Positions 1-54,236 of a stretch of 54,236 bases of DNA are shown here, piece by piece. The DNA comes from Prevotella sp. GTDB lineage: Bacteria > Bacteroidota > Bacteroidia > Bacteroidales > Bacteroidaceae. Position 1 is the stretch's first letter; every line of letters starts with the position of its first letter. The notes beneath the pieces are model-generated. The model saw only the letters and a list, made by a program, of their open reading frames with translations, ran no database searches and was not told the DNA's origin. A program made the position numbers and the translations under genes. The stretch covers positions 1-54,236 of the forward strand of contig JAFRPY010000089.1 in the NCBI GenBank assembly GCA_017428925.1, given 5' to 3'.

Positions 1-288
1 GACTCTTCTTCCTGTCTTCTCATAATCGCAGAGTTGAATCCACTCATCCATTGTGTATTTCTCGCCAAGTCTGAGAAAAGCCTTCTTACCCTCATGGGCA
101 ATCCTGACTGCGACAGGTAAGGGCTGGCTATAATCGCCAGCTTTGCGTATGTCAAGAATCAATGAACCAAAAACACTTCCGTTGGAGGATGTGAATTTTG
201 CCAAACATTTCTCACCTCGACTACCTTTCGGGGTGGTGTTAGAAGTAAAATTTTGGTCTTCTACTGCCTTATTTTTCTCTAATTTCAT
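1..288 (-). CDS. Tyrosine recombinase/integrase, N-terminal part (runs off the left edge)
   Basis: The reverse strand is open from an ATG at 288 to the window edge and gives 96 residues beginning MKLEKNKAVEDQNF. Residues 30-95 (KCLAKFTSSNGSVFGSL, then LRLGEKYTMDEWIQLCDYEK) look like the N-terminal arm- and core-binding part of Bacteroidetes phage-type integrases. The catalytic R-H-R-Y domain would lie outside the window, so the family call is inferred. The gene points away from a tRNA-Met 3'-end copy about 200 bp away, which is the usual place for the integrase of an element inserted in a tRNA gene. A different N-terminal DNA-binding protein is possible but less likely given that context. Confidence 0.6.
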   Translation of the reverse strand, partial: MKLEKNKAVEDQNFTSNTTPKGSRGEKCLAKFTSSNGSVFGSLILDIRKAGDYSQPLPVAVRIAHEGKKAFLRLGEKYTMDEWIQLCDYEKTGRRV

Positions 289-352
289 GACGTTACTTTT
301 TAAAAAGTCCTTATTTTATTGGGCTTACAGACTATAGTCTATTGGTAATTTT

Positions 353-372
353 GGTGACCTTCAGGTGACCTT
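353..372. repeat. Two direct copies of GGTGACCTT, 11-bp period
   Basis: GGTGACCTT occurs at 353-361 and 364-372, between the integrase start and the tRNA-derived attachment core. Short direct repeats at this place are typical of arm-type integrase sites. That role is inferred from position only. Confidence 0.4.
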
Positions 373-489
373 TTGCCGCGAAAACTGCTGCAAATTTACG
401 AAATTTTCAGAAATAGACAAATAAGTTAATGCGTTTATTTTCAGTGCATTAACATTATTTGTAATTTCATGAAATAGGTCTGGAAACGA

Positions 490-532
490 CTCATAATCTG
501 GAGGTCGTAGGTTCAAGCCCTACCTGGTCCAC
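490..532 (+). other. Attachment-site core: 3' half of tRNA-Met(CAU)
   Basis: From the anticodon loop (CTCATAA) onward the sequence has a tRNA variable region, T arm (GTAGGTTCAAGCCCTAC) and acceptor 3' strand (CTGGTCC plus A). The bases to the left cannot form the 5' half: they do not pair with the anticodon stem and there is no D arm or GGACCAG. This is therefore the 3' duplicate left by integration into a tRNA-Met gene. The intact tRNA should be at the far end of the element, to the left of the window. The tRNA terminator still follows on the right, so chromosome begins here. Confidence 0.75.
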
Positions 533-542
533 ACTGAAAATC

Positions 543-571
543 AAGCACTTACAAATTTCTTGTAAGTGCTT
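543..571 (+). terminator. Intrinsic terminator of the original tRNA-Met locus
   Basis: A 12-bp perfect stem (AAGCACTTACAA / TTGTAAGTGCTT, 5-nt loop) is followed by TTCTCTT. It sits 10 bp downstream of the tRNA-derived sequence. Confidence 0.75.
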
Positions 572-637
572 TTCTCTTATTCGCGAACACCTTGCGAACA
601 CCGAGCCCTTATTAATCGATGCCAAGTGTACCACTTA

Positions 638-669
638 AATGGGCATTGTCAACACAGACAATGCCCATT
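638..669. terminator. Hairpin, probable terminator of the sigma/anti-sigma unit
   Basis: A perfect 13-bp inverted repeat (AATGGGCATTGTC / GACAATGCCCATT, loop AACACA) lies about 100 bp beyond the stop of the minus-strand gene ending at 772. There is no long T run on either side, so the terminator call is moderate. Confidence 0.5.
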
Positions 670-771
670 CTTCTTACGTTAGTATGTTATGAAAAATTTG
701 AGAGAATTGAAACTTCACAGTTTCGTTTAAGATGTTTTACTAAATGATTTATAGAGAAAGCATAGAAAATA

Positions 772-1233
772 TCACTTGATGATGGGCTCCGGCTGCTGTG
801 CCTTCTGCAAGGTGTCCACCTTGAGCGAGTCGCCCATAGCCACCGACTTGTTGTCGGTCGTTGGCTGCTCAATAACAGCCATGTCGGTGTTCTCACTTTC
901 GGGTGCCTCGAATGCACGCTGGGCAGCGTTACCCAATGTCAGGAAGATGGCAACCACGGCAGCAGCCTTAAAGAGCGGCATCAGCCGCTGGGTGAAGCTT
1001 ACGGTGCGGGCCTTCTTTTCGCTGACCAATTCCATCATACGGTCGTCAAAGTCATCGCCCAACATATCGTCCTTCACTTCCTGATGTTCATAGGCGAACA
1101 GGTCGCGATAACGACGCAGACTGGCAGGTATCTCCTCCTGCGAGAAGAATGCCTTCAAGATCTCCTCTTCTTCGAGAGAAGTCTCGCAGCTCCAATAGCG
1201 CTCCAGCAGTTGTTCGATGTACTTATAGTCCAT
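772..1233 (-). CDS. Single-pass membrane protein, probable anti-sigma partner of the adjacent ECF sigma factor
   Basis: This 153-residue protein has an acidic, helical, cytoplasmic-type N-terminus (residues 1-85, beginning MDYKYIEQLLERYWSCETSL), one hydrophobic segment near residues 88-105 (LFKAAAVVAIFLTLGNAA), and a short polar, proline- and glutamine-rich tail. That layout matches small Bacteroidetes anti-sigma-like proteins encoded after ECF sigma genes. Its start overlaps the sigma gene's end by 11 bp, so the two are co-transcribed and probably translationally coupled. I see no zinc-binding HxxxCxxC motif, so it is not a classical ZAS-type anti-sigma factor. The regulatory role is inferred from position and topology. 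Confidence 0.55.
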   Translation of the reverse strand: MDYKYIEQLLERYWSCETSLEEEEILKAFFSQEEIPASLRRYRDLFAYEHQEVKDDMLGDDFDDRMMELVSEKKARTVSFTQRLMPLFKAAAVVAIFLTLGNAAQRAFEAPESENTDMAVIEQPTTDNKSVAMGDSLKVDTLQKAQQPEPIIK

Positions 1234-1735
1234 ATTCTTCGGTTTCTTGATACTTTTGCTTTATGGTCTGTCGTGCCCGGAAGATGTTCACCTTGACCTG
1301 TTCTTCAGTAATGCCGAGGATGGTGGCAATGTCGCGATAGCTTTTTCCTTCGAAATCGCGGAGTTGCATACAGCTCCGCTGCTTTTCCGGAAGGCTGTCG
1401 ACCAGTCGTCTCACTGTTTCCACCCTGTCCCGTTGTTCCATCAGCTCTAATGGTGAGCGTGCCCGGTCGGGGCGTTCTGACTGTTTTTCGTCAAGCGAGG
1501 CATTCTGGTGGTCTGCCCTTTTCATCCTGTCGAGTGCCAAGTTGCGACAGATGGTCAAACTAAAAGCTTCTATGCTCTCGATTTTATCCCAATCGTCCCG
1601 CTTGTTCCAGACTTTTATCAGCGTATCCTGCACGATGTCTTCTGCCTCTTCACGATTCATCGTGATGCGAAGCGCCAGACGATATAGCAGGTTTTTCATG
1701 GGCAGGATATCTGCCGAGAAGCTGATTTTTTTCAT
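1223..1735 (-). CDS. ECF-family RNA polymerase sigma-70 factor
   Basis: About 170 residues. Region sigma-2 covers roughly residues 15-85, with the core-binding helix around AEDIVQDTLIKVW and a -10 recognition part near FSLTICRNLALDRMKR. Region sigma-4 covers roughly 108-160 (LPEKQRSCMQLRDFEGKSY, then the recognition helix EEQVKVNIFRARQTI). There is no sigma-3, as expected for the ECF group. I prefer the ATG at 1735 (MKKISFS) to a GTG two codons upstream because an ECF-like promoter lies only 18 bp upstream. It is followed by an overlapping anti-sigma-like gene. The target genes are unknown. Confidence 0.9.
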   Translation of the reverse strand: MKKISFSADILPMKNLLYRLALRITMNREEAEDIVQDTLIKVWNKRDDWDKIESIEAFSLTICRNLALDRMKRADHQNASLDEKQSERPDRARSPLELMEQRDRVETVRRLVDSLPEKQRSCMQLRDFEGKSYRDIATILGITEEQVKVNIFRARQTIKQKYQETEEYGL

Positions 1736-1752
1736 CTGCACTCTAAAATAAT

Positions 1753-1777
1753 GACGATTGGTTTTTTGAAAAGTTAC
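1753..1777 (-). promoter_or_regulatory. ECF-type promoter (GTAAC-N16-CGTC), probable autoregulation
   Basis: On the minus strand GTAAC (1777-1773) is followed after 16 bp by CGTC (1756-1753). This is the usual shape of an ECF -35/-10 pair. It lies just upstream of the sigma gene, so the factor probably drives its own operon. Confidence 0.6.
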
Positions 1778-1805
1778 AAAATTCTTTGATTTTTTTTCGT
1801 ATCAC

Positions 1806-2609
1806 CTATTCCACGATAAACGTTCCATGCTTCCCGTCAATGGCTGTGGCAAGGGTGATGTTCACGGCTTTCACTCCACTGGAAATAGCATTGAAGGCAT
1901 TCTCCAGTTTAGGTAGCATGCCTCCAGCAACGGTTCCGTCGGCCTTCAGGCGCTCAAAATCGGTACGGGTGATGGTGGGAATGACGCTCTCGTCGTCGTC
2001 GGGATTGCTGAGCACTCCTTTCTTCTCGAACGAGAAAATGAGCGTCACTTCATAATAAGGCGCGAGTGCCTTGGCGGTCTCCGAGGCAATGGTGTCGGCA
2101 TTGGTGTTGAGGATATTGCCCTGCATGTCGTGCGTCAAAGGTGCCATGACGGGGGTGATGCCGGCTTCAAGCAGGTTCCTGAGCATCTGTCCGTCAGCCT
2201 TATCGACATCGCCGACAAATCCGTAGTCGATACCGTTCTTTACCGGACGGCGATGGGCCTGTATGACGTTGGCGTCGGCACCTGTAAGTCCCAGGGCATT
2301 TACACCATTTGCTTGCAGACGCGCCACAAGATTTTTGTTGACCAGTCCGCCATAAACCATCGTCACCACCTGCAGCATCTGCTCGTCGGTTACGCGCCGG
2401 CCGTTGACCATCTGTGTCTCGATACCTAACTGTCCGGCCACCTGCGTAGCCCGGCGACCTCCTCCATGAACAAGGACTTTCTTTCCAGGAATGGCCGAAA
2501 AGTTGCTCAGCAACTGGTTGAGCTGCACCTCGTCTTCTACGATGGCACCGCCGACTTTAACTACCGTGAGTGTCTCTCGACGGTCTTTCAATTCTCTCTC
2601 TTCATTCAT
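1806..2609 (-). CDS. argB: Acetylglutamate kinase
   Basis: This 267-residue amino-acid kinase phosphorylates N-acetylglutamate in the second step of arginine synthesis. The N-terminal lysine motif KVGGAIV (residues 18-24), the glycine-rich HGGGRRATQ (48-56), NGRRVTD, and the C-terminal segment TVAGGMLPKLENA that binds nucleotide are all visible. The length is normal for the family, and no N-terminal extension of the arginine-inhibited hexameric type is obvious. It is the last gene of a topA-aroK-speA-argB run, 45 bp after speA. That places a first-steps arginine enzyme beside an arginine-consuming enzyme. Confidence 0.93.
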   Translation of the reverse strand: MNEERELKDRRETLTVVKVGGAIVEDEVQLNQLLSNFSAIPGKKVLVHGGGRRATQVAGQLGIETQMVNGRRVTDEQMLQVVTMVYGGLVNKNLVARLQANGVNALGLTGADANVIQAHRRPVKNGIDYGFVGDVDKADGQMLRNLLEAGITPVMAPLTHDMQGNILNTNADTIASETAKALAPYYEVTLIFSFEKKGVLSNPDDDESVIPTITRTDFERLKADGTVAGGMLPKLENAFNAISSGVKAVNITLATAIDGKHGTFIVE

Positions 2610-2654
2610 ATTATGCTTTTTTTTCGGCGGTGTGACCGCCGAACACCTGACAGT

Positions 2655-4547
2655 TTATTCCAAATAGGTGTATCCGTAGAGGCCCGAACGATAGTTGCTC
2701 AGGAACTCCTTGCCTTCTTCCAGGCTGATCTTTCCCTGTTTTACGCTCTTGGTCACCCAGGTTTCTAGTTGTCTGACCAGTTTCTTGGGATTATACTGCA
2801 CGTAGTCGAGCACATCCTCAACCGTTTCACCGTCGAAAATCTGGTCGATATGATAGGTATCTTCTTTCACGGAAATATGCACGGCATTGGTGTCGCCGAA
2901 AAGGTTGTGCATATCACCAAGGATTTCCTGGTAGGCACCCACGAGGAACACGCCCAGATAGTACTTGTCGTTCTTCTTCGGCGTATGCACGGGCAGTACA
3001 TGCGAGATGTGGCGACAGGTCACGAAATTAGCAATCTTTCCGTCGCTGTCGCAGGTGATGTCCTGCAGCGTGGCATTGCGTGACGGCCGCTCGTTCAACC
3101 GTTGAATCGGCACAATCGGGAATATCTGGTCGACTGCCCACGAGTCGGGAAGGCTCTGGAACAGGGAGAAATTGCAGAAATATTTGTCGGCAAGCAGCTT
3201 GTCGAGTCCCTTCAGTTCCTCGGGCACATGCTTGAGCGATTTGGTCAGAGCGTTTATCTCCCGGCAAACGCTCCAATACATCCGCTCTATCTCGGCACGC
3301 GTCTGCAGGTCTACCAATCCATGGGAGAACAGGTCGAGGGCTTCCTCGCGAATCTGCTCGGCATCATGCCAGTCCTCAAGCATCGTACGCTGGTTCAGGT
3401 TATCCCATATCTCATAGAGGTCCTTCACCAGCTGATGGGCATTTTCTGCGGGTTCGAAACTCTCAGGCATCTCGGGCAACGAAGCCGTTTCGAGCACGTC
3501 GATGACCAGCACCGAATGATGGGCAGCCAACGAACGGCCGCTCTCGGTAATCAGGTTGGGATGCGGAAGACCGTTGCGGTCTGCAGCCTCAACAAAAGTA
3601 TAGATACAGTCGTTGACATACTCCTGAATGCTATAGTTCACCGAACTTTCCGACGAAGGCGAGCGGGTGCCGTCGTAATCAACACCCAGACCACCACCAC
3701 AGTCTACGAAGTCCACATTGTAGCCCATCTTGTGGAGCTGGATATAGAACTGCGAAGCCTCGCGAAGGGCCGTCTGTATGCGGCGTATCTTCGTTATCTG
3801 CGAACCAATATGGAAATGGATGAGCCGCAGGCAATCGTGCATATCGTAGCGGTCAAGAATGGTAAGCGCTTCAAGAAGTTCCGAACTGGTAAGTCCGAAT
3901 TTTGAGGCATCACCCCCACTCTCTTCCCATTTTCCGCTGCCGCTGGAAGCCAGTTTGATGCGCACGCCGATGTTGGGTTTCACGTCGAGTTTCTTGGCGG
4001 CCTTGGCAATGATGTCCAGTTCGTTGAGTTTCTCAACAACGATAAAAATGCGCTTGCCCATCTTCTGTGCCAGCAGGGCCAGTTCGATATAGCTCTGGTC
4101 CTTGTAGCCGTTGCAGATAATGAGCGAATCGCTCTGGCACTGCAGGGCGATGACGGCATGCAGCTCGGGTTTCGATCCTGCCTCCAGTCCGATATTGAAT
4201 TTACGGCCGTGCATGATGATTTCCTCGACGACAGGCTGCATCTGGTTCACCTTGATGGGATAGATGACAAAGTTCTCAGCCTTATAGCCGTACTCTTCGG
4301 CAGCCTTCTTGAAACACGAAGCCGTTTTCTCAATACGGTTGTCCAGAATATCGGGAAACCTCAGCAGCACAGGAGCCTCCACGTCGCGAAGGGCCAGTTC
4401 GTTCATCACCTCGCGCAGGTCGATCTGCACTTTGTTCTTGCAGGGCGTCACATAGACGTTACCTTCGTTGTTGATGCCAAAGTAGGAAGTGCCCCATCCG
4501 GTAATGTTGTAGAGTTCCTTCGCATCTTCAATGGTCCATTTCTTCAT
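2655..4547 (-). CDS. speA: Biosynthetic arginine decarboxylase
   Basis: This 630-residue PLP enzyme converts arginine to agmatine, the first step of the agmatine route to putrescine and spermidine. Its fold is alanine-racemase/ODC group IV. The PLP lysine is K99 in YPIKVNQ. The phosphate-binding glycine run is DCGGGLGVDY near residue 283, and the active-site cysteine is in DITCDSDGK near residue 510. The length matches the E. coli and Bacteroides enzymes, and there is no signal peptide, so it is cytoplasmic. It lies 21 bp after aroK and 45 bp before argB, probably in one transcript. Confidence 0.95.
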   Translation of the reverse strand: MKKWTIEDAKELYNITGWGTSYFGINNEGNVYVTPCKNKVQIDLREVMNELALRDVEAPVLLRFPDILDNRIEKTASCFKKAAEEYGYKAENFVIYPIKVNQMQPVVEEIIMHGRKFNIGLEAGSKPELHAVIALQCQSDSLIICNGYKDQSYIELALLAQKMGKRIFIVVEKLNELDIIAKAAKKLDVKPNIGVRIKLASSGSGKWEESGGDASKFGLTSSELLEALTILDRYDMHDCLRLIHFHIGSQITKIRRIQTALREASQFYIQLHKMGYNVDFVDCGGGLGVDYDGTRSPSSESSVNYSIQEYVNDCIYTFVEAADRNGLPHPNLITESGRSLAAHHSVLVIDVLETASLPEMPESFEPAENAHQLVKDLYEIWDNLNQRTMLEDWHDAEQIREEALDLFSHGLVDLQTRAEIERMYWSVCREINALTKSLKHVPEELKGLDKLLADKYFCNFSLFQSLPDSWAVDQIFPIVPIQRLNERPSRNATLQDITCDSDGKIANFVTCRHISHVLPVHTPKKNDKYYLGVFLVGAYQEILGDMHNLFGDTNAVHISVKEDTYHIDQIFDGETVEDVLDYVQYNPKKLVRQLETWVTKSVKQGKISLEEGKEFLSNYRSGLYGYTYLE

Positions 4548-4568
4548 TGCTTAGAAGTAGTGTTTAAT

Positions 4569-5096
4569 TCATATTCCTAACAATGCGCGCACCTTGGCCA
4601 CGCTAATCTTTATTTTCTCATAGTTCTCCAGAAGGTCCACGTTGAGCGTGTGCTTGGCCTTGCTGTAGAAAGGATCACGCCGTTCCAACTGCTCGGCGAT
4701 AAACCGGCGCATCTCATCGGGAGTCTTGTTCTTCAACAGCGGACGTTCTGTCTTTCCCATCTTCAGATGGTCGTAGAGCACTTCTGGCGATGCCTGTAGA
4801 TAGACAGTCTCACCCTGTCCGTTCATGTAGTCCATATTGTCGAAAAAGCAGGGCGTTCCGCCGCCACAACTGATGATGACATTCTCAAATTCTGCCACCT
4901 CGTGCAGCATGTTATGCTCAATTTTACGGAACCCTTCCTCGCCGCGCTCTGCGAAAATCTGCGGAACAGTCTTGCGCATACGGCTCTCGATATACCAGTC
5001 GAGATCATAGAATGGAATGCCCAGCTCTTTCGAGAGGGCTTTGCCCACCGTGGTCTTTCCCGACCCCATGTATCCAACGATAATGATCCTAACCAT
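4569..5096 (-). CDS. aroK: Shikimate kinase
   Basis: This 175-residue P-loop kinase phosphorylates shikimate at the 3-hydroxyl in chorismate synthesis. Walker A is GYMGSGKT (8-15). The shikimate-binding DLD (31-33), R-rich stretch and CGGG (77-80) are visible, as is the LID region around TERPLLKNK. I chose the ATG at 5096 because the open frame upstream encodes a non-homologous basic stretch that overlaps topA, and the family starts right before the first beta strand (MVRIIIVGYMG). It begins 16 bp after the topA stop, so it is in the topA operon. Confidence 0.93.
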   Translation of the reverse strand: MVRIIIVGYMGSGKTTVGKALSKELGIPFYDLDWYIESRMRKTVPQIFAERGEEGFRKIEHNMLHEVAEFENVIISCGGGTPCFFDNMDYMNGQGETVYLQASPEVLYDHLKMGKTERPLLKNKTPDEMRRFIAEQLERRDPFYSKAKHTLNVDLLENYEKIKISVAKVRALLGI

Positions 5097-5112
5097 AACG
5101 ACCGTCCGCCGG

Positions 5113-7479
5113 TTACTTTTTGCTCTTGTTGATGACGTCCATACACTCCGCAAAAGTCAGTTCTGCTGCTTTGGCGTGCATGGCCTTCGGCAGACGGTAG
5201 TTCTTTCCGTCGTAGGCCAGATAGGGGCCGAAACGTCCGTTCTTCACCTCCAGTTTCTCGTCTTCACTGAATGTTCTCAGATGGCTCTTCTGCTCCTGCA
5301 ACCGCTTCTCGTTGATCAGCCCTATGGCATAATCCAGCGTCACGGTCATCGGGTCTTCGCCCTTGGGCAGGCTTACGTATTTCTTGTTATGAAGCACGTA
5401 GGGGCCAAAACGTCCGGCACCGATGACGACATCAGAACCTTCGAAGGTTCCCACCGTACGCGGCAGTTGGAAGAGTTCCAAAGCCTCGTCGAGCGTAATG
5501 GTGTTCATGCCTTTCTCCTTCGGCAACTGGGCAAACTGCGGCTTCTCCTTGTCGTCGGCGGTTCCTATCTGCACCACAGGTCCGTAGCGTCCAATCTTCA
5601 CGAAAACGGGCTTTCCGCTCTTCGGGTCGGTACCCAGTTTGCGCTCGCCGGCCTTGTGCTCCTCGCGTGCGTTCATTGTTTTTTCCACGGTAGGCTCGAA
5701 ATCCTTGTAGAAGTCTTTCAGCATCTCGGTCCAAGCCTCTTCGCCGTCAGCAATCTCGTCGAATTCCTGCTCCACCTTGGCGGTGAAATTATAGTCCATG
5801 ATGGCGGGGAAATATTTCATCAGGAAATCGTTCACCACGGTTCCGATATCCGTTGGCTGCAGCTTTCCCTTGTCGCTGCCGGCCAGTTCCTTGCGTGTCT
5901 TCTGGGTTACTTTGATGCCCTTCAGCGTATCGATGGTATAAAAACGCTCCTCGCCTTTCTTGTCGCCCTTCTGCACATACTCACGCTGCTGAATGGTCGA
6001 GATAGTCGGCGCATAAGTGGAAGGACGGCCTATGCCGAGTTCCTCCAGCTTGTGCACCAGCGAGGCCTCGGTATAGCGCTGGGGTCCCTGCGTGAAGCGT
6101 TCCATAGCGGTAATCTCGCGGCGCTGCAGTTCGTCGCCCTCCTTCATTTCGGGCAGTATATGTCCGTCTTCGTTTTCCTGGTCAGTGTCGTTTTCATTTT
6201 CATCCAAACTCTCGCGATAGACTTTCAGGAAACCGTCGAACTTCACCACCTCGCCCTGGGCAATGAAGTGATGAGTGTTGAGCGATGAGTGATTCTCTCC
6301 ACTCTCCACTCTCCTCTCTCCTCTCTCCTCTGAAATAATCTCTATCTCCACCGTGGTCTTCTCTATCTGGGCATCGGCCATCTGGCAGGCAGCGGTACGT
6401 TTCCAGATAAGGTCATAGAGGCGCTTCTCCTGCACCGTGCCCTGGATTTCCGTCTGTTCCATATAGGTGGGACGGATGGCTTCGTGAGCTTCCTGTGCAC
6501 CTTTCGATGAGGTGTGGTACTGGCGCACCTTGCTATACTCCTCACCCCAGAGTTTTATGATTTCCTCCTTGCTGGTGTTGATGCACAGACTCGAGAGGTT
6601 CACCGAGTCGGTACGCATATAAGTGATGAATCCGTGCTCGTAGAGGTGTTGTGCCACCATCATCGTCTGGCTCACCGTGAAGCCCAGTTTGCGGGCAGCC
6701 TCCTGCTGAAGGGTGGAGGTGGTGAATGGGGGAGCCGGTGTGCGCTTTAGCGGTTTTTTCTGAACGTCGGCCACGCGGAACGATGCCGTCTTGCACATTT
6801 CCAGGAACTGCTCCACCTGCTCGTGGCTTTTGAAACGGGTGTCGAGTTCTGCCTTTACTTCGCTCTGCGAACCGTCTTCGTGAGTCAGTCCAAAGATGGC
6901 ACTCACACGGTAGTAAGGTTCACTCTTGAACTGCTGGATTTCGCGCTCACGCTCCACGATGAGCCTCACGGCAACGCTCTGCACACGGCCGGCAGAGAGC
7001 GACGGCTTCACCTTGCGCCAAAGCACGGGCGACAACTTGAAACCCACCAGTCGGTCGAGCACACGGCGGGCCTGCTGAGCGTTCACCAGATTCATGTCGA
7101 TGCGCCGCGGCGTCTCAATGGCTTTCAGTATGGCGGGTTTTGTGATTTCGTGGAACACGATGCGGCTGGTCTTCTCTTCGTCCAGCCCCAGCACCTCGCA
7201 CAGATGCCATGCGATGGCTTCTCCCTCACGGTCTTCATCGGATGCCAGCCAGACCTTCTCGGCCTTCTTCGCATTCTGTTTCAGTTCGCCAACCAGTTTT
7301 TTCTTCTCGTCGGGAATCTCATAGTCGGGTTCCAGCGAGTCCATATCAATACTGATTTCTTTCTTTTTCAAGTCGCGTATATGTCCATACGACGACATCA
7401 CCTTGAAATCCTTTCCCAGGAATTTCTCGATAGTTTTAGCCTTTGCAGGGCTCTCAACAATCACCAAGTTTTGCTGCAT
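5113..7479 (-). CDS. topA: DNA topoisomerase I (type IA)
   Basis: About 788 residues; the enzyme relaxes negative supercoils. The Toprim domain is at residues 3-120, with the metal-binding DEDREGE near 81. The catalytic tyrosine is Y287 in FITYMRTDS. The C-terminus has three Toprim-C-terminal-repeat units (each with a RxGPxV/YV core) instead of zinc fingers, normal for Bacteroidetes. I take the ATG at 7479 (MQQNLVIVESPAKAK) over an in-frame TTG two codons upstream. An oddity is the low-complexity insert at about residues 382-408 (SEERGERRVESGE), encoded by heptanucleotide repeats at 6271-6326 and absent from what I know of other TopA sequences. Confidence 0.95.
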   Translation of the reverse strand: MQQNLVIVESPAKAKTIEKFLGKDFKVMSSYGHIRDLKKKEISIDMDSLEPDYEIPDEKKKLVGELKQNAKKAEKVWLASDEDREGEAIAWHLCEVLGLDEEKTSRIVFHEITKPAILKAIETPRRIDMNLVNAQQARRVLDRLVGFKLSPVLWRKVKPSLSAGRVQSVAVRLIVEREREIQQFKSEPYYRVSAIFGLTHEDGSQSEVKAELDTRFKSHEQVEQFLEMCKTASFRVADVQKKPLKRTPAPPFTTSTLQQEAARKLGFTVSQTMMVAQHLYEHGFITYMRTDSVNLSSLCINTSKEEIIKLWGEEYSKVRQYHTSSKGAQEAHEAIRPTYMEQTEIQGTVQEKRLYDLIWKRTAACQMADAQIEKTTVEIEIISEERGERRVESGENHSSLNTHHFIAQGEVVKFDGFLKVYRESLDENENDTDQENEDGHILPEMKEGDELQRREITAMERFTQGPQRYTEASLVHKLEELGIGRPSTYAPTISTIQQREYVQKGDKKGEERFYTIDTLKGIKVTQKTRKELAGSDKGKLQPTDIGTVVNDFLMKYFPAIMDYNFTAKVEQEFDEIADGEEAWTEMLKDFYKDFEPTVEKTMNAREEHKAGERKLGTDPKSGKPVFVKIGRYGPVVQIGTADDKEKPQFAQLPKEKGMNTITLDEALELFQLPRTVGTFEGSDVVIGAGRFGPYVLHNKKYVSLPKGEDPMTVTLDYAIGLINEKRLQEQKSHLRTFSEDEKLEVKNGRFGPYLAYDGKNYRLPKAMHAKAAELTFAECMDVINKSKK
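6271..6326. repeat. Eight consecutive heptanucleotide units inside topA
   Basis: Read on the plus strand the units are ATGAGTG, TTGAGCG, ATGAGTG, ATTCTCT, CCACTCT (twice) and CCTCTCT (twice), in strict period 7. The array is in frame in topA only because the total insertion keeps the reading frame. The same kind of array occurs in three other genes and in two non-coding places in this window. Confidence 0.75.
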
Positions 7480-7507
7480 AATCAAATAACAAATTTATTT
7501 TGGGGTG

Positions 7508-7515
7508 CAAATGTA
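7508..7515 (-). promoter_or_regulatory. -7 element TACATTTG for topA
   Basis: On the minus strand TACATTTG fits the Bacteroidetes TAnnTTTG element. It lies about 30 bp upstream of the topA ATG. No clear -33 TTG is seen, because that place is occupied by the neighbouring hairpin. Confidence 0.45.
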
Positions 7516-7521
7516 GAACAA

Positions 7522-7557
7522 AAAAATCGCATATACCTTATTATATATGCGATTTTT
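7522..7557. terminator. Hairpin AAAAATCGCATATA / TATATGCGATTTTT
   Basis: A perfect 14-bp stem with an 8-nt loop, A-tract on one side and T-tract on the other, would terminate plus-strand transcription. It overlaps the -33 region of the topA promoter. Confidence 0.6.
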
Positions 7558-8147
7558 CTTTTTTTTAACATTTTACGGCTTTCTGGCCATGACTTTTCGC
7601 GGCTGCCCTATTGTGCAGAAAGGCATCTATTCCTTAAATACAATCCTGTCAGCCAACTGCAGGAAATAGTCGTTCGACCAGACATCCAGTTCGTGAGGAT
7701 TGTCGACAAAAGCTATTACATCCTCTTTGACCCGCTCGATATCCGTTCAAAACGGATGTCCTCTTCCATTTTCTTCAATAAATATGTTATTTTCGGGATT
7801 TTTTCCTTTAAACAGGATATAATATTGGGGATTTTTTCTGTTTACTGTCCTATGATTGTACCCAACCAAGATTCTTATTACATTATTACAAATCATGCAA
7901 ATCACAAATCATGGGGTTATATTGATCATTATTTGAGTATAAAATTTGGTTGATAATATATTAGTATCTTTGCCTTCGTTAAACACTATAGCTGGAAGTA
8001 CTATGGTTCGGCAGATTCGAGGTCTTTTCATTTGGAGTAGTTCAGAAGTTAACAAAATGATCACTATAACCGACCCCATGATCCCCCATGATTCCCGTGA
8101 TTCTAAAAATCTGAAGGGAAATAGCTGCCATTTGAGAAAAAAATACG
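7558..8147. other. Non-coding gap with a gene relic and degraded repeats
   Basis: No intact gene is supported. Besides the AbiEii-like relic (listed separately), 7791-7855 holds two diverged copies of a roughly 30-bp sequence starting GGGATTTTTTC. From 7880 to 8105 there are repeated short units of the AATCATGGG / CATGATTCCC type. Confidence 0.5.
7627..7766 (-). pseudogene. C-terminal relic of an AbiEii/AbiGii-type nucleotidyltransferase
   Basis: On the minus strand one frame reads DIERVKEDVIAFVDNPHE, then LDVWSNDYFLQLADRIVFKE and a stop at 7627. This resembles the C-terminal end of Bacteroidetes AbiEii-like toxins as I remember them. Upstream the frame is broken by a TGA, while another frame reads MEEDIRFER, so a frameshift is likely and the rest of the gene is gone. 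The family is assigned from a short tail only. Confidence 0.4.
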
Positions 8148-8155
8148 TATATTTG
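8148..8155 (+). promoter_or_regulatory. -7 element TATATTTG for the toxin-antitoxin pair
   Basis: TATATTTG followed by GCAAC lies 30 bp before the ATG at 8185. No well-spaced -33 TTG is present. Confidence 0.5.
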
Positions 8156-8184
8156 CAACCGTAATCACAAAACAACAAAAGATA

Positions 8185-8406
8185 ATGGAAGCAATCACCT
8201 TCACTCCGGCACAGGTACAAGTGTTCAATCTGGTGTCCCACATCAAAACCCCTGCGGGGCTGGAAAAGCTGCGCCAGCAGCTGGCAGCCTTCTACGCCAA
8301 GCAGATAGACGAAGAGATGGACGCACTATGGGAGAGCGGCCAGTTCGACGCAAAACGACTTCAGGAACTCCGTGGTTCCCACTTCCGCACACCTTACAAT
8401 AAATAG
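8185..8406 (+). CDS. Small protein, probable antitoxin of a PIN-domain toxin
   Basis: This 73-residue, mostly helical protein has an N-terminal segment (FTPAQVQVFNLVSHIKTPAG) and a C-terminal part with EMDALWESGQFDAKRLQEL. Small proteins of this type precede PIN-domain genes in many Bacteroidales. It has no recognisable AbrB or RHH fold. The next gene starts 8 bp after its stop, and both appear to share one promoter. The antitoxin role is inferred from size and gene order. Confidence 0.6.
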   Translation: MEAITFTPAQVQVFNLVSHIKTPAGLEKLRQQLAAFYAKQIDEEMDALWESGQFDAKRLQELRGSHFRTPYNK

Positions 8407-8413
8407 GCTAAGG

Positions 8414-8830
8414 ATGCCCCCAGTAGTGATTGACACCAACTGTCTGCTGCAGATCATCGCCCGCAAGAGTCCCTATCGCCCGATATGGGATGCATTCCTC
8501 GCAGGGCGCTTCATGCTATGTGCGTCGAACGAAATCATAGACGAGTATCAGGAGGTTCTGGAGCAGCAAATCACCCCAACGGTGGCCGAGAATGTGGTCA
8601 TGCTGATACTCAACCGGGAGAACGTGCTGCTGGTTGACCCGCACTTTCGCATGGGCATTATCACAGCCGATCCCGACGACAACAAGTTCGTAGACTGTGC
8701 CCTTGCTGCCGGTGCCGACTACCAGGTGTCTGAGGACAGCCATTTCCGCGTACTCCACGACATGCCGTTCCCACAGCTGAATCTCGTCACGCTCGACGAG
8801 TTCATGCAAACAAGACTCATAAAGGAGTAG
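8414..8830 (+). CDS. PIN-domain protein, putative toxin of a type II toxin-antitoxin pair
   Basis: 138 residues. It has the PIN layout, with the first acidic residue in PPVVIDTN (D6), a glutamate in SNEIIDEY near residue 40, and the later acidic cluster ITADPDDNKFVDCA around residues 80-92. This matches the group annotated as putative toxin component, PIN family, which are usually Mg-dependent RNases. I start at the ATG at 8414, because the upstream extension overlaps the antitoxin gene and lies before the conserved first strand. All key acidic residues appear present, so it is likely active. Confidence 0.8.
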   Translation: MPPVVIDTNCLLQIIARKSPYRPIWDAFLAGRFMLCASNEIIDEYQEVLEQQITPTVAENVVMLILNRENVLLVDPHFRMGIITADPDDNKFVDCALAAGADYQVSEDSHFRVLHDMPFPQLNLVTLDEFMQTRLIKE

Positions 8831-8997
8831 ACTCACACCCTCACAGAAAATATCCGCCGAGATTCTCCGTAATCCAAAATAGAAAAAATCCTGACAACGG
8901 GTTTTTGCAATCTGGAAAATTTGACCTGCTGAAGAACATAAAATTTGCATTTTGGAATGGAAAATCTGCGGATTTTCGGCCGATTTTTTCCTTCCGC

Positions 8998-9085
8998 TGA
9001 GCAAAAGATAGGGATTTGATGAGCAAAAGATAAGGATTTGATGAGCAAAAGATACGGAATTGAAGAGCAAAAGATAAGGAATTCA
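8998..9085. repeat. Four tandem 22-bp units (GAGCAAAAGATAnGGAnTTG)
   Basis: The core GCAAAAGATA starts at 9001, 9023, 9045 and 9067, exactly 22 bp apart, with a few substitutions per unit. There are no spacers, so it is not a CRISPR array. The 12-mer GCAAAAGATAGG of the first unit is seen again at 50429-50440. Confidence 0.8.
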
Positions 9086-9198
9086 TGGAGAAAATTCAGC
9101 AAAAAACAAGGATTTTGGTTTGTTAACATCTCCTTGAAAGCCTCAAAATCTTGCAAACTTACTCATTATCAACGACTTACACGAAACAAGCCCAAATT

Positions 9199-9242
9199 TC
9201 GCGTATTTACACCCGAAAGTAGGTTTCGTGACGAATACGCGA
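9199..9242. other. Long two-part hairpin
   Basis: The outer stem TCGCGTATT (9199-9207) pairs with AATACGCGA (9234-9242). The inner stem CGAAA (9214-9218) pairs with TTTCG (9224-9228). There is no T tract, so terminator function is not obvious. Confidence 0.6.
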
Positions 9243-9494
9243 GTTTTGACCCCCGAAATTCAGAATTTATTTGACATCAGCTGATTTTCGTGGTGCCAAG
9301 AAGGAAAAAACTTGCTTTCACTCCGTATAATCCAAAATAAATACCATCTTTGCCATCGATAATATCCGACAACATTTTTCCCTATTGCGTCTTTTCTGAA
9401 TAAGGCATAGCACAAACCGAAGGAAATTTCATTTGAAATGTGATTTTTACCCTTTTATTTTGAACAAAAGTGTGCTGATGTGAATATAATTTTA

Positions 9495-9502
9495 TATATT
9501 TG
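9495..9502 (+). promoter_or_regulatory. -7 element TATATTTG upstream of the GH105 gene
   Basis: TATATTTG followed by GCAAC lies 38 bp before the ATG at 9541. The -33 element is weak or absent. Confidence 0.5.
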
Positions 9503-9540
9503 CAACTCAGAAACTTAAAAACTTATAAACTTAAAAACTT

Positions 9541-10701
9541 ATGAAAAAAATCGCATCTCTCATCGCCGCCCTGTTCGCCATCGTGAGCGTTGAGGCACAA
9601 ACTGCCCAGGAAGTGCTCGGCGTGGCACAGAAAGCCAACGACTACTTCATGACCAAGTACGATGATCCCACCGTTCCCACCAACGTGGGAAGGATACGCC
9701 CGAGCAGCCTGTGGACACGCGCCGTCTACTACGAAGGACTCATGGAACTCTATAAAGTTGATGCGCAGCAGCGCTATATCGACTACACCGACCGCTGGGC
9801 CGAATTCCACCAATGGACGCCACGCAACGGCATCACATCGTGCGACGCCGACGACCAGTGCTGTGAGCAGACGTATCTGGACCGTTACATGATGACAAAG
9901 GATGAGAAGATGATTGTGCACGTGAAGGAAAACCTGGCCCACCAGATGAAGACGGGCAACGACCGCAAGGCCAACGGCGCACTCTACGGATGGTGGACAT
10001 GGATTGACGCGATACAGATGGCCATGCCAGTGTATTCGAAAATGTACCGCATCACGGGCGAGCAGAAGTACATCGACCATGCCATGCGGATGTACACCTG
10101 GAGCCGCGACACGCTGGCCGGCGGTCTGTTCAACACCAAGGAAGGGCTTTGGTGGCGCGATGCCGACTATGTGCCTCCCTATAAGGAGAAAGACGGACAG
10201 AACTGTTACTGGAGCCGTGGTTCGGGTTGGGTATATGCCGCTTTGGTAAGAGTTTTGGAAGACCTGGAGGCCATGCCTAAACTCTCGAAGCAGTCGAAGA
10301 AATACTATAAGAGCCTGAAAAAGGACTTTGTGCTGATGAGTCAGGGACTGCTGGCCTGTCAGCGTGAAGACGGGTTCTGGAACCCTTCGCTGATGTCGCC
10401 CGTCACTTACGGCGGCAAGGAACTCACGGGCACCGCCCTGTTCCTTTATGGTATGAGTTGGGGTATGAACCACGGCATACTGAAAGCGAAGCAATACCGC
10501 GGAGCATGCGACCGGGCTTGGAATGCCATGGCAAAGGATGCCGTACACCGGGACGGTTTTCTCGGATGGGTACAGGGCACGGGCAAAGATCCGTCGGCCG
10601 GACAGCCTTTGGCATACGACAAAGTTCCCGACTTCGAAGACTACGGAACGGGCTGCTTCCTGCTGGGAGCCGTGGAGTATTATAGGTTGCTGAAAAAATA
10701 A
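9541..10701 (+). CDS. Glycoside hydrolase family 105 (unsaturated rhamnogalacturonyl hydrolase type)
   Basis: 386 residues with a signal peptide (residues 1-19, cleaved near VEA-QT), so it is exported to the periplasm or beyond. The family has an (alpha/alpha)6 barrel and removes the unsaturated uronic acid left by pectate or rhamnogalacturonan lyases. The catalytic aspartate is probably D156 in WWTWIDAIQMAMP, with WSRGSGWVYAAL and DFEDYGTGCFLLGA as further conserved segments. The GH2 gene begins 63 bp downstream, which suggests joint use of a pectin-type glycan. No SusC/SusD pair is in view. GH88 is a related alternative. Confidence 0.85.
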   Translation: MKKIASLIAALFAIVSVEAQTAQEVLGVAQKANDYFMTKYDDPTVPTNVGRIRPSSLWTRAVYYEGLMELYKVDAQQRYIDYTDRWAEFHQWTPRNGITSCDADDQCCEQTYLDRYMMTKDEKMIVHVKENLAHQMKTGNDRKANGALYGWWTWIDAIQMAMPVYSKMYRITGEQKYIDHAMRMYTWSRDTLAGGLFNTKEGLWWRDADYVPPYKEKDGQNCYWSRGSGWVYAALVRVLEDLEAMPKLSKQSKKYYKSLKKDFVLMSQGLLACQREDGFWNPSLMSPVTYGGKELTGTALFLYGMSWGMNHGILKAKQYRGACDRAWNAMAKDAVHRDGFLGWVQGTGKDPSAGQPLAYDKVPDFEDYGTGCFLLGAVEYYRLLKK

Positions 10702-10702
10702 G

Positions 10703-10736
10703 GGCCCTCCCCAACCCTCCCCCAAAGGGAGGGGGT
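10703..10736. terminator. C/G-rich hairpin after the GH105 gene
   Basis: CCCTCCC (10715-10721) pairs with GGGAGGG (10727-10733) across a 5-nt loop. Similar CCTCCCC hairpins recur in the gaps at 44160, 50401 and 53891. There is no clear T run, so terminator or repeat element are both possible. Confidence 0.4.
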
Positions 10737-10764
10737 GTTAATTTGTTAATGGTTATTGTTTTTT

Positions 10765-13215
10765 ATGGTAAGAACGTGGAAAATCATATTGGGTAAGATG
10801 AAAGGGGTGCTGTGCACTGCCATCGGCCTGACGGCAATGCTGACTGTTACACCGGCGACGGCACAGGGCACGCTGAAGAACATCAATGCTGGCTGGCGTT
10901 TCCATGCGGGTGATGTGGAGAATGGTGCTGCCGTGAACCTGGACGACAGCCAGTGGCGCAACATCGACCTGCCCCACGATTTCCAAATAGAACAGCCGTG
11001 GGTGGAACCTGATCCCTCGGAGCGTCCCGACAACACCGACGCGGCTGCCAACATCAAGAGCCGGCTGTCGAGCCGTGGCTTCAAAGAGATGGGAAAAGGA
11101 TGGTACCGTTACCACCTTATCCCCGATGAAATCGATAAAAATAAGCGCATACTGTTGGATTTCGAGGGCATCATGTACGTGGGCGATGTCTATCTGAACG
11201 GCGAGCGCATCGGCGGAACCGACTATGGCTATGTGGGGTTTGAGATTGACATCACCAACCAGCTGAAATGGGGACAGGACAATGTGATAGCCGTGATGGC
11301 CGACACCCGCGAGCCCAATAACTCGCGATGGTACACCGGCGGCGGACTGTTCCGCAGCGTAAATATCCGGACAACCGACAAAAACTTGTATTTCGAGCGT
11401 CATCCGCTGCGCATTACAACCCGCGACAACCGCTTCGTGAACATCACGGCCGAGTTTACCAATCGCGGTAAGGAGAAGGAAACTATCGTCGGCATGAAAC
11501 TCTATGCACCCAATGGAACACTCGTCTACGAAGGAACTTCACAGCAGAAACGCATCACGGCATCACATACCATGGAGGCCAGACTTCCCGAGGTGGAAAT
11601 AGCCCATGCGCAGTTGTGGGATTGTGAGCATCCCAACCTCTATAAAGCTGTGGTGACGCTGATTGATGGTGATGGAAAGGTGGTCGACGAAGCCTCATCG
11701 GATTTCGGCATCCGTACCGTGGAAATAACACCCGACAAAGGTCTGTTGCTCAACGGCAAAAAAGTGTTGCTCAAAGGATATGCCAACCACCACACGCTGG
11801 GCGCACTCGGTGCTGCCGCCTATCCGTGTGCCATCGAGAAACGCATCCAGCTGATTAAGCAGTTTGGCATGAACCACATCCGCACCAGCCACAATCCATA
11901 TAGCCGCGAATTCATCGAGCTTTGCGATCGCTACGGCATACTCGTCGTCGATGAACTCTATGACAAATGGACGCGCCAGCACACGGGCGGACGCGTGCCT
12001 TTCGAAGCCCTCTGGCAGCAGGACGTACCTGAATGGGTAAAGCGTGACCGCAATTCGCCATCAGTAATTCTCTGGAGTCTCGGCAACGAGTTGCAGCAAG
12101 ACCCCAATATGCCCTACAACGACTTTGGCGTGACGATGTACCAGCTGATGAAGACCTTGCTCCACCGCTACGATTCCACCCGACTGGTCACCGTGGCCAT
12201 GCATCCCCGCTACCGCAACTGGGAAACCGACTCACTGCCTTGCGACCTCGCCATGCAGACCGATGTGCAGGCCTATAACTACAGATACATGTATTTCCCC
12301 GGCGACGGGAAGCGCTTCCCGTGGATGAAATTCTACCAAAGCGAGGCCTCGATATCGGCAATGGGAGAAAATTATTTCGCCATGAATCTGGACAAAGTTA
12401 TCGGACTGGCCTACTGGGGTGCCATCGACTATCTGGGCGAGAGCCAAGGGTGGCCCGCAAAGGGGTGGGCACAGGGTGTGTTCGACATTGCCTTGGAACC
12501 CAAACCTAAGGCCTACTACCTGAAAAGTTTCTTCAAAGCGGAAGAACCCTTGGTGCATATCGGAGTCGTCGACTCGAAAGGCGATCAGATGTGGAACGGC
12601 GTGCAGACGGGCAACGACGGCATGAGCGACCACTGGAACCGCAAGCCGGGCTCAAAGCTGAACATCATCACCTATACCAATGCCGACGAGGTGGAGTTGT
12701 TCGTCAACGGAAAGAGTCAGGGCGTGAAGCAGAACGACAAGAAGAACCCGAAGATGCGCAACCAGATTCACTGGGACAACGTGCCCTACGAGGAGGGGTA
12801 CTGTGAGGCCGTAGCCCGAAACTATCTAACGTCACCCAAAGAAGTGGCCCGTCATAGGATAGAGACCACGGGCGAGGCGGTGAAGCTGATTGCCATTCCC
12901 GACAATGACAAATGGAAAGCTGATGGCATCGATTTGCAGCATGTGCGCGTTTATGCCGTCGACAAAAAAGGCCATCGGGTATATAATGCCCAGCAGGAAC
13001 TGACATTCACCGTCAGCGACGGGGCCGAAATCATCGCCGTATCCAGCGGCGACCATAACGGCCACGAATTGAACGTCACGAACAAACGTTGCCTCTACAA
13101 CGGCTCTGCCCTCGTCATCCTACGCGCAGGCAGGAAAGCGGCCACTCCTGTGCTCAGCATCAGTGCCGATGGATTCAAAACGGTAAAGACAAAACTAAAG
13201 CTTTTTTTGAGCTAA
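10765..13215 (+). CDS. Glycoside hydrolase family 2, beta-galactosidase-like
   Basis: About 816 residues with a signal peptide ending near residue 34 (TPATA-QG). Domain order: jelly-roll sugar-binding domain (about 35-205), immunoglobulin-like domain (about 210-320), TIM barrel (about 322-600), then C-terminal beta domains of the DUF4982 kind. The acid/base is E442 in ILWSLGNELQ and the probable nucleophile is E527 in FYQSEAS. The first ATG is at 10765, and an internal ATG at 10798 (MKGVLCTAIG) would give a more typical signal peptide. It probably acts on beta-galactosides released from plant polysaccharide together with the GH105 enzyme. The exact substrate cannot be read from the sequence. 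Confidence 0.88.
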   Translation: MVRTWKIILGKMKGVLCTAIGLTAMLTVTPATAQGTLKNINAGWRFHAGDVENGAAVNLDDSQWRNIDLPHDFQIEQPWVEPDPSERPDNTDAAANIKSRLSSRGFKEMGKGWYRYHLIPDEIDKNKRILLDFEGIMYVGDVYLNGERIGGTDYGYVGFEIDITNQLKWGQDNVIAVMADTREPNNSRWYTGGGLFRSVNIRTTDKNLYFERHPLRITTRDNRFVNITAEFTNRGKEKETIVGMKLYAPNGTLVYEGTSQQKRITASHTMEARLPEVEIAHAQLWDCEHPNLYKAVVTLIDGDGKVVDEASSDFGIRTVEITPDKGLLLNGKKVLLKGYANHHTLGALGAAAYPCAIEKRIQLIKQFGMNHIRTSHNPYSREFIELCDRYGILVVDELYDKWTRQHTGGRVPFEALWQQDVPEWVKRDRNSPSVILWSLGNELQQDPNMPYNDFGVTMYQLMKTLLHRYDSTRLVTVAMHPRYRNWETDSLPCDLAMQTDVQAYNYRYMYFPGDGKRFPWMKFYQSEASISAMGENYFAMNLDKVIGLAYWGAIDYLGESQGWPAKGWAQGVFDIALEPKPKAYYLKSFFKAEEPLVHIGVVDSKGDQMWNGVQTGNDGMSDHWNRKPGSKLNIITYTNADEVELFVNGKSQGVKQNDKKNPKMRNQIHWDNVPYEEGYCEAVARNYLTSPKEVARHRIETTGEAVKLIAIPDNDKWKADGIDLQHVRVYAVDKKGHRVYNAQQELTFTVSDGAEIIAVSSGDHNGHELNVTNKRCLYNGSALVILRAGRKAATPVLSISADGFKTVKTKLKLFLS

Positions 13216-13236
13216 AGATAAAAATCAAAAATAAAA

Positions 13237-13268
13237 TTGGTTTTTATCGAATTTTTGCACTAATTTTG
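13237..13268 (+). promoter_or_regulatory. Promoter TTG-N21-TAATTTTG right at the start of the SpmAB gene
   Basis: TTG (13237-13239) and TAATTTTG (13261-13268) are 21 bp apart. The ATG follows only 4 bp after the -7 element, so transcription should begin at or next to the start codon, giving a leaderless mRNA. Confidence 0.5.
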
Positions 13269-13272
13269 CAGC

Positions 13273-14505
13273 ATGGTTTTAAATTACATTTGGATTGCAT
13301 TCTTCATCATCGCATTTGTCATTGCTTTGGTGAAACTTATTTTTTTAGGTGACGTGGAGGTTTTTCCCGCCATGATGAATTCCACATTCGACAGTTCCAA
13401 GACCGCCTTCGAGATTTCACTCGGACTGACGGGCGTCTTGTCGCTGTGGTTAGGTATTATGAAGATTGGCGAGAAGGGAGGCGTCATCAATCTCTTTGCC
13501 CGTGTGCTCTCGCCCGTATTCACGAAGCTGTTCCCGGATATTCCCAAGGGGCATCCCGCCACGGGAAGCATCTTCATGAATATTGCGGCCAATATGCTCG
13601 GACTCGACAATGCCGCGACGCCGCTGGGACTGAAAGCCATGGAGCAGCTGCAGGAAATCAACCCGAAGAAAGACACAGCCAGCAACCCGATGATCATGTT
13701 CCTCGTGCTGAACACCTCAGGACTGACGCTCATCCCCGTCTCCATCATGGTCTATCGCGCCCAGCAGGGAGCCGCCCAGCCCACAGACATCTTCATCCCC
13801 ATCCTGCTGGCCACCTTCTTTTCGACCCTGGCCGGTATCATCGCGACCTCGCTCTACCAGAAAATCAACCTACTGAACCGCACGCTGCTGCTCACGCTGG
13901 GCGGCATGTGCGCCATTGTAGCAGGCATCATCTGGGGATTCTCGCAATTGGATAAAGACCAGATGAACGTGGTTTCCACCTTGGTGGCAAACATCCTGCT
14001 GATGACGGTCATCGTGAGTTTCATCTTGGCGGGTGTCCGCAAAAAAGTGAATGTCTATGATGCCTTTATCGAAGGAGCCAAAGACGGATTCAAGACGGCT
14101 GTCGTCATCATACCCTATCTGGTGGCTATTCTCGTTGGAATCGGCGTTTTTCGCGCTTCGGGTGCAATGGATATGCTCATCAATGGGTTGGCATGGTGTA
14201 TTGATGCCTTAGGCATTAACTCCGATTTCATCGGAGCTTTGCCAACGGCACTGATGAAACCGCTGAGCGGTGGAGGCGCCCGCGGAATGATGGTCGATGC
14301 AATGACCACATACGGTGCCGACTCTTTCGTGGGGCGTCTGGCTTGTATTTTCCAAGGTTCTACTGACACTACCTTTTATGTGTTGGCTGTTTACTTCGGC
14401 AGTGTAAGTATCCGCTATACACGTCATGCCGTTGCTTGCGGACTGCTGGCTGATTTAGCAGGCATCATTTCTGCTATTTTCATCGCATACCTGTTCTTCG
14501 GATAA
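13273..14505 (+). CDS. Fused SpmA/SpmB-type nucleoside-recognition membrane protein
   Basis: 410 residues, polytopic (about nine hydrophobic segments). The N-terminal half resembles SpmA (TGVLSLWLGIMKIGEKGG; FMNIAANMLGLDNAATPLGL) and the C-terminal half resembles SpmB (AVVIIPYLVAILVGIGVFRASGAM; QGSTDTTFYVLAVYFG). In Bacillus the two are separate spore-maturation proteins. In non-sporulating Bacteroidetes the fused form is common and its substrate is unknown. The next gene starts 3 bp after the stop, so it heads a run of five close plus-strand genes ending at 21599. Confidence 0.88.
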   Translation: MVLNYIWIAFFIIAFVIALVKLIFLGDVEVFPAMMNSTFDSSKTAFEISLGLTGVLSLWLGIMKIGEKGGVINLFARVLSPVFTKLFPDIPKGHPATGSIFMNIAANMLGLDNAATPLGLKAMEQLQEINPKKDTASNPMIMFLVLNTSGLTLIPVSIMVYRAQQGAAQPTDIFIPILLATFFSTLAGIIATSLYQKINLLNRTLLLTLGGMCAIVAGIIWGFSQLDKDQMNVVSTLVANILLMTVIVSFILAGVRKKVNVYDAFIEGAKDGFKTAVVIIPYLVAILVGIGVFRASGAMDMLINGLAWCIDALGINSDFIGALPTALMKPLSGGGARGMMVDAMTTYGADSFVGRLACIFQGSTDTTFYVLAVYFGSVSIRYTRHAVACGLLADLAGIISAIFIAYLFFG

Positions 14506-14508
14506 ACT

Positions 14509-15957
14509 ATGGCGAACTTGAAATCTTTGGCCAAGGACACGGCCATCTACGGACTATCGAGCATCATCGGTAGGTTTCTCAACTATCTGCTCGTCCCGCT
14601 TTATACGGCTAAACTGGCAGCAGCCTCCGGCGGTTATGGCATCATCACCAACATCTATGCCTATACGGCCCTCATCATGGTCATCCTGCTGTTTGGCATG
14701 GAGACCACTTTCTTCCGTTTCGCCAATAAGGAGGGCGAGGATCCCCACCGCGTTTATAGCACCACATTGATTACCGTGGGCACTTTGGCTCTCACCTTCA
14801 TCGTGCTTGTACTGCTTTTCATCAAGCCTATCTCCCAGACCATGGGCTATGCCGATCATCCGCAATACATCTGGGTGATGGCCGTTACAGTCGGCATCGA
14901 TGCTTTCTCTGCCATACCTTTCTCCTATCTGCGTTACCAGAAAAGGCCCTTGAAGTTTGCATCGCTGAAGCTGTTGAACATCGCACTGAATATCACGATG
15001 AACCTCATCTACTTTGCCGTTATCAACGGAAAGGACGTGGGATATGCCTTCTACATCAACCTTGCCTGTTCCAGCATCCTGCTCTGTTGTCTGTGCAAAG
15101 AGCTCAGCGGTTTCCGATGGATTTTCGACCGTGAGCTTTTCCGCCGTATGTTCCACTATGCCTGGCCGCTGCTCGTGCTCAGTATTGCCGGTATCCTGAA
15201 CCAGACGGCCGACAAGATTCTCTTCCCCTATATCTATACAGCCAGCGATGCCCATGCCCAATTAGGCATCTATGGCGCCGCCTCGAAGATAGCCATGATT
15301 ATGGCGATGATTACCCAGGCGTTCAGCTATGCCTACGAGCCTTTTGTCTTTGGCAAGGCCCGCGAAAAAGACTCCAAGGAGATGTACGCCCAGGCCATGA
15401 AATACTTCATCATTTTCACCCTGCTGGCCTATCTGGCCGTCATCGCCTACCTCGACATTCTGCGCTACATCATCGGCAGCGACTACTGGGAAGGCCTGCG
15501 CGTGGTGCCCATCGTCATGGCCGCCGAAATCATGATGGGCATCTATTTCAACCTCTCCTTCTGGTATAAACTCATCGACAAGACCATTTGGGGAGCCATC
15601 TTCTCGGGCATTGCCTGCATGGTGCTCGTCGCGGTGAACGTAATCTTCGTGCCCCGCTATGGCTATATGGCTTGTGCCTGGGGCGGATTCTCCGGCTATT
15701 TCACCTGCATGGCGCTCAGTTACCTCGTAGGTCGCAAGAAGAATCCCATTAACTATCCCTTGAAGGACATTGCACTCTATGTGGTTTTTGCCGCCCTGCT
15801 GATGGTGCTGATGCTGATGCTCAACCGGAATCTCGGCATGTTCGGAGCCATCGCCCTGAACACCGTCCTGCTTCTGCTGTTCGTCGCCCTCATCGTAAAG
15901 CGCGACTTTCCCTTGTCCAATCTTCCTGTCGTTGGCAAATATTTCCGCAAATCATAA
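14509..15957 (+). CDS. Polysaccharide/lipid-linked oligosaccharide flippase, MOP superfamily
   Basis: 482 residues with about 14 hydrophobic segments and the N-terminal pattern typical of Wzx-like proteins (LAKDTAIYGLSSIIGRFLNYLLVPLYTA). The family moves undecaprenyl-linked sugars or lipid intermediates across the inner membrane. There are no glycosyltransferases nearby, so it is not part of a visible capsule cluster, and the substrate is unknown. It is packed between the SpmAB-like gene (3-bp gap) and a DPP7-like peptidase (14-bp gap), which implies joint transcription. Confidence 0.85.
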   Translation: MANLKSLAKDTAIYGLSSIIGRFLNYLLVPLYTAKLAAASGGYGIITNIYAYTALIMVILLFGMETTFFRFANKEGEDPHRVYSTTLITVGTLALTFIVLVLLFIKPISQTMGYADHPQYIWVMAVTVGIDAFSAIPFSYLRYQKRPLKFASLKLLNIALNITMNLIYFAVINGKDVGYAFYINLACSSILLCCLCKELSGFRWIFDRELFRRMFHYAWPLLVLSIAGILNQTADKILFPYIYTASDAHAQLGIYGAASKIAMIMAMITQAFSYAYEPFVFGKAREKDSKEMYAQAMKYFIIFTLLAYLAVIAYLDILRYIIGSDYWEGLRVVPIVMAAEIMMGIYFNLSFWYKLIDKTIWGAIFSGIACMVLVAVNVIFVPRYGYMACAWGGFSGYFTCMALSYLVGRKKNPINYPLKDIALYVVFAALLMVLMLMLNRNLGMFGAIALNTVLLLLFVALIVKRDFPLSNLPVVGKYFRKS

Positions 15958-15971
15958 ACCATCCATAAAAC

Positions 15972-18167
15972 ATGAAAAAGAACATCATCGCCCTGTGCAT
16001 CTCTCTCTCCTCTTTCCTCTCTCCTCTTTCCTCTCAAAAAGCAGTTGCCGACGAGGGAATGTGGACGCTTTATAACCTGCCGTCGCAGGTGTATGCCCAG
16101 ATGCAGCAGGAGGGTTTCTCGCTGCCCAGCACCGCGCTCTATAGTAATCCCAATGCCATCAAAAACTGCGTAGTAAACTTCTCGGGTTATTGCTCGGGTG
16201 TCGTGGTCAGTCCTGACGGGCTGGTGTTTACCAACCACCACTGTGGCTTCGAGTCGATACGCAGCCATTCCACCGTGGAACACGACTATATGCTGAACGG
16301 CTTTATCGCAAAAAGCTACGAGGAAGAACTGCCCAACGAGAATATGTTTGTATCGTTTATGCGGTCCCAGGAAGACATTACCGACCGTCTATGGGCAGAA
16401 GCAAAGAAACGGAAGATAGCCGACAACAACTGGGACAGTCTCGTCGACTCATTGCAAAATGCCATGACCGACTCGGTTAAGAAACTCGACCAAACGCTAC
16501 ATGTGGAAATCGATCCGTTCTACGAGGGTAACAGTTATTTTGCTACGGTTTACCAAGAGTTCAACGACCTCCGTCTGGTCTTCGCCATACCCAAGTCGAT
16601 GGGTAAGTTCGGCGGTGACACCGACAACTGGATGTGGCCACGTCAGACCTGCGATTTTTCCGTATTCCGCATCTATGCCGATCCAAAAACCAACGGTCCG
16701 GCCAAATATTCCAAAGACAACGTTCCCTATCACCCTGCCTCATGGGCACCCGTCAGCACCGAGGGTTACAAGGATGGTGACTTCTCCATGACTGTAGGCT
16801 ACCCCGGCAGCACCAGCCGCTACCTCTCGTCCTATGGCATCAAGGAGATGCGCGATGCTGAAAATGCCACCCGCATTCAGGTGCGCGGATTGAAACAGCA
16901 GATTATGAAGCGCCACATGGATGCCTCGGAGGCTGTCCGCATCAAATATGATTCCAAATATGCGTCGAGCGCCAACTATTGGAAAAACGCGATAGGCATG
17001 AACAAATGTATCGATTCCATCGGTATTATTGGTCAGAAAAAGGCCTACGAAAACCGTATCCGCGCCTATCAGGACTCAACAGGATTCCTGAAAAATGAAC
17101 TTGACTTCACTAATCTGGAAAAACTATACCAACAGCGTTTTGAGACAATTCGAGCATACTATTATTACATAGAGACATTCCGCCGTACCAATGAATTGGT
17201 CACTCGTGCCATGAAGGCCAACAATGGTGGGGTTGAACTGCAAGGTCCGGTCGATAAGCCCCGCAAGCAGTTCATCGTCTTCAAGGACAACAACGGCGAG
17301 TGGGACGAAGCCCTCGACAAGGAGGTGCTCGCCGCACTGATGAAAAACTATCGCGAAAAAGTACCTTCAAAATACTGGCCCGACTTCTATAAAACCGTCG
17401 ACCGCAAGTTCCGTGGCAATTTCACGGCCTATGTGGACTGGCTTTACAAGAAGAGCATGCTCATCAAGAGCGGCAAGAAAATCTACGTCAGTAAGAAGAA
17501 ATACCTGAAAGACCCTGGCGTACAGCTTGGCATCGACCTTGGTGCTCTCGGATTGGGAACTTTCTCCGATGAAATCGGAACTATCGGCGACAAGATTGAT
17601 GCCCAAGAGAAAATGCTATGTGCAGCAAAACTCCGCATGGAAGAAGACATGCCCCACTATAGCGATGCCAACTTCACCATGCGTCTCTCATACGGACAGG
17701 TGGGCGAATACCTGCTCAACGGACAACCTTCGGGCTATTACACCACTGCCGAAAGTCTGCTGGAGAAAATGAGAAAGGGCAATTCCAACGAGGACTACAA
17801 AGTAGAACCCGAGATGATTGACTTGATGGAAAAAGCCCAGCACCCGGCAGCAAACACCTTACAGCAAACCACACCCAGCACCGAAAACCTGACCTATTCC
17901 GACCCCGAGACGGGAAAGATGCAACTCTGTTTCCTCACCAACAACGACATCACCGGCGGCAATTCCGGTTCGCCGATGTTCGACGGTAAGGGACGCCTCA
18001 TCGGACTGGCCTTCGACGGCAACTGGGATTCACTTTCCAGCGATATCTTCTTCGACAGCAAACTGGCCCGATGCATCGGTGTCGACATCCGCTTCGTTCT
18101 GTTTATGATGGACCGCTGGGGCCATGCCGATCGTCTGATTAATGAAATCTTCAAAAAACAAGAATAA
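15972..18167 (+). CDS. S46-family dipeptidyl peptidase, DPP7-like
   Basis: 731 residues with a signal peptide, so it is periplasmic. S46 enzymes are chymotrypsin-fold serine exopeptidases that release dipeptides. The histidine is in TNHHCG (H89/H90), the aspartate is in or near GGDTDNWMWP (216-225), and the serine is S665 in TGGNSGSPMF. The residue that separates specificities is glycine here (G683 in FDGNW), as in DPP7, rather than the arginine of the Asp/Glu-specific DPP11. I therefore infer a preference for hydrophobic P1 residues. The hydrophobic part of the signal peptide (LSSFLSPLSSQ) is encoded by heptanucleotide repeats at 16005-16032, an unusual arrangement. Confidence 0.92.
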   Translation: MKKNIIALCISLSSFLSPLSSQKAVADEGMWTLYNLPSQVYAQMQQEGFSLPSTALYSNPNAIKNCVVNFSGYCSGVVVSPDGLVFTNHHCGFESIRSHSTVEHDYMLNGFIAKSYEEELPNENMFVSFMRSQEDITDRLWAEAKKRKIADNNWDSLVDSLQNAMTDSVKKLDQTLHVEIDPFYEGNSYFATVYQEFNDLRLVFAIPKSMGKFGGDTDNWMWPRQTCDFSVFRIYADPKTNGPAKYSKDNVPYHPASWAPVSTEGYKDGDFSMTVGYPGSTSRYLSSYGIKEMRDAENATRIQVRGLKQQIMKRHMDASEAVRIKYDSKYASSANYWKNAIGMNKCIDSIGIIGQKKAYENRIRAYQDSTGFLKNELDFTNLEKLYQQRFETIRAYYYYIETFRRTNELVTRAMKANNGGVELQGPVDKPRKQFIVFKDNNGEWDEALDKEVLAALMKNYREKVPSKYWPDFYKTVDRKFRGNFTAYVDWLYKKSMLIKSGKKIYVSKKKYLKDPGVQLGIDLGALGLGTFSDEIGTIGDKIDAQEKMLCAAKLRMEEDMPHYSDANFTMRLSYGQVGEYLLNGQPSGYYTTAESLLEKMRKGNSNEDYKVEPEMIDLMEKAQHPAANTLQQTTPSTENLTYSDPETGKMQLCFLTNNDITGGNSGSPMFDGKGRLIGLAFDGNWDSLSSDIFFDSKLARCIGVDIRFVLFMMDRWGHADRLINEIFKKQE
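16005..16032. repeat. Four heptanucleotide units inside a signal-peptide coding region
   Basis: CTCTCCT and CTTTCCT alternate twice in strict period 7. The units encode SLSSFLSPL-like residues of the DPP7-like signal peptide. Confidence 0.75.
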
Positions 18168-18177
18168 ACCTGACTAT

Positions 18178-21051
18178 ATGAAAAATTACCTCAACAACTA
18201 TCAGGCTTTAGGGCGCATCATCGCCTTTACCTTTATCTTAATCTGTTCAATTTGCTTCATGCCCCTTGCACAGGCTCAACAATACCGTCAGCTGATTAAT
18301 TTAGCAGGAACATGGCAGACCGAACTCGGCGAAATCACTCTGCCTGGCACCACCGATACCAACCGCAAAGGCAAAGCCATTGAAAAAAAAGACGAGACTA
18401 CACATCTGTCCCGACTATACAGTTTTGTGGGCGAACTGGCTTATTCACGTGAAATCACCATCCCTGATGACTGGTATAAAAAGACCATTCTGCTCCACCT
18501 GGAACGTACCAAACCTACACAGGTCTTCGTCGATGGCAAGTTGGTCGGCAAAAGCAATGATATTTCCACCCGTCAGACCTACGACCTCTCAAAATTCCTA
18601 AAACCAGGTAATCATAAACTTACCGTCAGTGTCGACAATTCCGACAAATCCGTTCCACCGCAGCTACTCAGCAACAGCCATGCCTACACCGAAGACACCC
18701 AAACCAACTGGAACGGTATCATCGGCAACATCTTTTTGGAGGCCATCAACGAAATCCATATCAGCAAAATCAGCATACAGACGAATGCTGCCGAAAAATC
18801 TTTCATAGCCACCATCGACATTGAGGGTAACTTGAAGAAGCAAGCCTCGGTGAAGGCCATCGTGGCAATGTTTGGCAACGATTATGGTTCTGTCGTCGCC
18901 AACGACGTCATAAAGGATGACAAGAAAAAACACCGCCGCGTCTCACTAAAGTACCAGAGCGACAGCCTGCAGTTGTGGGACGAGTTCCATCCCACCCTTT
19001 ATCGGTTACTAGTCGAATTGGAAGGTCACGACATGCAGGAAGTTGACTTCGGACTTGTAGATTTCAAAGCCGAGGGCACCCAGTTCACTGTGAACGGCCG
19101 TACCACTTATCTGAGAGGCAAGCACGATGCCTGTGTCTTCCCTTACACTGGTCATGTGCCCATGGACATGGCATCATGGCGCCGTTATCTCCAAATTTGT
19201 AAGGGCTATGGCATCAACCATATCCGTTTCCATTCGTGGTGCCCACCCGAGGCCGCTTTCATGGCAGCCGACATCGAGGGTGTCTATTTACAACCTGAAC
19301 TCCCTTTCTGGGGTGATTTTAATAAAGATGATGGAAACCTGATGTCCTTCCTCCACAAAGAAGGCGCCAACATCCTCGGCCTATACGGTCATCATCCCTC
19401 GTTCGTAATGTTCGCTTTGGGCAACGAACTTTGGGGCGACATCCCCTCCATGAAGAAATTCGTTGACAGTTTCCGCCACATTGACCCCTCAAAACTCTAT
19501 ACCTTCGGGTCCAACTACTACTTGGGCTATCAGGGATGGAATGAGGGAATGGACTATTTCACCACCTGCCGTAACGGTGGCGAAGGATGGGGAAACTTTA
19601 ACACCCACACTCGCGGTTCATTCTCCTTTGCCGATGCCTATGATGGTGGAATGATTAATCATTTCTATCCCAATTCATCGATGAATTTCGATGAGGCCAT
19701 AAGCAAATGCCAAGTGCCTATCATCAGTCATGAGACGGGACAATTCCAGACTTATCCCGACTATAACGAGATAAAGAAATACAGGGGCGTGCTCTATCCT
19801 TATAATATGGAAATTTTCCGAAACCGCCTTGAAAAGGCAGGCATGGCCGATCAAGCTGAAGCCTTCCACCGTGCCTCAGGCCGTTGGAGCGTACAACTAT
19901 ACAAAGCTGATATTGAGATGGATTTGCGCACACGGGGAATGGCCGGATTCCAACTTCTTGACATTCAGGATTACCCCGGTCAGGGCTCCGCCTATGTAGG
20001 TATCCTCGATGCCTTTATGGAATCAAAAGGGATTACCACCCCTGAGGAATGGAAGCAGTGGTGCAACGACATCGTACCTCTGGCCGTCCTTCCTAAGTTC
20101 TGCTATACCGATGGAGAACAGATAGATGCCAAAATCCAGATTGCCAACTATGGTCAAGAAAACATTGAGGGCAAAAAACTTCGCTGGGCAATAACGCCCG
20201 CCAACGAAACTAAGTCAGATACACCTTCCCTACGGGGGGGAGAATTTACCATTCCTGCCTCACGCGGTCTGCTCGATGTTGGCGGAATAAGCACCATTTG
20301 TTCAGTAACAACACCGCAGAAAATGACGCTTACACTGACTATCGAAGGCACATCATACCACAACACCTATCCCCTCTGGTTCTATCCGAAGACAACCGTC
20401 AAGCCCGTTCCTTCTATCCTCACCGTCCATCAACTTACCGATGAAATCGTGAAAAAACTGAATGCAGGCGCAAAAGTACTCCTAATGGCCGACAGCACTG
20501 CCACCCGTATCGTCAATGACGGAGCACCGCTGCAAGAAACCACCGTCGGCGGACTTTTCCAAACCGATTACTGGAACTACCGCATGTTCAAGACCATCTC
20601 CGAAAACAACAAGAAGCCCGTCTCTCCCGGGACCCTCGGCATTCTCACACCCCCCGAGCATCCAATATTCAGTCTGTTCCCCACCGACGAACACACCTCT
20701 TGGCAGTGGTTCCCCATCGTGAAGAACGCCCGGCCGTTCATTCTCGACAACAGCCCGGCCCAATATCGCCCCGTGGTACAGGTCATCGACAACGTCGAGC
20801 GCAACCATAAACTCGGCCTCATCTTCGAGTTCCGTGTCGGCAAGGGAAGTCTGCTCATCTGCATGAGTCCACTTCATCAGTTACAGCAATATCCCGAGGC
20901 ACGCCAACTTTACGCCAGCCTGCTCAATTATATGAAAGGAACTGACTTTGCACCGAAAACCGCCATTTCATCGTCAGAACTTCGCCAGTTGCTTTCCACT
21001 CGCGTTGAGGAAGGCAAGATAAAACAACTCTTCAATATCTCGCAATATTAA
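18178..21051 (+). CDS. Glycoside hydrolase family 2
   Basis: 957 residues from the ATG at 18178. The open frame extends to an ATG at 18142, but that would overlap the peptidase gene, and the hydrophobic signal (FTFILICSICFMPLAQA-QQ) sits well from 18178. Domains: sugar-binding jelly roll (about 40-200), Ig-like domain, TIM barrel with acid/base E417 in MFALGNELWGD and probable nucleophile E519 in ISHETGQF, then C-terminal beta domains. It begins 10 bp after the S46 peptidase gene, so it is in the same operon. The substrate is unknown, and homology to the GH2 at 10765 is only at the family level. Confidence 0.87.
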   Translation: MKNYLNNYQALGRIIAFTFILICSICFMPLAQAQQYRQLINLAGTWQTELGEITLPGTTDTNRKGKAIEKKDETTHLSRLYSFVGELAYSREITIPDDWYKKTILLHLERTKPTQVFVDGKLVGKSNDISTRQTYDLSKFLKPGNHKLTVSVDNSDKSVPPQLLSNSHAYTEDTQTNWNGIIGNIFLEAINEIHISKISIQTNAAEKSFIATIDIEGNLKKQASVKAIVAMFGNDYGSVVANDVIKDDKKKHRRVSLKYQSDSLQLWDEFHPTLYRLLVELEGHDMQEVDFGLVDFKAEGTQFTVNGRTTYLRGKHDACVFPYTGHVPMDMASWRRYLQICKGYGINHIRFHSWCPPEAAFMAADIEGVYLQPELPFWGDFNKDDGNLMSFLHKEGANILGLYGHHPSFVMFALGNELWGDIPSMKKFVDSFRHIDPSKLYTFGSNYYLGYQGWNEGMDYFTTCRNGGEGWGNFNTHTRGSFSFADAYDGGMINHFYPNSSMNFDEAISKCQVPIISHETGQFQTYPDYNEIKKYRGVLYPYNMEIFRNRLEKAGMADQAEAFHRASGRWSVQLYKADIEMDLRTRGMAGFQLLDIQDYPGQGSAYVGILDAFMESKGITTPEEWKQWCNDIVPLAVLPKFCYTDGEQIDAKIQIANYGQENIEGKKLRWAITPANETKSDTPSLRGGEFTIPASRGLLDVGGISTICSVTTPQKMTLTLTIEGTSYHNTYPLWFYPKTTVKPVPSILTVHQLTDEIVKKLNAGAKVLLMADSTATRIVNDGAPLQETTVGGLFQTDYWNYRMFKTISENNKKPVSPGTLGILTPPEHPIFSLFPTDEHTSWQWFPIVKNARPFILDNSPAQYRPVVQVIDNVERNHKLGLIFEFRVGKGSLLICMSPLHQLQQYPEARQLYASLLNYMKGTDFAPKTAISSSELRQLLSTRVEEGKIKQLFNISQY

Positions 21052-21074
21052 CTGAACAAATAAAACTTGCAACT

Positions 21075-21599
21075 ATGTTAAAAAGAATCTTTTTATTGAC
21101 AATGATGTCCACTTTGACGTTTTTTGCAAATGCACAAGACATCATACCTTCGGCAGAAGAAACACCGCAACTGGAATTTGCATTGCAACTGCGAGTGACG
21201 CTTGATGCTGCTTATTCCGTGGGCGATACCCAGCATGGGCGGCGCACCGTTATCCCGATCACAGGCGGAACCTTCGAAGGCCCCCTGCTGAAAGGCACCA
21301 TCATCAACGGCGGGGCAGATTATCAGCTGGGAAGTGCCGATGGCAGCCGTACCGAAATAGAAGCCATCTATAGCATTAAGACCGACGATGGCGTCTATAT
21401 CCATGTGCGCAATTGTGGCGTTATCTGCACTGCCAAAGACGCCGATGGCCGGCCTTCATTCTATTTTAAGGCTGCACCAAAGTTCGAAGCACCTGCCGAT
21501 AGTCGTTATGCCTGGCTTAATAACGCCATCTTCGTTTGCCAGCCCACATTCAAGACCGATTTCAAGGGAATCGTTCTGAACGTCTGGAAGGTGAAATAA
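21075..21599 (+). CDS. DUF3237 (UPF0311) family protein, exported
   Basis: 174 residues with a signal peptide (residues 1-20, FFANA-QD). The family body is clear: FALQLRVTLDAAYSVGDT, then GGTFEGPLLKGTI, then GGADYQL, and the C-terminal WLNNAIFVC. DUF3237 proteins form small beta-barrels of unknown function. It follows the GH2 gene by 23 bp and ends 3 bp before the convergent kinase gene. A substrate- or ligand-binding role beside glycan enzymes is possible but unproven. Confidence 0.85.
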   Translation: MLKRIFLLTMMSTLTFFANAQDIIPSAEETPQLEFALQLRVTLDAAYSVGDTQHGRRTVIPITGGTFEGPLLKGTIINGGADYQLGSADGSRTEIEAIYSIKTDDGVYIHVRNCGVICTAKDADGRPSFYFKAAPKFEAPADSRYAWLNNAIFVCQPTFKTDFKGIVLNVWKVK

Positions 21600-21602
21600 T
21601 TA

Positions 21603-23285
21603 TTACCTGTATTTGAAACTGGAGCCACCCACGAACTCGCGCATGATGCTTGTGGGTGGTATTTCTTTGTCGTCCACAGGGATGAAGTAATGGATGAACT
21701 TGAGCAGACGGTGGGCCTCGCTGTACTCAGGACAGTTCTTGGGCACGCTGGATAGAATGATCTCGGCATGGGTGCGCAGCACGGCGAACTCAATGTTGAG
21801 GGCAGAGTTGAACATGGCATCGGCTGTTTCCTGGAAGGGGAAAATCCATTTATCCTCAGCTTCGCACACATTCTTCCATTGGCTAATGGTCTGCTGGGCA
21901 GTGAAGGCACCCTTATTGTAGTCGCGGATGATTCGACGCAACAACCGGTTGTCGCGCACGGGAATCCAGTTATGGTCGTCGAGCGAGATGCTGGTGAGTG
22001 CCGAAATGTAAATCTTGAACTTCATAGAGTCAGGAATCTGTTGCGTGAGCAACGGATTAAGCGCATGAATACCTTCGATGATAAGCACACTGTCGTTAGA
22101 GAGTTTCACCTTCTTGCCATTGTATTCACGCTTGCCCGTAACAAAATTGTACTCGGGCACTTCCACACGTTCGCCGTTCATCAGACGCGTCAGATGTTCC
22201 TCCATCAGCCGGTATTCAACAGTCTCAACATTGTCGAAATCATAGTCGCCATTGGGCAGTTTGGGCGTATCCACGCGGTTCACAAAATAATCGTCGGTAG
22301 AAATGGAATAAGGCCTCAGTCCGCAGGCCATCAGTTGCACGCAGAGCCTCTTGCAGAAGGTGGTTTTTCCTGAACTTGAGGGTCCGGTGATGAGCACCAT
22401 GCGTATGGGATTCTCCTTGCGACGGAAACGTCGGTCAATCTCCTCGGCAATCTGTACGATTCTCTTTTCCTGCAAAGCCTCGCTGACCTGAATAAGTTCC
22501 GAAGCATGGCCGTTCAGGATGGCTTTGTTCACGTCACCGGCGTTGGAAAGGCGCATGATGATGTCCCACTTCGTTTTCTCGGCAAACATCTCGTAGGTCT
22601 TCGGCATATCCACCTTCTCAGCAAGTACAAGCGGATTATTCCAGTCGGGAACGCGCAGCAGCATGCCGTCGTGATAGGGCTCCACGTCCCACACTTTCAG
22701 ATAGCCGGCCGATGGTACAAGCGGTCCATAGTAGTAGTCGACCGTGTCACCCAACGTATAGTAGTCGCTATAAATCTGTCCGCTGGTCTCCAACAGTTTC
22801 ACCTTGTCGGTAAATCCCCGTTCGGCAAACACGCGTATCGCCTCCTCGTTGGTGGCTTCGTTACGGCGGAAGGGCATGTCGAGCGCAATGATTTCCTCCA
22901 TGCGCTTGTGGATGCGCTCAACGTCACCCTCGGCCAGAGGCTCGCCCGATTTCTTCTTAAAATTGCAATAATAGCCACGCGAAATGGTATGCTCAATGAA
23001 CAGTTTTGAACCAGGGAACAGGTCGCTGGTAGCCTTGTAAAGCACAAAGCAGAGAGAGCGTACATACACCCGATGACCCGACCCCTGCCGGGCATCGAGA
23101 AACTCCACATCGCGGTTCTGGAAAAGCCTGAACTTCAGTCCCTGAGAGGCGTTATTGACTTTGGCGGAAACCACGGGATAAGGAAATTGCAAATCATCGG
23201 CAAATTCCTGGTAGACCTCCAGCAGAGACGTACCCTCGGGGAAGCTTTTGGTCTTATTATTGTTCTTGCAGCGTATTTGTAGCAT
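21603..23285 (-). CDS. TGS/SAD-containing uridine (nucleoside) kinase
   Basis: 560 residues. Domain order: a TGS-like domain (about 1-65), a segment like the second additional domain of threonyl-tRNA synthetase (about 66-240), and a phosphoribulokinase/uridine kinase domain with Walker A GPSSSGKTT (301-309), STDDYF and DNVETVEYR. This three-part fusion is conserved in Bacteroidetes and other lineages and is annotated as nucleoside kinase. Uridine or cytidine phosphorylation is inferred from the kinase domain. The role of the tRNA-synthetase-like half is unknown. It converges on the DUF3237 gene with a 3-bp gap and no terminator. Confidence 0.85.
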   Translation of the reverse strand: MLQIRCKNNNKTKSFPEGTSLLEVYQEFADDLQFPYPVVSAKVNNASQGLKFRLFQNRDVEFLDARQGSGHRVYVRSLCFVLYKATSDLFPGSKLFIEHTISRGYYCNFKKKSGEPLAEGDVERIHKRMEEIIALDMPFRRNEATNEEAIRVFAERGFTDKVKLLETSGQIYSDYYTLGDTVDYYYGPLVPSAGYLKVWDVEPYHDGMLLRVPDWNNPLVLAEKVDMPKTYEMFAEKTKWDIIMRLSNAGDVNKAILNGHASELIQVSEALQEKRIVQIAEEIDRRFRRKENPIRMVLITGPSSSGKTTFCKRLCVQLMACGLRPYSISTDDYFVNRVDTPKLPNGDYDFDNVETVEYRLMEEHLTRLMNGERVEVPEYNFVTGKREYNGKKVKLSNDSVLIIEGIHALNPLLTQQIPDSMKFKIYISALTSISLDDHNWIPVRDNRLLRRIIRDYNKGAFTAQQTISQWKNVCEAEDKWIFPFQETADAMFNSALNIEFAVLRTHAEIILSSVPKNCPEYSEAHRLLKFIHYFIPVDDKEIPPTSIMREFVGGSSFKYR

Positions 23286-23289
23286 GGGT

Positions 23290-23324
23290 TTGGGTGTTAG
23301 GTGATAGGTGTTGGGTGATGGTGG
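23290..23324. repeat. Five heptanucleotide units between two genes
   Basis: TTGGGTG, TTAGGTG, ATAGGTG, TTGGGTG and ATGGTGG follow each other in strict period 7 and fill almost the whole gap between the kinase start and the DEAD-box gene's stop. Confidence 0.75.
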
Positions 23325-25220
23325 TTACCCTTTTTTCTTCGGTCTGCGGCGAGCCCAGCCCTCTTCACTGAAATCGGGTTCTTCTCCCTTCAGGTCTTTT
23401 TTCTTCGACTTCATACCGCCGGGATTGAGGAACTGCATCCAGTCGTCTTTCTTGAATTTATGTTGCTCAGGCTGTTCTTGGAAACGGGCGGGACGAGCCT
23501 TGCCACGACGGAAATCCCGAACCTTTGCGCCCGAAGTGCCTCGCATGCCCGACGTTCCGTCGCCTGCCCGTTGTCTTTCAGCAGGTGTGGCATCGGCCTC
23601 GTTGCAGCGCACTTCACGACTCTTGTACCAGGCTCCGTTCAGCGCTTGCATCACCTTGCGCGCCTCGCGCTCAGGCACTTCGAAGAAGGAAATGGTGTTC
23701 TGCAGGTCAATATGCCCCACCGGAACACGTCCGCCCACATGGCGGTTGATGAACTGCATGGCCTCACCTGGATAGAAACCGTCTTTCTTTCCGAGGTTGA
23801 TAAACAGGCGCTTGTATCCCTTTTCGGGTTTACGAGGCCCGTGTTCAGCCGATTTTCCTCTATCCTCCCTCTTCTCTCTTTTCTTTTTCTCGACAGGTTC
23901 TTCTATCTCCGGTGCATCGGCGTAATAGGAAAGGAATCTTCCGAACTCCATCGACACCATTTTCTTGATGATGTCTTCCTTATCGATATACTCGAAATAG
24001 CGGCTGATATCTGCCATGAAGGGACTAATCTGTTCCTCATCAACATCGGTCTTCACAATCTGGTCCATCACCTTATACAACTGTTTCTTGCAGATGTCCT
24101 GCGGCGAAGGAATCACGCCCCTGACAAACTCTTTCTGGATTTCCTTCTCGATAGCCCGAATTTTGCTTTTCTCACGGGTGTGGACGATACTGATGCTGGT
24201 ACCCTTCTTGCCGGCACGGCCCGTACGGCCCGAGCGGTGCGTATAACTCTCGATATCGTTGGGAAGTCCGTAGTTGATGACATGCGTCAGGTCGTCTACG
24301 TCAAGTCCGCGGGCAGCCACATCGGTTGCCACAAGCAGCTGTACGGTATGCTGGCGGAATTTCGCCATTGTCAAATCGCGCTGCTGCTGCGAGAGGTCAC
24401 CGTGCAGACTCTCGGCATTGTAGCCGTCGCGAATCAGCAAGTCGGCCACCTCTTGCGTCTCCACCTTCGTACGACAGAAGATAATGGCAAAGATACGGGG
24501 ATTGTAATCAACGATACGTTTCAGCGCTGCATATTTGTCCTTGGCATTCACCATGTAGTAGATATGATTGACATGTTCAGCACCTTCATTACGCGAACCT
24601 ACCACAATTTCTTTCGGATCGTGGAGGAAGTTTTTCGCAATCTTCTCAATCTCACGGCTCATGGTAGCCGAGAAGAGCAAGGTGTTACGCTCCTTGGGGA
24701 CACCGGCCAGAATGGTGTTGATATCCTCTGAGAATCCCATGTTGAGCATCTCGTCGGCCTCGTCGAGCACCACGTTGTAGACAGCGTTCAGCTGAGCCAC
24801 CTCGCGCTCCATCAGGTCAATTAATCGGCCTGGAGTAGCCACGATGATATGGACACCCTTCTTAAGTGCGCGGATTTGCGGCACGATATCCGTGCCACCA
24901 TAGACGGGCACCACCCGGATGCCCTCAATGTATTTGGCGAAATCGTTCAGATCGTCGGCAATCTGCAAACAGAGTTCACGGGTGGGACAGAGCACGATGG
25001 CCTGCGTCTGATGTGAGCGCACGTCGACGCGCTGCAAGAGCGGGATGCCAAAGGCTGCAGTCTTGCCGGTGCCTGTCTGTGCCAGTGCAATCACATCGTT
25101 TCTTGTTCCCAGCAGATAAGGAATCACTTCCTCCTGCACGGGCATGGGCTGTTCAAAGCCTAGTTCGTCAATGGCTCGGCGAATCTGTTCGCTTACGCCC
25201 AGTTCTTCAAATGTTTTCAA
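23325..25220 (-). CDS. DEAD-box ATP-dependent RNA helicase (CsdA/DeaD type)
   Basis: 631 residues. All helicase motifs are visible: a Q motif near GFEQPMPVQ, AQTGTGKT (about 46-53), PTREL, TPGR, DEAD (about 153), SAT, and HRSGRTGRAG. After the two RecA domains come a DbpA-type RNA-binding domain (about 478-550) and a basic C-tail. The start must be a TTG at 25220: the conserved FEELGVSEQIRRAI precedes the first internal ATG, and upstream there is an in-frame stop with no ATG. A charged linker (KKREKREDRGK) is encoded by degenerate heptanucleotide repeats at 23853-23887. Confidence 0.92.
   Translation of the reverse strand: MKTFEELGVSEQIRRAIDELGFEQPMPVQEEVIPYLLGTRNDVIALAQTGTGKTAAFGIPLLQRVDVRSHQTQAIVLCPTRELCLQIADDLNDFAKYIEGIRVVPVYGGTDIVPQIRALKKGVHIIVATPGRLIDLMEREVAQLNAVYNVVLDEADEMLNMGFSEDINTILAGVPKERNTLLFSATMSREIEKIAKNFLHDPKEIVVGSRNEGAEHVNHIYYMVNAKDKYAALKRIVDYNPRIFAIIFCRTKVETQEVADLLIRDGYNAESLHGDLSQQQRDLTMAKFRQHTVQLLVATDVAARGLDVDDLTHVINYGLPNDIESYTHRSGRTGRAGKKGTSISIVHTREKSKIRAIEKEIQKEFVRGVIPSPQDICKKQLYKVMDQIVKTDVDEEQISPFMADISRYFEYIDKEDIIKKMVSMEFGRFLSYYADAPEIEEPVEKKKREKREDRGKSAEHGPRKPEKGYKRLFINLGKKDGFYPGEAMQFINRHVGGRVPVGHIDLQNTISFFEVPEREARKVMQALNGAWYKSREVRCNEADATPAERQRAGDGTSGMRGTSGAKVRDFRRGKARPARFQEQPEQHKFKKDDWMQFLNPGGMKSKKKDLKGEEPDFSEEGWARRRPKKKG
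23853..23887. repeat. Degenerate heptanucleotide array inside the DEAD-box gene
   Basis: Units TTTTCCT, CTATCCT, CCCTCTT, CTCTCTT and TTCTTTT are read in period 7. They are more diverged than the arrays in topA, the S46 peptidase and the M16 peptidase. Confidence 0.5.
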
Positions 25221-25253
25221 ATTATACGATTTTTATGAGTTTCTTTTGACTTT

Positions 25254-25262
25254 TGCAAATTT
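25254..25262 (-). promoter_or_regulatory. -7 element (TAAATTTG) for the DEAD-box gene
   Basis: On the minus strand TAAATTTG followed by CAAAAG fits TAnnTTTG. It lies about 35 bp upstream of the TTG start codon. Confidence 0.45.
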
Positions 25263-25317
25263 ACAACTTTTCAGGTAAAAACCCAAGATTACTTGCAAAT
25301 TTTTGCAGCTTTCATGC

Positions 25318-25956
25318 CTAATATCCCAAATCCTCACCGACAAGCACCACAACGTGGCGGCCTTTGTTCCTGCTGTTTCTCAGGAAGTGGACATAACTGC
25401 AAATGCTCTCAGGCGAATTGCAGTTGTGACACACGCCGTCAACCCTGCACGGAGTATTAATGTCGAAACGCTGGGCATTGATGGGCGATGCCGTGCTTCT
25501 CGCCCGGGCTAAAGCGGCCTCTACCGTCTGAGCCACCTTGTTAAGTCCGACTACAAAAATAACCTTCTTCGGTCCCCATGTGATGGCTGCCACACGATTG
25601 CCATTACCATCGATGTTCACAATCACGCCGTCCTCCGAGATTGCATTGGCACTCGTCAGGTACACATCGGCCGTGAAAGCCCTGAGATACATCTGCTCTT
25701 TTTCCTCTGGAGTTTCCACCATATCACGGTCGAGCACATTCAGTGTACCCCTGCTTTTCAGCGCGGCAGGGATGCCCAGGTCGCGTACAGTGGCAGTACC
25801 TCCCCAAGTCACGGAGCTGCCGTCGGCGATGAGTTCCGAAACCTTCTTCACCGCCTCTTCTCCAGTAGGGCAGTAGAAAGCCTCCATGTTTCGGCGTTTC
25901 AGATTCTTCATCATCCGTTCTGCCAGTTTGCTGTTTCTTTCTTCTTGTGGTGTCAT
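25318..25956 (-). CDS. LUD-domain protein (lactate utilization/DUF162 type)
   Basis: 212 residues covering one LUD domain (ADGSSVTWGGTATVRDLGIP; GVIVNIDGNGNRVAAITWGP; VCHNCNSPESICSYVHFLR near the C-terminus). Related proteins include LutC/LldG, but stand-alone members of this group are of unknown function. The four cysteines near residues 171-186 could bind a metal or cluster, which I infer only from spacing. It is divergently transcribed from the LOG protein gene. Confidence 0.85.
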   Translation of the reverse strand: MTPQEERNSKLAERMMKNLKRRNMEAFYCPTGEEAVKKVSELIADGSSVTWGGTATVRDLGIPAALKSRGTLNVLDRDMVETPEEKEQMYLRAFTADVYLTSANAISEDGVIVNIDGNGNRVAAITWGPKKVIFVVGLNKVAQTVEAALARARSTASPINAQRFDINTPCRVDGVCHNCNSPESICSYVHFLRNSRNKGRHVVVLVGEDLGY

Positions 25957-26003
25957 ATCCTCAATGTTTTGTTATTTTCGCTAATCAAAATCATATCTCT
26001 GTG

Positions 26004-26011
26004 CAAAGATA
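26004..26011 (-). promoter_or_regulatory. -7 element TATCTTTG for the LUD gene
   Basis: TATCTTTG on the minus strand lies 48 bp upstream of the start. A possible -33 TTTG (26037-26034) is 22 bp further up. Confidence 0.5.
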
Positions 26012-26104
26012 TTATTTTTTGCCCAAAATCGCTAATTTGCTCCCACAATTAACAAAAGTTGATTGTCGCCATGAAGAAACGGAGAAGATTCCAACGGCTA
26101 AATT

Positions 26105-26134
26105 TTGCACTTTCCTGACAATTGATTATCTTTG
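26105..26134 (+). promoter_or_regulatory. Promoter TTG-N19-TATCTTTG for the LOG gene
   Basis: TTG (26105-26107) and TATCTTTG (26127-26134) have standard Bacteroidetes spacing and lie just before the ATG at 26156. Confidence 0.65.
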
Positions 26135-26155
26135 CGCCAATAAATCCAAACAATT

Positions 26156-26689
26156 ATGAACATCGGAATTTTCTGTAGTGCCAATCACGGCATCGACCGC
26201 GATTTCTTCACACTGACCCACGAATTCGGAGAATGGGCAGCCCAGGCGGGGCATACTATCGTCTATGGCGGATGCAACATGGGACTGATGGAATGCGTGG
26301 CTCATGGGGCTTTCAAAGCGGGAGGAAAAACGATAGGCGTGGTTCCCAAAATCGTGGAAACGCACGGCAAGGCCAGCGACTATTCCACAGTGACGATACC
26401 CTGCGAAAACCTCAGCGACCGCAAGGACCTTCTGATGCTGCACAGTGATGTATTCGTAGCCCTGCCTGGCGGAATGGGTACGCTCGACGAGATTTTCACC
26501 GTGGTGGCCTCGTCTACTATCGGCTATCATAACAAGAAGGTGATTCTCTACAACATGAAAGGATTCTGGGACGGTTTCATCACCTTCTTGGACGACCTGC
26601 ACACGAAGGGCGTCACCCGCAAACAATGGCGCTCCTATATTCAGGTGGCCAATTCGCTCGAAGAGTTGAAAGCACTACTGGAACAATAG
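26156..26689 (+). CDS. LOG-family protein (TIGR00730), nucleoside monophosphate phosphoribohydrolase-like
   Basis: 177 residues. The Rossmann fold has GGCNMGLM (38-45) and the family motif PGGMGTLDE (104-112), which holds the arginine-free glycine loop and catalytic glutamate of LOG enzymes. Some members release cytokinin bases from their 5'-monophosphates, and in bacteria the physiological substrate is mostly unknown. The length and motifs look intact. It converges on the M16 peptidase gene across a strong shared hairpin. Confidence 0.88.
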   Translation: MNIGIFCSANHGIDRDFFTLTHEFGEWAAQAGHTIVYGGCNMGLMECVAHGAFKAGGKTIGVVPKIVETHGKASDYSTVTIPCENLSDRKDLLMLHSDVFVALPGGMGTLDEIFTVVASSTIGYHNKKVILYNMKGFWDGFITFLDDLHTKGVTRKQWRSYIQVANSLEELKALLEQ

Positions 26690-26695
26690 AAATTA

Positions 26696-26771
26696 AAAAA
26701 CAACGAATTTATCGAATTTTACGAATTTTGTAGATTTTTGTCCATAATGATTCGATAAATTCGTTGTTTTT
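26696..26771. terminator. Bidirectional terminator between convergent genes
   Basis: The arms at 26696-26717 and 26750-26771 form a perfect 22-bp inverted repeat with A tracts on the left and T tracts on the right, so it works on both strands. The AT-rich loop contains a further ACGAATTTT copy. Confidence 0.85.
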
Positions 26772-26785
26772 AAAAGGGGTGGGGG

Positions 26786-28027
26786 TTATTTATAAATTAA
26801 AGTCGTAATCTGTTCGTCTGCCATCAGTTCGCGGGCCACCTGTTGTATCTGTTCTGCCGTCACTTGGTCAATCTGTTCGTAGAGACTGGTGATGTCCTTC
26901 TCCCATCCATAATGGAGGAAACTCTTGCCGAAGTCGAGGGCAAACTGCTCGCGGTTATCGCAAGCTATGCCTATCTGCCCTTTCAGCTGGCGTTTGGCCG
27001 CCATCAGCCGGGATGCTGAAAGCGGTTTATCAATCATCTTGTCGAGTTCGCGCCTCACCAGATGCAGGCAACGCTTCACGTCATGCTTGTCACAACCGAA
27101 ATATACAGCCCACAGTCCCGTGTCGCCATAGCTCACCATCGACGATTCTACCGTATAAACCAGTCCGTTGCGCTCGCGCAGCACGATATTCAGGCGGGCA
27201 TTCATTGCCGGTCCGCCGAGAATGTTGTTAAGCAGATAGAGCGGAATGCGTAGCGGATGATGAATGTCGTAGGCACGGCACCCCAGCATCACATGAGCTT
27301 GGTGAGTTTGCTTCTCCCTTATTATTTTTTTAGGAAGCACCCCTCTCTCCTCTTTCCGCTTTCCTCTATCCTCCAAATACAGCCCACATCTCTCCTCTTT
27401 CCTCTCTCCTCTCTCCTCTTTTTCCAACACCCTAATCAGTTTCTCAAATTCCACATCCCCATACGCAAAAAACACCGAATTCATCGGGATATAGTGCATT
27501 CTTGCAAAGCGCAAGGCATCCTCCGTGGTAAACTTCCTCACGCGGTCGGCATTACCCAGAATGTTGTGTCCCAGGGGATGCCCTTCGAACACAATATTCT
27601 CGAAATCATCGTAGATCAGTTCGGCGGGCGAATCGTTGTAGTTCTCTATCTCGTCGCAAATCACTTCCACCTCCTTGTCGATTTCCGTCTGCGGATAGGT
27701 GCTGTGGAAAACAATATCAGTCAGCAGGTCTACGGCCTTCGGCAGATGTTCCTTCATGATGGCGGCATAGAACACGGTGTCTTCTTTCTGCGTAAACGCA
27801 TTGAGGTCGCCACCCACGCGCTCCAACGTGTTGAGAATCTGCATGTAGTTGCGGCGCTGGGTTCCCTTGAACGTAACGTGCTCCACGAAATGCGCCAGTC
27901 CTTCCTCTCCGGGCAGCTCATGACGGGTTCCTGCGGCTATCTCGTAGCCACAAAACACCACGGGCGATGCCGAAGGCAGATGAATGACGCGCAGCCCGTT
28001 AGGCAGAGTATGGGTATTATATTTCAT
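26786..28027 (-). CDS. M16-family zinc metallopeptidase
   Basis: 413 residues from the ATG at 28027 (MKYNTHTLPNGLRVIHLP). The longer upstream frame encodes AT-rich hydrophobic sequence foreign to the family. The inverted zinc motif HFVEH (H46, E49, H50) and distal glutamate E126 (VICDEIENY) are present, followed by the second M16 half ending near the C-terminus. There is no signal peptide, so it is probably cytoplasmic. The linker between halves (about residues 210-240) is an E/R/K-rich insert encoded by two blocks of heptanucleotide repeats (27345-27372, 27390-27417). Confidence 0.9.
   Translation of the reverse strand: MKYNTHTLPNGLRVIHLPSASPVVFCGYEIAAGTRHELPGEEGLAHFVEHVTFKGTQRRNYMQILNTLERVGGDLNAFTQKEDTVFYAAIMKEHLPKAVDLLTDIVFHSTYPQTEIDKEVEVICDEIENYNDSPAELIYDDFENIVFEGHPLGHNILGNADRVRKFTTEDALRFARMHYIPMNSVFFAYGDVEFEKLIRVLEKEERGERKEERCGLYLEDRGKRKEERGVLPKKIIREKQTHQAHVMLGCRAYDIHHPLRIPLYLLNNILGGPAMNARLNIVLRERNGLVYTVESSMVSYGDTGLWAVYFGCDKHDVKRCLHLVRRELDKMIDKPLSASRLMAAKRQLKGQIGIACDNREQFALDFGKSFLHYGWEKDITSLYEQIDQVTAEQIQQVARELMADEQITTLIYK
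27345..27417. repeat. Two blocks of four heptanucleotide units inside the M16 gene
   Basis: Block 27345-27372 is CTCTCCT, CTTTCCG, CTTTCCT, CTATCCT. Block 27390-27417 is CTCTCCT, CTTTCCT, CTCTCCT, CTCTCCT. They are separated by 17 bp and encode a charged linker. Confidence 0.75.
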
Positions 28028-28430
28028 ATAATTCGCCAATTTGTCGGCAAAATTACGTAAAAAACTTCTATACACGAAGCGAATAGAGAAGATTAACGCT
28101 TTTCGTTTCTGAAAATTACTATTTTTGATTACTAAATCTATGACATATGATAGAAAGGGTTGCATAGATAGAAAGAAGCGCATACTTGCAAAAAACGCGG
28201 AAACAGTAAAAAAAACTATCAGAATCATAAAAATGGTAAAAATATGGCTGTCATGGAACATCGTTTGTCAGAGATTTTTTATCTTTGAACTGTTATTCAA
28301 AAATGGGTTACCATTAAAATTAAAATGTAGGAAGCGTTTTACCATTCATCTGTACCGAATAGCAGAGTTTCTAAAAATATAGAATGGAAATGACATAATC
28401 AAATAGTTAGTTAAACGAAAACAAGTTACT
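28028..28430. other. AT-rich gap with promoters for both flanking genes
   Basis: TAATTTTG on the minus strand (28055-28048) is a plausible -7 element for the M16 gene. TATCTTTG on the plus strand (28280-28287) is one for the gene at 28431, though its -33 element is unclear. An 85-codon basic open frame at 28125-28382 shows no family features, and I do not call it a gene. The accessory island starts here. Confidence 0.5.
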
Positions 28431-29825
28431 ATGAGCTATTGCGTAAATATTAAAACAGACAAGAGACCTCAGCCTAAAGAGGTGTTCCAAAAATTTATTG
28501 AACGTGGTGAGAGTATCATCATCACGTCCAACAACTACCCTTGCCTTCGGTTTGGAACCTTGAATAAAGCATTACGTGGTATCGAGGTAAATGAAGAAGA
28601 AGATGGAATGGAAGTTAGAATCTGTTCAGGAGCTAATGTAGCAGACTATCACCTTTTTGTCGTCGCTATTGATGTACTGTTGGAAATAACAGATGCAACA
28701 GCATATACAGATGATGACGAGATGGTCACGAACCCTTATCAGACCTTCCACGACGAATGGATCCAAAAACAGATGGAGTCGAGTTGGAACGTCATCAAAA
28801 TTCTGGCAAAGAACAGCGGCACAGCTATCGTTATGTATGGACTTTTTCAGCCTTTTTGTGTGGGTCCACGCTTATTGAAATCTTTTGGGGTGAGTCTTTA
28901 TAGTGACTATAATGACGAGAAGGATTGTTTCGATAAACTGACAGCATATCTTGTCAAGATACAATGGTGGTTGTCGAAAGCAAGAGACACACATTCAAGG
29001 CTGGCCTTGCCAAACCCAGACGATCCAGACGCTGAGCCCTCGGGTATTTCTCTCATCGCGATGAAGAACAACGAATACAAAAAGTTCGACTTCGTTTCAT
29101 ACGCTCCTTTCCTTGCTATCACAAATTTGGAAACCGACGAGGCCGTCATCATTCATTTTGAGGATTTCAGAAAGGCTGTAGATGAAGATGACCATTTTTC
29201 TTGTGTTGACGAATGGCAGATGCGCACCTGCTGCGGCGAACCTACCGTAGAAGAAATACAGAGAATAATGGAAAGGGCTAAACGATATGTGCCCAAAAAC
29301 CTGCACTATCGTCCCACCTATCCCGGCTCCGGCTATGACGAACGGCAAAAGACTTTTGTGCTGATGTGGAATCCCGAAACATCGGAAATAACTCTGGATG
29401 AGCATATTAGAAGCATTCGTAATATGTTTGAAAACGACTTCAGCAGACGTGTCCATGAGTGGAAAGAAGCTCAGATGGGAGATCGTTTCTATATTGTAAG
29501 AGTCGGCGACGGAAACACAGGTATAGTCATGTCTGGAATCTTTGGCTCACAGCCCTATATGTCCGAAAGTAGAAATGCGAAAGGACGAAGAACGCATATT
29601 ATAGACTTGAAACCAAATATGATTCTCAATCCCGAGACTGCTCCTATGTTAACAACGGAAGATTTAGAGAACACTATTTTAAACTTCATGTGGAGGGGCG
29701 GCTACTCTGGTCGACTCCTGACCAAAGAACAGGCTAAGTTGTTGGAGGCATTGTTTGCTGGCTACATGAAAACAATAAAGGACAAAGATGACGGCATTAA
29801 CATTTGCATAACGAGGAAACTTTGA
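28431..29825 (+). CDS. Protein of unknown function with a possible PUA/EVE-like C-terminal domain
   Basis: 464 residues, not recognised as a whole, with no signal peptide or membrane segment. The C-terminal part (about 345-445) has the pattern HEWKEAQMGDRFYIVRVGDG, then GIVMSGIFGSQPYMSE and THIIDLKPNMILNP. This resembles EVE/PUA-like domains, where a GDRvyfyR strand is followed by a G-rich turn. That would suggest binding of modified bases or RNA, but it is only a pattern match. The N-terminus (residues 1-100) could be a DUF4299-like region. It is followed 44 bp later by another unknown gene and is A/T-richer than the genes to the left. Confidence 0.6.
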   Translation: MSYCVNIKTDKRPQPKEVFQKFIERGESIIITSNNYPCLRFGTLNKALRGIEVNEEEDGMEVRICSGANVADYHLFVVAIDVLLEITDATAYTDDDEMVTNPYQTFHDEWIQKQMESSWNVIKILAKNSGTAIVMYGLFQPFCVGPRLLKSFGVSLYSDYNDEKDCFDKLTAYLVKIQWWLSKARDTHSRLALPNPDDPDAEPSGISLIAMKNNEYKKFDFVSYAPFLAITNLETDEAVIIHFEDFRKAVDEDDHFSCVDEWQMRTCCGEPTVEEIQRIMERAKRYVPKNLHYRPTYPGSGYDERQKTFVLMWNPETSEITLDEHIRSIRNMFENDFSRRVHEWKEAQMGDRFYIVRVGDGNTGIVMSGIFGSQPYMSESRNAKGRRTHIIDLKPNMILNPETAPMLTTEDLENTILNFMWRGGYSGRLLTKEQAKLLEALFAGYMKTIKDKDDGINICITRKL

Positions 29826-29869
29826 GTTTGTTATTTTGTAAAAGCAATAAAAACCAAAGCATCGTAAAT

Positions 29870-31186
29870 ATGACACCAGATTATAAGGACTATTTGTCCG
29901 TAAAACCACTTCGGAAGACAGATCAAGTGAGTTTCTGCCTAAAGAAATCCGAAGACGGACATTTCTACATCGAAATAGTGGTGAATGGCTATTACGACAC
30001 GCCAGACATTGTCCACCTGCCAAACAATACTAATCCCCTCAAACCTGTTATCGGATGGCTTGAACAGGTTATCACTCATGGCGTAGAAAAAGCATGTACG
30101 TTAGATATAGGCGACGCGACTCTTGGCAACAAACACTATCAGTTGAACTACATACCAGACACTCCTGGCTATGGGCGATTTTATATCTTTGACTATTTCA
30201 CCGGACTAATGAAGTCAAGGTCCTATTGCAATACCGAAGACTTTGTACGGTTCATATATACCAGAATGAAATGGGATGCAAAGAAGATGCAGAAAACGGT
30301 TTATTCCAATGAGATTGAGTCATTTTATCTCAGTAAGCCTGTGTTGCGATTTGAATACAAGGGATATTCCACTGAGGTGAGAATCAAAGCAAACGACCTT
30401 CGCTACTATGGCAATATTTATGACTGCGATTCCCCTAATGAGAAAGTTCCCAATTGTGGATTTGCGGCTGATAATGAAACTGAGGCCCGAGAAAGGTTTG
30501 AGGGTTGTGTGGAATATACCATTAAACAGAAGGAATGGAAAGACAAGAACAAAGCCTGGAAAGAAAGTATAGACTGTGAGAGCATAGGCTGTGTGTTTGA
30601 CATCTTGCCAGAGAAGTTCAAGGAAAGGCTTCAGACAGAAGCATTCGACAAGTCACTTCTTGACGGTGTGCAAGGTGGAGATTATGTGGTTCCACTTTAT
30701 TATGTTACGAAAGCTTGGGACGTGTTGCTGAAAGGCGAATTGGGACATCTTGCCTTCATGATAGGACCCGAAGAGGACGATGAAGATGACTATGAGGCAG
30801 CACTTCAGGAGTTTATGTATGAGAATCGGGCCACGCGAACACGTAATGACGCCATTAAGCAAAACGATGAGATGAAAAGCATTTGGAAAGAAATGGTAGG
30901 AGTAGACATAGACAGTATTGACGTGGATTTTTCCCAATTCAATATGCACATGCCCCCTCATGTGAGTGAGCGGGAATACGAAGACTATTTCTTCGATGTC
31001 CCTAACGGGGTGTTTGAATGGGTGCTTTGTGGCATTAACAATCCTAACGGTAATTGTGACTTTGAGTCTGTCTCTGCACTTATGGAATTCACTGCACTTA
31101 TTGAGAACAAACGTAAAGAATGCCTCAAACCTATCAGTTACTTCCGACTTAGAATCAAAGGGAAAGATTCTGAATCATTCGGATAG
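29870..31186 (+). CDS. Protein of unknown function
   Basis: 438 residues, not recognised. It is acidic and soluble, with no signal peptide. Features include a charged middle region with KQKEWKDKNKAWKES (about 225-240), an acidic stretch GPEEDDEDDYEAALQE (about 305-320), and an aromatic-rich C-terminal part (EREYEDYFFDVPNGVFEWVL). The start at 29870 (MTPDYKDYL) is preferred to an upstream ATG overlapping the previous gene. Its place between an unknown EVE-like protein and a DUF1016 nuclease suggests accessory-island cargo, and no function can be assigned. Confidence 0.55.
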   Translation: MTPDYKDYLSVKPLRKTDQVSFCLKKSEDGHFYIEIVVNGYYDTPDIVHLPNNTNPLKPVIGWLEQVITHGVEKACTLDIGDATLGNKHYQLNYIPDTPGYGRFYIFDYFTGLMKSRSYCNTEDFVRFIYTRMKWDAKKMQKTVYSNEIESFYLSKPVLRFEYKGYSTEVRIKANDLRYYGNIYDCDSPNEKVPNCGFAADNETEARERFEGCVEYTIKQKEWKDKNKAWKESIDCESIGCVFDILPEKFKERLQTEAFDKSLLDGVQGGDYVVPLYYVTKAWDVLLKGELGHLAFMIGPEEDDEDDYEAALQEFMYENRATRTRNDAIKQNDEMKSIWKEMVGVDIDSIDVDFSQFNMHMPPHVSEREYEDYFFDVPNGVFEWVLCGINNPNGNCDFESVSALMEFTALIENKRKECLKPISYFRLRIKGKDSESFG

Positions 31187-31243
31187 GTAAGAAATCTATT
31201 GGGAAATCGAAATAATTGATTTATTTTGCAAACGAAACGAGAT

Positions 31244-32470
31244 ATGGACAAAAAGAATAAGGATTTAGAAATCAGTGATTCGCGCATGGTGAAGTCGCAC
31301 GACGTGAAACTGGATGCAGAATATGCAGAGTGGATAGCAGAGGTGAAACACCGCTATCGCTCGGCACAGGTGAAGGCTGCAATCAAGGTGAATGGCGAGA
31401 AACTGCTTTTCAACTGGCAGTTAGGACGTGACCTTGTGCAAAAGAAGGCTGAGGAGCATTGGGGTGCTGGTGTCGTAGAGCAAGTCAGCTTGGACTTACG
31501 ACGAGCATTTCCTAACGAGGACGGTTTTTCTACTCGTAACTTAAGGTATATGAAACAGTGGTACTTGTTCTATACTACGGAAGCGGCAAGATTGCAACGG
31601 CCTGTTGCAGAAATTATGCACCAAGCTGGTGCAGAAATGGAAAAAGGAAAATTGCACCAGGTTGGTGCAGAATTATCAGAAGAAAAAATCCACCAAGTCG
31701 GTGAAGAATTTCCATTACCTTTCGCTCTTGTTCCATGGAGGCATCACGTTGAGATAATAACCAAATCCAAGTCCATAGATGAAGCCTTGTTCTATGTGGG
31801 CAAGACTATAGAGCAAGGCCTCAGCCGTGTTGCCCTCATCAATTGTTTCAAGGCTCATCTTTATGAGCATCAGGGCAAGATAATAAACAATTTCTCAACT
31901 TACCTTCCTGAGCCGCAAAGTCATTTGGTGCAGGAAGTGCTAAAGGAGAATTATGACTTCGGCTTCGCAGCTGTTGACCATGAGCCGTTTGAAGAGCGAG
32001 AACTGGAAGAAGCCCTTACCAGCGACGTGACGAACCTCTTATTGGAGATGGGGACAGGCTTTGCTTTTATGGGCAGACAAAAGGAAATCATAGTGGGAGG
32101 TCGCTCACGAAAGATTGATTTGCTGTTCTACCATGTCCGCCTTCGTTGCTATATAGCGTGCGAAATCAAAGTGAAGCCATTCGAGCCAGAGTTTACAGGC
32201 AAGTTGAACTATTACGTTAGTGCCGTTGATGAACTGTTGAAAGCTCCTGATGACAATCCTACTATCGGCCTCCTGATCTGTTCCGATATGGATAAGACTG
32301 ATGTACAATGGTCATTCCGAGGGATTACGACTCCGATGGGAGTGGCCACCTATAACAACATCCGCATTAAGGATATGTTGCCAACCCAAGAGCAGCTGAA
32401 GGAACGGATGGAACTGCTACAGAAGGAGCTTAGGGCTACTAAACGTCTGATGAAAAAAGCAAGTGAATAA
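31244..32470 (+). CDS. DUF1016/YhcG-family PD-(D/E)xK nuclease, complete
   Basis: About 408 residues. The DUF1016 N-terminal domain covers about 20-175 (NWQLGRDLVQKKAEEHWGAG; FSTRNLRYMKQWYLFY). The nuclease-fold C-terminal domain covers about 180-360, with RKIDLLFYH and CYIACEIKVKPF giving the D...ExK residues. All are present, so activity is plausible. The linker at 31592-31705 contains 12-residue tandem repeats of the type xHQxGAExxxxK, each carrying a small DNA palindrome such as TGCACCA-AGC-TGGTGCA. The family is linked to junction processing and mobile or defence islands. Confidence 0.85.
   Translation: MDKKNKDLEISDSRMVKSHDVKLDAEYAEWIAEVKHRYRSAQVKAAIKVNGEKLLFNWQLGRDLVQKKAEEHWGAGVVEQVSLDLRRAFPNEDGFSTRNLRYMKQWYLFYTTEAARLQRPVAEIMHQAGAEMEKGKLHQVGAELSEEKIHQVGEEFPLPFALVPWRHHVEIITKSKSIDEALFYVGKTIEQGLSRVALINCFKAHLYEHQGKIINNFSTYLPEPQSHLVQEVLKENYDFGFAAVDHEPFEERELEEALTSDVTNLLLEMGTGFAFMGRQKEIIVGGRSRKIDLLFYHVRLRCYIACEIKVKPFEPEFTGKLNYYVSAVDELLKAPDDNPTIGLLICSDMDKTDVQWSFRGITTPMGVATYNNIRIKDMLPTQEQLKERMELLQKELRATKRLMKKASE
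31592..31705. repeat. Palindrome-bearing 36-bp tandem repeats in a DUF1016 linker
   Basis: Palindromic cores start at 31617, 31653 and 31689, exactly 36 bp (12 codons) apart. The first two have 7-bp perfect arms (TGCACCA/TGGTGCA) and the third is decayed. A related palindrome (TTGCAACGG..CCTGTTGCA) lies 24 bp upstream of the first. Confidence 0.75.
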
Positions 32471-32508
32471 TTGGCAAGGAGTTTGGTGGATTCAAATGTA
32501 ATGAGTCA

Positions 32509-33945
32509 ATGGCACAAAAAATAACAGAAGGTTCTAGCAAAAAAGGATTAGCAGCTCGTATATTGGGAGGGCAACCAACAGGTCGCCAGGAAGGATTTTT
32601 CTGGCTCATGATTCTATCGCTCACACTGTGGCCGATATGTTTCTTCGCTTCCCTTTTCTTCTTTGACGCTCCAATCCAGACGACTGTTGATGAAATCAGC
32701 CGTTGGGGGATGACTCTTACCATTTGGCTTTATCCCCTCTATTTACTTCCGCTAATGGGATTATGGTACCGATTGTCAAAATGCCTGCGGGCAACATGGC
32801 TTTTCTATCTATGTCCTCTCATACCTGTGATTATATTCTTCTCGTTTGTAGAATTAGCCTCAAGCGATTATGCAGCAAAGAAACCAGAAGGGTACGATCC
32901 TTCTACTTTCATACGCATAAATGAAGCATTCGCAAAAGACATCAATCATGTATATTTTTATAATGAAATCCTAAAAGATGCAGACCCAAAGTCTTTCCGA
33001 ACTTTAGACGAAGACTATTCTGCTGACAGTCAGCATGTTTGGTATCGAGAAGATATTATCGAGGGTGCCGATCCCAAAACCTTTGTAGCTCCAGAGAAAA
33101 GCAATTCTCTTGAAATTTCCCTTGCGCTTGCTCACGACGACCACGATTATTATAGTCAGAACAATCCACTTCACGTTGCAGATATGGCCGGTTTTAAGCG
33201 GATAGATGGCAGTTGGGCTGTTGATCGTCTGAATGTCTATTTTATTGGAATAGAAGCCGAAATAGGAAAAGACATAGTGCCTATTGGCGATTACACCACA
33301 TTCCGTGTGTTGAATCATTTATATGCAGCCGATGCAAAAAATGTCTATTACAAAAATAAGATAGTAGAAGGGGCAGACCCAAAGACTTTCGTCGTGCTGA
33401 AGGGTGGGAATGACTACGGCCAAGATAAAAATCGCGTCTACTATGAGGCTCGCGGAACAACAATACGAAACCTCGATGCCTTGAAGCACAGGAAGACGGG
33501 CAACGGCCTGTATGAAACTTTCCATACCGATGGAAAGACGGTATACAATCCTGAACTGATGGCAATGCCCGTAGGCACCGACTTTGCAACCATCCACAGG
33601 GTAGAACGTTATCGCGACTGGTATGCGGACAAGAATCGTGTTTACTATCAAAATCGTCTTTTGCCTAAAGCCAACCCACAGACGTTCAAAATTTTCCCGT
33701 CTCATTATGTCTCAGAAGATTATGTGTCGAACAACAATAAAAGTTCAAGTTATTCCTGTGATGGCAATCGTGTATATTATCGTGACTCACTAATGCTTGG
33801 CGTGGATGTTGCCTCGTTCATTTGTGGCTACGATTATGTCATCTCCCAATCATTTGCTTTCGACAAGAACCGTTATTATCAAGGCAATCCCAATCCACGA
33901 CTCGAGAAATTGCGGCAAGGCAAATGCCGGGTTGACAGCGAATGA
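32509..33945 (+). CDS. Membrane protein with DKNYY-family repeats
   Basis: 478 residues. Three hydrophobic segments lie at about 29-51, 68-86 and 92-112, and are followed by an extracytoplasmic or soluble part with about nine repeats of roughly 30-50 residues. Each repeat has a core such as DAKNVYYKNKIVEGADPKTF or DKNRVYYEARG. This is the DKNYY family, whose function is unknown and which is often found near immunity or effector genes. The repeats look intact. It lies 38 bp after the DUF1016 gene and 5 bp before a WYL gene relic. Confidence 0.8.
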   Translation: MAQKITEGSSKKGLAARILGGQPTGRQEGFFWLMILSLTLWPICFFASLFFFDAPIQTTVDEISRWGMTLTIWLYPLYLLPLMGLWYRLSKCLRATWLFYLCPLIPVIIFFSFVELASSDYAAKKPEGYDPSTFIRINEAFAKDINHVYFYNEILKDADPKSFRTLDEDYSADSQHVWYREDIIEGADPKTFVAPEKSNSLEISLALAHDDHDYYSQNNPLHVADMAGFKRIDGSWAVDRLNVYFIGIEAEIGKDIVPIGDYTTFRVLNHLYAADAKNVYYKNKIVEGADPKTFVVLKGGNDYGQDKNRVYYEARGTTIRNLDALKHRKTGNGLYETFHTDGKTVYNPELMAMPVGTDFATIHRVERYRDWYADKNRVYYQNRLLPKANPQTFKIFPSHYVSEDYVSNNNKSSSYSCDGNRVYYRDSLMLGVDVASFICGYDYVISQSFAFDKNRYYQGNPNPRLEKLRQGKCRVDSE

Positions 33946-33950
33946 CTGAA

Positions 33951-34053
33951 CCCAACCGTGAACTTTGCAGAGGGACTTGAGGTCGTACAGCCTAATTCAT
34001 TAAGAGAAAAAATCAAGGAGATAGTTAAAAAGCAGGCAGAGCAATATTTCTAA
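33951..34053 (+). pseudogene. C-terminal relic of a WYL-domain gene
   Basis: GAACCCAACCGTGAACT matches the intact WYL gene at about 36085. After a deletion and frame change, GLEVVQPNSLREKIKEIVKK and a stop at 34053 match the last residues of that protein (LEVMQPHPLREKIKEILAKQ). It is the tail of a second, now destroyed WYL gene 1.1 kb upstream of the intact one. Confidence 0.7.
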
Positions 34054-34081
34054 GACCGAAAGCTCTTTTTCTCCCAATATA

Positions 34082-34112
34082 TTTGGATTTGTCGAAAAAA
34101 ACTCTAAATTTG
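34082..34112 (+). promoter_or_regulatory. Promoter TTTG-N19-TAAATTTG for the MNT antitoxin gene
   Basis: TTTG (34082-34085) and TAAATTTG (34105-34112) have standard spacing, 23 bp before the ATG at 34135. Confidence 0.6.
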
Positions 34113-34134
34113 CGACAAGAAATAATAAAAGCGT

Positions 34135-34428
34135 ATGAGCAAGTCTGATTACATTGAAATTCTACAGGGCTGTAGCAGCACATTGCGAAACGACTGTGGC
34201 ATAAAGTCGCTTCGGCTATTTGGTTCTGTGGCACGTGGTGAAGACCACGAAGGCAGTGATATTGATGTATTCGTGGATACGGAAACTCCCAATCCCTTCT
34301 TGCTGATGGATGCCAAAGACTTTCTGGAACAACTTGTTGGGCGTTCTGTCGATATCATACGCAATCACAAAAACCTAAATCCCCGCCTGCGCAGCAGGAT
34401 AGAACGCGATGGAGTCACTGTCTTCTGA
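34135..34428 (+). CDS. MNT-type nucleotidyltransferase, antitoxin of a HepT/MNT pair
   Basis: 97 residues. The minimal nucleotidyltransferase motif is FGSVARGEDHEGSDIDVFVD, with GS at 30-31 and catalytic aspartates D42 and D44. MntA-type antitoxins silence the HepT RNase by adding AMP to it. The active-site residues are intact. The HepT gene that should follow is frameshifted and cut off, so this antitoxin appears to have no working local partner. Confidence 0.85.
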   Translation: MSKSDYIEILQGCSSTLRNDCGIKSLRLFGSVARGEDHEGSDIDVFVDTETPNPFLLMDAKDFLEQLVGRSVDIIRNHKNLNPRLRSRIERDGVTVF

Positions 34429-34551
34429 AAATAAAGCACTGGCTCTGGAATCCTTTATGATATCCTGTCTGCCATAGAGCGAATTCAGGAAAGGACGAAG
34501 AACATTCGTTCCGCTGACGATTTTTTGTCCTCTCCAACAGAATTTTTTCAT
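34409..34551 (+). pseudogene. HepT toxin remnant, frameshifted and truncated
   Basis: An ATG at 34409 overlapping the MNT stop begins MESLSSENKALALE. After a frame change the sequence reads YDILSAIERIQERTKNIRSA and DDFLSSP, which is the typical N-terminal helix of HepT proteins. The similarity stops at about 34545, just before the arm of the fold-back element (34552). The RxxxxxY active site of HepT is missing, so no toxin can be made. Confidence 0.65.
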
Positions 34552-35135
34552 AAAAACACTGACACCACCGCACACCCCCGATAAACAAAGGGCTCAGGCG
34601 TGACATAACATGTGTCACCACTGACACAACACTGACACGGTTTTTAGGTGTTGGTTGATGGGTATTGGAGGTTTGTTGGGTGTTGGAGGGTGGTAAAATC
34701 TCTAGAAATTTTACGGCATTTGATGATGTTTTACAGGCCAAAGTTATCATTCGTTGCAATAAAATCTCTAGAGATTTTCGCACCCTCATTAATATTTCAT
34801 CACTCCAACACCCAATAAGCCACCAACACCTAACACCCCAAAATGTGTCAGTGGTGTGTCAGTGGTGACAGTCCGCCTGTCACGCCTGAGCCCTTTGTTT
34901 ATCGGGGGTGTGCGGTGGTGTCAGTGTTTTTCTTGTTTTTTCTGTTCAAGACAGTCTTTTTTAGATCAAAATAATATGCGAAAATTGAATTAATAATTAT
35001 GCTGCAAAGATAGACTATCCTCATCTACCCTCCAAACAAAAACCAATAACAAGCCTTGTGAAAAATAAATTTTATGGAATGATACAGTTTCTTGAAAAAA
35101 GTTGTATATTTGCAAAGTCCTAAATCAAATAGAAT
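34429..35135. other. Non-coding region: fold-back element plus AT-rich spacer
   Basis: Apart from the HepT remnant the gap consists of the inverted-repeat element at 34552-34931 and about 200 bp of AT-rich sequence carrying the promoter of the WYL gene (TATATTTG at 35105-35112). Confidence 0.6.
34552..34931. mobile_element. 380-bp fold-back (MITE-like) element
   Basis: The outer arms 34552-34605 and 34878-34931 are a perfect 54-bp inverted repeat. After 7 unpaired bases on each side come second arms (34613-34638 and 34845-34870) with one mismatch in 26 bp. The interior is also an imperfect inverted repeat rich in GTGTTGG-type heptamers, with two copies of AAAATCTCTAGAnATTTT. It has no gene. 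No target-site duplication is evident, though weak AACAGAA/TTCTGTT symmetry continues outside. It cuts off the HepT remnant. Confidence 0.8.
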
Positions 35136-36221
35136 ATGCCTGCCAAAAACATCTTTGCCGGATTTGGTGTCAGATCAGAGTTTGTTAACCTCATATACTC
35201 GGAACTGATGAAGCGCGAGTTCGTCAGTTATGCCGACATTCTCGCCCTGTATTGCAAAAGGCCAAAAGGCTATTATGAAAAGAAAGCCTGCAATCGCGAA
35301 CCAGGCTATGGCGAACTGAAAAAGGCATTTCCCGAAGTGCTGAAAGCATTGGAAAAATCTTGTCCCGGATGTATTGAGGACAACGGACAAAGCAAAGGTA
35401 AAGCATACAGATATGTTGGCGAAAGTAACGATCCGCTGTCAGAAGAGCGAAAGGCAATAGTCCAGAAATCCGTGGAAGATTATGTCTCTTTCTGTAAGGC
35501 ATCGGCAGGAATTTTGCCTGCAAGCTGGTTCTCTTCATTCTTTGAGAATACCCAATTACTGCTTGACACGAACAAGGACACCCAAGAAGGAAGAGTTCCT
35601 ATTATCTCAGGTTTAGAACAGAATCTTACCAATATCGATTTGTTGCCTGTATTCTATAAAGCCATTGCCAACGAGCAGGTTTTGCGATTCTCTTATCAGC
35701 GATTTGGCCAGAAGCCATTCGAACTTATCTTCCATCCGCAGTTCCTGAAGGAATACAATGGCCGCTGGTTTGTCTTCGGTGAAGCAAATCGCGAACCTTA
35801 CAAGGCATACAATGTTCCATTGGACAGAATCGTCGGGAAACTGGAGACTGTAGAGGGCGTCGAGTATATTCCTGCCGAGAAAGGATTCTATCAACAGTTC
35901 TTTAAAAATATCATTGGTGTTACCCACGAAAAAGATGCCAAAGTGGAAACGGTGGTTATCAGAACCAAAACGGAATACCAGCATGGTTTGCTGTTGACAA
36001 AGCCCCTGCATCATTCCCAGAAAGAAACGCTGCCCTTTGGCGAACATGATTGCCAATGGTACGGCGAGGTCACACTGACGATAGAACCCAACCGTGAACT
36101 GCGAGGTAAAATCATGCTTTATGGCGAAAACTTAGAAGTAATGCAGCCTCATCCATTAAGAGAGAAAATCAAGGAGATTCTCGCAAAACAATTAGAAAAC
36201 TATAGCAATATAAAAGAATAA
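35136..36221 (+). CDS. WYL-domain protein, probable transcriptional regulator
   Basis: 361 residues. The N-terminal part (about 1-150) should hold a winged-helix-like DNA-binding region. The WYL domain is at about 165-255 (NEQVLRFSYQRFGQKPFELI; FHPQFLKEYNGRWFVFGEAN) and the WCX-like C-terminal part runs to the end. WYL proteins regulate defence and DNA-damage loci in many bacteria, with ligands thought to be nucleic acid or nucleotides. The operator shared by the three units downstream is absent from this gene's own promoter. It lies 4 bp before a broken DUF1016 gene. Confidence 0.85.
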   Translation: MPAKNIFAGFGVRSEFVNLIYSELMKREFVSYADILALYCKRPKGYYEKKACNREPGYGELKKAFPEVLKALEKSCPGCIEDNGQSKGKAYRYVGESNDPLSEERKAIVQKSVEDYVSFCKASAGILPASWFSSFFENTQLLLDTNKDTQEGRVPIISGLEQNLTNIDLLPVFYKAIANEQVLRFSYQRFGQKPFELIFHPQFLKEYNGRWFVFGEANREPYKAYNVPLDRIVGKLETVEGVEYIPAEKGFYQQFFKNIIGVTHEKDAKVETVVIRTKTEYQHGLLLTKPLHHSQKETLPFGEHDCQWYGEVTLTIEPNRELRGKIMLYGENLEVMQPHPLREKIKEILAKQLENYSNIKE

Positions 36222-36225
36222 GATC

Positions 36226-37025
36226 ATGGATACGAATACCGAACAACTCTCAATCATAGCAGAAGGATGGTTGCATAAAGATACCCCAACCTTTGATGAA
36301 CTATCAACATCTATTCTTCAGACCCACCAGTCAGCACAGGCCAATGCCATTAAAGCCGTCAACCAGATGGCAACCCTCCGCAACTGGCTGATAGGCTGTT
36401 ACATTGTGGAGTATGAACAGAAAGGCAGCGACAGGGCGAGATATGGTGAAAGATTGCTGAAACGGCTGGAGGAAAGAGTAAACACCAAGGGACTGAACGA
36501 GACATTGTTTCGTAACGCCAGGACTTTCTATCAAATATATCCTCAAGTATCATTGCTGTTTGAGAAAAGTGCGACGTCGTCGCACAAATTGGCTACAGGA
36601 ATTCATCCGATGCCATCGGATGAATTGGAAACACTTCCTGCTATAATTCATCCGACGGCGTCGGATGAATTCATCACATCCCCAAAATCATTGGTAGAAA
36701 AGCTGTCTTTCTCGCATATCACTGAAATCATGACTCAAAAAGACCCTCTCGCCCGTTTCTTCTACGAAACAGAATGCATCAAGGGAACTTGGTCGGTCAA
36801 GGAACTGCGTCGCCAGATTTCCACTAACCTCTATTTCCGCAGCGGAGTCAGCAAAAATCCCCAAAGATTGTTGAGTACTATCAAATCCGAAACAAACACG
36901 CCTGTACTAACTATCCGTCAGCCCTTCACTTTCGAGTTCGTAGGACTGAATGCAAATTACCCGACAAGGCGACGTTAGAGAAGTTTTTGATAGACGAAAC
37001 GGAAAAGGGAATAAAACATGATTAA
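36226..37025 (+). pseudogene. DUF1016/YhcG gene with the nuclease domain deleted
   Basis: The open frame codes 250 residues: the DUF1016 N-terminal domain (RNWLIGCYIVEYEQKGSDRA; NETLFRNARTFYQIYP), a linker, the start of the C-terminal domain (PFTFEFVGLNAN), then a frame change to NYPTRRR and stop. In the next frame the sequence LPDKATLEKFLIDETEKG continues to 37025, which looks like the extreme C-terminus of the family. The catalytic segment between is missing, so an internal deletion removed the nuclease core. The linker carries three perfect palindromes (36569-36585, 36601-36625, 36646-36670). Confidence 0.7.
36569..36670. repeat. Three perfect palindromes in a DUF1016 linker
   Basis: 36569-36585 is GTGCGAC-GTC-GTCGCAC. 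36601-36625 and 36646-36670 each have 12-bp arms around one base (ATTCATCCGATG and ATTCATCCGACG with their complements), with starts 45 bp apart. They remain in the reading frame. Confidence 0.85.
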
Positions 37026-37041
37026 CCGTAACATCCAAAAC

Positions 37042-37112
37042 GGTTCCATGGAGAACGGAACCGTTCATGAGGCAGAAATGCTTGCAGCAATCGAAAATCG
37101 GTTGTACCTTTG
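37042..37112 (+). promoter_or_regulatory. Operator and promoter, copy 1 (upstream of the HsdM-like kinase)
   Basis: GGTTCC (37042-37047), 5 bp, GAACGGAACCGTTC (37053-37066), 15 bp, TTG (37082-37084), 20 bp, TACCTTTG (37105-37112). Every spacing is identical in copies 2 and 3. The operator sits upstream of the -33 element, a position typical for activators. Confidence 0.85.
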
Positions 37113-37172
37113 CAACGCACTTGAGACACAGGTGCATAACATAGAGTACTAACCAACAAATACAGAAAAACT

Positions 37173-39794
37173 ATGCAGAACGTACAAAACGCAACAGAGA
37201 TCCAGCAGAGAGTGATTAACCTCGTAGAGCTTTACCGCACTAAGGTGGGTCGGGAGAGTCAGATAGCAAAAGAAGCAAAGGCCGAATGGGATTTCTGGAT
37301 GCAATCATCAGTTGACATGATGTCCATTGAAAGCATGGTCGGAGGTATCTATGGCGAAGGGCCACACACCGAGGAATGGATTAAGCATTTGATGGTCAAT
37401 GAACAGTTACTTGGACATTTCTATGCTGAGGTAGCTGGAGATAACGCTGACAAAGACGTTCTTGCGGAATTGTTGCCAAATGTCTATGACAGGACAATAT
37501 TCACGAAAGAGGATGAGAGCTTCTTGAAAAATCATTTCAAGGAGATGGTGAATTATATTATACTAACTCCATGTGATGAAAGCCTAGTATATGTTCATCG
37601 TGACGATCGTAAGGATATAATAACAATTCCTGATGAAGTTCTTGAGTTCATTAATTCTCGCATAAAGGTTCCTACTGGCTCTCAAATTTACAATCCATAT
37701 ACAGGCTATGCTCAATTTACAAGCCTGTTTAAAGGTTGCAAGTTTTTCTGTGATGACAAAAATCCATGGATGCAAGTGGCTATTTATGCAAATGAAGTTG
37801 ATGCCGAATTCGTTGCCAACGATTTCGTACCATCCTCATATAATGCCGTTGTCTCTTATCTCTATGAGAGTTCAGACGATGATAATAAAATGTCTGCTCA
37901 CCTATGTGAATCATATAAAAATCTAAACTCTGGAGGCGTCATGGTATTACTATGCCCTCCAAGAATCCTTACCGACAAAGTGCATTCCTCTTTTAGGAAG
38001 ATGCTAATTGAAGACAAGGCAATAAAAGAGATTATCCAACTACCCCAAGTTATGGGCAATGATGGCGATTCTTATTGTTTATTGATAGCAGAAAAGGGGC
38101 GCCATGATAAGCATGTGACCCTAATTGACGCTCGGGTGGCAAGTGAGGAATTGAATTCAAGGCATTATATGCTTTCGTTTAATATTGCTAAGTTCGATGC
38201 TATCATGGAAAATGACGGCATTGATCCTAATACGGGATTGAGAAAAATGGTGAAAGTATCTTCAGAAGTATTATCACCGGATATTCTCATACCACAAGTA
38301 TATGTGATAGAAAGACCATCTGAAACAGAACATCCTGTTCCATTGTCAACATTATGCTCTTTAGTAACGAAAAGAGTTCGGGATGTGCAATTCGATTTGC
38401 CAGAAGACACCCCGTTGATAGCCATGAGTGACTTAACGCCATTATACACTGGTGATTTAGATACTTCCAATATAAAGAAGGCAAATTGTCCTAACAACCC
38501 CTCTTATGTTGAAGGTAGTAAGGACTATGCTTTTGATGATAATGGAAAATTTGTTGATTCTATATGGGCTCAAATGTATACAAAGAAAGGACATGATGCC
38601 TTGTCTTACAGAAAGAGTACCTACATTGATGGCAATAACGATACGGTTCTATATGCGCGTTCTCAAGATGATACGATTTGCGCTCTATTTGAACGCTCTA
38701 TTAATTATTGGGTTAAAGTAGCGATAGTTCGCACAACAGGTTACCCGTATGCTGTTAGTAGTGGTATCCTTGCTTTCTGTCCTAAGGATAATTATGATGC
38801 TAACTCGTTGGCTGCTCTTTTAAGATTGCCTATTGTTTATAGACAATTAATCACATATCAAGAACATGGTATTGACAACCATTTAGATGATATACTTGTT
38901 CCTACAGACAAGCGTGTCATTGGCGACGAACTAAATCGTATGAAGAGAGAAGAGTCTGTCACTAACGATTTGGAAGATAAAGTTCAAGCAATGAAGACAG
39001 AGTATATTAACGAGGTAAGGATGCGCAAGCATGACATACGTCCACATTTACGCCAGTTAGCATCTTCAGAGCGATTGATGCTCCACTATATTGACAATGC
39101 AAACGACATGGAAGAGCTGAAGAATAATTTGAAAAGTCAGCTTGAGCATAGCCATATTGCTTTATCAAGCATATCTACCATTGTCGACCACTTAAGCGAT
39201 GAAGAGAAATTTGGGGAGCCTGAGATTCTTAACATTGACGGCATTCTTTCTGGCATTGAGGTGAATCATGATGATAGTGAAGGATTTGTTATCAAGTATG
39301 ATTGCAATGAGGACTCTTTCCGAAATCGTGGTATTTCAATACCAAATATTGATGAACAATGGGAAATGGCGAGAGAGCGTGGACTTGATATTGTCAAGTT
39401 CATAAAAGACAAGTCTCAAGAAGAACTACCATTGTTCATAAACATTGCTTCTGTTGACTTCCAACGAATGGTGTCCAACATAATAGAGAATGCACGTAGG
39501 CATGGCTTTACGGACATGAGACGAGGAGACTATTACATTGGAATCGAGTTGTCATACAATTCTGAACGAGATATGTATCAGATAGATTTCACTAATAACG
39601 GTAACCTCCTCCCTGAGGGAATGACAAAAGCCCGTTATGGTATCAAGGGTGATAAAGCCGGTCTTGCAGCAGGGTCTGGTTCTGGGGGTTATATAGTCAA
39701 GTCCATAGTGAATCACTATGGTGGTGACTATGACGTATTTTGTAAAGATGGAATTACAACAATAAGAATACTATTACCAATCGTAACAATATGA
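37173..39794 (+). CDS. Hybrid sensor: HsdM-like methyltransferase fold + HsdS-like target-recognition region + histidine kinase
   Basis: 873 residues. Residues 1-165 are helical like the HsdM N-terminus. At 170-320 is a methyltransferase-like fold in which motif I is NPYTGYAQF (usually DPxxGxGxF) and motif IV is YNAVVSYLYE (usually NPPY/F), so catalysis is doubtful. The strand-helix pattern GGVMVLLCPPRILTD and IKEIIQLPQ is typical HsdM. Residues 388-580 resemble an HsdS target-recognition domain (HPVPLSTLCSLVTKR; YPYAVSSGILAFCPKDN). After a coiled coil comes a kinase: phospho-acceptor H620 in RKHDIRPHLRQL, N box SNIIENARRHGF (768-779), G1 DFTNNG (805-810) and G2 GSGSGG (834-839). It overlaps the regulator gene by 4 bp. 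There are no membrane segments. Confidence 0.8.
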   Translation: MQNVQNATEIQQRVINLVELYRTKVGRESQIAKEAKAEWDFWMQSSVDMMSIESMVGGIYGEGPHTEEWIKHLMVNEQLLGHFYAEVAGDNADKDVLAELLPNVYDRTIFTKEDESFLKNHFKEMVNYIILTPCDESLVYVHRDDRKDIITIPDEVLEFINSRIKVPTGSQIYNPYTGYAQFTSLFKGCKFFCDDKNPWMQVAIYANEVDAEFVANDFVPSSYNAVVSYLYESSDDDNKMSAHLCESYKNLNSGGVMVLLCPPRILTDKVHSSFRKMLIEDKAIKEIIQLPQVMGNDGDSYCLLIAEKGRHDKHVTLIDARVASEELNSRHYMLSFNIAKFDAIMENDGIDPNTGLRKMVKVSSEVLSPDILIPQVYVIERPSETEHPVPLSTLCSLVTKRVRDVQFDLPEDTPLIAMSDLTPLYTGDLDTSNIKKANCPNNPSYVEGSKDYAFDDNGKFVDSIWAQMYTKKGHDALSYRKSTYIDGNNDTVLYARSQDDTICALFERSINYWVKVAIVRTTGYPYAVSSGILAFCPKDNYDANSLAALLRLPIVYRQLITYQEHGIDNHLDDILVPTDKRVIGDELNRMKREESVTNDLEDKVQAMKTEYINEVRMRKHDIRPHLRQLASSERLMLHYIDNANDMEELKNNLKSQLEHSHIALSSISTIVDHLSDEEKFGEPEILNIDGILSGIEVNHDDSEGFVIKYDCNEDSFRNRGISIPNIDEQWEMARERGLDIVKFIKDKSQEELPLFINIASVDFQRMVSNIIENARRHGFTDMRRGDYYIGIELSYNSERDMYQIDFTNNGNLLPEGMTKARYGIKGDKAGLAAGSGSGGYIVKSIVNHYGGDYDVFCKDGITTIRILLPIVTI

Positions 39795-40972
39795 AGACAA
39801 AGTATGAGGTCATTTGGATAGATGACGAATGGGAGAAAATGGATCAATTCAAAAAAGAGTGTGAAGTGATTCATCAGATATATCTTCATCCGTTCCCAAC
39901 ACAAAAGGCGGGAATGGATGAGTTTGATAAAAATCCAAAGAAATGGGATGCTATCATTTTAGACGCAAAACTTGAAAAAGATGGAGTTGGAGTAACAGGA
40001 TTACGTGAGGCTGTGACACACATTAATCAAATCTCACTAAGTCACAAGATTCCATATTTCATTTCTACAGGTCAACCTGATTTGATGGGTAACGAAACAT
40101 TCGAACAGGCATTTGGCAAATACTATATTAAAGAGCAGGATGATCAAAGACTTATTGAGGATATAAAAGAAATCGCAAGTAAGTCTACTAGGTTCCAAGT
40201 AAAAAACAAATATTCGGATGCGATAGAAGTGCTTGAGACGATTGATGAATGGTGCTGCGAAAAGATCCTCGACATATTGGAAGCAATGCATTTCCCAGAA
40301 AAAAAAATTGATCCTTTGCTCTATTATAACCCTTTAAGGCAAACTTTGGAGTACATCTTTAGAAAAGCAAATAAAACCAGCATCATTCCAGACGAATTTA
40401 TCGGAAAAACTAAGGATGATGTCAATTTGAACCAATGCGTACAGTTCCTTTCGGGGGGTAATGCTGACTGGATTGGTATTCGTTTTGGTGGAGCAAAAGA
40501 AAGTATTGTTCCTGTTCACATTAAGAATATGATGTTTCAAGTACTTAATCTTGGCAACATCAACTCACATTCAAGAACGTTGAATGATGATGAACAAAAG
40601 AAGTTGGGCTCGTATTTCAAAGAAAATGTATGCAATTCTCTGTATCTCATTTATAGCCTTGCCTTGCAAATATGTGAGATAGCAGTTTTTATGGGTAAAT
40701 ATATATCAGCCCATATGGATTCTGCTGAGAACAAAAGACAGTGCAAAACTTTTGGCACTATAGAAAAGATAGAAGGGAATGAGTCAATCTGCATTGTTAA
40801 AAGTAAGAGGCCAGGACGAGAATCTTGCATCTGCATATCAGCAAAGGATGCAATTAGCAAACAACTCATTGGCAAAAAGATTGTTGTCTTAGAAGAGTCG
40901 GAAAACACTAATTCTGCGATAAAAGCAGAATATCCATATTCTGCTGTCAAAATCCAATCTTTAGAGAAGTAA
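39791..40972 (+). CDS. Response regulator with unknown output domain (partner of the HsdM-like kinase)
   Basis: 393 residues. The receiver domain (1-125) has acidic D11, D12 and E13, phospho-acceptor D58 (AIILDAKL), T93 (FISTGQ) and K114 (YYIKEQ), all intact. Residues 130-310 are helical and unlike known output domains. The C-terminal part (about 325-393) is beta-rich with FGTIEKIEGNESICIVK and ends in LIGKKIVVLEESENTNSAIK. The regulator encoded at 42384 ends in a related segment. The ATGA overlap with the kinase gene implies coupled translation. No helix-turn-helix is recognised, so DNA binding is not shown. Confidence 0.8.
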   Translation: MKTKYEVIWIDDEWEKMDQFKKECEVIHQIYLHPFPTQKAGMDEFDKNPKKWDAIILDAKLEKDGVGVTGLREAVTHINQISLSHKIPYFISTGQPDLMGNETFEQAFGKYYIKEQDDQRLIEDIKEIASKSTRFQVKNKYSDAIEVLETIDEWCCEKILDILEAMHFPEKKIDPLLYYNPLRQTLEYIFRKANKTSIIPDEFIGKTKDDVNLNQCVQFLSGGNADWIGIRFGGAKESIVPVHIKNMMFQVLNLGNINSHSRTLNDDEQKKLGSYFKENVCNSLYLIYSLALQICEIAVFMGKYISAHMDSAENKRQCKTFGTIEKIEGNESICIVKSKRPGRESCICISAKDAISKQLIGKKIVVLEESENTNSAIKAEYPYSAVKIQSLEK

Positions 40973-40975
40973 ATC

Positions 40976-41046
40976 GGTTCCTAGTAGAACGGAACCATTC
41001 ATGACTTTGAAATCCTTGTTATTATCGACAATTGGTAGTACTTTTG
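40976..41046 (+). promoter_or_regulatory. Operator and promoter, copy 2 (upstream of the HsdS-like kinase)
   Basis: GGTTCC (40976-40981), 5 bp, GAACGGAACCATTC (40987-41000), 15 bp, TTG (41016-41018), 20 bp, TACTTTTG (41039-41046). One base differs from copy 1 in the second arm. Confidence 0.85.
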
Positions 41047-41083
41047 CAAACGAAATAAAGTTTAATTTTAATTTTTGATTGTT

Positions 41084-42370
41084 ATGAGTAATCTTCGCAG
41101 TAGTCTGAGTGTGATTAATTTTGAGAAGTTTGGTGAGACTAAAGGTAAGGTGTTCACCGCTGATAATTTTGCAAAGGACTGGGATTCAATCTATGTCATT
41201 CCAGCTGAACTCTCTGATGGAATCGTAAATGACCAAGCCTTCCACAAAGTGGATCGAAAGGCACTTGTATTGGATATGAAGAATCCCCGTATGGCTTACG
41301 TGATTGCTAATCAGGATAGCCCTGTCTTTGTGCCAGCAGCTCGTTTTGACAAAACTGCTGAGGGTAAGTATGTGGGTAAAGGCTTTTTGATTTTTAGTCT
41401 TGATTTCACTATCCTGCTTCCTGAGTTCGTGTTTTTTCTATGCAGACAAGGCTTTTGGGAGAAGTTACTCAATCGTCGCGATTATTCCCTTTATTTTGAA
41501 ATAGTTGATTTTCCCATCACATTGGAGGGATGTTTCCTGACTGAAATGGGTGACACTCCTGGAGCATCTTTAGGATATGAGATTCCTTCTTTGTCACAAC
41601 AGAGAGAGAAGATAACAGCATTCAAGGCTGAAGAAAAATACCTTGATGATATTGTGGCATCAAAAGAGCGGAAAATGCTCAAGAAGACTTCTTCTGATCT
41701 AAACCACATGATGGGTACTCCCTATATCCGCATCAATAATGCACTGGAACTTCTTTCTCAGGATGTAGATGAAAAAGGGAAGTCGCGGATTAAATACATC
41801 CGAGACAACTTCGGATATATCAAACGCCTAATTGAGATGAATGGTGCCAATTTCAATGATTACCCAAAAGCTAAGGTAAACATTGTTGATTTTATGGAGC
41901 GATACATACAGGGATGGGAAAACTATGGTTCCAAGACCTTCTCTATAGAATTCTATTATGATGGCGATTTTAAAGGGGAAAATACCATTCTTGCCAACGA
42001 AACTGCTCTCGCTATTATGATGGACTGTCTGCTTGACAATGCCAATAGACATGGATTCCATAAAATGAGTTCTCCAGATAACAAAGTCAAGATACATCTT
42101 GACCGCGCCACAATTGGTAATGAGAACGCTGTCATTATAGCCGTAGGTAATAATGGAAAGCCGATGCCTAAAGACTTTAGCATTGACGATTACATTACCT
42201 CTGGAAAGTTCGGTACTGATACTGGCCGCTCAGGGCTTGGTGGCAGTCATGTATATAAAATCGTTTCATCTATGGATGGTACTCTTGACTTTATAAGCGA
42301 AGCGGTTTCATCTGCGGAAAAAAATGAATGGTGGACAACATTCATGATTACCGTTCCTTTAGTGTTGTAA
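41084..42370 (+). CDS. Histidine kinase with an HsdS-like N-terminal segment
   Basis: 428 residues from the ATG at 41084. Residues 1-195 resemble half of a type I specificity subunit: a recognition-domain-like region (VFVPAARFD, then FLIFSLDFTILLPEFVFFLC) followed by YEIPSLSQQREKITAF, close to the conserved IPxPxxxxQxxI end of HsdS domains, and a helix like the HsdS spacer. The kinase part has H208 in SSDLNHMMGTPYIRI, N box MDCLLDNANRHGF (313-325), G1 VGNNGKPMP (354-362) and G2 GRSGLGGSHV (381-390). No membrane segment is present. The regulator gene starts 13 bp later. The HsdS relationship is judged by pattern only. Confidence 0.78.
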   Translation: MSNLRSSLSVINFEKFGETKGKVFTADNFAKDWDSIYVIPAELSDGIVNDQAFHKVDRKALVLDMKNPRMAYVIANQDSPVFVPAARFDKTAEGKYVGKGFLIFSLDFTILLPEFVFFLCRQGFWEKLLNRRDYSLYFEIVDFPITLEGCFLTEMGDTPGASLGYEIPSLSQQREKITAFKAEEKYLDDIVASKERKMLKKTSSDLNHMMGTPYIRINNALELLSQDVDEKGKSRIKYIRDNFGYIKRLIEMNGANFNDYPKAKVNIVDFMERYIQGWENYGSKTFSIEFYYDGDFKGENTILANETALAIMMDCLLDNANRHGFHKMSSPDNKVKIHLDRATIGNENAVIIAVGNNGKPMPKDFSIDDYITSGKFGTDTGRSGLGGSHVYKIVSSMDGTLDFISEAVSSAEKNEWWTTFMITVPLVL

Positions 42371-42383
42371 TTTAATTTTTTCT

Positions 42384-43547
42384 ATGGATAAGATATATCG
42401 GATTATATGGGCTGATGATGAAATCGATGCTTTGCTGGATGAAAACAGCAAGGCATTGATTTCGCAACATCATGTTGAGGTCGTAAAATGCTATAATGCT
42501 GCTATGTTAGAAGAGAAGTTAAGAAATACTTCTCATCGCATTGATGCAGTAATTGTCGATGCTAACTTTACGGCAAAGGATTATACTCCCTCAGTCGAAA
42601 CAGATGTTTCTGGTTTCAGAAGAGCAAGGGGGTTGATAGGTGAATACAGGCATTTGCCTTTCTACCTCTACACACAACGTGGTAATCTATCAGACCTCGT
42701 CGATGAAGATGAGCTGACTTATTTCAAAGACAATAATGCCATATTATTCAAAGGAGATAATCTATCCCCATTGCTTGACAGGATAAAGAATGATGTTGAC
42801 AAAATCAATAGTGCAGAATTCCAGATAGATAATCAGTTTAAAAATGAACTCTTTTGCTGTAAGATATTCGATAATCATTGCAATGGAGATTCTTATAATA
42901 TTATCCGTTCCCTCCTTATAAAGAATCAAGAGAATGACCTGCAAAATTCTGAAAAACATCTCAATGAGTTTCGAACGTTGTTTGAGAATATGAACACAAT
43001 AGCAGCAAACTTCGGGATCGTACCAGAAAAACTGTCCCTAAATGAATTTAGCAAGTTCTTATGTCGAAACAAAGATTCAAAATATCATGTTAATGAGGAT
43101 ATTCTTCCTAAAGCTCTATACGAAATTCTATTTTATGTAATCAGGTTGGTTCAAGATGGTTCACATGATAGTTCTGACTTGCAATATAAGATTCGCCGTT
43201 ATATACGCGATACGCAAGATGTGCTTATAATTCGTTCAATATTATTTGCAGTAATAGAAATCATAACATGGTTCACGCGCTACGTTGAAGAGCATCCAGA
43301 TAAGGAGGAGAATCTAAGGAAATTCATTAAAGTTGAGAATATAAGAGATGATGAACCTGAAGGAATAATAGAACAGGACGAAAAAGGCTACTGCCATATT
43401 GACAACAAATATTCTGTTCTTATTAGGAACAGGGAATTGATAGGCAAAAAAGTCAAAATATTGAATTCCAAAGAGAATACCAGTAGTAGTACTAAGAAAT
43501 ACTACCCACTCTTCGTCCGTGAGGAGGATTTACAATTATTAGAATAG
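42384..43547 (+). CDS. Response regulator with unknown output domain (partner of the HsdS-like kinase)
   Basis: 387 residues. Receiver (1-135): D11, D12, E13, phospho-acceptor D59 (AVIVDANF), T97 (LYTQRG) and K123 (ILFKGDN) are intact. The middle part (about 150-310) is helical. The C-terminus (ELIGKKVKILNSKENTSSS, then KKYYPLFVREEDL) parallels that of the regulator at 39791 (LIGKKIVVLEESENTNS, then AEYPYSAVKI), so the two are paralogs with the same output end. No known DNA-binding fold is visible. The gene pair is probably a duplicate of the upstream pair with a reduced sensor. Confidence 0.8.
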   Translation: MDKIYRIIWADDEIDALLDENSKALISQHHVEVVKCYNAAMLEEKLRNTSHRIDAVIVDANFTAKDYTPSVETDVSGFRRARGLIGEYRHLPFYLYTQRGNLSDLVDEDELTYFKDNNAILFKGDNLSPLLDRIKNDVDKINSAEFQIDNQFKNELFCCKIFDNHCNGDSYNIIRSLLIKNQENDLQNSEKHLNEFRTLFENMNTIAANFGIVPEKLSLNEFSKFLCRNKDSKYHVNEDILPKALYEILFYVIRLVQDGSHDSSDLQYKIRRYIRDTQDVLIIRSILFAVIEIITWFTRYVEEHPDKEENLRKFIKVENIRDDEPEGIIEQDEKGYCHIDNKYSVLIRNRELIGKKVKILNSKENTSSSTKKYYPLFVREEDLQLLE

Positions 43548-43555
43548 CCGTAATC

Positions 43556-43626
43556 AGTTCCAAGTAGAACGGAACCGTTCACAAGGTTGTTTTTCTTGCT
43601 ATGTTGCAGAAATCACCTTAACTTTG
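43556..43626 (+). promoter_or_regulatory. Operator and promoter, copy 3 (upstream of the helicase unit)
   Basis: AGTTCC (43556-43561, one change from GGTTCC), 5 bp, GAACGGAACCGTTC (43567-43580), 15 bp, TTG (43596-43598), 20 bp, TAACTTTG (43619-43626). Confidence 0.85.
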
Positions 43627-43665
43627 CAGCGTCAATCATCGATACCACCTCGTGATTGATGCTGC
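43626..43665 (+). promoter_or_regulatory. Hairpin at the 5' end of the helicase-unit transcript
   Basis: GCAGCGTCAATCA (43626-43638) pairs with TGATTGATGCTGC (43653-43665), 13 bp including one G-U pair, with a 14-nt loop. It begins at about the predicted transcription start and ends 38 bp before the ATG. Confidence 0.5.
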
Positions 43666-43703
43666 AAAAGCTTATTGGTGGGAAATTAAACTGAACGACA
43701 ACT

Positions 43704-44150
43704 ATGAACAACACTGCTCTTCAGACCATCGTAGCAAAAAGACTTCCTGCCCTCTCGGGTGAGTCGATAACATATAACGCTGCCAAGAATGTGTTTCTGT
43801 CGCAGGGATATACCAGTGCTGCGGGGAATATGTACTACAAGGCTATTCGGTTGTCGAATAGGCTGATGATTTATTACGACCTGGGGCAAGGCTACAAATA
43901 TACTTTCCTGAATGGCATCAAGTTGTTCTGCTGGGATGGGCAAAAGGCAAAACTCATTGCCCAGAAATACTGGGGCGGTTACGACTACCAGGTATTCGAC
44001 GAGCAGTTCGCCAAAGACGAGAGTATTCTGATACTGAGTAACTTCCTGGCAGCACAACTGAAAGCGCAGGGCGGGTGTGTCAGCAACCGGGAAATATACG
44101 CTTTCGCCAGTAATATGATTGAGGAGACTCATCAGAGACAACTAGCGTGA
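43704..44150 (+). CDS. Small protein of unknown function, paralog of the next gene
   Basis: 148 residues, not recognised. Its central segment (YYKAIRLSNRLMIYYDLGQ, then TFLNGIKLFCWDGQKAKLIAQK) aligns by eye with the next protein (YYLGIRFCDRIVIVEKVG, then TYIDGIEIYAFNGQKMELIQKR), so the two are homologs. Both look like small alpha/beta proteins with no signal peptide. It is the first gene after operator copy 3. The pair sits directly before a PIF1-like helicase, which suggests accessory subunits or inhibitors of it. This is inference from gene order. Confidence 0.65.
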   Translation: MNNTALQTIVAKRLPALSGESITYNAAKNVFLSQGYTSAAGNMYYKAIRLSNRLMIYYDLGQGYKYTFLNGIKLFCWDGQKAKLIAQKYWGGYDYQVFDEQFAKDESILILSNFLAAQLKAQGGCVSNREIYAFASNMIEETHQRQLA

Positions 44151-44159
44151 AGCCCCCAA

Positions 44160-44180
44160 CCTCCCCCCTCTTAGGGGAGG
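44160..44180. repeat. CCTCCCC / GGGGAGG hairpin
   Basis: A 7-bp perfect stem with a 7-nt loop lies in the 85-bp gap between the two paralogous small genes. It is of the same kind as the hairpins at 10715, 50401 and 53891. Confidence 0.55.
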
Positions 44181-44235
44181 ATATTAATCCTAGTAACCAA
44201 TTCTAAAACAAATATATTCCGAATTACGAACGATC

Positions 44236-44742
44236 ATGGCAACACTGACCAAAGCAATCAACAAGAGTCTGTTTGACAGCATCCTGCCGTCATTCGGAAA
44301 TCCCCGGGTACACATTCCAATCTGGGATAACAGCCAGAAGATGTTCATCTGCGATGAATACGAGAGTGGCAACGGACACCGCTACTACCTCGGCATCCGC
44401 TTCTGCGACCGAATCGTCATCGTAGAGAAAGTGGGACTGTTTCACGACTGGACTTACATCGACGGCATCGAAATCTATGCCTTCAACGGGCAGAAGATGG
44501 AACTGATCCAAAAGCGGGACTACGATAAGGTGTTCCGCAACGAGGACTTCATCCGCCAGGAATCGGAGCAGATGGTGAAGGACTATCTCTCGGGCGTGAT
44601 GAAAGCCCAGCGTATCTGCATTCCTGCAGAGCAGATTGCAGCACAGGCTTCTGAACTGGTCAGCGGCTGCTACAAGAGTTTCCTTGACTCTGACTTCAAC
44701 ACACGTTTAACCCAAATACTTCCAAAACTCGAACAGCGATAA
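44236..44742 (+). CDS. Small protein of unknown function, paralog of the preceding gene
   Basis: 168 residues, not recognised. Shared core with the preceding protein: RYYLGIRFCDRIVIVEKVG and DWTYIDGIEIYAFNGQKMEL. The C-terminal half is helical (QESEQMVKDYLSGVMKAQR). It ends 2 bp before the helicase ATG, so translation is probably coupled. Base composition is higher in G+C than in the kinase genes upstream, which suggests the helicase unit and the kinase unit had separate histories before coming under the same operator. Confidence 0.65.
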   Translation: MATLTKAINKSLFDSILPSFGNPRVHIPIWDNSQKMFICDEYESGNGHRYYLGIRFCDRIVIVEKVGLFHDWTYIDGIEIYAFNGQKMELIQKRDYDKVFRNEDFIRQESEQMVKDYLSGVMKAQRICIPAEQIAAQASELVSGCYKSFLDSDFNTRLTQILPKLEQR

Positions 44743-44744
44743 CT

Positions 44745-46793
44745 ATGGAACAGATACAGATTGACAAGGAGAACAAGCAGCAGGTGCTTGCCTACGAACT
44801 GATTGCTAACACCAACAGCAGTTTCTTTCTCACAGGCCGTGCCGGAACTGGTAAAACTACCTTCCTGCGCAAGGTACAAAAGTTGGTGGATAAGCAATTC
44901 ATCACGCTGGCTCCTACGGGAGTGGCTGCCATCCTGGCGGGTGGCGATACGATTCATTCGTTCTTCGGACTGCCAATGGATGTTTGCTATCCCGGAACGA
45001 TGGGCAAGATGAACGAGGCTCGCATCCAGACTTTGCTGCATACGGACACCATCATCATTGACGAGGTGTCGATGGTGCGCTGTGACATCATTGATGCCAT
45101 CGACTACACGATGCGGAAGACGTTGCGCTCTTCGCTGCCCTTTGGAGGTAAGCAAGTCATCTTCGTGGGCGATATGTTTCAGTTGCCGCCGGTGATTGCA
45201 AGGAAGGAAGAGCGTGAGTTGATGCATGACCTCTATCAGGCAGACGACTGCTTTTTCTATAAGGCAGATGTCATCAAGCGGATGCGGTTGGTGAAGATTG
45301 AGTTTCAGAAAGTGTACCGTCAAGACGACAAGCAATTCCTCGATATACTGGAAGATGTTCGCCTCAACAAGGTGACACCGGAGGACTTGATGCACCTGAA
45401 CCGTCGTGTCTGTCAGCCTACGAAGGAGGACGGAATGGTGATTACACTGGCATCCCGCAACAGCACGGCAGATGCCATCAACGAAAAGTGCCTCGCCGAG
45501 ATTGATTCGGAGGAGTATATCTATGAAGGAACCGTACAGGGGAAGTTTGAGGAAAAACGTTTCCCGGTGGAAATGACGATGAGGCTGAAGGTGGGTGCAC
45601 AGGTGATGTTTACCCGCAACGACCAGCATAAGCGCTGGGCTAACGGCACTTTGGGGAAAGTCACAAAGCTCGCAAAGGACGAGATACAGGTGACAACCAA
45701 TGCTGGCGAAACCTATGTCGTGCCTAACTGTTCGTGGGACTCTGTGACATACGAATACGACAAGGAGGCCAAGAAACTAAAGAAGGAGGTAACGGGCACG
45801 TTCACCCAATATCCCCTGAAGCTGGCTTGGGCCATTACGGTACACAAGAGCCAGGGCATGACATTTGAAAAGATGTCGCTCGACTTGAGCAAAGGCATGT
45901 TTGCTGCCGGTCAGCTCTATGTCGCTCTGAGTCGTGTGCAGTCTTTGGACGGTTTGTTCCTGTCCAAAGGCATCATCCCCCAATATTGTCATACCAACAG
46001 GGAAGTGCTGTCGTATGCTAACGGCTATAACGACGAGCAGGTGATCAACAACGAGATAGAGAGCGGAAAAGCTGTATATCAGTTGTTAAGTCACTACAAC
46101 TACGACGAGGCAGCCAAGCAGTACCTATTACTGGTGCTGAAAAAGGCTGAAAGTGGCGACATCAAGGAAGCCATACAACAGGCTAAGCGGTTTCTTGATA
46201 CCGTTATCTGTGACGAGAATCTGTTTGGCTGCATCAGTGAGATACCGGCATCGCTGATGGAGGCAGACCACTGGGCACCCAAGTTTCTAGTGGCATTGCT
46301 CAGTCTTTATGCGGGAAAATATGAACAAGGGTTGGAGTATGTCAATAGCGTGCTTTCACAACATCAGTGCCAGGAAGCACTCTACGTGAAGTCACGTTGT
46401 CTGACCAAGCTGGAACGGTATCAGGAGGCTGATGCAGTAAACGTGCTGATGGGTGATGTGTTCGACATGTCAACACCCGATTGCAAGGTACTCTATTCGA
46501 TAGCCATGCTCAACGAACTGCACGTCGGAGATCCTGGACTAAACCTGATGCAGCAGTTGATAGCAGCAAGACCGAAGTACGACAAGGCCATTCTTTCACT
46601 CCGCGAGTTGATGAAGCGGAAAGGGATGGTACTGGTGAAGACTTCTAACGAGCCGCGTGAACTGGTAGATGACTTCAACAGCGACATGCCGGAAAAGGAG
46701 TTTGCCCAGAAGTTGCAAACGGCTCGCGAGAAGGCCCCCAAGGCTGTAGAGTATCTTCGCCGAACAATCAGGCGGCAGGAATTCGCGGGATAA
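44745..46793 (+). CDS. PIF1-like superfamily 1 DNA helicase
   Basis: 682 residues. Walker A is GRAGTGKTT (31-39), then APTGVAA (motif Ia), Walker B IIIDEVSMV (about 103-111), GDMFQLPPV (motif III), and the C-terminal motifs TVHKSQGMTFEKM and YVALSRVQSLDGLFL. This is the Pif1/RecD2-like 5'-3' helicase set, complete. After about residue 450 comes a helical TPR-like region (KVLYSIAMLNELHVGDPG and similar). PIF1-like helicases resolve G-quadruplexes, forks and recombination intermediates. It is the third gene of the operator-3 unit. Confidence 0.88.
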   Translation: MEQIQIDKENKQQVLAYELIANTNSSFFLTGRAGTGKTTFLRKVQKLVDKQFITLAPTGVAAILAGGDTIHSFFGLPMDVCYPGTMGKMNEARIQTLLHTDTIIIDEVSMVRCDIIDAIDYTMRKTLRSSLPFGGKQVIFVGDMFQLPPVIARKEERELMHDLYQADDCFFYKADVIKRMRLVKIEFQKVYRQDDKQFLDILEDVRLNKVTPEDLMHLNRRVCQPTKEDGMVITLASRNSTADAINEKCLAEIDSEEYIYEGTVQGKFEEKRFPVEMTMRLKVGAQVMFTRNDQHKRWANGTLGKVTKLAKDEIQVTTNAGETYVVPNCSWDSVTYEYDKEAKKLKKEVTGTFTQYPLKLAWAITVHKSQGMTFEKMSLDLSKGMFAAGQLYVALSRVQSLDGLFLSKGIIPQYCHTNREVLSYANGYNDEQVINNEIESGKAVYQLLSHYNYDEAAKQYLLLVLKKAESGDIKEAIQQAKRFLDTVICDENLFGCISEIPASLMEADHWAPKFLVALLSLYAGKYEQGLEYVNSVLSQHQCQEALYVKSRCLTKLERYQEADAVNVLMGDVFDMSTPDCKVLYSIAMLNELHVGDPGLNLMQQLIAARPKYDKAILSLRELMKRKGMVLVKTSNEPRELVDDFNSDMPEKEFAQKLQTAREKAPKAVEYLRRTIRRQEFAG

Positions 46794-46819
46794 TACCATA
46801 AAGTCTAACACAAAAAACT

Positions 46820-47377
46820 ATGGATACACAAATGAAAGAGAAGATAAAAGAAGAGTTGAGGCAGTTCCATTGCTCCATTCTTTTGAACGAGGTGAAGGAG
46901 AAGGTACGCAAACTTAAAGCGTATGGTGTGGAGGATGCTGAGATTATGGCGGTATTGAATGAAGAAGAACTGTTCCCACAACTGGTCGTGACAAAGGATT
47001 ATGAGATCGTCCTGCACTCAGACGAAAAGGAAGTGAAAGTGGAGATGGAACCATTAGTCAAGGCGGTCTATCTGTTGTTTCTCTCCCACCCTGAGGGAAT
47101 CGTCCTGAAACACCTTCCTGATTATCAGAAGGAGTTGACGGCTCTTTATCTGCTGTTAAGACCTAATGATGGATTATCGGAGAGGATAAAGAAAAGCATT
47201 GTTGATGTGACCAATCCGACACTCAATTCTATTAACGAGAAGTGTGCGAGGATTCGGAAAATATTCTCTGGCTTCTTGCACCCGAATGTAGTCAAATACT
47301 ATGCTCTTTCCGGTAAACGTGGTGAAGCAAAGAAAATTACTCTCCCCCGCGACCTGGTAATCTGGGAAACGGAATAA
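46820..47377 (+). CDS. Protein of unknown function, shares its body with the C-terminus of the protein at 49161
   Basis: 185 residues, not recognised. Residues 15-185 match residues 210-370 of the protein at 49161-50273: VEMEPLVKAVYLLFLSHPEG, then DVTNPTLNSINEKCARIR and the identical end LPRDLVIWETE. It starts 26 bp after the helicase gene and is probably co-transcribed. It is mostly helical, without membrane segments. The last 33 bp and the following 50 bp are nearly identical in DNA to the end of the 49161 gene, which points to a recent copying event. Confidence 0.6.
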   Translation: MDTQMKEKIKEELRQFHCSILLNEVKEKVRKLKAYGVEDAEIMAVLNEEELFPQLVVTKDYEIVLHSDEKEVKVEMEPLVKAVYLLFLSHPEGIVLKHLPDYQKELTALYLLLRPNDGLSERIKKSIVDVTNPTLNSINEKCARIRKIFSGFLHPNVVKYYALSGKRGEAKKITLPRDLVIWETE

Positions 47378-47430
47378 ATAGGTTTGCTAATTTCGGTTGC
47401 ACCGGTTTCACTGCTTGTAAACATCAGTAT
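47345..47430. repeat. Direct repeat, left copy (gene end plus downstream)
   Basis: 86 bp nearly identical (two differences) to 50241-50325, 2.9 kb away. The repeat covers the last codons of both homologous genes and about 50 bp after the stop. Confidence 0.85.
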
Positions 47431-47564
47431 GCATTGCTTTTGCTATACCTATTTTCATTAAGATTTCATTGGAAATGCAACTTTGCCATCGAAAAAGGAT
47501 TTGAGATATGCCGAAAGTTGCTTTTCCTTTTTCAAAAATAAATGCTTATAAAGCAAGGTTTTTC

Positions 47565-47608
47565 GTACAAAAGTACCACAATAAAAAGAAAATGTGGTAT
47601 CTTTGTAC
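47565..47608 (+). promoter_or_regulatory. Inverted-repeat operator over the AbiE promoter
   Basis: GTACAAAAGTACCACA (47565-47580) and TGTGGTATCTTTGTAC (47593-47608) are inverted copies with two mismatches. The right arm contains the -7 element TATCTTTG (47598-47605). A protein bound here would block transcription. AbiEi antitoxins are known to autorepress through inverted repeats. Confidence 0.7.
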
Positions 47609-47626
47609 CGGAATTAAGAATACAAT

Positions 47627-48193
47627 ATGGAAAAAGAGCAGAATTCATACATCTCCTCTGCAAGCGTAAAGGAGCAAGGCAGGACAGCATACTACAAGAT
47701 GTTGGAGAGTGTACGGCAGGGCGAACTCATTCAGGTGCGCCGTGGTGTGTATGCTAATATTGACCAACTTAGCGGAAACATGATTGACATCAACGCGATT
47801 GTTCCAGACGGTATACTTTGTCTGTGGTCGGCATGGAGCATTCACCAGCTTACCACCTCTATGCCGCAGGCTTTTCATGTGGCCATCAAAAGAAACAGGA
47901 AGGTAACTGTACCGTCATTTCCAAAAGTTGAAATTCACCATTACACGGAGACTATACTGGCTTTGGGGGTGATGAGAATGGAGATTGATGGCTTCAACAT
48001 CCAGCTATATAATGTAGAGCGTTGTGTGTGTGATGCTGTGAAGTTTCGAAATAAGGTGGGATTGGATGTATGTTCCGAAATCATTGACAAATACCTGAAA
48101 CGTACAGACAGAAATCTGAGCTGTCTGATGGACTATGCTCGAAAGCTCCGAGTGGGTACCATACTCGAACAATATTTGCAAGTAAAACTATGA
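47627..48193 (+). CDS. AbiEi-type antitoxin (type IV toxin-antitoxin)
   Basis: 188 residues. The N-terminal winged-helix-like part (about 1-60: YYKMLESVRQGELIQVRRGV, then YANIDQL) is followed by the AbiEi C-terminal domain (GILCLWSAWSIHQLTTSMPQ; VKFRNKVGLDVCSEIIDKYL). In the AbiE system the antitoxin binds DNA and the pair causes phage-triggered abortive infection. It overlaps the toxin gene by 4 bp (ATGA) and follows an inverted-repeat promoter. The assignment rests on the pair as a whole. Confidence 0.85.
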   Translation: MEKEQNSYISSASVKEQGRTAYYKMLESVRQGELIQVRRGVYANIDQLSGNMIDINAIVPDGILCLWSAWSIHQLTTSMPQAFHVAIKRNRKVTVPSFPKVEIHHYTETILALGVMRMEIDGFNIQLYNVERCVCDAVKFRNKVGLDVCSEIIDKYLKRTDRNLSCLMDYARKLRVGTILEQYLQVKL

Positions 48194-49065
48194 AAAAGGA
48201 ACAGACCAAAAACTACGGAAAGTCCATACGTAGCAAACTTCTGAACATTGCTAAAAAGGAGGATGTCTTCTATCAAACCATCCTCACGCGTTTTTTTCAG
48301 GAGCGACTGCTATACAGAATATCGCAGACGAAATACCGCAGCAATTTCTATCTGAAAGGGGGAGCATTAATGTATGCTTATGAGAAATTTGCTGCCCGTC
48401 CCACGTTAGATATTGACTTGTTGGGCTGCAATATCAGCAACGAGGGAACGGTTATCATTGCAGCTTTCAAGGAGATTTGCTCTGTGCTATACGAAGAGGA
48501 TGGTATTAAGTTTGACACTGACAATATTACTGCCCAGAACATCACGGAGTTCAAGGACTATCATGGCATCCGGCTGAGCATTCCTGTGACGATGGATACT
48601 ATTGCACAGGTGTTGACGATGGATATCGGATTTGGTGATGTCGTCACACCCAGCCCAATAGCTCTTGACTATCCGGTACTCCTGGAACAACTGCCTGGCG
48701 TGAATATCATGGCCTATTCGCTTGAAACGGTCATAGCAGAGAAGATGCATGCCATAGTGGATCTTGCCGACCAAAGTAGTCGCATGAAGGACTATTATGA
48801 TCTGTATTACATCCTGTCGAAAGGGAATTATGACAGGGATACGTTGCAGGATGCCATCACACGTACATTTGAGAACAGGCATACCTCATACGATGCTAAC
48901 ACCATGTTCTTCCGTAAGGCCTTTGCCGATAATCAGCAAATGCAGGCTCGATGGCAGGCTTTCTTGCATAAAATCAGAAAAAATGTTGATGTCACGTTTG
49001 CAGATGTCGTAGTTTACATTCAGAATGAGTTGCGCCCATATTGGGAAAAATTGTCGCATAAATAA
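48190..49065 (+). CDS. AbiEii/AbiGii-type nucleotidyltransferase toxin
   Basis: 291 residues. The nucleotidyltransferase signature is LKGGALMYAY (55-64) followed by RPTLDIDLLG, with catalytic D74 and D76. A later LETVIAEKMHAIVDL segment holds the conserved lysine, and RMKDYYDLYYIL is also typical. All four family motifs look intact, so the toxin is probably active. The relic at 7627-7766 may have come from the same broad family. The gene is translationally coupled to its antitoxin. Confidence 0.9.
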   Translation: MKKEQTKNYGKSIRSKLLNIAKKEDVFYQTILTRFFQERLLYRISQTKYRSNFYLKGGALMYAYEKFAARPTLDIDLLGCNISNEGTVIIAAFKEICSVLYEEDGIKFDTDNITAQNITEFKDYHGIRLSIPVTMDTIAQVLTMDIGFGDVVTPSPIALDYPVLLEQLPGVNIMAYSLETVIAEKMHAIVDLADQSSRMKDYYDLYYILSKGNYDRDTLQDAITRTFENRHTSYDANTMFFRKAFADNQQMQARWQAFLHKIRKNVDVTFADVVVYIQNELRPYWEKLSHK

Positions 49066-49160
49066 AATATGACGTAAGACTAACTGTTACATCCCAAGCA
49101 GCGTTGCTGCCTCTTTGAGAAAGGGTTGAAGTTAGTACAATAAAAGGTCAATTAAAAAAG

Positions 49161-50273
49161 ATGCATGTAAAGGAACTAAATAAGTGGACGATTGCTATGG
49201 CAGAGCCGATGAATTATGAGTTTGACTTCTCGCAAAACGGAGAATTAGCATCTGATGAGCTGATTTATGTGGCGAGAGAAGATGATAATGTCTTGACAAA
49301 TTTCTTTGAAACGAAGCCAGAAGTTTTGGAAGAATGGGGGGAAAAGACAGGTTTCAAAATTGTTTATCTATCCAATCTCATTAAGTCTTTGACAAACAAA
49401 GAAGTGCTTTTGTATCGGATACCTTATCTGAATGTGCGGGATTTGACCGATATACGCATTGGAAATGATTATATTCTTCAGTATCTTGAAAACCCTTCTG
49501 ACAGGAAAAGGATAACACAAGGGCTTCTTCGTACCATAAAAACATATCAAAGAAGCGATGGCAAGGAAAAAGTTACGAATCGTTTTTATCCACTGTATCC
49601 AAATAGTGATGAGTCTCTGATTGATCAGCTTCACAGAATAGGGGTTCAGATTGCTGGTGAAAAAAAACTGCATGAGAAGAGCAAAAGCGATGAAATAGAT
49701 GAATACGACAATTGGGGACCTCATTACGAGTCTGCCGAAGACGGATTTCGATCACAACAAAACGAGGAAACGATTGACGATTTGATGGAAGAAGTGCGTG
49801 AACGAATCTGTAAGTTACGTCAACGGGGGATAGCAGAGCATATTTTAGAAGAGTTGATACATCCAGACAATCGTTTGAGTAGGATGGTGATAACCAAAGA
49901 CAAGAGAATAATTTTGCCCGACTATCAAGGCATGGAGATTAAAATGGAGCCGTTGGTGAAAGCTGTCTTCCTGCTCTTTCTGAAACACCCGGAAGGAATA
50001 GTCTTCAAAGAACTGCCTGCATACAGAAACGAATTGGCAAAGATTTACTCAGAAGTCAAGCCAAGTGGTCTGTCGGAAAAGGCTTTGCAGAGCATCGAGG
50101 ATGTCACGAACCCACTGAATAATTCCATTAATGAGAAATGCGCCAGAATTCGTGGGGCTTTTGTCGGGCAGTTTGACAATCATTTAGCCAAACATTATTA
50201 CATAGACGGCATGCGTGGAGAGCCAAAGAAAATCAGCCTTCCCCGCGACCTGGTAATCTGGGAAACGGAATAA
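49161..50273 (+). CDS. Protein of unknown function with a C-terminal module shared with the gene at 46820
   Basis: 370 residues, not recognised. The N-terminal 200 residues are unique in the window (YEFDFSQNGELASDELIYVA; EDGFRSQQNEETIDDLMEEV). The C-terminal 160 residues are homologous to the whole 185-residue protein at 46820. The C-terminal module therefore exists both alone and fused. It has a helical pattern with a conserved NSINEKCARIR core and an invariant LPRDLVIWETE end. It lies between AbiE and a repeat-rich gap. Function unknown. Confidence 0.6.
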   Translation: MHVKELNKWTIAMAEPMNYEFDFSQNGELASDELIYVAREDDNVLTNFFETKPEVLEEWGEKTGFKIVYLSNLIKSLTNKEVLLYRIPYLNVRDLTDIRIGNDYILQYLENPSDRKRITQGLLRTIKTYQRSDGKEKVTNRFYPLYPNSDESLIDQLHRIGVQIAGEKKLHEKSKSDEIDEYDNWGPHYESAEDGFRSQQNEETIDDLMEEVRERICKLRQRGIAEHILEELIHPDNRLSRMVITKDKRIILPDYQGMEIKMEPLVKAVFLLFLKHPEGIVFKELPAYRNELAKIYSEVKPSGLSEKALQSIEDVTNPLNNSINEKCARIRGAFVGQFDNHLAKHYYIDGMRGEPKKISLPRDLVIWETE

Positions 50274-50325
50274 AAGGTTTGCTAATTTCGGTTTCACCGG
50301 TTTCACTGCTTGTAAACATCAGTAT
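50241..50325. repeat. Direct repeat, right copy
   Basis: 85 bp matching 47345-47430 except for one deleted base and one substitution. It ends at CATCAGTAT in both places. Confidence 0.85.
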
Positions 50326-50805
50326 TTCTGTATGTTATTGGTGCAACCGCGATTGCACGGCGGTTGCACCAAAGCCTTCGCTTAACTCATAATCCTTAAC
50401 TCCCTCACTTGGGGAGGGACTGGGGTGGGCAAAAGATAGGTTTTGGCGGAGTGATTAGGGCCTAATCACTCATCAAATAAAGGGCTTTTGGAAGGCGAAC
50501 AAAGGGGGGGTTGCTGATGAGATAAAGAAAGATAGAGGTGAAACCGGAGTGAAACCGCGGTTGCACTCGTATCTAAGTAAACTCCAACGGGTTACGCCAA
50601 ATGAAACCAGTGAAACCGAATTCGGACTGTGACGGAAGTGAAACTGAAATGAAAGTGCAGAATCACTCGTAGAGTCCTATTATTCTGGAAGTTGCAGCAA
50701 GTGAAACTGGTGATACTGGAAATCGCTCTTTTCTTTGTGGAAAAAGATTTCCTTTTCCACAAGCCTTGTGATGTGAAAATGTTTGGATGCTCCAATACAA
50801 ACATG
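50274..50805. other. Repeat-rich non-coding region with several perfect hairpins
   Basis: There is no gene. It holds a 13-bp perfect hairpin (50338-50372, TTGGTGCAACCGC arms), a CCCTC/GAGGG hairpin (50401-50419), a 23-bp perfect palindrome (50449-50471, GAGTGATTAGG arms), and at least six scattered GTGAAAC-type units between 50530 and 50720. It leads into the promoter of the DnaB-like gene. Confidence 0.65.
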
Positions 50806-50813
50806 TATATTTG
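50782..50813 (+). promoter_or_regulatory. Promoter TTTG-N20-TATATTTG for the DnaB-like gene
   Basis: TTTG (50782-50785) and TATATTTG (50806-50813) have standard spacing, 38 bp before the ATG at 50852. Confidence 0.65.
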
Positions 50814-50851
50814 CAACAGATTGCCTATAATTCAAATAATAAACGATAAGT

Positions 50852-51868
50852 ATGAAAGAAACTAAGAGTGAAAACGGATGCTCCAGCATGGAAGAGATGC
50901 TGAAGGAGTGCCTTCAAGGGTTACAGGAAAAAATAGCGAAAGAGGGTTGGTTGGGAATATCATCAGGATTCCAGCCATTGGATGATTTGACGGACGGCTT
51001 TGAGAACGGGAAGGTGTACGTCATTGGTGGAAAGCCCTGCATGGGAAAAGAGGAGTTTATGCTTTCGATGATAGATAATATCATACAGAAAAGCCAACTT
51101 CCCGTGTTGTTGTTCTCTACAAAAAAGCTGAAATCAGAATATTTTTCCAGATTTCTGTCCATCCACTGCGACATTCCCACGCTTGATTTGAATAAAGGTC
51201 GTTTGGAGCCTCATCTGTGGAAGAAACTGGATGAGGGCATACACACTTTAGACTATGACACTTTGTTTATACACGACAGTTTGGGAATACCCCTTGATGA
51301 ATTGATTGAAACCACACGAAAGTGCATCAAAGAAAAGGACATAAGCATCGTTTTCATAGACTGCCTGCAAATGATTGATATAGGAAATGAAAACGGGAGT
51401 CCTTCAGAGAGGACAGCAAACGTGATGCGTTCGCTGAAACAACTGGCCATCCAGGAAAACCTGCCAATCATAGTAGGGACAATGTTGGCCAATTTTACAG
51501 GTTATGATGAAGATTATGATTATAGGCGACCTGAACTGACGAACTTGCCGGACTCCAGTTTTATTGGGGAACTTGCAGATGTAGTAATGTTTGCACATCG
51601 CCCTGAATATTATCACATCTACACGGATGAGCATGGCGAAGACCTGCGTGGAATAATGCAAATCATTGTAAGGAAAAATAGTTTTAAACCATTGGGCGAG
51701 TTCAATTTTAACTATAAGCAGGAAACGGGTGCTGTGTTTATGAAAGAAGAGACAAATGCATCTACCTATAAGCCCATCAGAATGGAGGATTTAATGGATA
51801 ATAAGGCCGTCAGAAATCTGATAAGAAAGTTTGACCTTGAAGAGTTTTTCCCATTTAAAAATGAATAA
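50852..51868 (+). CDS. DnaB-like (RecA-fold) ATPase with an altered Walker A
   Basis: 338 residues. It matches the C-terminal domain of the replicative helicase DnaB: GISSGFQPLDDLTDGF (35-50), P-loop GGKPCMGKEEF (59-69), Walker B IVFIDCLQM (166-174), and a late SFIGELADVVMFAHRP sensor region. The P-loop has E67 where DnaB has T or S after the lysine, and the usual GRP is GKP. ATP hydrolysis may be changed or lost. There is no DnaB N-terminal domain. It is followed 5 bp later by a lipoprotein gene. It could be a regulator or decoy rather than a helicase. Confidence 0.8.
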   Translation: MKETKSENGCSSMEEMLKECLQGLQEKIAKEGWLGISSGFQPLDDLTDGFENGKVYVIGGKPCMGKEEFMLSMIDNIIQKSQLPVLLFSTKKLKSEYFSRFLSIHCDIPTLDLNKGRLEPHLWKKLDEGIHTLDYDTLFIHDSLGIPLDELIETTRKCIKEKDISIVFIDCLQMIDIGNENGSPSERTANVMRSLKQLAIQENLPIIVGTMLANFTGYDEDYDYRRPELTNLPDSSFIGELADVVMFAHRPEYYHIYTDEHGEDLRGIMQIIVRKNSFKPLGEFNFNYKQETGAVFMKEETNASTYKPIRMEDLMDNKAVRNLIRKFDLEEFFPFKNE

Positions 51869-51873
51869 TTAAA

Positions 51874-52491
51874 ATGGCCACTACAAAAGGAGTAAGGATA
51901 TGGGCTATGGCCGCACTGATGGGATATATGCTTTGTGCATGTGGCTATCGGGACACTTCTAATTCGGTCGTGAAGAAGATAGTTTATCACGACACGATTT
52001 ACAAAGACAGTTTCATCGTGGAGAAACTCAAAACGGACACGGTGTATTTTGACAGCAAGTGGCTGCGGAAACTCTTTGAAACGGCCAAGTGGGAGAAATG
52101 GAGGAACTATAAGGATAGCATTGCGGTGGAGTATCCTGAATTTATGAAATATATGCCCGATTCATGGGAAAGGAAGCTCCATGTTGAATATCATGGTATC
52201 AGTATGTTGGCCGTTGCCTACGATGACGAAAGCGATATGCCAGTACTTGAGAAATATGAAGCTGTTAACATGGGGGCTGTGACGAAATCCGTAAATCAGA
52301 ACTCGTTCCTTTTGGCGGGAAGCGTTGGTGACCGGAATTTGTTTTTCGAGAAAGACATCAAACTGAAAAACAAGAAATGGCTGTATCTGCGGGTGGAGTT
52401 CCCTTCGGAACTGACTTGGGCTATCGACCCGTTGTTGCAGTATGTGCTGGACTACCAGGTGAGTTTTCTGCTGTTTGCCGGGGATTCATGA
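51874..52491 (+). CDS. Putative lipoprotein of unknown function
   Basis: 205 residues. The N-terminus has a short basic stretch, a hydrophobic run and a lipobox (MLCAC-G, cysteine near residue 23), so it is probably lipidated. The rest (KWEKWRNYKDSIAVEYPEFM; LLQYVLDYQVSFLLFAGDS) is not recognised. It starts 5 bp after the DnaB-like gene, so the two are probably co-transcribed. A cytoplasmic ATPase linked to an envelope lipoprotein is odd, and no joint function is known to me. Confidence 0.65.
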   Translation: MATTKGVRIWAMAALMGYMLCACGYRDTSNSVVKKIVYHDTIYKDSFIVEKLKTDTVYFDSKWLRKLFETAKWEKWRNYKDSIAVEYPEFMKYMPDSWERKLHVEYHGISMLAVAYDDESDMPVLEKYEAVNMGAVTKSVNQNSFLLAGSVGDRNLFFEKDIKLKNKKWLYLRVEFPSELTWAIDPLLQYVLDYQVSFLLFAGDS

Positions 52492-52624
52492 TAGTGCCCC
52501 AACCCGAGAGTTAACCGCTACAACCCATCCCTTCCCCTACCCCTCCTTGTGGGAAGGGGATTTTCTTTTAGTCTTTTTTGTTTTGAGGATAGAGAAAACA
52601 AAATTCGGATAAAAACCATCAGAT

Positions 52625-52657
52625 TTGTTTGTATCTGAAAAAGTTTTTGTATTTTTG
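52625..52657 (+). promoter_or_regulatory. Promoter with -7 TATTTTTG for the truncated RhuM gene and PfkB kinase
   Basis: TATTTTTG (52650-52657) is preceded by TTTG copies 18 and 22 bp upstream. It lies 20 bp before the ATG at 52678. Confidence 0.5.
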
Positions 52658-52677
52658 CACTTGTCAAAGGATATGAG

Positions 52678-52926
52678 ATGGACAAGGAGAACAAACTGAT
52701 ACTGTATAAGGATGAGAACGGCAGGGTGAGCGTGAATGTTCGTTTTGCCGATGAGGATGTGTGGCTGACTCAGGCACAGCTGGCAGAGATTTATAACACA
52801 ACTCAGCAGAACATCAGCCTACATCAAAAAGGTATTTATGCAGACGGAGAGTTGGATGAGGAGGCAACTCACAAGAAATACTTGTTAGTTCACAACAGAA
52901 GAATAAAAAACAGAATAAGAGAATGA
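52678..52926 (+). pseudogene. RhuM-family gene, truncated to its N-terminus
   Basis: 82 residues. The first 60 (LILYKDENGRVSVNVRFADE; VWLTQAQLAEIYNTTQQNIS) match the N-terminal DNA-binding-like part of RhuM proteins, which are normally about 300 residues long. From about residue 66 the sequence is non-homologous (KKYLLVHNRRIKNRIRE) and ends in a TGA that overlaps the PfkB start (ATGA). The remaining domain is lost. The fragment may still be translated and may drive coupled translation of the kinase gene. Confidence 0.7.
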
Positions 52927-53858
52927 GAAAAGTAATTGGAATCGGAGAGACGGTGCTCGACATCATCTTCAAGGATAATCAGCCCATCGGCGCCGTGCCT
53001 GGGGGCAGTACTTACAATGCCATGATTTCACTGGGACGCGCGGGCGTTCCGGCACAGTTTATCAGCGAGACGGGCAACGACCGCGTGGGACAGATGATTA
53101 TCTCGTTCCTGAAGGAGAACGGGGTGAGCGCGGAGTATATCAATGTGTTCCCTGACTCTAAGTCGCCACTCTCGCTGGCGTTCCTCAACGAGCAGAACGA
53201 TGCGGAATACCTGTTCTACAAGGACCATCCTAACGACCGGCTCGACTTCGTGACACCCGATGTGAAGCCCGACGACATCGTGATGTTCGGTTCTTATTAT
53301 GCCATCAATCCGGTGATTCGTCCGCAGGTGCAGGGCTTTCTGGACTATGCCCGCCAGAAGGGAGCCATTCTCTATTACGACGTGAACTTCCGCCCTTCGC
53401 ATAAGAACGAGGTGATGAAGCTGACGCCCAACATCATCGAGAACCTGGAGATGGCCGACATCGTGCGCGGTTCGTACGAGGATTTCCTGGTGATGTATAA
53501 GAAAGACGATGCCGACAAGGTGTATAATGCCGAGATTTCTTTCTATTGCAAGAAATTCATCTATACGCAGGGAGCCCAGCCCATAGAGCTGCGAGCCGAC
53601 GGAGGACTCCGCAAGAACTACCCCGTGATGACCACCAACGATATTGTGAGCACCATCGGGGCCGGCGACAACTTCAACGCCGGACTGGTGTATGGCATGA
53701 TGAAATACGGTATCACCCGCGAGGTGATAGACCGCGGGCTCACGGAAGAGCAGTGGGACCTGCTCATCGACTGCGGCCAGCGCTTCAGCGCCGAATGCTG
53801 CAAAAGCCTGAACAATTACATCAGCAAGGAGTTCGGGGAGAAAATGCGACCCACCTAA
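52923..53858 (+). CDS. PfkB-family carbohydrate kinase
   Basis: 311 residues. The N-terminal ribokinase motif is GAVPGGSTYNAMISLGRAG and the C-terminal PfkB motif is STIGAGDNFNAGLVYG, with the catalytic aspartate in GAGD near residue 243. The fold phosphorylates sugars or nucleosides. Fructokinase- or 2-keto-sugar-kinase-like activity is likely but not fixed by the sequence. The first ATG overlaps the RhuM fragment's stop. This gene marks the right border of the accessory island. G+C is high again as in the core genes. Confidence 0.88.
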   Translation: MRKVIGIGETVLDIIFKDNQPIGAVPGGSTYNAMISLGRAGVPAQFISETGNDRVGQMIISFLKENGVSAEYINVFPDSKSPLSLAFLNEQNDAEYLFYKDHPNDRLDFVTPDVKPDDIVMFGSYYAINPVIRPQVQGFLDYARQKGAILYYDVNFRPSHKNEVMKLTPNIIENLEMADIVRGSYEDFLVMYKKDDADKVYNAEISFYCKKFIYTQGAQPIELRADGGLRKNYPVMTTNDIVSTIGAGDNFNAGLVYGMMKYGITREVIDRGLTEEQWDLLIDCGQRFSAECCKSLNNYISKEFGEKMRPT

Positions 53859-53890
53859 TTGCTTTTCCCTTCGGCCAGCGACCATTGGTT

Positions 53891-53908
53891 CCTCCCTGAT
53901 TAGGGAGG
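53891..53908. terminator. CCTCCC / GGGAGG hairpin after the PfkB gene
   Basis: A 6-bp stem with a 6-nt loop follows the stop codon by 33 bp. No T run follows. It could be a terminator or a member of the CCTCCC hairpin family. Confidence 0.35.
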
Positions 53909-53922
53909 ACTTGCGGATAATT

Positions 53923-53972
53923 CGTTATAACGTGATAACGTTATATCGTAAAACGATATTGGTCGAGGCCAA
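53923..53972. promoter_or_regulatory. Cluster of three small palindromes upstream of the GH43-like gene
   Basis: CGTTAT...ATAACG (53923-53940, running into the palindrome ATAACGTTAT), ATATCGT-AAA-ACGATAT (53943-53959) and TTGG-TCGAGG-CCAA (53959-53972). They sit about 55-100 bp before the start codon, as operators do. Confidence 0.5.
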
Positions 53973-53982
53973 TAATGATTAC

Positions 53983-54040
53983 AAAAGCCTTTTCATTGCG
54001 TCTTAAATGTAAATAAAGACGTCGATATGAAAAGGCTTTT
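53983..54040 (+). promoter_or_regulatory. Long hairpin that buries the start codon of the GH43-like gene
   Basis: AAAAGCCTTTTCAT (53983-53996) is perfectly complementary to ATGAAAAGGCTTTT (54027-54040), which is the start codon plus the next codons. An inner CGTCTT/AAGACG stem strengthens it. In RNA this would hide the start region. Confidence 0.6.
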
Positions 54041-54236
54041 TCTATTACTTTTAGCAACACTAACAATAACTAACTCTACGCTGCTGGCAAAAGACATCTA
54101 TGTCAGCACTTCGTTTCATGAGCCGGCCACCGAAGGATTGCGGTTCATCTATAGCCGTGACGGCATCCGATGGGACAGCATTCAGGGCGTTTTCCTGCGT
54201 CCAAAGGTGGGACAGCAGAAGGTGATGCGCGACCCC
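54027..54236 (+). CDS. GH43-like glycoside hydrolase, N-terminus (runs off the right edge)
   Basis: 70 residues visible. The signal peptide (MKRLFLLLLATLTITNSTLL, cleaved near LLA-KD) is followed by the start of a five-bladed beta-propeller pattern: DIYVSTSFHEPATEGLRFIY, then SRDGIRWD, VFLRPKVG and VMRDP. The VMRDP segment is typical of the second blade of GH43-like enzymes. The remaining catalytic residues are outside the window, so GH43 and related propeller families cannot be separated. Confidence 0.6.
   Translation, partial: MKRLFLLLLATLTITNSTLLAKDIYVSTSFHEPATEGLRFIYSRDGIRWDSIQGVFLRPKVGQQKVMRDP

Follow-up and report, generated by a model that had tools for sequence, protein, structure and literature searches.

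What a protein that carries the shape of a restriction methyltransferase on a histidine kinase might sense, and what it might control, is the question raised by one gene in the 54,236-nucleotide contig JAFRPY010000089.1 of a Prevotella sp. (assembly GCA_017428925.1), the whole of which is referred to here as the window. The sequence-only reading had described the product as HsdM-like, HsdS-like and histidine-kinase parts in one protein with its own response regulator, a DNA-sequence- or methylation-sensing module that signals instead of cutting. The gene pair and its predicted domains are as follows; loci of relatives carry L numbers.

37173..39794, forward strand: sensor kinase P0002, 873 aa in a single open frame
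P0002 residues 51-380: HsdM-like part
P0002 residues about 388-578: HsdS-like half
P0002 residues 580-642: DHp helix, carrying H620
P0002 residues about 680-872: CA domain
39791..40972, forward strand: cognate response regulator P0004, overlapping the P0002 gene by 4 bp
P0004 residues about 1-130: receiver (D12, D58, K114)
P0004 residues about 133-320: helical output domain
P0004 residues 333-390: C-terminal beta domain, S1/CSD-like in some relatives

According to the family profile and the structural model, by which the HsdM, HsdS and histidine-kinase parts were all recognised, P0002 is an HsdM-like methyltransferase half followed by a single HsdS-like recognition domain, which continues into the long DHp helix of a complete histidine kinase. 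The HsdM fold was found, and the model agreed with HsdM chains 7eew, 7bto and 2y7c, which were solved with Ocr or ArdA and count here simply as HsdM structures. A failure of residues 160-580 to match HsdM or HsdS profiles, the outcome named beforehand as fatal to the reading, did not occur. Ahead of the DHp helix there was one TRD-length segment only (profile 400-574), not the two-TRD and coiled-coil arrangement of HsdS. The recognition domain was modelled poorly, with pLDDT below 50 at residues 438-513, and Methylase_S went undetected in P0002 by itself in the Pfam search of the window proteins. Among the relatives, L053 returned N6_Mtase (1.4e-41), Methylase_S (0.004, below cut-off) and HATPase_c (1.4e-6), and L054 returned MTase_I (3.3e-39 at 48-398) and Specificity_I (1.8e-11 at 401-608). 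In the 19-row kinase alignment, which includes two rows from the window, HATPase_c was detected in all 19 rows, N6_Mtase in 15 and Methylase_S in 10 at E-values up to 0.1.

The kinase part of P0002 matched HK853, a HisKA-type kinase, by both profile and fold, and Pfam HATPase_c at 2.8e-7. In the model, helices 580-642 and 647-672 form a two-helix hairpin with H620 on the first. H620 and the N- and G-box residues N773, N808, G810, G836 and G838 were invariant in 19/19 rows, in agreement with the complete kinase core claimed from the sequence. P0002 thus resembles HK853-RR468 in its DHp histidine, its N and G boxes and the Asp and Lys of its cognate receiver, and differs in its input, which is a restriction methyltransferase-specificity unit, with no membrane part annotated by the domain searches.

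The same architecture could have arisen as an artefact, by fusion of separate genes during assembly or gene calling, and the genome is indeed a draft of 122 contigs, 85% complete with 5.4% contamination. The proposed survey of Bacteroidetes genomes for this architecture beside receiver genes, however, placed the P0002 family at 43 distinct further loci, including a second contig of the home genome and a closed plasmid deposited in three records, in one of which the pair is annotated as "N-6 DNA methylase" and "hypothetical protein". Profiles, model and these loci together agree with the architecture first proposed, and an artefactual fusion is thereby reduced to a negligible chance. The count derives from 44 loci outside the window, with L140 left uncounted as a duplicate of L092, and with L061 and L078, 99.6% identical in different records, both counted. 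Each of the 21 named loci that carry a family member lay in a Bacteroidota-type genome, in a search that was seeded by Bacteroidota sequences. With P0002 as a single query, nothing was found in the plasmid, phage, genome-contig and viral-contig sets, and at E 1e-20 the home genome alone matched among 393.

The methyltransferase half appears to have lost its chemistry in most of the family. In P0002, motif I reads NPYTGYAQF (174-182) and motif IV reads YNAVVSYLYE (223-232), with neither the DPxxGxG nor the catalytic (N/D)PP(Y/F) of HsdM. The motif I Asp was present in 2/30 family members against 23/23 HsdM proteins, and the motif IV catalytic Asn in 6/30 against 23/23, which extends the changed motifs noticed in the single protein to the 28 and 24 members that lack these residues. 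The acids were kept: that of motif II in 27/30 family members and 23/23 HsdM, that of motif III in 27/30 and 13/23. These counts use 30 of 34 family proteins, among them L070, which has no kinase, and leave out two proteins shorter than 600 aa as well as L035 and L036, in which HNH stands in place of the methyltransferase half. If the protein were instead a stand-alone DNA methylase, with the kinase tuning or reporting its activity, the six relatives with the Asn, including the NPPF or NPPL proteins of L053, L054, L055, L058 and L115, would fit, but given the motifs of P0002 and of the family majority this alternative is very improbable.

As claimed earlier, the overlapping gene encodes a response regulator with intact phosphorylation residues: D12, D58 and K114 were invariant in 20/20 regulator rows, as were R183 and H260 of the output domain. 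Domain and structure comparisons recognised no HTH in P0004; compared with RR468, its output consists of a helical domain, with an S1/CSD-like addition in some relatives. Structural likeness to PorX was confined to the receiver, and no PglZ domain was among the Pfam matches of P0004; in the PDB comparison the match list was filled by receivers, which barely probed the output domain. A DUF4145/HEPN-like output domain was considered and is not claimed, because matches were weak and occurred in 3/20 regulators (best 0.012) and none was seen in the HsdR beside the paralogue. In L070 the methyltransferase-TRD part is fused straight to the output domain of the regulator, with no kinase between. This fusion and the S1/CSD-tailed regulators point to an uncharacterised output domain.

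Transfer of the phosphoryl group from P0002 to P0004 is strongly implied by the invariant residues and by co-variation, the distances among kinases following those among regulators (Mantel r 0.63, p 0.0005, n 17). The kinase adjoins the regulator in 20/23 regulator-found loci outside the home genome (10/11 and 10/12). Locus comparison indicates that the two genes are a mobile cassette, which in many relatives has a WYL gene next to the kinase. Since kinase-WYL co-variation was weak (r 0.17, p 0.11) and 8/20 regulator-found kinase loci yielded no WYL gene next to the kinase, WYL may be a looser partner; of these eight, L030 and L145 begin at or near a contig end, and ORF picking may miss a WYL gene, as in L070.

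Behind the cassette stand type I HsdM-HsdS-HsdR operons in some loci and McrBC, Pif1, Schlafen-type or UvrD helicase genes in others, and in some of the systems no methyltransferase gene was seen. HsdM lies directly behind the regulator in 17 of the loci seen, one of them in the home genome, where the paralogue operon on contig C38 reads WYL-HK-RR-HsdM-HsdS-HsdR, and in 7/20 kinase loci of the regulator-found samples; the cassette therefore appears to control systems that cut. Signalling "instead of cutting" consequently holds for the window, which has no HsdR in its module by domain searches, as first stated, and fails for many relatives, the paralogue with its HsdR included.

The same gene order would also suit a part that docks onto the adjoining restriction complex or HsdR, letting the kinase monitor or direct assembly of that complex with no DNA recognition of its own. 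Against this, kinase and HsdM distances do not co-vary (Mantel r 0.10, p 0.17), and closely related cassettes adjoin divergent enzymes: L054 and L058 share 73% identity in WYL, 68% in the kinase and 81% in the regulator, and only 29% in HsdM and 24.5% in HsdS. Other cassettes, among them the one in the window, lack an adjoining HsdM, and we regard docking as distinctly unlikely.

What the recognition domain binds is approached by its rate of change. TRD identity was 74-88% in the five closest kinase pairs, with a mean of 65% over the 10 pairs of at least 38% overall identity, whereas HsdS identity was 35-41% in three pairs whose HsdM share 75-91%. On these alignments the kinase domain is conserved, not hypervariable as in HsdS. 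Were the kinase TRD and the adjoining HsdS to read the same site, a closer likeness between the two would be expected; summed TRD scores over 10 loci were 217.5 against 200.4 +/- 14.3 after permutation across loci (p 0.12), which does not support matched specificity. With a conserved TRD that has no special likeness to that of HsdS, and with partners that show no methyltransferase gene, the earlier suggestion of methylation sensing gained no support.

Conservation is likewise expected of a bait that resembles any type I enzyme. Ocr and ArdA are DNA-mimicking anti-restriction proteins of phages, directed against type I enzymes, and the HsdM-HsdS-shaped part might be an integrated decoy for such proteins, their binding triggering the kinase and raising or switching defence. 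The loss of most catalytic residues from a fold that is itself kept, along with its motif II and motif III acids, the agreement with Ocr- or ArdA-bound chains (simply HsdM structures though they are) and the varied effectors, some with no methyltransferase gene seen, would all fit. However, Ocr and ArdA bind active type I enzymes too, and a fixed DNA site accounts for the conservation equally well; a guard of this kind is unlikely.

The preferred reading, of a controller responding to a fixed ligand, can be followed into the window, which carries the module in duplicate, with one putative operator common to the three transcription units.

35136..36221, forward strand: WYL-domain regulator, with which the module opens
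36226..36978, forward strand: truncated DUF1016 (PDC-S02-like) ORF, between WYL and kinase
37037..37115, forward strand: putative promoter/operator copy 1, 57 nt ahead of the P0002 start
40971..41049, forward strand: putative promoter/operator copy 2, 76% identical to copy 1, 25 nt ahead of P0005
41075..42370, forward strand: second sensor kinase P0005, which has the related central region and the histidine kinase but lacks the methyltransferase half
42384..43547, forward strand: second response regulator P0006, of the P0004 family
43551..43629, forward strand: putative promoter/operator copy 3, 62% identical to copy 1 (AGTTCC-N9-GGAACC)
43704..44150, forward strand: small gene behind operator copy 3, no domain match
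44236..44742, forward strand: second small gene, weak NCBIfam TenpIN match (0.011, far below cut-off)
44745..46793, forward strand: Pif1-like helicase (Pfam PIF1 1.1e-33), a recurrent downstream partner

The first gene matched Pfam WYL (1.9e-6, above cut-off), WCX (2.2e-4, below) and PADLOC WYL (9.5e-19). The ORF behind it, with DUF1016_N at 2.3e-26 in Pfam and PDC-S02 at 3.9e-50 over profile 10-197 of 351 in PADLOC, is probably a remnant outside the conserved cassette. P0005 (HATPase_c 2.1e-9 in Pfam) matched the family profile at positions 372-773 with 373 bits, being itself among the 13 profile sequences, and is 83% identical to the kinase of an uncultured Prevotella (L049), to whose regulator P0006 is 64% identical over 311 residues; P0006 and P0004 share 24% identity over nearly their full length (E 4e-19). 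At E-values up to 1, the first small gene had no match in Pfam, PADLOC or NCBIfam and the second none in Pfam or PADLOC. The window Pif1 shares 39-43% identity with the Pif1 proteins that follow the cassettes of L049, L061, L066 and L078.

The operator copies are a 79-nt direct repeat, copy 1 reading GGTTCC-N9-GGAACC, then CTTG-N20-TACCTTTG, and copy 3 lies 74 nt ahead of the first small gene. The core pattern occurs exactly three times in the 3.56 Mb genome, all at the window module. In 25 relatives' loci, scanned over intergenic stretches of at least 45 nt, no comparable repeat stood directly before kinase or effector genes; repeats occurred elsewhere in three (L027, L048 and L093), those of L048 and L093 flanking the cassette. 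Upstream of WYL, no 9-mer was shared by more than 3/11 loci.

Taken as a whole, the sequence comparisons suggest that P0002 is probably a restriction-derived, non-methylating sensor that controls restriction or defence by phosphotransfer. Two kinase subunits would pair through the DHp bundle, and their methyltransferase and TRD arms would thereby make a symmetrical, type I-like clamp on a fixed ligand, for which a DNA site or a state of the DNA is the likeliest candidate, with no methylation by the window protein. Occupancy of the clamp would alter the DHp coiled coil and change autophosphorylation of H620, transfer to D58 of the regulator would follow, and the output domain, with the WYL protein, would set how far the linked defence genes are expressed or active. 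Within the window, the first and second kinase-regulator pairs and the small genes with Pif1 may form a small dedicated regulon under one operator/promoter. That P0002 is the sensor kinase of a mobile cassette which controls restriction and other defences by this mechanism, we consider rather probable.

Several known systems share parts of this design. The type I methyltransferase HsdM2-HsdS of EcoR124I and EcoKI differs from P0002, which is one polypeptide with one conserved TRD, degenerate catalytic motifs, a histidine kinase as its C-terminus and no HsdR in the window module. MADS combines type I-like proteins with kinases, which are separate Ser/Thr-type proteins and not, as in P0002, a fused histidine kinase. 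PADLOC mad2 (1.4e-21) and mad5 (1.4e-10) match the methyltransferase and specificity parts of L054, and mad2 weakly matches P0002 (1.4e-4); NCBIfam MAD2 reached 18.4 of 720 bits in L053, far below cut-off, and no NCBIfam MAD2 match at E up to 1 was listed for P0002, so that it does not qualify as a MADS equivalog.

Detocs uses two-component phosphotransfer in anti-phage defence, as is proposed for the cassette, but is not known to include a methyltransferase, whereas P0002 has its HsdM-like half. Detocs is entered in a table of PMC10952713. No PNP-type effector was among the Pfam, PADLOC and NCBIfam matches of ten window proteins, and no Detocs model was among the PADLOC matches listed for them, from a 2023 library that may lack one. 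CapW is a WYL regulator of defence islands. A WYL gene heads the cassette likewise, and passages in the literature describe BrxR (WYL) as dampening BREX operon transcription (PMC12707154) and call RptR a repressor of RM systems (PMC12255303). All three are one-component regulators, to which the cassette adds a kinase and a response regulator. The sequence-only reading knew of no described system of this kind, and no description of an HsdM-histidine-kinase protein was among the matches listed in open-access PMC text, a scope outside which bioRxiv and most subscription papers lie. We know of no other kinase with a DNA methyltransferase-specificity unit as its input domain; as such an input, the unit might be a starting point for engineering sensors that respond to DNA sequence or methylation.

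For the family, there is an even chance that the DNA-clamping core of type I enzymes became a kinase input, with the DHp bundle linking the HsdM-TRD arms at the place taken in HsdS by the spacer coiled coil, and that the resulting non-methylating dimer senses a DNA state (site occupancy, methylation) or viral mimics, reports it by phosphotransfer and has passed horizontally, as a modular switch, into many restriction and nuclease systems. How restriction is switched on only when it is safe, and how an attack on restriction is sensed, are open questions, and a cassette exchanged beside unrelated nuclease systems makes that control testable.

The window module comprises the following genes, with coordinates on the forward strand of the contig. 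L-numbers denote loci in other genomes that carry relatives of the cassette, i.e. the kinase and response regulator pair, often with a WYL gene.

35136-36221, WYL regulator, first gene of the module
36226-36978, truncated DUF1016 ORF, between the WYL gene and the first kinase
37173-39794, first kinase, followed by its regulator at 39791-40972
41075-42370, second kinase, without the methyltransferase half
42384-43547, second regulator, partner of the second kinase
downstream of the second regulator, two small genes and then a Pif1-like helicase, at the end of the module

An uncultured Prevotella record (L049) contains counterparts of the second kinase (83% identical), the second regulator (64%) and Pif1 (43%), and its kinase, from which the methyltransferase half is likewise missing, lies directly after a WYL gene. 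Because this matching set stands behind WYL, the window appears to hold two adjacent, related cassettes headed by a single WYL gene. Given the other defence-type genes near the module, the window also looks like a defence island.

The two cassettes share a 79-nt repeat, present in three copies located 57 nt 5′ of the first kinase, 25 nt 5′ of the second kinase, and 74 nt 5′ of the first small gene. All copies contain the inverted repeat GTTCC-NNGNAGAAC-GGAACC, which in copies 1 and 2 reads GGTTCC-N9-GGAACC. On its 3′ side stands CTTG-N20-TAnnTTTG, in agreement with the Bacteroidetes promoter consensus. The −7 box follows the centre of the inverted repeat at a distance of about 53 bp, which would place the repeat in an activator-like position. 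The search pattern, built from the three window copies themselves, had exactly three matches in the 3.56 Mb genome, all in the window module; two mismatches gave one more match and three mismatches gave nine, the same level as in the backward control (nine). The putative operator was absent 5′ of the window WYL gene with up to four mismatches allowed. Three transcription units with a common putative operator suggest a dedicated regulon in the window.

Just 5′ of the WYL gene, a 54-nt perfect inverted repeat (34552-34931, arms 272 nt apart) with more nested inverted repeats makes a large hairpin, perhaps a MITE-like element, and two palindromic 27-nt repeats were located within the truncated DUF1016 ORF (36600-36671). 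Proteins matched by this ORF were also similar to a 414-aa protein (31226-32470), which was 82.5% identical to a protein of L038. An MntA-like antitoxin nucleotidyltransferase was observed at 34135-34428, below the NCBIfam cut-off (9.2e-12, 44.8 of 60 bits). The gene pair at 47627-49065 (188 and 291 aa), with adjacent counterparts in L056 (49% and 44% identical), may resemble AbiEi/AbiEii-type toxin-antitoxin genes.

Within one set of loci, methyltransferase motifs were counted in 30 family proteins and 23 HsdM-like proteins. The motif I Asp was retained in 2/30 family proteins versus 23/23, and the motif IV Asn in 6/30 versus 23/23, the window protein being among the most altered of the 30 at motif IV, which bears out the altered catalytic motifs claimed in the sequence-only reading. 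The acids after strands 2 and 3 are SAM contacts in this methyltransferase class; the former was present in 27/30 family versus 23/23 HsdM-like proteins, and the latter in 27/30 versus only 13/23. Many family members carry a motif of their own, near YNPFAGLASF, where classical motif I would stand, and the pattern looks like a coherent signature rather than decay.

The HsdS-like recognition domain (TRD) of the kinases was conserved like the rest of the protein (74–88% identity in the five closest pairs), whereas true HsdS proteins were only 35–41% identical in three pairs with HsdM 75–91% identical. Since the kinase TRD also had no special likeness to the HsdS TRD of the same locus, the sensor probably reads something constant, and not the specificity of the neighbouring HsdS. 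According to the main rival explanation, the sensor would instead be a decoy for anti-restriction proteins.

Co-variation was assessed by Mantel tests on raw distances, with genome relatedness left in, at the 17 loci where HsdM comes right after the regulator. Kinase distances correlated with those of the regulator (r 0.63, p 0.0005), and no correlation with HsdM was obtained for the kinase (r 0.10, p 0.17) or the regulator (r 0.08, p 0.22). With kinship likewise ignored, HsdM correlated with HsdS (r 0.26, p 0.008, n=15), the kinase did not (r 0.155, p 0.13, n=15), and WYL gave r 0.17 (p 0.11) against the kinase and r 0.30 (p 0.02) against the regulator (n=14). Between L054 (Saprospiraceae) and L058 (Bacteroidales), WYL, kinase and regulator were 73%, 68% and 81% identical, versus 29% for HsdM and 24.5% for HsdS; between L055 and L135, HsdM was 91% and the kinases 38% identical. 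Judged by these identities, either the effector behind a common switch is exchanged, or a common effector receives a different switch.

Several architectural variants are informative. An HNH domain (Pfam HNH 1.2e-4) replaces the methyltransferase half in L035 (3381-5615), with which its relative L036 (4762-6963) aligns across the HNH-bearing region, and between L055 and L053 the sensor is 54–60% identical, with the kinase half down to 23%. In L070 (7525-9972), which has neither kinase nor receiver, methyltransferase-TRD is joined straight to the output and C-terminal portions of the regulator (matches to the family profile at 64-527 and to the regulator profile at 113-306); this apparent natural short circuit supports a signal path from sensor to output. 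Other sensor types may also use family regulators, since in L144 (6759-9050) one is preceded by a HATPase_c protein of 763 aa whose N-terminus is different.

A small HTH-like gene was located directly 5′ of WYL in some cassettes (L134 5260-5514 and L045 9734-9979, 61% identical), and a 67-residue stretch just upstream of WYL in L011 was 55% identical to that of L134. Direct repeats flank the cassette in L093 (47 nt; 2227-2273, 12387-12433) and L048 (39 nt; 103-141, 7746-7784), possibly as attachment sites or common promoters of the island.

With the home genome counted, a three-regulator profile had matches in 12/393 genomes of the order, and the profile enlarged to 14 rows in 13/395 genomes sampled across the phylum. 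The same architecture beside receiver genes, which the sequence-only reading had proposed to seek in Bacteroidetes, was recovered: a family kinase adjoined the regulator at 10/11 (order) and 10/12 (phylum) loci, home genome excluded, the exceptions being L037 and L146, with unrelated neighbours, and L144, with the HATPase_c protein described above. WYL was beside the kinase at 7/10 order and 5/10 phylum loci (in L032 with one intervening ORF), and was divergent in three of the latter five; HsdM was directly behind the regulator at 1/10 and 6/10, respectively. A WYL-alignment scan of genome_contigs (84,980 species) identified a family member in 21 of the best 80 of at least 586 confirmed matches, these loci being tied to WYL by the search design. 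The kinase profile was built from, among others, the first ten regulator-found kinases. One family kinase is encoded by pFM-G13, a closed Myroides plasmid present in three records of 43,223 bp, where the cassette, annotated as 'N-6 DNA methylase' and 'hypothetical protein', is followed by HsdM, HsdS, a PLD protein and HsdR. A cassette operon with HsdM-, HsdS- and HsdR-like genes was also found on a human-faeces contig labelled 'Bacteriophage sp.' (UNVERIFIED). In total, at least 43 distinct loci were identified outside the window, L070 alone being without kinase.

The home genome carries a paralogue on contig C38, with WYL, kinase (807 aa), regulator (424 aa), HsdM (675 aa, NPPYG intact), HsdS and HsdR on one strand; the window and C38 kinases are 24% and the regulators 27% identical. 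With a draft assembly of 85% completeness and 5.4% contamination, origin of both copies from the same organism is likely, not certain.

No account of an HsdM kinase was present among the full-text literature matches listed, in agreement with the earlier claim of no described system, nor was one mentioned in the available portions of PMC12839542, PMC12707154, PMC10952713 and PMC7641849; a fusion of a Schlafen RNase with a minimal histidine kinase is mentioned in the BREX paper (PMC12707154). The system is a variant of two-component signalling that takes as input a methyltransferase-TRD unit without precedent among those matches. Its parts, gene order, residues, co-variation, modularity and common operator are evident at the sequence level. 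The module would act as a two-component switch, the input of which would be a dimeric, non-methylating, type I-like clamp that may sense DNA or DNA state and, through phosphorylation, control the linked genes.
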